The notes beneath the pieces were generated by a model. That model had not been told where the DNA came from, did not search any database, and saw only the letters and a list, made by a program, of their open reading frames with translations. This document shows positions 1-35,912 of a stretch of DNA of 35,912 nt, piece after piece. How positions within the stretch are numbered: position 1 is the stretch's first letter; the number at the start of each line of letters is the position of its first letter. Both the position numbers and the translations under genes were made by a program. Source of the DNA: Thermoplasmata archaeon (GTDB taxonomy: Archaea; Thermoplasmatota; Thermoplasmata; Sysuiplasmatales; Sysuiplasmataceae); assembly GCA_021796895.1 (NCBI GenBank), contig JAKABN010000006.1:1-35912 (forward strand), written 5' to 3'.

Positions 1-180
1 GGGAGGAATCGCACCTGCAGGATAAACGGGCACCAGTCTTCCGCAGACAGAGACTTCTGACTTCACTGAAACTGAATTTGACACTCCGGCAGCAACGGTG
101 AAGCCGTCGCCCGAGCAGAGAGAAATGGCGCTGCCCAGCCTCCCGTTGATCCCGAAAATTATGACTTCAGTACGTTTCAT
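1..180 (-). CDS. dapB: 4-hydroxy-tetrahydrodipicolinate reductase, N-terminal part (cut by window edge)
   Basis: The 60 visible codons run from ATG at 180 to the window edge without a stop. They begin with a beta strand and a dinucleotide-binding glycine motif, IFGINGRLGSAIS at residues 8-20, which matches the GxxGRMG fingerprint of DapB. DapB reduces the DapA product with NAD(P)H in the diaminopimelate route to lysine. The ATG lies inside the end of dapA (14-nt overlap, same strand), so the two are probably translationally coupled. The catalytic His/Lys region lies outside the window, so the assignment rests on the Rossmann start and the dapA neighbour. Confidence 0.75.
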   Translation of the reverse strand, partial: MKRTEVIIFGINGRLGSAISLCSGDGFTVAAGVSNSVSVKSEVSVCGRLVPVYPAGAIPP

Positions 181-1213
181 AAGCGATCTCCCTGATTATA
201 TCGTGGTTAAGAAGCCTTTCTCCTACATCTACATGGAAAAAGTCCTCTATGCGTTCAAAAAGTTCAGGATGTTTCGCGTGCTGTTCCCGCGCAAGCTGCA
301 GCAGCGAAGCCCCGGCATTAGGGCCAAGTTTCCCTAGTGGTTGTCTGCAAGGACCGGATGGCATTCCAATGAGGCGCATGAGGCTTTTTACGGGCACCGG
401 ATTACGCGATTTAAGAGTCACTGCTCCATATCTGGTGCTTTCTGTGGATCTCACTGTCACCGTATCAAACCACGGGGTAAGCATTTCTCTCAGCTTTTCA
501 GCCCTCGCCGAATTTCCTTCACGCAATGAACTCACCATCTCAGTGACCTCGCGCGGAAACAGATTCGAAATGACAGATATGGCACCATCAGCCGCAATGC
601 TGCGATCAGTCATTGCTCCATATGTAAGAGCATCGTCGCCGGACATTATTGACATATCGCTGCCGCAGTATTTTCTGACTGCACTCATGTTCTCGAGACT
701 TCCTGTGGCCTCCTTGACAGCTGTAACACCCGGGAAGGTGGAATGAAGAATGGCCAGATCCTGCGGCAGCAGCTGCGTCCCAGTTCTTCCCGGTATCACG
801 TACGGAATGATCGATACTTCTGGGAGGGAGCGGCACAAAGGCTCAACGTACTCCTTACGAATTTCAAGAGAACTCGGCGCGTTGTAATATGGGTCAACCA
901 GGAGCAGCGATTTGAAACCCATTTTTGCAGCAACAGTCGACAGCTCCATGGCTTCCGCAGTACTGTTCTTCCCTGTGCTTGCGACAGCGACGGCACCGCC
1001 CCTAGAGCAGGCACCAATACATTGCTCAAGAACTTCCCAGTACTCGGCTGCAGAGAGCGCCGATGCCTCGCCGGTTGTGCCTGCAGCGACAATTCCGGCC
1101 ACACCTGATTCGAGCTGAAATGTCAGCAAGTCAGAAAGACCGTCATTGTCGAGCGAACCGTGCCTGTCAAATGGAGTGACGGTGGCTGTAAACACACCCC
1201 TGATTTCATTCAT
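167..1213 (-). CDS. dapA: 4-hydroxy-tetrahydrodipicolinate synthase (DapA family aldolase)
   Basis: This is a TIM-barrel class I aldolase of the DHDPS/NAL family. Visible landmarks are GTTGE at 45-49 (substrate-binding Thr pair), DPYYN at 107-111 (Tyr shared across the dimer), the catalytic Tyr138 followed by PGRTG at 141-145 (carboxylate-binding Arg143), and the Schiff-base lysine Lys167 in VKEATG. DapA condenses pyruvate with aspartate semialdehyde in lysine synthesis. At 348 residues it is about 50 longer than typical bacterial DapA, and the excess is a C-terminal tail. The family also contains sugar-acid aldolases, but overlap with dapB favours the lysine role. A TATA box about 29 nt before the ATG implies a nearly leaderless mRNA. 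Confidence 0.88.
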   Translation of the reverse strand: MNEIRGVFTATVTPFDRHGSLDNDGLSDLLTFQLESGVAGIVAAGTTGEASALSAAEYWEVLEQCIGACSRGGAVAVASTGKNSTAEAMELSTVAAKMGFKSLLLVDPYYNAPSSLEIRKEYVEPLCRSLPEVSIIPYVIPGRTGTQLLPQDLAILHSTFPGVTAVKEATGSLENMSAVRKYCGSDMSIMSGDDALTYGAMTDRSIAADGAISVISNLFPREVTEMVSSLREGNSARAEKLREMLTPWFDTVTVRSTESTRYGAVTLKSRNPVPVKSLMRLIGMPSGPCRQPLGKLGPNAGASLLQLAREQHAKHPELFERIEDFFHVDVGERLLNHDIIREIAYETY

Positions 1214-1235
1214 TGAAGGCGCCTAAACTGGTTCC

Positions 1236-1247
1236 ATATTTAAATAT
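1236..1247 (-). promoter_or_regulatory. TATA box for dapA-dapB
   Basis: ATATTTAAATAT, an AT-only palindromic element, is centred about 28 nt before the dapA ATG. This is the spacing expected for an archaeal TATA box driving a leaderless or near-leaderless transcript. Confidence 0.6.
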
Positions 1248-1360
1248 TACGATAACATCAGATTCTTATCTAAATTCGTATAAAATGATAATATTATGAT
1301 GAACATGCGATCATATAACCATTATTCCTCAGAGAGATTTGTGCGGACCACCACAGGCAC

Positions 1361-1370
1361 TGTCCGGACA
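1361..1370. promoter_or_regulatory. perfect 10-bp palindrome, possible operator
   Basis: TGTCCGGACA is a perfect palindrome in the dapA/rpl7ae divergent intergenic space (1214-1505), about 55 nt upstream of the rpl7ae TATA box. One copy is weak evidence. Apart from the two TATA boxes and a possible small ORF, nothing else was recognised in this intergenic stretch. Confidence 0.2.
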
Positions 1371-1421
1371 GAAAATTTGCCGATATTGCACTTCTGATTC
1401 TAAGGAAAACATCTCAAGAAA

Positions 1422-1430
1422 GTATATATG
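1422..1430 (+). promoter_or_regulatory. TATA box for the ribosomal/translation operon
   Basis: GTATATATG is preceded by a purine-rich AAGAA stretch resembling a BRE. The predicted transcription start is near 1450, giving rpl7ae a leader of about 55 nt. Confidence 0.6.
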
Positions 1431-1458
1431 AGAGGACCAGTGTCTGAAGTCATTACAG

Positions 1459-1509
1459 GTGCCCGTGAATGATGAAGATGCATGGCATCCGAATGAGGTA
1501 TTGAAATGA
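1459..1509 (+). CDS. possible 16-codon leader ORF overlapping rpl7ae
   Basis: A GTG-initiated reading frame of 16 codons starts a few nt after the predicted transcription start. It would encode an acidic peptide (MPVNDEDAWHPNEVLK). Its TGA overlaps the rpl7ae ATG as ATGA, the usual geometry for termination-reinitiation coupling. The rpl7ae Shine-Dalgarno GAGGT lies inside this ORF. A frame of this length can occur by chance, so it is only a candidate. Confidence 0.25.
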   Translation: MPVNDEDAWHPNEVLK

Positions 1510-1877
1510 CAAAACCGATATATGTGAGGTTCGAGGTTCCGTCAGAACTCTCGGAGAAAGTTTACCAGATTGTAGAGCTTTCCCGCGAGGGCGGGAAACT
1601 GAGGAAAGGCACAAACGAAGTGACCAAGGTTATTGAACGAGGCGAAACGAGTCTTATCGTTATGGCAGAGGATGTTGATCCGCCTGAGATACTCGCACAT
1701 CTTCCGCTTCTCTGCGAAGAGAAGAACATTCCCTATGCCTATGTTCCCAAGAAAACAGAGCTGGGCACTGCAGCGGGTCTGGACAAGCCTACTGCATCCG
1801 TGGCAGTGGTGGATGCCGGAAGGGCAAAACAGATGATGGACGGCGTGCTAGAAGAACTGCGGAAGCTGAAGAAGTAG
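1506..1877 (+). CDS. rpl7ae: ribosomal protein L7Ae (eL8), kink-turn RNA-binding protein
   Basis: A 123-residue L7Ae/L30e/S12e/Gadd45-fold protein. The kink-turn recognition segment KGTNEVTKVIERG sits near residues 34-46, followed by the AEDVDPPEILAHLP segment and the conserved KKTELG near residue 82. In Archaea L7Ae is a ribosomal subunit and also binds k-turns in C/D and H/ACA guide RNAs and in RNase P. The length is normal. GAGGT eight nt before the ATG supports this start. It is the first recognised gene of the archaeal L7Ae-S28e-L24e-NDK-IF2 block. Confidence 0.96.
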   Translation: MTKPIYVRFEVPSELSEKVYQIVELSREGGKLRKGTNEVTKVIERGETSLIVMAEDVDPPEILAHLPLLCEEKNIPYAYVPKKTELGTAAGLDKPTASVAVVDAGRAKQMMDGVLEELRKLKK

Positions 1878-1887
1878 GTGATGGCGA

Positions 1888-2097
1888 TTGCCAGACGACA
1901 GCATTCCTGCAGAAGTTGTTGAAATTATAGGACGCACGGGGATGACGGGCGAAGCGACGCAGGTTAAGGTCAGGGTCCTCGACGGCAAGGACAAAGGCAG
2001 GATCATAACACGAAACGTCATGGGACCCCTGCGCGTCGGTGATATTCTGATGCTTCGTGAAACAGCTAGGGAAGCAAGGAAGCTGTCCATCAGGTGA
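1888..2097 (+). CDS. rps28e: ribosomal protein S28e (eS28)
   Basis: A 69-residue protein with the S28e pattern: an N-terminal strand [16 protein letters not shown], a basic middle [21 protein letters not shown] (split here only for description: residues about 33-53), and the C-terminal ETAREARKL. It is a small-subunit OB-fold protein near the mRNA exit. A TTG start is used because it is the only start after an in-frame TGA at 1879, and AGGTGAT lies just upstream. It follows rpl7ae by 10 nt in the operon. Confidence 0.95.
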
Positions 2098-2110
2098 GAG
2101 GTGTTTCAAG

Positions 2111-2500
2111 ATGGTAGAGAGAAGAAACTGCAATTTTTGCGGAAACAGTATCGAACCGGGGACGGGCAGGATGTACATCAAAGTAGACGGTTCGGTATTT
2201 TATTTCGACAGGCACAAATGTTTCGTCAACTTGGTGGAATTGAAACGCGTGCCCAGAGATACACGGTGGTCTTCGCTGAGTTCGAGCGCTTCGAAATGGA
2301 AGGACAGGGCGAAGAAGAGCAGGCCGGCAGTTGCGCGAAAATACGTGCCCAAGGACCTGGCTGCAAGGCTTAAGAGAGAGGAGCAGAGACGACAGGCGGA
2401 TGAAGCACCGGAAAAGCAGCAGGATGAAACGGCAGAGACCCCGGCAGATGAGACAGAATCTCCTCCGCCAGAGGGAGAGGAACTGAAAGCGGAACAGTGA
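2111..2500 (+). CDS. rpl24e: ribosomal protein L24e (eL24) with long charged C-terminal tail
   Basis: The N-terminal about 55 residues match L24e: CNFCG at 6-10, PGTGRMYIKVDG, and a helix ending in LKRVPRDTRW. Archaeal L24e normally binds zinc with two Cys pairs. The first pair (CxxC) is present. In the second, the usual FCSSKC reads FDRHKC, so one Cys is Asp and only the last Cys remains. A tail of about 75 residues, first basic and then very acidic (Glu/Asp/Pro/Gln), follows; family members are often only 55-70 residues long. ATG 2111 is chosen because GAGGTG precedes it and the family N-terminus begins there. Confidence 0.92.
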   Translation: MVERRNCNFCGNSIEPGTGRMYIKVDGSVFYFDRHKCFVNLVELKRVPRDTRWSSLSSSASKWKDRAKKSRPAVARKYVPKDLAARLKREEQRRQADEAPEKQQDETAETPADETESPPPEGEELKAEQ

Positions 2501-2506
2501 TGTTCA

Positions 2507-2956
2507 ATGGAAAGAACCTTTGTCATGGTAAAGCCTGACGGAGTCCAGAGAGCGCTTATCGGGAATATTGTGTCCAGACTCGAACGGAAAGGACTGAAAG
2601 TCATTGCCATGAAGATATACAGGATTCCCAGAGACATTGCCGAACGGTTTTATGCAGAACACAAGGGGAAACAGTTTTACGATGGTCTGATCAACTACAT
2701 CACTTCCGGTCCGGCCGTCTGCATGGTATGGGAAGGTCATGAAGCGGTATCGGTTGTCCGCGCGATCATGGGAAAAACAAATCCAGCCGAGGCTCAGCCG
2801 GGAACCGTCAGGGGTGACTTCGCACTTCACCCCGGCAGAAATGCTATTCATGGTTCTGACTCACAGGCCTCAGCCAAAAGAGAAATAAACCTATTATTCA
2901 ATGATTACGAGCTCATAGACTACAGAAGGATAGATGCCGAGTGGTTAGTAGAATGA
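2507..2956 (+). CDS. ndk: nucleoside-diphosphate kinase
   Basis: A 149-residue NDK of standard length. It has the N-terminal strand TFVMVKPDGVQR with the conserved Lys, the Kpn-loop region, and the catalytic motif NAIHGSDS, whose His carries the phosphate between nucleotides. The enzyme balances (d)NTP pools by transferring the ATP gamma-phosphate to NDPs. It lies six nt after rpl24e and ten nt before infB, in the archaeal translation gene block. Confidence 0.97.
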   Translation: MERTFVMVKPDGVQRALIGNIVSRLERKGLKVIAMKIYRIPRDIAERFYAEHKGKQFYDGLINYITSGPAVCMVWEGHEAVSVVRAIMGKTNPAEAQPGTVRGDFALHPGRNAIHGSDSQASAKREINLLFNDYELIDYRRIDAEWLVE

Positions 2957-2965
2957 GGGTCCACA

Positions 2966-4714
2966 ATGTCTGTCAGACAGCCTATCGTGACTGTAATGGG
3001 TCACGTAGATCACGGAAAAACGACAATACTTGACAGCATCAGGGGAAGCTACGTAGCTGCGGGAGAATCCGGTGGGATAACTCAGGGCATCGGTGCGACT
3101 GAGGTACCTGTTGACAGGGTTGTGAAACTCTGTGAAAAAATACTGAAAGGCAGCACGTTCACCATACCCGGTCTCCTCTTTATCGATACTCCGGGGCATC
3201 ATGCGTTCGTGTCGATGAGGGCCAGGGGAAGCGCTCTGTCCGACCTTGCCGTTGTGGTGATAGACATCAGGGAGGGAGTGATGCCACAGACGGTAGAATC
3301 CCTCAGACTGCTGCGCAGGTACAGGACGCCGTTCGTCATAGCTGCGAACAAGGTCGATCTCATCGAAGGATGGAGAAGCAGAAGTTTCGAACCGTTCGTC
3401 CTGCTGATGAACGAGCAGCGTGAGGACGCGCTTCAGAAACTTGACGACGCAATATACAAGATCGTGGGTGATCTGAGCGAACTGGGCTTCTCGTCAGACC
3501 GGTATGACAGGATAAAAGATTTTACCAAGAACATTGCAATAGTGCCGCTCAGCGCCAAGACGAAAGACGGCATTCCTGATCTGCTGCTTGTACTCACGGG
3601 ACTTGCCCAGCGTTACCTCGAACAGAGGCTGGATACCGAAGATGGTCCGGCTGAAGGAACCATAATCGAGGTGAAGGAGGAGAAGGGATTCGGTGTTACT
3701 GCAGACACGATAATCTACGCCGGCACGCTCAGCGTTGGCGATACCGTTGCCATCGGCGCCCGCAACGGCATGCTTACAACAAGAGTCAGGGGCATATTCA
3801 AGGCGAGGCCGTTGCGGGAGACAAAAGATCCGAAAGAACGGTTTAAACCATTTGACAGCGTGTCGGCAGCGGCCGGTGTGAAGCTGCTCCTGCACAGCAC
3901 TGAGGGAGTTACTGCAGGTTCGCCAATCTATGCCTACCGCAAGGATTCTTCAGAGGTAGAGGACAAGATATCCAGGGAGAACGAGGTAAACGTCAGCTTC
4001 GATGAAAGTGGCATTCTTGTCAAGACAGATGCCCTGGGTTCGCTCGAAGCACTGCTGCTTGAGGCAAAAGACAGGGGGATTGAGATAGAGAGCGGTTATG
4101 TTGGTCCCGTCAGCAGGCGCGATATAGTGGACCGTGAATCGAAACAGGAAGTGCTGGAGAGAGCCGTACTCGCATTCAACGTGCCTTTGCTTCCTGAAGC
4201 GGAGGAGGCGCTGGCAAAAACGGACGTCAAGGTCATAAGCGGCGACGTGATATACACACTTCTGGACAATTTCGCCAGATGGAAAGAGAAGAAGAGCGAG
4301 GAGGATATTGAACGGAAGAGGAAGGACGTTGTTTTCCCCTGCAAGATGCTTCTCATGCCCAACCATGTATTCAGACTCAGCAAGCCGGCGATCGTGGGGG
4401 TAAGGGTGCTCGCCGGCAGGGTGATGCAGGGGACTAAGCTGATAAGTAGTGACGGCCGGGAAGCGGGAAGACTAAAGAGCATACGTGCCGGCGAGCAGGC
4501 AAGAGCGGTAGCTGCCGCCGGGGATGAAGTTGCAATGGCAATAGATGGCCCCACCGTCGGAAGACAGATTTCAGAGGGAGATGTGCTCTATTCCGACATA
4601 CCGGAATCGGATATATCGAAGCTCAAACCAGCGGATATAAACTTCGACGAGGGCCAGGTGCTGGAGGAATTCCTGAAGATCAAGAGGAAGTCTGATCCGT
4701 TCTGGGGAAAATAA
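2966..4714 (+). CDS. infB: translation initiation factor aIF5B (IF-2 homologue)
   Basis: A 582-residue GTPase. G1 is GHVDHGKT at about 12-19, G3 is DTPGHHAF near 75-82, and G4 is NKVD near 128-131. The G-domain is followed by the beta-barrel domain II (AEGTIIEVKEEKGFGVT), the IF5B-specific domain III, and a C-terminal barrel. aIF5B promotes ribosomal subunit joining and positions initiator tRNA. The length fits archaeal family members, which lack the long bacterial and eukaryotic N-terminus. GAGGGT precedes the ATG. There is no sign of an intein in the P-loop region. Confidence 0.97.
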   Translation: MSVRQPIVTVMGHVDHGKTTILDSIRGSYVAAGESGGITQGIGATEVPVDRVVKLCEKILKGSTFTIPGLLFIDTPGHHAFVSMRARGSALSDLAVVVIDIREGVMPQTVESLRLLRRYRTPFVIAANKVDLIEGWRSRSFEPFVLLMNEQREDALQKLDDAIYKIVGDLSELGFSSDRYDRIKDFTKNIAIVPLSAKTKDGIPDLLLVLTGLAQRYLEQRLDTEDGPAEGTIIEVKEEKGFGVTADTIIYAGTLSVGDTVAIGARNGMLTTRVRGIFKARPLRETKDPKERFKPFDSVSAAAGVKLLLHSTEGVTAGSPIYAYRKDSSEVEDKISRENEVNVSFDESGILVKTDALGSLEALLLEAKDRGIEIESGYVGPVSRRDIVDRESKQEVLERAVLAFNVPLLPEAEEALAKTDVKVISGDVIYTLLDNFARWKEKKSEEDIERKRKDVVFPCKMLLMPNHVFRLSKPAIVGVRVLAGRVMQGTKLISSDGREAGRLKSIRAGEQARAVAAAGDEVAMAIDGPTVGRQISEGDVLYSDIPESDISKLKPADINFDEGQVLEEFLKIKRKSDPFWGK

Positions 4715-4783
4715 CGCTAAAAAGACAGTCGATTCTGCAAATACGTCTAGAAAGGTTAATAGAGCTTTTCAAAGGTAACGATA

Positions 4784-5161
4784 GTGATGCATTTGCCTTC
4801 AGAGCTTGAAGCGATCGCCGTCATTCCTGCGTTGCGTTCCATGCTTGCGCGGGAACTGGTGGCCAAGGGACGAATGAGCCAGACACAGGTGGCGTCTCTC
4901 CTGGGCGTTACTCAGGCCGCAGTCAGCAATTATATTACGGGAAGCAGGGGCAAGGAAGCGAGATATCTGGAGGATCCTGCCATAAGGAGTGCCATTTCCG
5001 AGCTTGCGTTGAGCATTGACGGTAACAGGGACAGGATGGTCGTGGTCCGGGGTCTGTTTGACCTGACTGAGTTTATTCGAAAGAACAGACTGATGTGCAA
5101 CATCCATGGAGCGCTTGATCACGGGCTCGACGTGGACTCATGCCACATCTGCGATGACTGA
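4784..5161 (+). CDS. COG2522-like helix-turn-helix transcriptional regulator
   Basis: A 125-residue protein starting with the archaeal signature MHLPSELEAIAVIPALRSMLARELV. A Cro/XRE-type HTH follows: MSQTQVASLLGVTQAAVSNY near residues 28-47. The C-terminal tail has Cys, His and CHIC residues (CNIHG about 25 residues from the end, then SCHIC), a possible metal or redox site. Its targets are unknown. The GTG at 4784 is followed directly by ATG at 4787; either could be used, with AAAGGT about 8 nt upstream. The 3' end overlaps the convergent gene by 24 bp, so antisense interference is possible. Confidence 0.85.
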   Translation: MMHLPSELEAIAVIPALRSMLARELVAKGRMSQTQVASLLGVTQAAVSNYITGSRGKEARYLEDPAIRSAISELALSIDGNRDRMVVVRGLFDLTEFIRKNRLMCNIHGALDHGLDVDSCHICDD

Positions 5162-5905
5162 TTTTTCGCCACGCGGCTTCCTGTCTTCTGTTACGGAGCG
5201 TGAAGGCGGAGTAATTTTCATTGACCCGACGGCACCGTGGCAGTTGCTGGTAGTCGCGACTACTGCTTTCAGTGAGGGTTTTTCCGAAGCGCAGGCGCGT
5301 TCGAGAATCAATCTGCACGATTCGAGTATGCCGTCAGTCGGAATGCTGCTAACGCCCCATGCGTAATGTGCGGTCTTGAAAACGATTGTGATGTCTGCGG
5401 AAGCAGCGACCCTGACCGGAACCAGCCTGCTCAGATCCCAAGTCCTCTGCGCTTTGATTGCGGGGCATACCGTCGGCTCGATACAGGAAAACGGACAGAG
5501 CCATGCTGCGGCGCTTATGTATTTCGTGGTGCCAGAGATCTTCTCAAACGGCAGATCGAAAGTAGTGCCGACTTCTTCGAATTCTACGGAGCATCCTCCC
5601 TTTATCCTGAGGTAGTTTGAGCATACTTCGAACAGCAGATGCGGGGCTATGTGAGCCGGTATGAGCTGGTCGCCACTCCCTCCGGAATAGTTAAGAAAGT
5701 AGTCGGACAGGAAAGAGGACCAGTCGGCCTTTGCAAACACAATTCGGCGGTCGTTTACGAATTCTGCCATGGCAGGGGGCGATTCGTTTCTGTCAACTAT
5801 GACAATCCTCGAGTCTCTGTCGATCCTGCCGGCCTCGATTGCCTTCAGCAGCCGTCTTGTCTGAAAAGTGCCGTAGCAACCTCCGCCTATGACTATGATG
5901 TCCAC
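5138..5905 (-). CDS. uncharacterised Rossmann-fold protein with CxxxC(x5)C motif
   Basis: A 255-residue soluble protein. The N-terminus IIVIGGGCYGTFQTRRLL (3-20) is a dinucleotide-binding beta-alpha-beta, and RIVIVDRN at 33-40 ends with the acidic residue typical of NAD- or FAD-type Rossmann folds. In the middle are C137, C141 and C147 in LCPFSC...VCPAIK, followed by RTWDL; this resembles a metal or Fe-S ligand set. I recall a conserved uncharacterised family with the same glycine motif plus Cys cluster, but no established function. The start is GTG with AGGTGA seven nt upstream, and a TATA box lies 26 nt before it. The 3' end overlaps the HTH gene by 24 bp. Confidence 0.8.
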   Translation of the reverse strand: MDIIVIGGGCYGTFQTRRLLKAIEAGRIDRDSRIVIVDRNESPPAMAEFVNDRRIVFAKADWSSFLSDYFLNYSGGSGDQLIPAHIAPHLLFEVCSNYLRIKGGCSVEFEEVGTTFDLPFEKISGTTKYISAAAWLCPFSCIEPTVCPAIKAQRTWDLSRLVPVRVAASADITIVFKTAHYAWGVSSIPTDGILESCRLILERACASEKPSLKAVVATTSNCHGAVGSMKITPPSRSVTEDRKPRGEKSVIADVA

Positions 5906-5925
5906 GTCACCTTCACCTGCTGAAT

Positions 5926-5937
5926 CTCTATATATCG
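5926..5937. promoter_or_regulatory. near-symmetric TATA box between divergent genes
   Basis: CTCTATATATCG lies 26 nt before the GTG of the minus-strand Rossmann gene (leaderless spacing). It could also serve the plus-strand DUF4129 gene, placing its RNA start near 5957. If so, the TTG at 5938 and ATG at 5953 would not be usable and GTG 5995 would be the start. Confidence 0.5.
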
Positions 5938-5994
5938 TTGTCCCGTATAGTAATGCAATCGGAATCAGCCTTGAAGCGGGAGAAGGGGGGACCG

Positions 5995-6897
5995 GTGAGA
6001 GAAGAGGACAACATTCTGGCTGCAGGTCTGTTCAGACTGTTGCTTGTCTTCGCAGCATTCATGCTTTCGGCCGTGGTTATCGCTTCCGTTTCAGGCAGTG
6101 CTGGATACCTGTCGGGCACCGGCCGATCGCTGCAGATGAGCCAGACCACAGGTTATGCATTATCATTTGCAGTCATACTCTTTTTTCTGGCAGTGCTCAT
6201 CACCGAAGCAGTACTCCTTTTCATCCGTGCAAGGACGCCGATCCGGGGAATCGGACTCGGCGGCGGAAGAGGAAGCTCGTTTCTGATCAATACCATAATT
6301 TCGCTGGCATTCATTTTTTCACTCCTGGGACTGTACTTGCTGCTGGAATCAAGGCACATCACACTCAGAGCCCTTAACGGCACTGCCAGTCCGGTGACTG
6401 CAAATTCGACCTCGCCATTACAAGACATATTCGGCGGCTCGCTATTCTCATATGTTGGAGGACTCGTGATATCGATAACCATTGCGCTGATACTGGCGCT
6501 GGTGACGCTGTCCGTCCTCCTAACCATGCGGTCGTTCCGGCCTGTCGGGAGTGATGAGGAACAACAGCAGACGTTTGCGGAGAGCATAGCACAGGAAATT
6601 CCCAAGATAAGGAATAGCGAGGATCCGCGCAGTGCAATACTCGATACTTACCGGAAAATGTGCATTTTTCTTTCCGGCAGGGGGGCAGAGGACAGAAAGT
6701 GGTGGACAGCCAGGGAATTTGAGACCAGAATATCAGAACGGTTCGGAGTGCGAAGAAAGACCCTGGCCGAGCTCACATCCCTTTTTGAGGAGGCTAAATA
6801 CAGTCTGCATGAACTCGGCGAACCTGAGAGGGAAAGAGCGGTGAGTTTGCTGGAAGAGATCAGGAAAGAATCGTCTGCCGCGGGACAGGGAGGATGA
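5995..6897 (+). CDS. four-TM protein with C-terminal DUF4129 domain
   Basis: Numbered from GTG 5995, hydrophobic segments lie near 9-31, 54-77, 95-118 and 153-176. A cytosolic DUF4129-like domain follows (about 205-291): DPRSAILDTYRKM, a WWTAREFE segment equivalent to the usual TPxE, then LTSLFEEAKYS. DUF4129 proteins are found with MoxR ATPases, DUF58 proteins and transglutaminase-like domains; here no transglutaminase domain is seen. The start is uncertain: the frame is open to TTG 5938 and ATG 5953, but a purine block ending in GGGGGG lies four nt before GTG 5995 and fits the TATA position better. It is the first gene of the MoxR/DUF58 cluster. Confidence 0.82.
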   Translation: MREEDNILAAGLFRLLLVFAAFMLSAVVIASVSGSAGYLSGTGRSLQMSQTTGYALSFAVILFFLAVLITEAVLLFIRARTPIRGIGLGGGRGSSFLINTIISLAFIFSLLGLYLLLESRHITLRALNGTASPVTANSTSPLQDIFGGSLFSYVGGLVISITIALILALVTLSVLLTMRSFRPVGSDEEQQQTFAESIAQEIPKIRNSEDPRSAILDTYRKMCIFLSGRGAEDRKWWTAREFETRISERFGVRRKTLAELTSLFEEAKYSLHELGEPERERAVSLLEEIRKESSAAGQGG

Positions 6898-6901
6898 TAC
6901 A

Positions 6902-7462
6902 GTGCTGATCGAGTCTGCCCTCAGCAAGGATGGAACAGGCCGCAGAATATACTGGAGCATAGCGGCAATATCGCTTATGACCATCGCAGCTTACGGTGTA
7001 GCCGTGCTTTCAGGCATTCCTCCTGTCTATCTGGTGCCCCTGGCAGTGGCCTCTGCGGTCGGGGCAGAGTACATGCTTATCAGATGGGCGCTGGGACTGG
7101 CGTGGGCGGGAGACAGGACTGAGAAACGCGCATTCACTGTCAACAGCCAGGGAGCATTCGCCGGGAGAGCAAGGATAGCCGATCTGGCTTTCAGAGGGAG
7201 GACTTACAGCCAGAAAATGCTGCTCGGAGAACTGAGGTCCATGCTTGTTGAAAGGGCGGCGGCCAGGACGGGGCTCAGTTACAGGCAGCTGAGTGAGAGT
7301 GTTCATGAGAAAGGAGCTCTGGGATTCTTCGGAAGCAGGTCACTTGCATATCTGTACATGAGTTCGTTTTCTGAGCAGGGAAATAAATCTGAATTACTTC
7401 CTCCGGAGGGCACATTCCGGAGCAATGTTGAAAGCATACTCGAGGATCTCGAACATTTTTGA
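6902..7462 (+). CDS. two-TM protein of the MoxR/DUF58 cluster, function unknown
   Basis: A 186-residue protein with two hydrophobic segments (about 17-35 and 41-63) and a cytosolic C-terminal domain containing LGELRSMLVERAAARTGLS. I do not recognise the family securely. Its position (after DUF4129, before MoxR) and build (two helices plus a small helical domain) resemble haloarchaeal DUF7269 genes in equivalent clusters, but that is positional analogy. The start is GTG with GGGAGGA eight nt upstream, four nt after the previous stop. Confidence 0.75.
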   Translation: MLIESALSKDGTGRRIYWSIAAISLMTIAAYGVAVLSGIPPVYLVPLAVASAVGAEYMLIRWALGLAWAGDRTEKRAFTVNSQGAFAGRARIADLAFRGRTYSQKMLLGELRSMLVERAAARTGLSYRQLSESVHEKGALGFFGSRSLAYLYMSSFSEQGNKSELLPPEGTFRSNVESILEDLEHF

Positions 7463-7463
7463 T

Positions 7464-7468
7464 GGTGA
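7464..7468 (+). promoter_or_regulatory. Shine-Dalgarno GGTGA positioned for a CTG start of MoxR
   Basis: GGTGA directly follows the stop of the preceding gene and lies five nt before an in-frame CTG at 7474. The ATG at 7522 has no such element. Starting at CTG adds 16 residues (N-A-Q-E-V-S-E-K and so on) forming the helix that normally precedes the MoxR VIVGK segment. Confidence 0.4.
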
Positions 7469-7521
7469 TATAACTGAACGCCCAGGAAGTCAGCGAAAAA
7501 GCATCGTCCGTAGCCAATGAG

Positions 7522-8424
7522 ATGAACCGTGTGATTGTTGGAAAGAACGACACCATCATGAAGATGCTTGCTGCAATCTTTGCAGACGGCCACATACTGA
7601 TTGAGGATTTTCCAGGCCTGGCCAAGACTCTGATTGCAAGAAGCTTTGCCACGGTGATCGGTTGTGATTTCCGCAGGATTCAATTCACACCAGATCTCCT
7701 TCCCTCCGATATTACCGGCTCGAGCGTACTGAACAGGAAGAAAAATGAATTCGAGCTGAGAAAGGGACCGGTGTTCACAAACATTCTCCTCGCAGATGAG
7801 ATAAACAGGGCGCCGCCGAAGACACAATCCGCCCTTCTGGAGGCTATGCAGGAAAAACAGGCTACTATTGAGGGAAAAACGCATGTGATCGATAAACCTT
7901 TCATCGTGATGGCCACTCAGAATCCGATAGAGTACGAGGGCACATATCCGCTGCCGGAAGCACAGCTCGACAGATTCATGATGAAGATATCCGTAGGCTA
8001 TCCGGCGAAAGATGACGAGGCCGCTGTTTTGCGCGGAAGGAGAGAGAGGAGAAGGGAGGGTTTTGACATATCCCCGGCCATCGACCGTGAAACGCTGATG
8101 CGCATGCAGAGCGAGACTGAGGAAGTCCACGTGTCGGAAGAGATGGAAAGATACATAGTGGAAGTGGTACGAGCCACGAGGACACACCGTTCTGTCGAAA
8201 TCGGCGCGTCGCCCAGAGGATCACTTTCCCTCATGAGGCTGAGCATGGCAGGCGCGTGCATAAGAGGGAGGGATTTTGTCACTCCCGACGATGTAAAGGA
8301 ATTCGCGGCGAACGCACTTGCGCACAGGCTGATACTCAAGCCGGACCCGTGGCTCAGAGGTGTGAGAACGGAAAATATCATTGCAGAAGTGCTGGAACAC
8401 GTGCATGTTCCGAAGGTGGACTGA
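7522..8424 (+). CDS. MoxR family AAA+ ATPase
   Basis: A 300-residue MoxR ATPase. Walker A is EDFPGLAKT (28-36), Walker B NILLADE (87-93) followed by the family hallmark INRAPPKTQSALLEAMQE, sensor 1 is ATQNP (131-135), the arginine finger is in EAQLDRF, and sensor 2 is in GASPRG (228-233). MoxR proteins act as chaperone-like ATPases working with VWA or DUF58 partners, which matches the next gene. The coordinates use the first conventional start, ATG. In-frame CTG at 7474 with GGTGA upstream may be the true start because family members carry an extra N-terminal helix. The gene shares its frame with the following DUF58 gene, separated by one TGA. Confidence 0.95.
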   Translation: MNRVIVGKNDTIMKMLAAIFADGHILIEDFPGLAKTLIARSFATVIGCDFRRIQFTPDLLPSDITGSSVLNRKKNEFELRKGPVFTNILLADEINRAPPKTQSALLEAMQEKQATIEGKTHVIDKPFIVMATQNPIEYEGTYPLPEAQLDRFMMKISVGYPAKDDEAAVLRGRRERRREGFDISPAIDRETLMRMQSETEEVHVSEEMERYIVEVVRATRTHRSVEIGASPRGSLSLMRLSMAGACIRGRDFVTPDDVKEFAANALAHRLILKPDPWLRGVRTENIIAEVLEHVHVPKVD

Positions 8425-8451
8425 CTGACAGGAAAGGGATTTCTGGTTGCA

Positions 8452-9672
8452 GTGGTGCTCTGTTCACTTTTGCTCTTCTTGTCAGTTATCACACGAAATC
8501 CCGTTCCGGCTGCGATGTTTGTGCCCATAATAGTCCTGATCATTGCAGAAGGGGAGTTGGGAGATGTGCATTCACGTCTCAGCGCAGCGCAGGAATGCGA
8601 CATGCTCACGACGGTGAACGGCGAGGATTTGTGCATCAGGTACAGGTTTGAAAACAGCGGGAGGCTCCTTCTTGTAACACTGATACAGCAGTTTCCCGAA
8701 GGATTTGCAATGCCATCGGTACGCAGCACCTTCCTTCTCTGGAAAGATAGGGACGTCCGCGTGACAGCCAGAATGCATACTGGAGGAATGTTCACAATAC
8801 CCGCACCGTATGTTATAGTGTCGGATCTGCTCGGATTCAGCAAAAGGAAAATTCAGTTTGGCGAAGCCAGAGAGGTCACGATTCTGGCCAGCATCGCCAG
8901 GATGCGAACAGAACTGTTCAAACCAAAGAACTACAGGATGCTTCCGGGAAACATTGTTTCAAGATACGCAGGGAGCGGTTATGAGTTTCATTCAATCCGG
9001 AAATATGAAGAGGGGCAGCCGCTACGTCATGTCAACTGGAAGACTTCCGCGCGCCTCGATGAACTCTGGATGAACGAATTTGTCAGCGAGCGCAGCGGCA
9101 CCACGCTGATCATCCTCGACGTGAGAATGATAGACATGAATGAAGAGATAACGGCGAATTTTGCGGGACGGGCAACGTTTGCGGCTTCATCCATAGCCTA
9201 TTCTGCAGCGATGGAGAGAAACTCAATAGGAATGCTTGTCCTGGGCGAAAGACTGTTCAGAGTAAAGGCTGATTACGGCATCAGGCAATTCAGGAGAATC
9301 TCGCACCTTCTCGCGTCTACTGGCGTTTCCAGACACTCTTCACCGGCCCAGATAGACAGGGCTGCCGAGGTGTATGGCCACGCTTATGAGCAATACGTTG
9401 TCATTTCCCCACTGGCGGATGACGAAACGGTCGACTCTGTTGCATCACTGTCGCTGAACGTAAGGGACGTCTGGACCATAGTACCGCTTATTTTTGAAAA
9501 AACATCACCTGACAGCGGTGAGAACGTTGCCCGCGAGCTGCTACGGATCACACAGCAGAATAACGCAATAAGACTTTCAAGGGTGTGCAGAGCAGTTGTC
9601 TGGGATCGCAATGAATCTCTGGAGAGTGCAATAGAAACTGCGGGAAAAATTACGACAGGGAGGTTCCGCTGA
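8452..9672 (+). CDS. DUF58 domain membrane protein
   Basis: A 406-residue protein with a hydrophobic N-terminus (two short helices within about 1-32), a beta-rich extracytoplasmic-type segment, then the DUF58 core near 176-210: IRKYEEGQPLRHVNWKTSAR, followed by a VWA-like strand LIILDVR. DUF58 proteins pair with MoxR ATPases. GTG 8452 is the first conventional start. CTG at 8425, right after the MoxR stop and five nt past AGGTGG, is an alternative that would lengthen the first membrane helix. The stop overlaps the next ATG as TGATG-type coupling. Confidence 0.92.
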   Translation: MVLCSLLLFLSVITRNPVPAAMFVPIIVLIIAEGELGDVHSRLSAAQECDMLTTVNGEDLCIRYRFENSGRLLLVTLIQQFPEGFAMPSVRSTFLLWKDRDVRVTARMHTGGMFTIPAPYVIVSDLLGFSKRKIQFGEAREVTILASIARMRTELFKPKNYRMLPGNIVSRYAGSGYEFHSIRKYEEGQPLRHVNWKTSARLDELWMNEFVSERSGTTLIILDVRMIDMNEEITANFAGRATFAASSIAYSAAMERNSIGMLVLGERLFRVKADYGIRQFRRISHLLASTGVSRHSSPAQIDRAAEVYGHAYEQYVVISPLADDETVDSVASLSLNVRDVWTIVPLIFEKTSPDSGENVARELLRITQQNNAIRLSRVCRAVVWDRNESLESAIETAGKITTGRFR

Positions 9673-10208
9673 TGCCCGTACGCGAGAGAAGCGCAGGACA
9701 GGCGATGACAATCGTCATGACTGCATCGGTGCCAGTGATGGCGCTGTTTGATGCCGGAGCATATTTGTTTTTCGCGGTGATGCTTGCAATCGTCGCCATT
9801 CTCGCGCTCGCTGGCGTCAGACGTGCTGTCTGTGTAGTGTACACGGCTACCGTTCTGATTTTCATATCGATTGAGAAAGGCAGCCCGATTTCGATGGCGT
9901 TCGATATCCTGCTGATTATGACGGTGCTCACATCATTTGTTATCCCGCCTGATAAGGCGTGGCATGGAGACATGGAAATAAGTGTGACGAAGGAACCAGG
10001 TGCTTCTGCCGGCGGCCTTCTGAGACTGTCATTGCTCTTCATTCTGGCCCTGACCTCTGCTATGATCGTGGGTTTCCTTTCCGGCCTCCTCGGCATCAGG
10101 GTATCGAGTATCGTGATACTGCTGCCTCTCCTCTGTCTTGGTCTTCTAATAGTCGCGATGGCAGGTAGAGCGGTACTGCGAACGCCAGCGGTCAAAAAAC
10201 ACCCATGA
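9672..10208 (+). CDS. multi-TM membrane protein closing the DUF58 cluster
   Basis: A 178-residue, strongly hydrophobic protein with about five predicted helices (about 12-48 as two, 54-72, 78-92, 116-136, 146-165) and a short charged loop near 95-110. No family is recognised. Its ATG overlaps the DUF58 stop and GGGAGG precedes it, so it is translationally coupled. It occupies the place of the polytopic protein found after DUF58 in haloarchaeal clusters. A membrane partner of the MoxR/DUF58 complex is a reasonable inference. Confidence 0.78.
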   Translation: MPVRERSAGQAMTIVMTASVPVMALFDAGAYLFFAVMLAIVAILALAGVRRAVCVVYTATVLIFISIEKGSPISMAFDILLIMTVLTSFVIPPDKAWHGDMEISVTKEPGASAGGLLRLSLLFILALTSAMIVGFLSGLLGIRVSSIVILLPLLCLGLLIVAMAGRAVLRTPAVKKHP

Positions 10209-10218
10209 ATCTGCGCCT

Positions 10219-10235
10219 GCCGGGCGAAACCCGGC
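10219..10235 (+). terminator. GC hairpin after the DUF58 cluster
   Basis: GCCGGG-CGAAA-CCCGGC is a perfect 6-bp stem beginning 11 nt after the preceding stop codon. No U tract follows at once, so termination is not certain. It could be an RNA-end or processing structure. Confidence 0.4.
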
Positions 10236-10257
10236 ATAATGTGCTCACCGGGCGACA

Positions 10258-10267
10258 TTTTAATTAA
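10258..10267 (+). promoter_or_regulatory. TATA box for the MoxR2-VWA pair
   Basis: TTTAATTAAT follows the hairpin and predicts an RNA start near 10290, about 35 nt before the GTG of the second MoxR gene. This suggests a transcription unit separate from the DUF58 cluster. Confidence 0.5.
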
Positions 10268-10325
10268 TGAAATGGCATAGACTGAACTGGTAAAATCAGC
10301 ATGGATGCGTACGAAATAATCCGGA

Positions 10326-11291
10326 GTGGCTGAATTGCGGGAAATTACAATGGGTCGCGAATCACTGGACAGGGCCGTTGGAGGTATAAAATCAAAGCAC
10401 TCCATAATAGGAAGAGAAATAGAGCTGAGGAAAGCACTGATTTGTGCAAACGCGCATAGACACATTCTTATTGAAGGGCCTGTAGGCGTGGGCAAGACAG
10501 TCCTTGCGACGGCAATAGCAGACTATCTGGAAAGACCGATTTTGCGAGTCGACGGTGATGAGCGATACACAGAACAGAAGCTCACTGGATGGTTCGATCC
10601 ACCGATTGTCATGCAGAAGGGGTACAACGAGGAGTCATTCATCGACGGGCCGCTGACCCAGTCAATGGAGACCGGAGGCATACTGTTCATCAACGAACTC
10701 AACAGGCTGAATGAAGGAGTGCAGAATGTCCTCCTGCCAGCCATGGATGAGGGCAAGATTGAGATACCGAGAATAGGCACAATCTATGCGAAGAAAGGTT
10801 TCCTCATAATCGCAACGCAGAATCCTAGAGAGTTCATTGCCACCAGCTCTCTTTCGGAGGCGCTTTCAGACCGCTTCGAGCTTCTTCCTCTGACATATCA
10901 GAATGAGGATGAGGAGAGAAACATTGTTGAGACACGCACTGGCATTCATGATGAACATTCGACACGCCTGATAACCGAAATAACCAGGGAAACTCGGGTG
11001 CACCCGTTCGTAAGACGCGGCGCCTCGATCAGGGCGGCCACCAGTATGGCATCCATCATAGCATTTACCGAAAGAGATATTGAGGACATCAGGAACGCCG
11101 CATACCTCGCTCTGCCGACGAGAATGGAGCTTCGTGAAGATTCCAAGAAAAATGTGTACGAAGTGATCGACGAGATTATTGACAAGGTTGTCAGCAGGAA
11201 CCCCGTTTCGGCTGAGGGGAAGGAGGACACGGGAGGTCCGGAAGATACTGCTGAAGGAAAAGACGGGGAAAAAAAAACGATCGGGAGATAA
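10326..11291 (+). CDS. MoxR-type AAA+ ATPase, VWA-partner class
   Basis: A 321-residue AAA+ ATPase. Walker A is GPVGVGKT (51-58). Walker B is GILFINE (118-124), with Asn where many AAA+ proteins have Asp, followed by LNRLNEGVQNVLLPAMDEG. Sensor 1 is IIATQNP, and the Arg finger is in EALSDRFE (178-185). It is clearly distinct from the first MoxR. Its partner is the downstream VWA protein, as in MoxR-VWA and chelatase I/D pairs. The last about 30 residues are acidic then lysine-rich, encoded by an A9 run that offers a -1 frame into the VWA gene. GTG 10326 is the first start in frame; TTG 10335 or ATG 10350 are possible. Confidence 0.93.
   Translation: MAELREITMGRESLDRAVGGIKSKHSIIGREIELRKALICANAHRHILIEGPVGVGKTVLATAIADYLERPILRVDGDERYTEQKLTGWFDPPIVMQKGYNEESFIDGPLTQSMETGGILFINELNRLNEGVQNVLLPAMDEGKIEIPRIGTIYAKKGFLIIATQNPREFIATSSLSEALSDRFELLPLTYQNEDEERNIVETRTGIHDEHSTRLITEITRETRVHPFVRRGASIRAATSMASIIAFTERDIEDIRNAAYLALPTRMELREDSKKNVYEVIDEIIDKVVSRNPVSAEGKEDTGGPEDTAEGKDGEKKTIGR
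11269..11277 (+). other. A9 run containing an A_AAA_AAA slippery heptamer
   Basis: Nine adenines follow GGGG near the MoxR2 3' end. In the MoxR frame, 11270-11276 reads A AAA AAA, a canonical simultaneous-slippage heptamer. The -1 frame has no stop from here to the VWA ATG at 11321 and continues into that gene. The normal frame ends 12 nt later at TAA 11289-11291. Confidence 0.5.
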
Positions 11292-11320
11292 GTCAGGAGC
11301 CGGAGAGTGCTCTTGATATA

Positions 11321-12190
11321 ATGGAGAGACTGCGCGGGATCGTCGACATACCGTCCGGAACTGGAGATGAAGTGGTATGGTCGATTGCCAAGAATTATCA
11401 GAGGATCAGGCTCAGGGCCAAGGATCCTTCGCTGATCAGGGCGGCCAAGAGGATAGCAATCAGGGCCATAATCGACAGGACACTGGAGGAGCTTGGTCCT
11501 ACAAGGATGCCTATGGTAAGAAAACTGATAGACTATTCTCCGGGCGTAGACGGAGAAATAGATCTGTCGGGCACGCTGGACAACATCTCCTCCCCCTCAT
11601 CGATTGACTACAGGCAGATTGTGGTGGAAAAAAAAGATCTGAAACGCATAGCATGTGTGCTGATCATAGACGCCAGCCTTTCGATGACAGGTGAAAAACT
11701 TGCAATGGCCACCAGCTCTATTGCTGTGCTGGCGCAAAGGCTCAAAGGGATAGAATATGCCGTGATTCTATTCGAGAACAGAGCAAACGTGATAAAGAAA
11801 ATGGACAGAGATGTTGATCTTGAGAAACTCATAGGGGATCTGCTCGACCTCAATGCCATGGGATACACAAATATTGAGGAAGGGCTTAAGGCGGGCATCT
11901 CCGAGCTGGACAAGGCAAAGACGCCGAACAGGATAGGCATAATAATTACGGACGGCAACTACACAATGGGGCATGATCCAAGGCAGTTTGCGGCGCTCTT
12001 CCCCAGATTGCATGTGATGATGACGACCGGACTGGATGCCAGGGAGGACATATGCAACGGCATGGCGCAGCAGGGCAAGGGAAAGATGTATGAGATTAGC
12101 AATTACGAACAGATGCCCGGCGTGCTGTACAGTATGATAAAGACATTTCATTTCAGACTATCCGTCGGCGGTGGCGGAGCAAAAGGCTGA
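11321..12190 (+). CDS. von Willebrand factor A domain protein
   Basis: A 289-residue protein. The N-terminal about 105 residues are basic and helical, and the VWA domain starts near 108. A full MIDAS is visible: DASLS at 117-121, Thr183 in GYTN, and Asp211 in ITDGN. It is the expected metal-dependent partner of the AAA+ ATPase encoded 29 nt upstream. ATG 11321 is the first start in its own frame. The Shine-Dalgarno candidates (GGAG near 11296 and 11302) are rather distant, which leaves room for production as a frameshifted MoxR-VWA fusion. It ends in a Gly-rich tail. Confidence 0.92.
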   Translation: MERLRGIVDIPSGTGDEVVWSIAKNYQRIRLRAKDPSLIRAAKRIAIRAIIDRTLEELGPTRMPMVRKLIDYSPGVDGEIDLSGTLDNISSPSSIDYRQIVVEKKDLKRIACVLIIDASLSMTGEKLAMATSSIAVLAQRLKGIEYAVILFENRANVIKKMDRDVDLEKLIGDLLDLNAMGYTNIEEGLKAGISELDKAKTPNRIGIIITDGNYTMGHDPRQFAALFPRLHVMMTTGLDAREDICNGMAQQGKGKMYEISNYEQMPGVLYSMIKTFHFRLSVGGGGAKG

Positions 12191-12233
12191 CAGGGCGCCG
12201 GCCCAGATTATCGCGCCGCCCTTATTGCGGCAT

Positions 12234-12243
12234 GAATTAATAC
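12234..12243 (+). promoter_or_regulatory. TATA box for icd
   Basis: GAATTAATAC predicts an RNA start near 12264. AAGGTGG at 12270-12276 is the Shine-Dalgarno for ATG 12282, giving a leader of about 18 nt. Confidence 0.5.
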
Positions 12244-12281
12244 AATGATCTGTCTATGAGGGTTATTAAAAAGGTGGCATA

Positions 12282-13328
12282 ATGAGTTCTTATACCGTGA
12301 CATTGATTCCGGGGGATGGCATCGGGCCTGAAGTGACAGACGCGATGGTCAAGGTCCTCGAGGCCACGGGCGTCGATTTTGAATGGGATGTCGTGGAGGC
12401 AGGGGAAAAGGCGCTTAAGAGGGACGGGACACCACTCCCTCAGGCCGTAATTGACAGCATGAAGAAGAACAAGGTTGCCATCAAAGGACCGCTGACAACA
12501 CCCATCGGCGGAGGCTACAGAAGCGTAAATGTATCGCTGAGACAGATGCTCAACCTGTATGCGAGCATCAGGCCATCCAGAACCATCGCCGGAGTCGGAA
12601 CGCTGTATTCTAACATAGACCTCGTTGTCATACGGGAGGCGACGGAGGAGCTCTATTCCGGCATCGAGCACTGGATAGACAGAGAGCACTCGGCAGCGGA
12701 GACCATATCCGTTGTAACGCGGAAGGCCTCCGAAAGGATTGTGAAATATGCTTTCGACTATGCCGTCAGCGAAAAGAGGAGGAAGGTGACTTCGGTCCAC
12801 AAGGCGAACATAATGAAAACCACAGGTGCGCTTTTCCAGGAAGTTTCGCAGAAAATTGCGAAGAACTACCCGTCCATTGAATTTGAAGAGAGGCTAATAG
12901 ACAACATGGCCATGCAGCTTGTGAAGAATCCGGAGGCATACGACGTTATTGTTACGACGAATCTGTTCGGGGACATACTCTCGGACCTCTGTGCCGGACT
13001 TGCAGGCGGACTGGGCATCACGCCTGGAGCTATCATCGGGGATGACATTGCGCTGTTCGAGCCAGTCCACGGTTCCGCGCCGAAATACGCGGGACAGGAC
13101 AAGGTCAATCCTGTAGCGACAATTCTCTCCGGCGAAATGATGCTTAAGCATCTCGGAGAGAGGGAAGCTGCAGAAAGAGTCTGGAACGCAGTCTACGATA
13201 CGATCAATGAGGGGAAGGTCATAACATATGACCTCACCGAAGGCGGAAGGACTGCAAATCGCGTGAAACCTTCAAAGTGCTCTCAGATGGCCGATGAGAT
13301 TGCGGGAAAGGTCAGGAAGTCTGCGTAA
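12282..13328 (+). CDS. icd: isocitrate dehydrogenase, probably NADP-dependent
   Basis: A 348-residue beta-decarboxylating dehydrogenase. [11 protein letters not shown] starts the fold. [19 protein letters not shown] carries the SxNxxLR substrate motif of isocitrate dehydrogenases rather than the pattern of isopropylmalate dehydrogenase. Metal-binding Asp residues lie in [10 protein letters not shown]. The coenzyme loop [14 protein letters not shown] has the Lys-Tyr-x6-Val set of NADP enzymes, and YDL near the end keeps the matching Tyr, though the Arg four residues later is Glu. It oxidises isocitrate to 2-oxoglutarate. Homoisocitrate or isopropylmalate activity cannot be fully excluded. Its stop abuts the stop of the convergent RNase gene. 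Confidence 0.88.
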
Positions 13329-14558
13329 TCACAGTTCCAGGCTATCGCCCTTCTTCGGCATGAAGACCTTTCTTCCGTCAAATTCGTCCGCCAGCAGCTT
13401 CCTCTTGTCACCGTCTCCGTGTACGAGTATGACAGTCTCGGGATCGCATCTGTTGACGAATGAAACGATTTCGCTGTGACCCGCATGTGCCGACAGGTCG
13501 AATCTGGAAACTTCGCAGTTTATCTTCTCCAGAACACCGTTTATTTCCAGATGGCCAGTGCTTAGGAGCCTGTATCCGTTTGACTCCTCTACCTGGAAAC
13601 CGCTGATCAGTATACCGCTTTTCGGATCATTCTTTATTCTCTCGATGTAGCCGAGGGCCGGTCCCCCGTCGAGCATTCCGCTCGTTGTGACTATGACATC
13701 TGCCCTGTCGCTGTGATACCTGTCCTCGTTTGTCTCGACCTCATACGCGCTCACACACGCCTTTCTCAGATCCGTTGCGGATGAAACATAGTCCCTCGAA
13801 CGGTTGTAAATGGCGTTGACCTTCCTGCCCATTCCGTCGACCCAGATGTTCAGTCCGGTCTTTCCGAGAATCATGAGCAACTCCTGTGTTCTTCCGACCG
13901 CAAACGCAGGCAGTATGGCCTGTCCGCCCCTGCCTACAATCTCATTAACTCTGTCCACGAGCTCGCTCTCTGTCTTCTTCCTGTCAGGATGCTCCCTTCC
14001 TGCGTATGTGGATTCCACTACCATGACATCGGTCTTGACATCCTCTGCTCCGTGAACGAGCCGTGTTTCCGCAGTGTGTATGTCACCAGTAAAGAGCACG
14101 TTTCTGTCTGCCCTTATCTCATGCATGGCCGCGCCGGGAATATGACCTGCCATTCGAGGAATGAATTCCGTTCCGCCGATTTCAAAGGCATGACCAAATC
14201 TCTCTACCTGGAAGAGCTTCATAGCGTCGTCGACATCTCCCGGCTCGTATGGCTCTGGAAAGCCTTCCATTTTTGCCACTTTTATACTGTCAAGCATCAG
14301 CAGTCTGCCGACGTCCTTTGTTGGCATGGTGCCGTGGACCTTCACCGGATAACGCGAGGTGAGCCACGGAATCATGCCCGAGTGGTCCACATGGGCATGC
14401 GTGAGCACTATCTCGTCCACCGGAGGGGCCTGAAGGGGATATATCGGCGGATCCCTCGGAATCAGACCATAGTCAAACATTACCTTTCCAAAACCGTCTT
14501 CCAGCATTACCGCTAGGCCGCCGACTTCATCGGCGCCTCCAAAAAATCTGAATTTCAA
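13329..14558 (-). CDS. archaeal beta-CASP metallo-beta-lactamase RNase (aCPSF-like)
   Basis: A metallo-beta-lactamase/beta-CASP nuclease without N-terminal KH domains. It contains HAHVDHSG (motif 2), MAGHIPGAA (motif 3), FTGDIH (motif 4) and the beta-CASP segments VVESTYAGREH, PAFAVGRTQELL and the C-terminal LSAHAGH and VHGD. Such enzymes cleave or trim RNA 3' or 5' ends. TTG 14558 is preferred because GGGTGA lies seven nt upstream and the family N-terminus (KFRFFGGADEVGG) starts there; GTG 14579 would add seven residues. It is monocistronic and convergent with icd with no gap. Confidence 0.9.
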   Translation of the reverse strand: MKFRFFGGADEVGGLAVMLEDGFGKVMFDYGLIPRDPPIYPLQAPPVDEIVLTHAHVDHSGMIPWLTSRYPVKVHGTMPTKDVGRLLMLDSIKVAKMEGFPEPYEPGDVDDAMKLFQVERFGHAFEIGGTEFIPRMAGHIPGAAMHEIRADRNVLFTGDIHTAETRLVHGAEDVKTDVMVVESTYAGREHPDRKKTESELVDRVNEIVGRGGQAILPAFAVGRTQELLMILGKTGLNIWVDGMGRKVNAIYNRSRDYVSSATDLRKACVSAYEVETNEDRYHSDRADVIVTTSGMLDGGPALGYIERIKNDPKSGILISGFQVEESNGYRLLSTGHLEINGVLEKINCEVSRFDLSAHAGHSEIVSFVNRCDPETVILVHGDGDKRKLLADEFDGRKVFMPKKGDSLEL

Positions 14559-14671
14559 AGAACTTTCACCCGCAAGCACGAAACCTGTAATTGCACTACC
14601 AATATGGTCTTCAATTGCACCGTAACGTTATTTTCGACTGCATGTTACGTCAATCAGTATATGAATGTTTG

Positions 14672-14692
14672 CGGGAAAAAAGGGTTTTTCCG
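14672..14692 (-). terminator. hairpin with T-tract after peptide transporter A
   Basis: Read on the minus strand, CGGAAAAACCCTTTTTTCCCG forms an A/T-rich stem with a CCC loop and contains a T6 run, about 22-40 nt past the permease C stop. Archaeal termination depends mainly on T-tracts, so this is a plausible 3' end of the operon. Confidence 0.45.
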
Positions 14693-14713
14693 GTGCTTTC
14701 AGGCATCCAGCAC

Positions 14714-15679
14714 TCATCTCCTCATGCGCGGGTCGAGTATGTCCCTCAGACCGTCGCCAAGGAGATTCAGACCAAGTGAATACATGAGAATGGCGAGACC
14801 TGGAACGACGAACGTCCATGGTTCCTGCAGAGCCCCGGTTATGCCGACACCAGTATATTGGAAATATGTGGCAAGATTTCCCCACTCCGGCAGATAAATG
14901 AAGTTTATGCCGATGTTGATGTAGTCGAGCGCGGCAAGCAGCAGGACAACAGATCCGACATCCAGCGACATCTGAACGAACACCGGATATATGGAGTTGG
15001 GTATGATATGCCGGAAAATAATTCTGAGCGTACGGGCACCCGAGGCTTTTGCAGCTTCCACGTACTTCAGCTCTCTGACTGACAGCACCTGCCCTCTCAC
15101 AAGTCTCGCGTAAGTTGGCCACCAGATTATAACCAGTGACATCACCAGGAGAGTCATGACACCTCCGGCCACATGCGCGAAATCCTGCCGGAAAACAACT
15201 ATCATTGCAATTGCAAGGACTATGAACGGAATCGAGAAGAAAATGTCCGTAACACGCATCAGTATGTCGTCTACTATTCCGCCTTTGTATCCGGCGAATG
15301 CTCCGAGCAGTATCCCTATTGTTGCGCCAGCACCGACAACAGCAAGGGAAATTGCGAGGTCAATTCTGGCTGCCTTGATTATCGCAGGCAGCAGATCGAT
15401 GCCAAAATACGTGGTGCCCAGAGGATACTTCCACGTCTGGAACCATGGTATGAAGCTATTGAGCAGTCTTCTGATAGAGTGTAGTTCATAAGGATTGCCC
15501 GTTGTCATCCAGGGAGAGAAAATGGCAAGGAAAACAAAGAAGGATGTTATGAAGAGTCCGGCGAGCGCCAGAGGACTCTGCTTGAAATAATAGAATTGTC
15601 TCCTGAACTGTGCGATTCTTGGAAGAATGCTGCGCAGCGCAGAACGCTGTGACTTTTTCATTAACGTAGCGCCAGTCAA
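14714..15679 (-). CDS. peptide ABC transporter permease, DppC/OppC type (transporter A)
   Basis: A 321-residue permease with six membrane helices. The first is at about 36-55, then the short extracytoplasmic stretch to YPLGTTYFGIDLL (equivalent to the usual HxLGTDxxGRDxL), then five helices. The ABC-coupling EAA loop is EAAKASGARTLRIIFRHIIPNS near 211-232. It forms the channel with the DppB-type subunit encoded 14 nt upstream. The length is normal, in contrast to its counterpart in transporter B. The substrate is presumably oligopeptides; Thermoplasmata commonly grow on peptides. Confidence 0.93.
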   Translation of the reverse strand: MTGATLMKKSQRSALRSILPRIAQFRRQFYYFKQSPLALAGLFITSFFVFLAIFSPWMTTGNPYELHSIRRLLNSFIPWFQTWKYPLGTTYFGIDLLPAIIKAARIDLAISLAVVGAGATIGILLGAFAGYKGGIVDDILMRVTDIFFSIPFIVLAIAMIVVFRQDFAHVAGGVMTLLVMSLVIIWWPTYARLVRGQVLSVRELKYVEAAKASGARTLRIIFRHIIPNSIYPVFVQMSLDVGSVVLLLAALDYINIGINFIYLPEWGNLATYFQYTGVGITGALQEPWTFVVPGLAILMYSLGLNLLGDGLRDILDPRMRR

Positions 15680-15693
15680 TGTTTCATCTCCCT

Positions 15694-16788
15694 TCAGCCC
15701 AGCCTGACTCTAGGATCGAGATATGCGTACACGATATCGACGATAAGATTCGCGGTAACGATTATTATGGCGAACACAAACACGGATGCCATTATTGATG
15801 CGAAGTCGTTGACAATGGCAGCCTCCGCGAGCCAGTATCCGATCCCAGGCCAGAAGAATATCGCTTCAGTTATAACAACGCCGCCCATCAGCGAAGCAAG
15901 AAGCAGTCCCAGTATTGTGACCGTCGCGGAATACGCGTTTCTCTTCACATGTCTGTTGATAACGCGTTTCTGCGGCAGACCTTTGGCTCTCGCAGTTCTG
16001 ACGTAATCCTGACCCATGGCATCCAGCATGCTGGACCTCAGAAAACGCACTATTGCACCCATACTGGTAAGCGCGACTGTCAGAGCAGGCAGCGCTATAT
16101 GTTCCAAACCGTTGATGAATGCTGGCATATCCCCATAGATGAGCGTGTCCAGAAGAAGAAAACCGGTCGGACGGGTACTCAGAATGGTCGTGCCCTGGTG
16201 AACAACCCACGGTTCGAAACTGCCATTGGCAGTGAAGTAATATTGCAGACCGATGGAACCGGTAATAGAGGTGATTGGCACAATAGGCGTGACAAAGAAG
16301 AGGACAAGCAGGCCCAACCAGAACGTCGGTGTCGAGTAACTTATCATCGCCCAAAGCCGGGACGCATGATCCGGGAGTTTATCTCGCCTGACCGCAGATA
16401 TGACGCCCAACGGTATCGACATAATTACGACAAGTATAATGGAAGCGATCGCCAGTTCAATCGTATTGGGGAGTCTTTCCTGCATCACCTGGAAAACTGG
16501 TCTGTTCGCGACGAGAAAATCGGTGCTGGTCGTGGTTCCCCAGTCGCCCAAAAGGAGACCTTTCATGTAATAAAAGTACTGGATGTAAACAGGAGAGTGC
16601 AGGTGGTATATTGCAATTATTTTCTGTTCCTGCTTAAGCAGCTGGGAGCTGGAAGTGTGCCCGGGGACCATGGACCTTATCCAGACAGCGATGTTTGCTC
16701 GCGTAAGGGCAAACGTAAAAGCAGTGACTCCAAGAACCACCGGAATCAGCAACAACAGTCTCCTTATGATGTAAGTCGTCATCTTCAT
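15694..16788 (-). CDS. peptide ABC transporter permease, DppB/OppB type (transporter A)
   Basis: A 364-residue permease. It has the DppB N-terminus TYIIRRLLLLIPVVLGVTAFTF, the GDWGTT segment after the first loop, and an EAA loop YVRTARAKGLPQKRVINRHVKR near 262-283. It ends in DPRVRLG, like most DppB proteins. It is slightly long because the loop between the third and fourth helices (FTANGSFEPW and onward) is extended by about 30 residues on the outer face. It may have its own promoter at 16859-16870, since 183 nt separate it from the upstream ATPase F gene. Confidence 0.93.
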   Translation of the reverse strand: MKMTTYIIRRLLLLIPVVLGVTAFTFALTRANIAVWIRSMVPGHTSSSQLLKQEQKIIAIYHLHSPVYIQYFYYMKGLLLGDWGTTTSTDFLVANRPVFQVMQERLPNTIELAIASIILVVIMSIPLGVISAVRRDKLPDHASRLWAMISYSTPTFWLGLLVLFFVTPIVPITSITGSIGLQYYFTANGSFEPWVVHQGTTILSTRPTGFLLLDTLIYGDMPAFINGLEHIALPALTVALTSMGAIVRFLRSSMLDAMGQDYVRTARAKGLPQKRVINRHVKRNAYSATVTILGLLLASLMGGVVITEAIFFWPGIGYWLAEAAIVNDFASIMASVFVFAIIIVTANLIVDIVYAYLDPRVRLG

Positions 16789-16858
16789 GTTACGATCAAC
16801 CGCCTGTGACTGCTTCCATGATCACATTTTCCATAACCGCTTGACGTACCTTCGTCTG

Positions 16859-16870
16859 CGTATTTAACAG
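16859..16870 (-). promoter_or_regulatory. possible internal TATA box for permeases B and C
   Basis: On the minus strand CTGTTAAATACG sits about 75 nt before the permease B ATG, in the 183-nt gap (16789-16971). The gap also holds CTCCT/AGGAG (16893-16908), a weak inverted repeat; nothing else was recognised in it. Confidence 0.4.
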
Positions 16871-16971
16871 TTAATTTGATGCGATAACTGAGCTCCTGTC
16901 CAAAGGAGAATTTGGGAGCGAGTGCAGAAAATTGTGTGAATGCCATCCTTTCACCAGCTTCTTGATTGACG

Positions 16972-18249
16972 TCATCTCTCTTTCGTGAGCACTGACTCGT
17001 CGAAATGCTCGCCAGCGATGACGCTTGCTTTCTCTGCCGCGTCTATTATCCTTTTATCCATTTTGTGTATAAGGTGGCAGGCAACCTGATGTCCTGTATT
17101 ATTCCAGTCTCTGAGCCTGGGCTCTTCTTCTTTGCATATCTGTTCCGCATAAGGACATCTTGTTCTGAATCTGCATCCGCTCGGAGGGGATGCGGCACTC
17201 GGCACATCTCCTGAAAGAATTATTCGTTCCCTCCTGAGAAGCGGATCGGGAATCGGAATTGCCGAAATCAGAGCCTGAGTGTACGGATGCAGGGGATGAA
17301 CGAACAACTCTTCCGTTTCGGAAACTTCCACTATCTTGCCCAGATACATTACCAGGACCCTGTTGCACATTGCCCTGATAACGCTGAGATGATGGGAGAT
17401 GAAGAGATATGACACGCCGTTTTTCGTCTGAAGATTCCTGAGCAGGTTGAGTATCTGAGCCTGCACGGAAACGTCGAGTGCAGATGTAGGCTCATCCAGC
17501 ACAATGAACTTAGGATTCAGTGCCAGCGCTCTCGCGACGCATATTCTCTGCCTCTGACCGCCACTAAATTCATGCGGGAATCTGTAGAGATGTTCTTCAT
17601 TGAGACCGACGTCTTTGATGAGGGACAAAACACGTTCGTTTATTTCGCTCTTCGTCATACTGCCCTCGCGACGTTCTGCCCTGACGTGATCTGCACCCGA
17701 GGATGCGCCGGAGGGCGCATTTGCCTTTTTCTCCCTTTTCGTCCCGCGGCTGTATATGTGAAGCGGCTCGGCGAGGATCTCCTTCACCAGCATTCTCGGA
17801 TCCAGAGATGCAAACGGATCCTGAAAGACTATTTGCATAGTCTTCCTGATCTCCCGGAGATGCCTCCCTCTTGCCTTGAAAATGGAGTACTTCACCGATA
17901 TATCGCCAATTTTGCGGATTATCTCTTCGCTGCGCTTTGGGTCAGTTCCCTCCTCTTCCAGAGAACGGTACAGCGCATCTATTTCCCGCGAAACATCTTC
18001 AGGAGCATTGACAAAAGCCTGGCCCGCGGTAGGCTCGAGCAGTCTCAAAATGGTTCTGCCCGTTGTTGTCTTACCGCATCCGCTTTCACCTACAAGACCA
18101 ACCGTTTCTCCTTCATATATCTGGAACGAAAGGTCGTCGACAGCGTGAACGTAGCCTATGCTCCTTGACATTACTCCTGCCTTGATCGGGAAATGCTGTT
18201 TGAGATGCCTCACATCCATGTAGAGGTGGCCCTTATTGATTGTCAACAC
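16972..18249 (-). CDS. peptide ABC transporter ATP-binding protein, DppF/OppF type (transporter A)
   Basis: A 425-residue ATPase. Walker A is GESGCGKTT (54-62), the Q-loop VFQDPFASLDPR near 141-152, the signature FSGGQRQR (228-235), Walker B FIVLDEP (248-254), H-loop ISHH, and the C-terminal Cys-rich CRFRTRCPYAEQIC that in this family can hold an Fe-S cluster or metal. Two insertions enlarge it: about 40 residues of charged helix between Walker A and the Q-loop (about 82-130), and about 30 residues after the Q-loop (about 168-200) rich in Ala, Ser, Gly and charges. GTG 18249 overlaps the upstream ATPase D stop by 17 nt; ATG 18219 is an alternative start. Confidence 0.93.
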   Translation of the reverse strand: MLTINKGHLYMDVRHLKQHFPIKAGVMSRSIGYVHAVDDLSFQIYEGETVGLVGESGCGKTTTGRTILRLLEPTAGQAFVNAPEDVSREIDALYRSLEEEGTDPKRSEEIIRKIGDISVKYSIFKARGRHLREIRKTMQIVFQDPFASLDPRMLVKEILAEPLHIYSRGTKREKKANAPSGASSGADHVRAERREGSMTKSEINERVLSLIKDVGLNEEHLYRFPHEFSGGQRQRICVARALALNPKFIVLDEPTSALDVSVQAQILNLLRNLQTKNGVSYLFISHHLSVIRAMCNRVLVMYLGKIVEVSETEELFVHPLHPYTQALISAIPIPDPLLRRERIILSGDVPSAASPPSGCRFRTRCPYAEQICKEEEPRLRDWNNTGHQVACHLIHKMDKRIIDAAEKASVIAGEHFDESVLTKER

Positions 18250-19765
18250 CTCCGAACAGGAAACAGCTTACTGTGTGCCCCCTGGAAACCTCTACTGTTG
18301 CCGGCACCTTTGACCTGCATACATCCATAACATAGGGACATCGCGGGTGGAACCTGCATCCTGCAGGTGGTTTAAGCAGATTAGGAACGTTGCCCTGGAT
18401 GGTTATGAGTCTCTTCCCCGGCATGTCCAGTCGGGGTATTGCAGAAAGCAATCCTTTTGTGTAGGGATGTAGCGGATTCTTGAAGATATCCGTCACCGTA
18501 GCTGTTTCTGCGACGAGACCTGCGTACATGACAGCGACGCGATCACAGACTTCTGATATGACACCCAGGTCGTGGGTTATGAGCATGATTGATGCGTTGG
18601 TGCTTTTCTTGAGTTTCTTCATCAGATCCAGTATCTGCGCCTGAATCGTCACATCGAGTGCTGTGGTAGGTTCATCGGCAATAAGTAGTGAAGGGTTGCA
18701 GGAAAGCGCCATGGATATCATTACGCGCTGCTGCATGCCGCCGCTCAGCTCGTGCGGATAGCTGCTGAGAACCTTATGCGGATCCTGAATACTGACCTGT
18801 TTGAGCAGCTCCTCGACCCAGCCCGAAATCTCCATATTCATGGACCTCCTGCATTCCCTGTAAGCGACGACATTGAGCTTCCGGAGTGCAATTCTAAGCC
18901 TGAAACGTCCCGCTTCGGAAGATAGCTTACCGACAGTTCTCAGGTCGCTTCCGGCGAGTATTGCATTCCTCACGGTCTTCATTTGCGCGTCGAGTTCCTT
19001 TTCGAGTCTGAGGATCTCCCTGGCGGATTTTGAGATAGAACCTATTTTTGCGACGCGCGCTGCTTCCCTGAGTCTTCTGCTTCTCTTCTGACCCTTTGAC
19101 GTTATTGCATCATAAATCTGAATTTGCTGTCGCGGGTCGCTAACATGACTGGATATCGCAAGCAAGGCAAATTTCCTGAAGTCGTCACTGTTCGTTCCAG
19201 AAATGTCAAACTCCTCTATCAGCTTCCTCATGTCCGAAATGTAGCCTGGCATGCTGGCCCCCTTTTTGCTGAATATAGAATCTATGATTTCGGATTTCCT
19301 GTGCATCAGCAATGCTTCGCCGACCTGTCTTTCTACTGTCAGCACAGGATTCAGCGCAGTTGTGGGTTCCTGGAATATCATAGATATCTCCCTTCCCCTT
19401 ATGCCCTCGAATATTCTCTCCGTGAGTTTTATGGCCCGCCTGTTCCTTTTGATCTTGATCCTGCCGCGCTTTCCATTGGAGTACCTGGCTTCATAAGGAA
19501 GATATCTCGTAAGATCTGCGCCTTTGAAGAGTATACGCCCCGAAACAATTCTCCCAGGCGGATCCTGTATCAGCTTCAGCACGGAGAATGCAGTAACACT
19601 CTTGCCGCATCCTGTCTCACCAACGATGCCCAGTGTTTCCCCCCTCCTGACGTGAAGCGTTACTCCGTCGAGAGCCTTCACGATGCCATCATACACAAAA
19701 AAGTATGTTTTCAGATCCTCCACACTGAGCAAGATGTCCGGATCCTGTTCATTATTACTGCCCAT
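18233..19765 (-). CDS. peptide ABC transporter ATP-binding protein, DppD/OppD type, with about 150-residue insertion (transporter A)
   Basis: A 510-residue ATPase where about 330 is usual. Walker A is GETGCGKS (49-56), the Q-loop [11 protein letters not shown] (130-140), the signature LSGGMQQR (340-347), Walker B LLIADEP, the H-loop ITHD, and the C-terminal [14 protein letters not shown] cysteine motif. The Q-loop and signature are about 205 residues apart instead of about 55. The extra segment (about 155-325) is basic and mostly helical with heptad-like stretches ([26 protein letters not shown]). All catalytic motifs are intact, so the protein should be active. It has its own TATA box at 19798-19807. 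Confidence 0.93.
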
Positions 19766-19797
19766 AACGAATGCGAGGGCACTTTAATTGATAACTG

Positions 19798-19807
19798 TAT
19801 TTAATTA
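19798..19807 (-). promoter_or_regulatory. TATA box for the transporter A ATPases
   Basis: On the minus strand TAATTAAATA lies about 37 nt before the ATPase D ATG, predicting a leader of about 10 nt. The ATPases may thus be transcribed apart from the binding protein. Confidence 0.5.
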
Positions 19808-19888
19808 TTTTCAGCTTTGACTCGGCGGCATTCTAAAAAACGACACGTAAACAGCATTCACGAGCAGGAAGAGAAATACAGATGCATA

Positions 19889-19916
19889 CAAAAATGAAAA
19901 TGACAACGATAAAATG
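19889..19916 (-). terminator. T-tracts after the transporter A binding protein
   Basis: On the minus strand several T4-T5 runs (ATTTTATCG, CATTTTCATTTTTG) follow 40-70 nt after the binding protein stop. Clustered T runs are typical archaeal terminators. Confidence 0.4.
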
Positions 19917-19956
19917 TTTGGGAAAGAGGTTTGAGAGGTGGCTTGTGTGTGGTCTC

Positions 19957-22902
19957 TCACTTCGATACCGGGAACAGTATCAGGAAGGTGAGTGCTGCAG
20001 ACGGCGACAGTGACCAGTCGAGAGATGCGGGCTTGATCCACGACCTGTAGAACACTATGCCTATCGGCTGTATGTTTCCCACTATCATGTCCAGCCTGAC
20101 TGACAGAGAGTCGGACAGCCAGTAGTCATACGCCCTCTGCGCAGCATTGAGCTCTCCTGCGCCGGCGGCACTCGCATTCCACATGGCATTGATCATCGAC
20201 CACTGGTGCGGGTTCGTAGTCTGATTGAATCCAGGTCCGGGATACCACCCGTCAGGGAACGAATATATGCCGAGGGGCTGAACGAATGGAGCGGCGAAGT
20301 CGGTCGGGTCAGGATAGTCGGCTATCCATCCCAGGAAATACAGCGGCATTGGATTCTGCCCTGCAGGAACGGCCGTAGCGGTAAGCAGCGTGGCGAAGTT
20401 TACATCAGCAAGGTATGGCTTGACTGAATGGTTTGTTGCATTCTCTATAGCCGGAACCCAGTAGGATTGTATCATTTTATCCTGTATCGGACTCCCGCTG
20501 ATCGAGAATATCGGGAATTGTATCGAGTTGGCTGAAGCGCTTTTATATGGCGAGCTATTCCAGTACTGTTTTGCAAGCGTCATGTTGTAGGTTGGTGCTG
20601 TGGGGGTTTTGCTTATATTGGTCGGATAATCCGCCAGTCCGTTCGGAATATATCCAGTAAGATTCGTTGCTGTGGATATACCACTGTTAGTACCCATTGC
20701 AACATACTGTGCCTGGTCGAACGCGTAGGTGAATGCCCTTCTCACGCTGAGATTGCCGAAGAAAGTTGACACCTCCCAGCTGCCTGCAGCATTAGCTGCA
20801 GTTTGACCGGATGCATTCTCCCAAACAATACTTGAATTCGGGAAACTGACCGCCGATGCGAGTGATTTCAACGCAGTAACGTTGACCTGCGTAACGAAGA
20901 ACCATGTGAACAGAGCAAGCTGCGGGGTGTTTATCGAGCCCGCCTGACCCGCGTGTATCATGCTGAGGACCTGCGGGAATGAGCTTGGAGGATATGCACC
21001 CTCGGCAAAGTCCGCCGCCCCGGTCTGGAACGCCAGCTGCGCAACAGATTCGGATGTGTAGTAGTAGATTGTTATTGTGGGCTGCATTGCAGAAAGCGAT
21101 GGATAGTCTATTGTCTGTGTGAAGTTCTGGTTGGGAATGAAGCTTATCATCTGACCGGGGACCAGTGCCTGTATAACGTACGGACCTGTTCCCATTGTAC
21201 CGAACTGAAGCTTCGTGTTCCAGGAAGAGGGGTTGCCGTAAGCCGAGTAGTTCAGGAATGCCATAGAGTAAGGCGCGGTCGGCGAGAAGGAGCCTATGCC
21301 TGCACCGCTCGCGTTAGCCCACGCCGCATCCATGACAAACGCAATAGGCTGAACCAGCAGCTGCATGAAATAGGACGGAGCGCCGAACGATGAATACTCC
21401 GTGGTCGCAAGACCGTTCGCAAGCGCAGTGCTCGTATTCATCTGTGTACCTGTGGCCATAAACGCTGCATTTGTTCCGCTCTCAGGGGAGACGCCGAACA
21501 GCGACTGGTTCGTGGTGGGCAGAATGTGGAATGTAATGGAGCTGGAGTTCTTCATTGTCATTGCGTGGTTGACCCAAAACGGGCTTGTGTTGAAGTAACC
21601 ATATATCGAATCACCGGGGATCAGGGCGTGGGCTGTCAGCCATCCGGGTCTGCCTGGATCATTAGCAAACAACAGACCCCTCAGGACAGAGAAGTACACA
21701 TCATATGATGTCACGGGCTGTCCGTTTGCAAACTTGGCCGAAGGGTTCAGATTAAACGTATAGTTGACATATGTGACGCCGTTGGATGTGACACTGGTAA
21801 GAAGACCATTCTGTTGTGTCGGGACAGCTGTTGCGAGAACAGGTATGTATGACGATGCGCTTGTTCCTGGAGCATACTGCACTAGTGGTTCATACAGGTT
21901 GTAGATGGCTTCGTAACTGACCGTGTCGTATGCTATGGCGGGGTCAAGGGTGGAGAAACCACCCGGAATCCACGTTGCATCAACTATGCCACTGTGAGTC
22001 GAAGGCGTTGTGGAGTGCTTTGGAGAATACGCTCCGACAGCGGCGGTTTGAACGAAAGTCCATGTCGAAGTCGTGGTACTCTTGTTTGTCACTGCCGTAA
22101 GTGTCATCGGGTATATGCCGGCAGACAGGCTGGTCCCGTTGAAGTCGACGCCGTTGCCTACCTGAGTGGCATTAAAGACCGAAGACGTTTTCGTGCCTAT
22201 CGAGAACGTCATTGACTGAAGAGCCCATCCGGCTGTAATCGGGTAGCTTGAATAACTCGACGGCACGAGATAAGTGACATCGATATATCCGCCGGGGGAC
22301 ACAACGTTGGGGAAACCTGCAGAGAGGTTCTGACTGTTTGCCGAACTGCTTGCAACCTGAATTGCAGCAGGGAACTGCTGCGGTACTTCAGTCGATGTTA
22401 CGCTAGGTGTAATCGATACTGGCACAAGACCAAAACTGTTGTTGGCCACAAAATTGGAAGTCGTGACAAGCTGGTCGTAAACAAGATAGTTTCCGGGGTT
22501 CGGATACACATACTGGACGCTCAAACCCGTTGAGCCGCTGTATGTCTTCACGACACCATCCCCGAAGTTCCATGTTATGTTCTTAATAGAAGACGAAGAG
22601 ATGGTCGTCCCCGAATAGAAGGTTATCGCGGTCCCTTGGCTTGCCACGCTGTAACTCGCATAGGACGACAGCACCCCTGGCTTCTGAGGAGTTGTCGTCG
22701 GCTTAGACAGAGACAAATAGATTCCCAGACCGGCGACTATCAGAACAATCACAAGAACGACGGCAATTATCATCGTTCTCGAGCGTCCTCCCATCGATGG
22801 GGGAGGGGTTATTCCCTGCGCGCCAGCAGGGCCCGTACTTCCGCCAGCGGGGGTATTCGCCGATCCACTCAATGCTGAAAAGATCCTTACATTCATTTTC
22901 AT
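19957..22902 (-). CDS. membrane-anchored peptide-binding protein with PKD-like domain (transporter A)
   Basis: About 981 residues from ATG 22902. A Gly/Pro/Ser-rich cytosolic tail of about 40 residues precedes one membrane helix (about 43-65). A PKD-like domain follows, with the hallmark WNFGDG and a VYPNPGNYLVYD strand near 107-150. Then comes a second beta-rich region and, from about residue 315 (GGFSTLDPAIAYDT), an SBP_bac_5 peptide-binding domain to the end. More than 20 N-x-S/T sequons suggest heavy glycosylation on the cell surface. ATG 22902 is favoured over TTG 22923 by AGGGAG upstream. It captures oligopeptides for the permeases and ATPases downstream. It has no C-terminal anchor, unlike the transporter B protein. 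Confidence 0.9.
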   Translation of the reverse strand: MKMNVRIFSALSGSANTPAGGSTGPAGAQGITPPPSMGGRSRTMIIAVVLVIVLIVAGLGIYLSLSKPTTTPQKPGVLSSYASYSVASQGTAITFYSGTTISSSSIKNITWNFGDGVVKTYSGSTGLSVQYVYPNPGNYLVYDQLVTTSNFVANNSFGLVPVSITPSVTSTEVPQQFPAAIQVASSSANSQNLSAGFPNVVSPGGYIDVTYLVPSSYSSYPITAGWALQSMTFSIGTKTSSVFNATQVGNGVDFNGTSLSAGIYPMTLTAVTNKSTTTSTWTFVQTAAVGAYSPKHSTTPSTHSGIVDATWIPGGFSTLDPAIAYDTVSYEAIYNLYEPLVQYAPGTSASSYIPVLATAVPTQQNGLLTSVTSNGVTYVNYTFNLNPSAKFANGQPVTSYDVYFSVLRGLLFANDPGRPGWLTAHALIPGDSIYGYFNTSPFWVNHAMTMKNSSSITFHILPTTNQSLFGVSPESGTNAAFMATGTQMNTSTALANGLATTEYSSFGAPSYFMQLLVQPIAFVMDAAWANASGAGIGSFSPTAPYSMAFLNYSAYGNPSSWNTKLQFGTMGTGPYVIQALVPGQMISFIPNQNFTQTIDYPSLSAMQPTITIYYYTSESVAQLAFQTGAADFAEGAYPPSSFPQVLSMIHAGQAGSINTPQLALFTWFFVTQVNVTALKSLASAVSFPNSSIVWENASGQTAANAAGSWEVSTFFGNLSVRRAFTYAFDQAQYVAMGTNSGISTATNLTGYIPNGLADYPTNISKTPTAPTYNMTLAKQYWNSSPYKSASANSIQFPIFSISGSPIQDKMIQSYWVPAIENATNHSVKPYLADVNFATLLTATAVPAGQNPMPLYFLGWIADYPDPTDFAAPFVQPLGIYSFPDGWYPGPGFNQTTNPHQWSMINAMWNASAAGAGELNAAQRAYDYWLSDSLSVRLDMIVGNIQPIGIVFYRSWIKPASLDWSLSPSAALTFLILFPVSK

Positions 22903-22953
22903 TCTACTCCCTTGATTTCCCAAATCAAGTTTATTGCCGATAAGAATTATGCG

Positions 22954-22963
22954 ATTTAAAGCT
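22954..22963 (-). promoter_or_regulatory. TATA box for transporter A binding protein
   Basis: On the minus strand GCTTTAAAT lies about 55 nt before ATG 22902, predicting an RNA start near 22930. The rest of 22924-23167 shows only a second AT element (ACTTTTAAAG near 22985) and the antiporter promoter. Confidence 0.5.
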
Positions 22964-23132
22964 TACTGATGTCGTAATCTGTCACTTTTAAAGGAACGTG
23001 AGACAAAAATCGTCAATCCCGAAGGCCATCTACGACGTGCAATCGGAGAAGCAAACTGTGGTTTCAATAGCCCTTCAAAGATGCGCTAACGCCTGCGGCA
23101 GAGAATTATGCACGAAAGGCGCTACTCAAGTG

Positions 23133-23140
23133 TTATAAAT
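23133..23140 (+). promoter_or_regulatory. TATA box for the antiporter
   Basis: TTATAAAT is a near-consensus archaeal TATA box 28-35 nt before ATG 23168. It lies downstream of the in-frame ATG 23108, so the shorter start with a near-leaderless mRNA is favoured. Confidence 0.6.
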
Positions 23141-23167
23141 CATCGAATCCTGACATATCCGGGAAAA

Positions 23168-24340
23168 ATGGACATCATCACTGCAATGCTTCTGCTATTG
23201 GGGGTGGGTCTTGTGCTCGGCCAGTTGTTCGAGCACTTCAGGGTAGCTGCGATTGCAGGCGAGATCATCGGGGGCGTGCTGCTCGGTCCCGCCGTGTTCA
23301 ACATAGTCGCGCCGGATGCAATACTGTACAGCTTGTCCGAAATATCCCTCTTCTTCATCATGCTGCTGCTTGGCATCGAAATGACCGTGGATCTTCTGAG
23401 GAGACCTTATCGCCGTGCGCTTCCGCTTTCGATGACGAGTTTCGTCATTCCGGTGGGAATGATGGTTATGCTGCTCTACTTTGTTCTGGGAAACAGCTTC
23501 GTCGCTTCTGTAATCATCTCAATATCAATCGGTGTGCCCTCAATATCAATAGTGTCCGTGCTTGTCAGGAATTACGGCCTGCTGCAGAGAGATGGGGGCA
23601 TAACAATGCTGTCCAGCGTCGTTCTCTCAGATCTGATCGCGTTCCTGCTGCTCTCGGCATTTCTCGGCACCAGGCAGGTGATCCCAGAAGTATTCGTTTT
23701 CATAATATTCATAGCCGCAATGCTTTACATAGACAGACTCATAACCAGTCACTCGGAAAAGCTCGTGAAGGCTTTCGGCAGGCTGCACGCAACTGATCAT
23801 GGCGAAAAAATCATACTCGGGACCATAATTTTCGGCGGACTTCTTGTATCGTCCCTGTTCGAGGCGATAGGCATCACCTATGTTCTTGGCGCTTTCTTTT
23901 CAGGAATGCTGATCAGCGAAGTTGTCGTAGGCAAGGACCTTCTGGGGATCCTGACGAGGACGCTCAACAGAATGAACGAGAGCTTCTTCATTCCTGTTTA
24001 CTTCACCATAGCTGGACTCAACATTCTCATACCCGGTGCAAGCTACATCGCAACGCTGATTGTCCTGCTGCTGCTGACAGGCGCAGTCGCCGCGTACATG
24101 AATTTCAGAATGAGCAAGAGACTTTCAATGGATATCCGGCCGGAAAGCACGGTTGGGCTTCTTGGCGCGAGAGGCGCAGTTGGAGTCGTAATTGCAGGCA
24201 CGGCCCTCAGCTATTCACTCATAAGCCATGAAATGTACTCTGTGATACTCTTCGGGACTGTAGCGATGGCGTCATTCTTTCCAATCCTGATAAGAGAAGG
24301 CAGGAAGGGTGGCGGGAGATTGCCTGATCAGGCGAGGTGA
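23168..24340 (+). CDS. CPA2-family cation/proton antiporter
   Basis: A 390-residue integral membrane protein with 12-13 hydrophobic segments. The N-terminus has AGEIIGGVLLGP, typical of the KefB/NapA-like CPA2 family. Acidic residues are embedded in helices (GIEMTVD, VLSDLIAF), and GARGAVGVVIAGTAL occurs near the C-terminus. Such proteins exchange Na+ or K+ for H+ and help keep internal pH in acidic or changing environments. No TrkA-N/RCK regulatory domain is attached. ATG 23168 is chosen from the TATA box position. The gene stands alone and ends in a clear hairpin terminator. Confidence 0.9.
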   Translation: MDIITAMLLLLGVGLVLGQLFEHFRVAAIAGEIIGGVLLGPAVFNIVAPDAILYSLSEISLFFIMLLLGIEMTVDLLRRPYRRALPLSMTSFVIPVGMMVMLLYFVLGNSFVASVIISISIGVPSISIVSVLVRNYGLLQRDGGITMLSSVVLSDLIAFLLLSAFLGTRQVIPEVFVFIIFIAAMLYIDRLITSHSEKLVKAFGRLHATDHGEKIILGTIIFGGLLVSSLFEAIGITYVLGAFFSGMLISEVVVGKDLLGILTRTLNRMNESFFIPVYFTIAGLNILIPGASYIATLIVLLLLTGAVAAYMNFRMSKRLSMDIRPESTVGLLGARGAVGVVIAGTALSYSLISHEMYSVILFGTVAMASFFPILIREGRKGGGRLPDQAR

Positions 24341-24346
24341 ACCAAT

Positions 24347-24374
24347 TGCGTGCGGCAGCGCACGCAGCAATTTT
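24347..24374 (+). terminator. hairpin terminator of the antiporter gene
   Basis: TGCGTGC-GGCAGC-GCACGCA is a perfect 7-bp stem starting six nt after the stop codon. It is followed by GCAATTTTGATTT, a T-rich tail. It also faces the 3' end of the convergent HTH-like gene. Confidence 0.6.
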
Positions 24375-24381
24375 GATTTAT

Positions 24382-24717
24382 TCATGCCACGTACATTGAG
24401 AAGCCGTTGGATCTGAGGGCGGTGGAGTTCTGCTCATTAGCGAGGCGTTGCGATGCCGCCTCGTAGCTCAATATCTCCTTAATATCATAGCTGAGGAAAT
24501 CGGCGAGCTTTTCCAGCCTCTCATAAGGAAAGGGTTGCCTGCCAACAAGTATCTGCCTAAGCGGCCAGGCAGGATGGATCCTGGAACGATAACCGATAAT
24601 CCTGGCGAGCCTGTTGATGCCGTCGGCTTTCTCTATACCCTGACGTATGAGACTTATCCTGAATCGCGCCAGCAGCCATATCTTTCTTCTCTGCATTATT
24701 GTGTCCTGTGTAATCAT
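24382..24717 (-). CDS. small basic protein with HTH-like segment
   Basis: A 111-residue basic protein. A helical region (ARFRISLIRQGIEKADG) is followed by INRLARIIGYRS, then WPLRQILVGRQPFPYERLEKLADFLSYD. The order of helix, turn, a loop of fixed length, and LEKLADFL resembles a Cro/XRE-type HTH in which a small bacterial-like repressor recognises DNA. I do not recognise a named family. ATG 24717 lies only about 15-20 nt from a TATA box, so the second ATG at 24696 may be the real start. An imperfect inverted repeat directly upstream could be an autoregulatory site. Codon content appears similar to its neighbours. Confidence 0.6.
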   Translation of the reverse strand: MITQDTIMQRRKIWLLARFRISLIRQGIEKADGINRLARIIGYRSRIHPAWPLRQILVGRQPFPYERLEKLADFLSYDIKEILSYEAASQRLANEQNSTALRSNGFSMYVA

Positions 24718-24727
24718 CTTCGCGACC

Positions 24728-24764
24728 GTATTTAAGACGTTGCATCGGGAAATTCCCCGACGTC
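24728..24764 (-). promoter_or_regulatory. TATA box and adjoining inverted repeat
   Basis: On the minus strand TCTTAAATAC (24728-24737) is a TATA-like element. Just upstream TCGGG-AAATTC-CCCGA (24745-24760) forms a 5-bp inverted repeat, flanked by GACGT and ACGTC (24736-24740, 24760-24764). This is a plausible operator for the HTH-like gene, but there is a single copy only. Nothing else is recognised in 24765-24938. Confidence 0.3.
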
Positions 24765-24938
24765 ATTACATAAGAACAGCTACTCCGCGGCAGTGTGAGA
24801 CGCAATAGGGCTCTGCGGCCCCGACAGGACGCGTAATCAGTACCGGAAATATGCATCGCATCCGGGAGCAGAAAAGTATCTCATCAGTCTCAGACAGCCC
24901 CGAAGTTTTGAAGTACGGCCCCGGCATAATAACAATCA

Positions 24939-25493
24939 TTGAAAACTGTAAGGAGGCTCAGAGACGCGGCAATACGCCGCAAATTGAGAGCAGATGTTGC
25001 ACTCCTTTCCGCTGCATTCATGCTGCTGGCATGCATCCTCTATATTACGCCCGGCATTACGGAGACATACATACCTCCAGCGGCTTTCGTGCAGACACCC
25101 AGACAGGACTGGTTTCTAGCCGGTTACCTCGCGATACCGGCGGGTGACACCCTTTCATGCCGTTTCATCTCGAACGCACCCATGACCGTCGGTTTTTCCA
25201 ATGACACAGCCTGGAGCAATTTCGTTGATGGTTCCTCCCCAGTACTCAGCCTTAACCATAGCGCAAGCGGTCTGGAAGGTTCGTTTACCCTGCATGCCCT
25301 GCACGATGAGCATATCGTGCTTGTTGCACACTGGATTCCTCAGAACACAGATTACTTCAAAGTGTTCCTGACTGCGTACAACTACGCAATATTCCACCCG
25401 TATGCCTATGTCGCAACGTCGCTCGGGCTTGTAACATTAGCCGTATCATTGACATACGAAAGGGCGAGGAGCAGAATAAGGCGTTTCAGATAA
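24939..25493 (+). CDS. two-TM surface protein of unknown function
   Basis: A 184-residue protein: a short basic N-terminus, a membrane helix near 19-38 (VALLSAAFMLLACILYI), about 105 residues outside the membrane, a second helix near 155-171 (VATSLGLVTLAVSL), and a basic cytosolic end. The outer part is beta-like (PAGDTLSCRFISNAPMTVGF, GSFTLHALHDEHIVLVAHW) and has N-x-S/T sequons. No family is recognised. TTG 24939 is the first start; the AAGGAGG at 24950-24956 lies inside the frame with no well-placed start behind it, so the true start is unsure. It overlaps the convergent gene by eight nt. Confidence 0.6.
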   Translation: MKTVRRLRDAAIRRKLRADVALLSAAFMLLACILYITPGITETYIPPAAFVQTPRQDWFLAGYLAIPAGDTLSCRFISNAPMTVGFSNDTAWSNFVDGSSPVLSLNHSASGLEGSFTLHALHDEHIVLVAHWIPQNTDYFKVFLTAYNYAIFHPYAYVATSLGLVTLAVSLTYERARSRIRRFR

Positions 25494-25899
25494 GGAAAAT
25501 CACGAAAGCGGCGGCCAGATAGAGCAGGCCTATGCAGATGTATATCATTGTGAGTATGAACTGCTGCCTGAACACATACTCCAGATCTTCGTCGCCGAAC
25601 GGCATGCTGTGATCAACGAGATCCTGAACATACATCTTTGCTCCGAAGTCCCAGAACGCTCCTATGAACATTACCACGACCCCCATTATGAAAAGCAGTA
25701 TTGGCATCACGACGATGTAACTGAAAATGCCGATCGTTGACAGAAGAAATGCTCCGCTGAGAAAAGAGGGAAGGAAAGCCAGAGGAGGGACCGCATATTT
25801 CACGAGTGCTTTACGGGTCGACGCTGTCAATTCGGCGGGGACCGCGTCTTTGATCACTGTGGTAGATTTTCCGGGTGCACGGCTGGCACGGCGCTTCAA
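25486..25899 (-). CDS. three-TM membrane protein, last gene of transporter B operon
   Basis: A 137-residue protein with a basic N-terminus, three hydrophobic segments (about 36-58, 62-84, 113-136) and an acidic loop MPFGDEDLEYVFRQQ between the second and third. TTG 25899 overlaps the stop of the fused ATPase gene (TTGA), implying translational coupling and a link to transporter B. No family is recognised. It may be an accessory membrane subunit of the unusual transporter. The 3' end overlaps the convergent two-TM gene by eight nt. Confidence 0.65.
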   Translation of the reverse strand: MKRRASRAPGKSTTVIKDAVPAELTASTRKALVKYAVPPLAFLPSFLSGAFLLSTIGIFSYIVVMPILLFIMGVVVMFIGAFWDFGAKMYVQDLVDHSMPFGDEDLEYVFRQQFILTMIYICIGLLYLAAAFVIFLI

Positions 25900-28388
25900 G
25901 ATGCGAACAACTCTTTCGCTTCCTGCATTTTCTTTTTCAAAAGTGTGTCGTCGTTGCTGTTTGAGGTCAGAGCTTCCAGTTCTCCTGCAGCGGTTTCCAG
26001 CGAATCGACATCCGCGTCAGGGCGTCTGCTCTTCTCTGCAGAAATGCGTTCACGAAAACTCTTGACCAAATCGAGAGACTGTCCCCTCAGGGCTGTCTTT
26101 TCCTTCTTTATAGCCATCAGTTCCGACTGAGTGAAATGGCACAGATACCAGCGTTCCCCGACCTCTCTTTTCCCGGGCGGATTGTCCGCGCAGATTTCCT
26201 GCCTGTAAGGGCATCTGTCCAGAAATCTGCAGCCCGCGGGAACAAATGCAGCGCTGCCTATTTCGCCGTATATTTCCAGCCGGCCGGGATTCCATGCTGG
26301 AGTCGGCAGAGGCACCGCCTGGATCAGAGCCTTCGTGTACGGATGCAGTGGTTCCTTTATTATGCTCTCGGATTCGCCGAGTTCAACAGCCACGCCGAGG
26401 TACAAAACCATGATCCTGTCAGAAAGATACCGTGCAGAAGCTATGTCGTGAGTTATGTAGAGTATGGTTATTCCCTCCTCATTTCTGAGGCGGAGGAGAA
26501 GATTCATGAATCCTGCGCGGAGCGAAACGTCGAGCATCGATATTGGTTCGTCGGCAACGAGAAACTGCGGTTTAAGAACAAGTGCCCTTGCCGCTGCTAC
26601 ACGCTGTCTCTCACCTCCGGAGAGTTCGTGAGGGTATCTATCTAGGAATGTTTCAGGTGGATGCAGCCGAACGGTTCTCAGCGCTTCCTTAACCAATTCC
26701 ATCATCTTTTCAGGGTTCATGGTTGTCCTGTAGGCGATGATGGGCTCCGCAACGATGTCCATTACTGTCATTTTTGGATCAATTGAATCATAGGGGTCCT
26801 GGAATATCAGCTGCGTGTCACGCCTGAATGCCCTGTGCAGGCTGTCGTTTTCCTTCACATTCTTCACGTCCAGTTGAACATGATTCGAGGATCCGGCATT
26901 ATGCTCAGGCGTCTTTGCAGGCACTTCATTCTTCAGAGAGAGTAGAAATCCCCATCGCACAAATTTCCAGATATGAGCAGGCGTCTTTGCAGGCACTTCA
27001 TTCTTCAGAGAGAGGTCGTATATCATCCTTCCTTCAGATGGCTCGAGAAGCCCCAGCAGCGTCTTGCCAAGTGTTGTCTTCCCGCTGCCGCTTTCACCCA
27101 CGACTGAAAAAATCTCCCCTTTACGGATCTTCACATCCAGTTTTTCCACGGCGCGGACAATTGTCCTGGACCCTGCCCGACTGAACACTTCACCCAACAG
27201 TGTTCCGCGAAGATGAAAAAACTTTGAAAGGTGTTCTATGTCGAAAAGCGTCTTACCGCCGCCCGGGACAACCTCCCGCAACACGATGTCACTGTCGGTG
27301 TCTGCTGACGGCTCTTTCAGCAATCCGGATGAAATGTCACTCGCAAAATGACAGAGGCTCTTGTGGCCATTTCCGACATCCACAAAGGGCGGATCTTCCT
27401 TAGTGCAGATTTCCCGGCGTAAAAGGCATCTGGAAGCGAAGCGGCACCCCGGCGTCAGATGGAGCTGGTCTGGTGGTGAACCGGGAATGCCCCTCATAAC
27501 AGATCTTGCCTTTGCTATTGAAGGATAGCTGTCCAGAAGGGCTCTCGTGTAGGGGTTGGCCGATCTCAGATAAATGTCATCTATGCTACCGAACTCCATC
27601 AGTTTTCCGGCATATAGAACGGCGACCTTGTCTGCGAGCTGGGATACCACACCGACGTCGTGGGAGATGATTATCATCGAATCGATTGATGTTCTGCGCA
27701 GCTTCTTCAGCTCGGTAATTATTTTAGCCTGCGTTATCACATCGAGTCCTGTCGTAGGTTCATCGGCTATGACCAGCTTGGGATTGAGTGCGAGTGCCAT
27801 GGCTATAATGGCCCTCTGTTTCATGCCGCCGCTCAGCTCATGAGGATAAGAATTCAGAATAACCGGGTTGAGTCCCGCTTTCCTCACAGTCTGTACTACC
27901 TTTTCCTTTATCTCTTCCTTGGTCAGATCCGTATGCAGCCTGTACACTTCAGCCAGCTGTTTCTCAATGGTATAGACAGGGTTGAATGCATTCATGGAGC
28001 CCTGAAAGACGATAGATATGTTTTTCCACCTCAGTTCCCTAAGCTTCTCTGAAATCATCCTCAACTGCTTCCTCTTCACCTTCAGCAGGCCCGCCCCGGT
28101 GCTGCCTGAGGAAGCAACGGTGTCGCCTTCGAACTCTATGGTGCCCTCGACATGACCGTTTTCAGGAGTGAGAGAGATAATGGCGGATGCGAGCGTCGAC
28201 TTACCGGAACCGCTTTCGCCAAGTATGCCGAGTGTTTCACCATGGTTGAGCGAGAGAGAGATACCGTCGATTGCATGCACTCCGCCTTCGAATGTGTCGA
28301 AGGTCAGAGACAGGTTGTTTATCTTCAGTAATTCACGACCGTCTGATCCCGCAAATTTGTTTTCAGCGGTTCTCCCGGCACCGGCCAT
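25896..28388 (-). CDS. fused DppD-DppF peptide transporter ATPase (transporter B)
   Basis: An 830-residue double ATPase. NBD1 has Walker A GESGSGKST (57-65), Q-loop VFQGSMNAFNP, signature LSGGMKQR (185-192), Walker B LVIADEP, and the CRFASRC...C tail near 315-346. NBD2 has Walker A GESGSGKTT (431-439), Q-loop IFQDPYDSIDP near 528-538, signature LSGGERQR (589-596), Walker B FLVADEP, and CRFLDRCPYRQEIC. Each half keeps the oligopeptide family C-terminal Cys motif. NBD2 contains an in-frame insert (about 459-515) with a duplicated SLKNEVPAKTP. A charged helical tail of about 65 residues ends the protein. CAGGAGG precedes the ATG, one nt after the permease C stop. Confidence 0.95.
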   Translation of the reverse strand: MAGAGRTAENKFAGSDGRELLKINNLSLTFDTFEGGVHAIDGISLSLNHGETLGILGESGSGKSTLASAIISLTPENGHVEGTIEFEGDTVASSGSTGAGLLKVKRKQLRMISEKLRELRWKNISIVFQGSMNAFNPVYTIEKQLAEVYRLHTDLTKEEIKEKVVQTVRKAGLNPVILNSYPHELSGGMKQRAIIAMALALNPKLVIADEPTTGLDVITQAKIITELKKLRRTSIDSMIIISHDVGVVSQLADKVAVLYAGKLMEFGSIDDIYLRSANPYTRALLDSYPSIAKARSVMRGIPGSPPDQLHLTPGCRFASRCLLRREICTKEDPPFVDVGNGHKSLCHFASDISSGLLKEPSADTDSDIVLREVVPGGGKTLFDIEHLSKFFHLRGTLLGEVFSRAGSRTIVRAVEKLDVKIRKGEIFSVVGESGSGKTTLGKTLLGLLEPSEGRMIYDLSLKNEVPAKTPAHIWKFVRWGFLLSLKNEVPAKTPEHNAGSSNHVQLDVKNVKENDSLHRAFRRDTQLIFQDPYDSIDPKMTVMDIVAEPIIAYRTTMNPEKMMELVKEALRTVRLHPPETFLDRYPHELSGGERQRVAAARALVLKPQFLVADEPISMLDVSLRAGFMNLLLRLRNEEGITILYITHDIASARYLSDRIMVLYLGVAVELGESESIIKEPLHPYTKALIQAVPLPTPAWNPGRLEIYGEIGSAAFVPAGCRFLDRCPYRQEICADNPPGKREVGERWYLCHFTQSELMAIKKEKTALRGQSLDLVKSFRERISAEKSRRPDADVDSLETAAGELEALTSNSNDDTLLKKKMQEAKELFAS
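26906..27014 (-). repeat. 37-nt exact direct repeat (72-nt period) inside the fused ATPase gene
   Basis: The two copies, 26906-26942 and 26978-27014, are identical over 37 nt and separated by 35 nt. The 72-nt period equals 24 codons, so the reading frame is kept. They encode LSLKNEVPAKTP twice (residues 459-470 and 483-494) with a Trp-rich spacer (HIWKFVRWGF) between. They lie between Walker A and the Q-loop of the second ATPase domain, where homologues have a short variable loop. Confidence 0.9.
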
Positions 28389-28389
28389 T

Positions 28390-30657
28390 CTACCGCCTCC
28401 TGAGCCGTGGATTCACGACTTCATCCATTCCCCTGGAAACAAAGACAAATGCAAAGATGAACATGGTAAGGGCGATTGAAGGGGGTAGTATCCACCATGG
28501 TGCTATTGCTGCAAAATAAAAGTTATTCAGTATAGGTTGCAACATCGATCCCCACGTGACAGTCGTGAGCGATACGACCCCGAGGAACTGAAGTGTTGAT
28601 ATCGCCGCAACAGCGCCGCCGATGTTTACGGCAGTGAGATAAGCGAGCAGGGGAGTCATGTTCGAAAGCATGTGTCGTCTGAGAATCTGCATGCTTCTTG
28701 CACCTGATACTTTGGCTGCTTCGATGAATGAATGTGACTTGATGGAGCGGACGAGACCGATTAGCGTGAACGTGGTGAATGGCCACGCGACGGCACTCAG
28801 AACCAGGATTGCGCCTTCCAGCGAGGGATTGAGTATGCTCGCAATGACAATCAGCAGCGCAATGAATGGAATCAGAAATATGACGAGCGAGAACGTCTCG
28901 AAGATAGAGCCGACAAAGCCGCCAAGATATCCGACTATCATGGCCACTACCACCGAGATTGCGATGGTTACGAGTGCCACACCGATACCGACTTCCCAGG
29001 CGGGAGCGAAACTGGCAATAAGCTGGCTCCAGACATCCTGTCCCTCAGTGTTGGTGCCCAGAAGATACACGTTACCTGAAGGAGAGTGAAGCGTAGGCGC
29101 AAAAGGATTGGTGTCATGACCCGACGTCGAGTAGACAGCCAGATAGCCGCTGCTGGTGAGAAACGCAAACGACTGGGCCCCGCTTTCAGAGTTTATCAGC
29201 AGAACGGGGCTCGAAATGCCCGCTCCCTTTGAAATAAGCGAGTAATCCACATGCCATTTTACCGTGACCTTGTTGGCCGACGGAAGTATGGCAATGAAAT
29301 TGCCAAGATTCGTCCCAGCCACAAAATTTCTTGTGTTGCCGTTGAAAATCGGCGAGAATGTGTATGAACCGAAGGGACCTGCAGGCAGGGCGACGGGCTT
29401 GGGAAACGGTGAATAACCGGCCATACCATTCATCAGGTAGAGGGCATCGTTCGTCTGCACTGCGAAATACTGCGGATTCGGTTCCGCGAGAGCCGAGGAG
29501 GATGATATGCCCGTCACAGAACCCGGTGCTGTGAATATTTTCTGGACCGTTCCGTTGGAGGCGAGTATCGAATAGACGTTGTTTCCTGAAGCGACATAAA
29601 CCTTGTTGTAAGAGTTGAAGCCGAGCTGATAACCATACGGGATGTACACGCCAACTCTCGTGTTGAGAGTGATGTTTGTATCTATGCTCCAAAATACTTT
29701 ACCCGAATACGGGTTTATCGAAGTGACGTTACTTCCCTGTTCGATCAACAGCATTGCCTGATTCGGGTTCTCGTAATAGTTTCCCATAAGGCAGGGCAAT
29801 GATGGCACAGAGCTGCCGTTGAGCCTGTAGCTCCAGGAGGGACTGAGCGGATAATCGTTGTAGGCGTTAACGTAATAGCTTCCATTCTTTAACACTACAA
29901 GATACAACTGACCGTTGGAGAAACCCAGTGGTACTGCGTTCTGTGAATCAAATGGTACCCATGGCGGCAGTCCGTATGTTGTCGGTTGGGCATTGGAAAC
30001 CGGTGGCAGGACCACTGTACTGTTGGTGAGATAAGTGCCGTTGTTGACAAGAAAAGGCTTTCCGGAACCGGGAATATTTGACCCGGACCATGCGACTCTG
30101 CCGATGTGCAGAATACCATTCGTGGTGACTACCGCAATATAATTGTCGAATGAGACGCTGTTGAATCCGGAGGAAACGAACCGCTGGTAATTGTTCAGCG
30201 GAAAGACGAGCGGTGCGTACATAGACGCTCCTGGTGGCAGAGAGAGATTAAGCATCGATATCAGCCGGCCGGGATATGGTCCGCCTGCTCCGCCGAGACC
30301 CACGCCGTAGACCTGGCCGTGGGGAGTTCCCACATAGACGACATAGCTGCCGGATGTGGAGAGAGCGGATGCTGCCGGAGGGTATTCTGAAATGTTCCAA
30401 CCCGGATTGTTTATTACGTGTGCATTGAGTTCTAGCGATGCTACGTATGCGTCTTCCTGAGGTGCAAAAAAAGTGTTTGCGTTGTGAAATTGAATAACCG
30501 GCGTCAGGATGGTTATCAAAGCAAATGCGACAAGTATGTAAAAGCCCGCTTTGCCATATGCAGAGTGATAATAAATCTTCCATTGTTTTCTGAACTGCCT
30601 GAATTGAAAATTAAAACGTTCTTTCCGGTAGCTCAACATTTCTGCGCCAACGGGCAT
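28390..30657 (-). CDS. DppC-type permease with large inserted beta-propeller-like domain (transporter B)
   Basis: About 755 residues, where a DppC permease has about 300. A basic N-terminus and one membrane helix (about 37-55) match DppC. About 475 residues follow that look like a PQQ/WD-type beta-propeller: repeated short strands such as YVVYVGTPHGQVYGV, YIAVVTTNGILHIGRV, NKVYVASGNNVYSILASNGTV and FAFLTSSGYLAVYSTSG. Permease sequence then resumes with LLGTNTEGQDVWSQL, five helices and the EAA loop EAAKVSGARSMQILRRHMLSN. The insert is therefore on the outer face and carries N-x-S/T sequons. ATG 30657 is chosen because AGGAGATGA lies four nt upstream; ATG 30678 would add seven residues. Confidence 0.92.
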   Translation of the reverse strand: MPVGAEMLSYRKERFNFQFRQFRKQWKIYYHSAYGKAGFYILVAFALITILTPVIQFHNANTFFAPQEDAYVASLELNAHVINNPGWNISEYPPAASALSTSGSYVVYVGTPHGQVYGVGLGGAGGPYPGRLISMLNLSLPPGASMYAPLVFPLNNYQRFVSSGFNSVSFDNYIAVVTTNGILHIGRVAWSGSNIPGSGKPFLVNNGTYLTNSTVVLPPVSNAQPTTYGLPPWVPFDSQNAVPLGFSNGQLYLVVLKNGSYYVNAYNDYPLSPSWSYRLNGSSVPSLPCLMGNYYENPNQAMLLIEQGSNVTSINPYSGKVFWSIDTNITLNTRVGVYIPYGYQLGFNSYNKVYVASGNNVYSILASNGTVQKIFTAPGSVTGISSSSALAEPNPQYFAVQTNDALYLMNGMAGYSPFPKPVALPAGPFGSYTFSPIFNGNTRNFVAGTNLGNFIAILPSANKVTVKWHVDYSLISKGAGISSPVLLINSESGAQSFAFLTSSGYLAVYSTSGHDTNPFAPTLHSPSGNVYLLGTNTEGQDVWSQLIASFAPAWEVGIGVALVTIAISVVVAMIVGYLGGFVGSIFETFSLVIFLIPFIALLIVIASILNPSLEGAILVLSAVAWPFTTFTLIGLVRSIKSHSFIEAAKVSGARSMQILRRHMLSNMTPLLAYLTAVNIGGAVAAISTLQFLGVVSLTTVTWGSMLQPILNNFYFAAIAPWWILPPSIALTMFIFAFVFVSRGMDEVVNPRLRRR

Positions 30658-30661
30658 TTTG

Positions 30662-30670
30662 TCATCTCCT
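30662..30670 (-). promoter_or_regulatory. strong Shine-Dalgarno deciding the permease C start
   Basis: On the minus strand AGGAGATGA, nearly the full anti-Shine-Dalgarno complement, lies four nt before ATG 30657. The upstream ATG 30678 lacks such an element. Confidence 0.6.
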
Positions 30671-30693
30671 GTCTTCATGATATCAATCCAGAA

Positions 30694-31680
30694 CTACACG
30701 CTGACCCTCGGATCAAGCCATGCGTGAATGAAATCTATAATCGAATATGCCGCTATTACCACCAGGGCAATCACGAAAAGTGCTGCTTCACTCAACGGAT
30801 AATCTTCCAGCAGGGTGGCCTGAAAAAGAACGTTGCCTACGCCGGGATATGAAAATATTATCTCGACTATGACTGCTCCGCTTGTCAGAAGCGCGAATTC
30901 CAGCGCCATTCGAGTCGAAACGGGGATCATGGCGTTTCTGGCTGCATGATGAAACATTATTCTACCCTCAGGGACCCCCTTTGCGCGTGCCGTTGTAATG
31001 AAGTCTTCTCCGAGTATCGAAACCATGGACGCTCTCATGGTAAGGGCATGAGCCGCCGACTCGACGACTATCAATGTGATCAGAGGGAGAGCTATTCTGC
31101 CCAGCACATACATCAAAACATTCGGTTCATACAGATATGAGAGTTCATGAATATTAAAACTGGAAGTGACCGGAAACAGCCTGAGGTAAGCGACAAAATA
31201 AACATAGACGAGAATTCCCAGTATGAAGAAAGGTATCGAGCTCAGAATCAGGCTGACGGTGTTTATTGCCGCTTCTCTTCTCTTTCCTCTAAACCATGTC
31301 GCGACTATACCCACAGGCAGCCCGACAATGAAGGAAACGACGGCAGCGGTTCCAAGCAAAAAGAGGGTAAAAGGCATTCTGTATTCCAGTATTTGAAGAA
31401 CGGACTGCTGCTGGTAAAAATCAAAACCGAAATTGAACGTGAACATATCCTTCAAATATATCAGAAAATTCTCGAAATTCCACTTGCCGCCTGCCAGTCC
31501 GAGCGATATGAGTATACGCTGCTGCTCTGCAGGGGAAGCACCCTTGCTCTTCGCGGAAAACAAGAATAAAGCTGCAGGGTCCCCTGGCATCAGTCTGTAG
31601 ATAACATAAACAAGAACAACAGTCAGAATAATGAGCACAGTTGCCTGGATAATTTTCCTTGCTATCAGGTATGGATTCAT
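30694..31680 (-). CDS. peptide ABC transporter permease, DppB/OppB type (transporter B)
   Basis: A 328-residue permease of normal length with six helices. The N-terminus is YLIARKIIQATVLIILTVVLVY, followed by YRLMPGDPAALF in the first outer loop. The EAA loop is FITTARAKGVPEGRIMFHHAAR near 225-246, and the C-terminus is DPRVSV. It pairs with the propeller-bearing permease C encoded after it. It follows the giant binding protein gene by 99 nt with no clear promoter in between, consistent with one operon. Confidence 0.94.
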   Translation of the reverse strand: MNPYLIARKIIQATVLIILTVVLVYVIYRLMPGDPAALFLFSAKSKGASPAEQQRILISLGLAGGKWNFENFLIYLKDMFTFNFGFDFYQQQSVLQILEYRMPFTLFLLGTAAVVSFIVGLPVGIVATWFRGKRREAAINTVSLILSSIPFFILGILVYVYFVAYLRLFPVTSSFNIHELSYLYEPNVLMYVLGRIALPLITLIVVESAAHALTMRASMVSILGEDFITTARAKGVPEGRIMFHHAARNAMIPVSTRMALEFALLTSGAVIVEIIFSYPGVGNVLFQATLLEDYPLSEAALFVIALVVIAAYSIIDFIHAWLDPRVSV

Positions 31681-31779
31681 TTGTTGCTCATCACACTCTC
31701 CGGACTGGCATCATGCTGACTGCCGACACCGAAATGAATAAGAAATAATTGAATAAGAGGTTTGCCGCATCACATCGGT

Positions 31780-34700
31780 TCAGTTCTGAGGAGGCTTATT
31801 TTCTCTTACCGCCGCATTCTTCGATCCGCCACGCCCGCCTCTTGACATCATGTAGAGAATGCCGAACAACGCGGTCAGAACTACAAACAAGCCCAAGGCA
31901 CCGTACATGTAAGCAGGAATCGCGGTGGATGTCTGGTTTTTATAGACTGTCTTGGTCGTAATAGTTGTTCCGTTGAGCGAGTAGTGCGGCATCGCGTAAT
32001 ATATCGTTTCGGTGGAGAATGTCTTACCGCCTGAAACATAGCTCACCTTGATGAATATCGGTGTCATGACAGATACATTCGGCACCACCAGATTCACTGA
32101 AAATGAGCCGCCGCTTCCGGTCGACCCGATTGCGTATGTCGACCCGCCAACAGAGCCGAGAGAGACAGAAACGTTTACGTTAACATTAGGCATGTTTGGA
32201 CCTGCCGCGGTATCTTCCGTCGAGTTAACGTATAACGTGTATGAAGCGTTTCCCGCTATTACGTTCACACCGTTAAGTATGCTCGCACCGCCGACATAGG
32301 CAGACAGAACAGGGACAGCAACAGCGTTTGTAACTGTCTGCGTTGAAACGGTTGTTGTCGAATTTACGCCGCCTGCGGCACCTGCTGCAGATATCTGGAA
32401 CTCATCAAATGGTATGAGACGGCTGTCGGTGTAAGGTGCCGCACTATAGCCTGCAAATGCTGCGCCATTGTTAGAGTACTGAGTCGTGTATACAGACGGT
32501 GAGAATGTTGCCGAAGCCACACCAGTTGCGTTCGTAACCACGACCATGCCGGGAATAAATGAGCTGCCGAAGTATTCGTTCGGATTAAATGACTGAACCT
32601 GCATGCCGTTTGAGCCGAACAGGTATCCGCGGTTCGCACCCAGCGCATTCTGACTCGTCAGCGTGACTGCATAATTCGGTATCGGCAGGCCCGTACTAGA
32701 GTTCGTCACGACGACCGTGACGGTGCTTTGGCCGTTGGGAGAAAGCGTGGAAGAGGATGTTGTCAGAGCTATCTTGACTTTGGAGGAGGAGGCTGTCTGC
32801 TGAACCTGCAATGGAATTTCCACGGGCTGTTGACTTCCGAAATGATGGGGACTCGACGAGGAAGTCAGCTCGGCTATTGAAACATATGGTGCGGCACCTG
32901 TCATCGCACCTCCGCTGGAATAGTCACCGAGGAAAAGATAGGACAGGAACGATCTGCCCATCTGTGCGAAGTTGACCGATGAATTGACAGATAACCCGAC
33001 AGATATCGTTCCGTTTGAGCCGGTCACTCCGGTAATCGTCGTCACATTCCAGTCTGTTGCACCTGATGAATTGACGCTGAGGTAACCACTGCCCAAAAGG
33101 AAGTTGTACGTATTACCCTGGCTGACAGACTGGTTGACGGAGGTAGGTGCGACAAGTACAGCACCTGAAAGTGCGCTGAGCGCGTAAGAATATCCGGATA
33201 TGGGAAGACCTGTTTGTGGATCTATGACGGTCATCCTGAAAATGGACTGTGATGAGCCGTTAACCAGCGCAGTCGGAGCCGAAGAAACGGCATACTCCAC
33301 CGGCATGGGCGCAGTTGAGACATGCACGTATCCGAGGCCGGGCAGTATACCAGATTGGCCATTGGAAAACGCAGCAACGCTGAAATTCACAGATCCGGCG
33401 TAATCACTGGTGAACATTCCCTGATTTCTGTTGAACACCTTGAATTCGAACATGTACTGCCCTGCCGAGTTTGTAACGCCCGAAGTGCTGCTCACATTGA
33501 GCACACCACCAGTTGGGTTATAACCGACGGATACGCCTACCCCGGACATCGCCTGGCCGTACTGGTCGCGAACCTGTATGGTGAGGTTGCCGTACTGTCC
33601 GTCAAAATAAACCGACTTTGATGCAACGACTCCGACACGCAGCTGCTTTGGAATCGTCGTTGGCGCCTTTGGAATGACCTGCCCCTTTAAATGCACGGAA
33701 TCGAATGTAAATGCGATCATCGCGGCCTGCGGCAAACTCGTTTCGGTAATGCCGGTGAATGTCCCGTTGTAGAATGGATAGATGTCGACGCCATATCCAA
33801 AGATGACCTCGGTGGATTCGAGTGCGGCTATGCCCTGAATCTGATCCGCAATAGCTATCCTTTCCCTCAAATTGGTGATTATGTTGAGCCTGTTTGTGAG
33901 ATTATTCAGAAGGTTCTGAACCTGGTTGCCGTTCATGATCTTTCCCTGATATGTTATGTTGCTGAACGGTCCCTGGTAAAAGAGTGTGGGAGCCTGGTTG
34001 TTATAAACTGCGGTCAGGAAAGAAGTGGGATCTCCGGTTATTCCTGTTATGCCCAGTGCTATGGAATTGAAATTTGAAATGATAAGGTCTGCCACGAGTT
34101 TTATGAAGGATACCTGAGTCACGACGGTTGGAATGCCCAGTGATGTCCACTCGCTTGCAATGAGCTGAGCGGCTTCAACTCCGAGCGGGTTGGAGCTGGA
34201 GGTTGTAATCTCAATATTTGCCTTGACCGGCTTCCCAAAATACTGCCAGACACCGTTCACTTCCTTCATCCCTGTAATGTTAGCAATCATCTGTTCGGTC
34301 AGGGCCGGATTGTAATTATACTGAGGAAGACTGAAATTGTGCCATATGGAGTCTGACAGGGGGATAATCGAATCGCCCGGGACCACATATCCCTGATCGA
34401 TTACCGATGCAATGTAAGTCTTGTCAACGGCATAATTAAGTGCCTGTCTAAATGCGGTGATATTGAAAGGTGCGTTTTGCGTCGGATAAGTGTTGAACTG
34501 CATGAATCCGTACCCCGAACCGGGGTGATAATAAATGAAGGTGTTCTGGGCTGCATTGATGGTGGAAATGAAAGTTGGCGCGACCCCGCCCTCAATCGTG
34601 TCGACCTGACCCAGCGTCAGTGCAGTTACAGCAGCAGACTCAGATCCGAAAAGAGGCACGAGTATTTCAAAAATCTTGGGAGTGAACTGCTCAAGCGCTG

Positions 34701-35655
34701 GTACATACTGAACAAAGTAATGCGGATTCACATACATGTTCCATGAAACGCCCGGTATCCACTGTCCTGCAGGCATTCCGTAACCTGAAGAGAACATGAA
34801 CGGACCGGTTCCGACCATACCTGATGCAGTGTACGACGTCGAACTGTAGTTCATATTCCAGACATCGTAACCGTTCGGCTGACCAGTATAGTTCCACACA
34901 CCAGTGCCCGGGTTAGTCGCCCAGTCGTGTTGCACCCACACATGATAGGGAAGTATTGGGTTCAACAATGTGGTCGTTGCAAAAGTCGCAGATTGATCAC
35001 TCAAAAAGAATTCAACCGTCAAATTGGTCACTGGCAAAACATTCACAACATTCAGGTATGTTCCTGTGAAATCGGCAGAACTCTGAAGCATTAACCAGCT
35101 GATGACAACATCAGCCGACTGTACAGTGTGTGTATTCATTGTGACTCCATCGTACTTGTATGTGTTGCCACTGTTCGCAGGTGTCCAGTCGGACCATTGT
35201 ACACCTGGCCTCAAAGTTACATTGTATGTGTAGTTGTATGTGGTGCTCAAACCCGTCAGAGGATCTGTCGTAGTGCCTGGGTGAGCCGAGTCGTTTGCCG
35301 CAACATAACCTGTTGCAAGCCAAGGCGATATAGTCTGATTCGGGAGGAGGTTGTAAAGCGAATCGTATACCTCACCAATCAGATAAAAACTGTACAAATC
35401 ACTTGTAGCATAAATGTTCAAATGCTGCACATCGTTCGTTGCAGCCATCACATAAGTGCCGTTCGTATAGCCTGGTTCCTTCATCGTTGTTGTAGGATAA
35501 GTGAAAGCAGTGTTTGCAGTTGCGGAAACACTGCTGCTCGCCTTCATTCCACCTGCATTAATCGCCGGAAATGAAACCAATCCGGCAAAAAAAGCAGTTC
35601 CTATGACGAGCATTGTCGAAATCAATGCCAACGCCATTTTCACTTTACTGTTCAA
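31780..35655 (-). CDS. giant peptide-binding protein with Ig-like stalk and C-terminal membrane anchor (transporter B)
   Basis: About 1291 residues from TTG 35655. A Sec-type signal (about 7-30, MALALISTMLVIGTAFFAG) is followed by an SBP_bac_5 peptide-binding domain (about 50-655). Then about 570 residues form roughly four Ig-like/invasin-type beta domains (for example VYFDGQYGNLTIQVRDQYG, TLSPNGQSTVTVVVTNSSTG). A membrane helix near 1248-1270 and a basic cytosolic tail close the protein. N-x-S/T sequons are dense. TTG 35655 is chosen because AAAGGGGG lies about seven nt upstream and a clean signal peptide follows; ATG 35694 is possible, and longer starts lie before the TATA box. It feeds the permeases encoded downstream. 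Confidence 0.9.
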   Translation of the reverse strand: MNSKVKMALALISTMLVIGTAFFAGLVSFPAINAGGMKASSSVSATANTAFTYPTTTMKEPGYTNGTYVMAATNDVQHLNIYATSDLYSFYLIGEVYDSLYNLLPNQTISPWLATGYVAANDSAHPGTTTDPLTGLSTTYNYTYNVTLRPGVQWSDWTPANSGNTYKYDGVTMNTHTVQSADVVISWLMLQSSADFTGTYLNVVNVLPVTNLTVEFFLSDQSATFATTTLLNPILPYHVWVQHDWATNPGTGVWNYTGQPNGYDVWNMNYSSTSYTASGMVGTGPFMFSSGYGMPAGQWIPGVSWNMYVNPHYFVQYVPALEQFTPKIFEILVPLFGSESAAVTALTLGQVDTIEGGVAPTFISTINAAQNTFIYYHPGSGYGFMQFNTYPTQNAPFNITAFRQALNYAVDKTYIASVIDQGYVVPGDSIIPLSDSIWHNFSLPQYNYNPALTEQMIANITGMKEVNGVWQYFGKPVKANIEITTSSSNPLGVEAAQLIASEWTSLGIPTVVTQVSFIKLVADLIISNFNSIALGITGITGDPTSFLTAVYNNQAPTLFYQGPFSNITYQGKIMNGNQVQNLLNNLTNRLNIITNLRERIAIADQIQGIAALESTEVIFGYGVDIYPFYNGTFTGITETSLPQAAMIAFTFDSVHLKGQVIPKAPTTIPKQLRVGVVASKSVYFDGQYGNLTIQVRDQYGQAMSGVGVSVGYNPTGGVLNVSSTSGVTNSAGQYMFEFKVFNRNQGMFTSDYAGSVNFSVAAFSNGQSGILPGLGYVHVSTAPMPVEYAVSSAPTALVNGSSQSIFRMTVIDPQTGLPISGYSYALSALSGAVLVAPTSVNQSVSQGNTYNFLLGSGYLSVNSSGATDWNVTTITGVTGSNGTISVGLSVNSSVNFAQMGRSFLSYLFLGDYSSGGAMTGAAPYVSIAELTSSSSPHHFGSQQPVEIPLQVQQTASSSKVKIALTTSSSTLSPNGQSTVTVVVTNSSTGLPIPNYAVTLTSQNALGANRGYLFGSNGMQVQSFNPNEYFGSSFIPGMVVVTNATGVASATFSPSVYTTQYSNNGAAFAGYSAAPYTDSRLIPFDEFQISAAGAAGGVNSTTTVSTQTVTNAVAVPVLSAYVGGASILNGVNVIAGNASYTLYVNSTEDTAAGPNMPNVNVNVSVSLGSVGGSTYAIGSTGSGGSFSVNLVVPNVSVMTPIFIKVSYVSGGKTFSTETIYYAMPHYSLNGTTITTKTVYKNQTSTAIPAYMYGALGLFVVLTALFGILYMMSRGGRGGSKNAAVRENKPPQN

Positions 35656-35767
35656 ATGCTGGCCCCCTTTACCCGCAGTTCCATCAAATAACATTCTGAT
35701 CCCTTCGCAATATGCTGATTCCGAATGCCAATCGCTCTCACGAGACACATCAGCGAATGCATTATCC

Positions 35768-35777
35768 CTATATAAAT
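35768..35777 (-). promoter_or_regulatory. TATA box for transporter B operon
   Basis: On the minus strand ATTTATATAG is close to consensus and predicts an RNA start near 35745. It excludes start codons upstream of that point for the binding protein and leaves a leader of 50-90 nt. Confidence 0.6.
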
Positions 35778-35863
35778 CGAATCCACAGCCGCAGTAGTCC
35801 CGCATATCGGGTGCCGCAACGGGCCGGAGCATGATGATGCCCGTGACTTCGCAGATTTCAGAA

Positions 35864-35893
35864 CATGCTTCAGCATGAACAATGTGAAGCATG
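35864..35893. repeat. overlapping inverted repeats upstream of transporter B
   Basis: CATGCTTC (35864-35871) pairs with GAAGCATG (35886-35893) across 14 nt, and the left arm also pairs with GCATG at 35873-35877 (CATGC-TTCA-GCATG). The two structures are mutually exclusive. It lies about 90-115 nt upstream of the TATA box and could be an operator or the 3' hairpin of a gene beyond the window. Nothing else was recognised in 35778-35912. Confidence 0.35.
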
Positions 35894-35912
35894 GGCTGAA
35901 CGGTTGCATCAT

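Follow-up and report, generated by a model that had tools for sequence, protein, structure and literature searches.

The DppC/OppC-type permease encoded in the 35,912-nucleotide stretch of DNA analysed here (contig JAKABN010000006.1 of assembly GCA_021796895.1; hereafter, the window) carries a β-propeller within the outer segment that follows its first transmembrane helix. The window host, Candidatus Sysuiplasma (Thermoplasmata), is an acid-loving archaeon. In Dpp/Opp importers, almost all of the work outside the membrane falls to a binding protein, which is either soluble or anchored. The fold and position of the propeller, its ancestry within one clade, the purifying selection acting on it and its operon were each established by computation, and the anatomy of the propeller permease is given here with high confidence. 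Both the kind of permease and the kind of propeller are known; what is new is their combination in one chain, its spread through a class and the existence of sister versions. The initial annotation of this DNA, made from the letters alone, had named long outer insertions that are both common and already described as evidence against its reading. The architecture proved to be common within Thermoplasmata rather than unique to the window genome, but no description of it was found in the open-access literature, a scope that leaves subscription papers outside and hence offers no proof of novelty.

RESULTS

Permease core, site of insertion and operon

The reading frame of the permease runs to position 30678, and position 30657, at which the initial annotation had started the gene, is an internal ATG (Met8; Table 1). 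PF00528 (BPD_transp_1) matched residues 576–761 (E = 2.4e-15; 57.2 bits against a cut-off of 26.4), and NCBIfam Opp4C matched residues 532–758 (E = 7e-34), though its 117 bits missed the equivalog cut-off of 350, so that the window permease is assigned to the superfamily and not to an exact Opp/Dpp type. The OppC_N helix-1 domain (PF12911) was not matched in the window protein; it scored weakly in close relatives (17.8 and 21.1 bits; cut-off 23.9) and clearly in sister families. In the AlphaFold2 model of the full protein (29 relatives in the alignment; mean pLDDT 82.8), Foldseek matched the core to the cryo-EM structures of E. coli DppC and M. tuberculosis OppC/DppC, with TM-scores by target of 0.64–0.74. 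The core had been described as intact, and LLGTNTEGQDVW, the EAA loop, which is largely invariant among relatives, and the further helices are indeed all present. Family-5 importers carry nickel and sugars too, and a peptide substrate is assumed here from the family.

Table 1 Features of the propeller-bearing permease and its operon, with positions in the window
Feature	Position	Strand	Evidence
Propeller-DppC permease, 762 aa	28390..30678	-	ORF, Pfam BPD_transp_1, NCBIfam Opp4C, AlphaFold2 model
Transmembrane helix 1, residues 44-62	30493..30549	-	Hydropathy, charge count, helix in AlphaFold2 model
β-Propeller ectodomain, residues ~78-522 (~445 aa), eight strand units by count	29113..30447	-	AlphaFold2, Foldseek, profile match
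Permease core, residues 533-762, LGTNTEGQD segment and further helices	28393..29082	-	Core profile, Foldseek
EAA (coupling) loop, residues 653-672, EAAKVSGARSMQILRRHMLS	28663..28722	-	Read off translation
DppB-type permease partner, 328 aa, ordinary outer segment	30694..31680	-	Pfam, helices
Family-5 solute-binding protein, up to 1370 aa	31780..35892	-	Pfam SBP_bac_5 (E 1.6e-39), Big_1, hydropathy
Fused DppD-DppF ATPase, 830 aa, two ABC_tran and two oligo_HPY	25896..28388	-	Pfam

By hydropathy and the core profile, the outer segment from helix 1 to the start of the core comprises 471 residues. The same measure gave 25–72 residues in the bacterial DppC homologues fetched, in agreement with the earlier statement that DppC outer segments are usually short, and 27 residues in the window's own short DppC (14714–15679). 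Comparison with bacterial DppC sequences identified HNANTFFAPQED near helix 1 and DTNPFAPTLHSPSGNVYLLGTNTEGQD near the core as the two halves of the usual short outer segment. Because both ends of the canonical segment are kept, the propeller was inserted within it, and the segment was not replaced, as had been thought. The large insertion itself is real and spans ~445 residues (29113–30447); the initial annotation had given ~475 (29065–30489).

The genes lie on the minus strand in the order binding protein (35892–31780), DppB, propeller-DppC and fused ATPase (ending at 25896), and thus include the binding protein, DppB and two ATPases of a family-5 operon, the ATPases being fused in one chain. 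Relatives in the window's subgroup likewise have DppD and DppF in one chain, and their operons are conserved with a long binding protein. The gene order recurs in most of the named relatives, with the binding-protein gene on the far side in three of them (L094, L096 and L106). After its SBP_bac_5 domain, the binding protein has an unusually long C-terminal stalk of ~600 residues, with a Big_1/Ig-like match below the cut-off. Helices lie near both of its ends (88–106 and 1331–1349), and the one near the C-terminus suggests that the protein is probably membrane-anchored.

The window also encodes a second, ordinary family-5 importer operon (14714–22923, minus strand), consisting of a short DppC, DppB, two ATPases and a PKD-containing binding protein. 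On the plus strand, positions 5938–12190 hold a cluster of DUF4129, DUF58, AAA_5/MoxR-like ATPase and VWA genes; clusters of this type are known.

Fold of the insert

AlphaFold2 predicted an all-β fold for the insert, both within the full protein (pLDDT ~90 across most of the insert) and alone (pLDDT 85.5; pTM 0.86). Searched alone against the PDB with Foldseek, the insert gave 457 matches with E < 0.001, the top ones mostly known β-propellers and the best being propellers of the WD40/PQQ/BamB type; with the full model, the TM-scores by target were 0.69 for BamB and 0.67 for the WD40 protein Sif2. The strand lists of the predicted insert fell, by manual count, into eight units of three to four strands. 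The predicted fold and the Foldseek matches thus bear out the propeller that had been suspected from repeated strand motifs.

The HMM search that the initial annotation had advised gave a divided answer. The PQQ_2 profile reached 12.8 bits in the window insert against a cut-off of 27.6, and nothing significant was found for this insert alone in Pfam, NCBIfam or PDB sequence searches, but the inserts of sister lineages passed the cut-off (scores of 70.9, 70.4, 38.8 and 36 bits; loci L047, L048, L053 and L059). PQQ_2 was also matched at E < 0.01 by 8 of the 29 window-type inserts taken by themselves, and hhalign aligned the profile of window-type inserts with PQQ-type inserts of other families (Prob 98.2; E = 6e-14; 254 columns). 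The sister scores and the profile match together identify the window insert as a diverged PQQ/BamB-type propeller. Unlike the propellers of this type whose predicted fold it shares, the window's copy sits in a loop of a membrane permease, is too diverged for Pfam and has no enzyme or BAM context.

Sidedness and selection

The 43 residues before helix 1 include ten K/R and four D/E, and under the positive-inside rule this positive N-terminus should be cytosolic, which would place the insert outside. In the inserts of 28 relatives, 327 N-glycosylation sequons were observed against 180 ± 12 after shuffling, and in the cores of the same relatives sequons were depleted (16 against 24); the window's own insert, with nine sequons against 7.1, is not significant alone. 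The positive N-terminus and the enrichment in the inserts of relatives thus support the location outside the membrane that the initial annotation had deduced from topology.

Where measurable, pairwise dN/dS was 0.03–0.16 for inserts and 0.005–0.08 for cores, and by amino-acid sites the insert evolves approximately 3–20 times faster than the core. The propeller domain is thus maintained under purifying selection, though it changes faster than the core.

Occurrence and ancestry

Because an alignment of the insert only was too diverged for a scan of genome contigs, 85,000 species genomes were scanned with the full-length alignment. The nearest match was Candidatus Sysuiplasma superficiale (L078); the remaining records matching the insert were all Thermoplasmata or Candidatus Thermoplasmatota, one being labelled Cuniculiplasma, and bacterial records matched the core only. 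Long frames can be DppB–DppC fusions (L170 and L171) or read-through (L172 and L173), so that open-frame length was dropped as a proxy for insertion, and only loci with a measured distance from helix 1 to the core were regarded as verified. By this measure, an outer loop of at least 400 aa was verified in 18 Thermoplasmata families, and the fold, length (~420–550 aa) and place of the insert were stable over many families. At least 79 of the 300 class genomes sampled had a DppC-core match in a frame of at least 600 aa, a figure that is indicative only, since some long frames are fusions or read-through. Propeller-DppC was absent from family f6, which is nearly devoid of DppC.

In the sample, DppCs of other classes of the phylum were of ordinary length, barring two DppB–DppC fusions, and those of Thermoproteota (the phylum of L143) were 300 aa long or middle-sized with unrelated inserts, L150 excepted. 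The outer segments of 190–320 aa in Thermoproteota were ruled out as the same domain, having no profile match and lying in another part of the tree. Among the best 150 matches in Bacillota, there were no frames longer than 600 aa, and the outer insert was absent from the two long Bacillota examples examined.

Maximum-likelihood analysis of 115 cores yielded a branch (94/88) that set apart 53 sequences, every one of them long-loop and L150 included. The 28 members of the window's group were nested inside this long-loop clade (100/100) on a very long branch (2.39), adjoining lineages with clear PQQ_2 matches. The simplest reading is a single insertion before the class diversified, followed by the rise of a fast-evolving subgroup with fused DppD–DppF. 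A propeller-type DppC from outside Thermoplasmatota (L150:284-1903; G376), nested in the Thermoplasmata clade, may reflect gene transfer or contamination of a metagenome-assembled genome (MAG). A second DppC copy on a contig of G007 (L046/L099) was present as two ORFs of 591 and 197 aa, split about between propeller and core; the stretch has ambiguous bases, so the split is probably an assembly flaw.

Other ectodomains in the class and fusions in the phylum

Different ectodomains were observed in the same permease family. A 1068-aa DppC (L050:6532-9738; also L051 and L054) carried a Kelch + PQQ ectodomain, a 1577-aa DppC (L069–L071) carried one of CARDB/InlB/Big_7 type, and in L065 and L074 PKD domains preceded the usual helix 1. 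The CARDB/Ig type lay elsewhere in the core tree and arose separately. In other Thermoplasmata families, DppB had an outer-loop domain of ~260–380 residues (L050, L053, L054, L056, L058, L059 and L063) with weak Big_13 or Y_Y_Y (Ig-like) matches; these domains were considered as copies of the DppC propeller and rejected as unrelated. DppB and DppC were fused in one frame at L100:8-2833, L160:4101-9197, L170:2245-4671 and L171:1724-3982, the fusions coming from at least two lineages of the phylum.

DISCUSSION

The window permease shares its core fold, the LGT(D/N)xxGxD segment, the EAA loop and its operon partners with the DppC/OppC proteins of solved family-5 importers (E. coli 8z1v/8z1w; M. 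tuberculosis OppC 8j5q and DppC 8wd9), and differs from them in its outer segment, which measures a few tens of residues in the solved proteins, and in the fusion of its ATPases. Large outer domains at transporters have precedents. MalF-P2 of the maltose importer is Ig-like, has ~180 residues and is placed between other helices. It is likewise a large outer domain in a type I importer permease, likened to the window insert by architecture and not by sequence. Reports listed among the references of PMC3150292 place MalE in contact with this large periplasmic region. The DppB outer segment of E. coli (scoop motif) enters the DppA cleft and seals the cavity (PMC12136057); this segment also follows helix 1 and meets the binding protein, but it has ~30 residues and belongs to DppB instead of DppC, and the corresponding segment of the window's DppB is ordinary in length. 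The Bacteroides propeller BtuG is a lid that caps and loads BtuB (PMC10404256) and is likewise a surface β-propeller at a transporter. It is, however, a lipoprotein of its own that sits on a TonB-dependent transporter of the outer membrane, whereas the window propeller belongs to the polypeptide of an ABC permease.

By analogy with these systems, we see roughly an even chance that the propeller, tethered through the permease, provides the binding protein with a platform for docking or capture. Positioned above the outer opening of the pore or next to it, the propeller would be a permanently tethered platform for both docking and capture, and would keep the long-stalked, probably membrane-anchored binding protein, or the loaded substrate, near the pore. 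The outer segment of DppB would then draw the peptide off into the channel. For an acidophile that lacks a periplasm, such an arrangement would raise the local concentration and keep released peptide from escaping. A docking platform had already been suggested in the initial annotation; it is plausible and accompanied by a weak co-variation with the binding protein, though this leaves contact unproven. Over 24 operons, the partial Mantel-type correlation of insert distances with binding-protein distances was 0.40 (permutation p = 0.0005) after removal of core, DppB and ATPase; the partial correlations with DppB, ATPase and core were 0.35 (p = 0.0025), 0.18 (p = 0.05) and 0.13 (p = 0.10), respectively. 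These values favour partners on the outside, and the correlation with the binding protein may come from the fast evolution common to surface proteins, that with DppB being nearly as high. Furthermore, the rate of the insert relative to the core does not indicate a rigid, conserved docking face, and the fact that other lineages have Kelch, CARDB/Ig and PKD domains at about this place suggests that the exact fold is not critical.

The main rival, possible but doubtful in our judgement, is that the propeller acts as an anchor, attaching the importer to the protein coat of the cell surface or to adjacent surface proteins, and takes no part in the transport cycle. According to the literature, archaeal surface-layer proteins have propeller, PKD and CARDB-like domains; in addition, permeases of this family bear CARDB, Ig-like, Kelch or PKD domains in other Thermoplasmata lineages, and the insert is fast-evolving, as surface adhesins are. 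However, the insert is stable in fold, length and place over many families, no surface-layer gene was found adjoining propeller-DppC, and the co-variation of the insert is strongest with the binding protein and DppB, all of which speaks against tethering; no evidence was found for the link to a surface enzyme or S-layer that the initial annotation had also offered. It is rather unlikely that the propeller is itself a substrate receptor, that is, a second, built-in domain, inherited class-wide, that would capture peptides and load the pore or the binding protein; this reading is modelled on the loading of BtuB by BtuG.

A protective cap or gate shielding the pore mouth at low pH would suit the acidic sites from which many relatives come, as inferred from genus names and papers, and the scarcity of charged residues in the insert (6.3%). 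Charge is similarly low in the binding protein (7.4%), though, and the ordinary short-loop DppCs in the same genome indicate that a cap is not required, making this function less probable still. The PQQ_2/BamB-type fold and the presence of tetrathionate hydrolase (6l8a) among the Foldseek matches raise the question whether the propeller acts on substrate at the pore as a PQQ-dependent or tetrathionate-hydrolase-like enzyme. We consider this very improbable: tetrathionate hydrolase ranks 16th and is matched no more closely than many propellers that are not enzymes, no family of enzymes was significant in Pfam or by profile against PDB sequences, and the invariant insert columns are Pro, Gly, Trp and one Asp near the N-terminal edge. 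Misassembly or read-through joining two genes could be suspected in a draft MAG of 241 contigs and 78.8% completeness, the more so as long open frames can mislead and read-through and fusion cases occur elsewhere; for the propeller-DppC family, this explanation is already refuted, since dozens of independent genomes, single-contig ones included, have propeller and core in one ORF with matching boundaries, and since the insert is under purifying selection.

A large archaeal group has thus put an ectodomain of ~45 kDa into its permease and kept it over at least 18 families, and other lineages of the class have Kelch, CARDB/Ig or PKD domains there instead, or a separate DppB ectodomain. Cuniculiplasma is a genus with cultured members. 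Since one genome record bears this name and some hosts in the clade are complete one-contig genomes, an experimental approach is possible. The propeller permeases offer a large family of naturally tethered receptor-permease designs and pose a testable question as to how importers function in cells without a periplasm.
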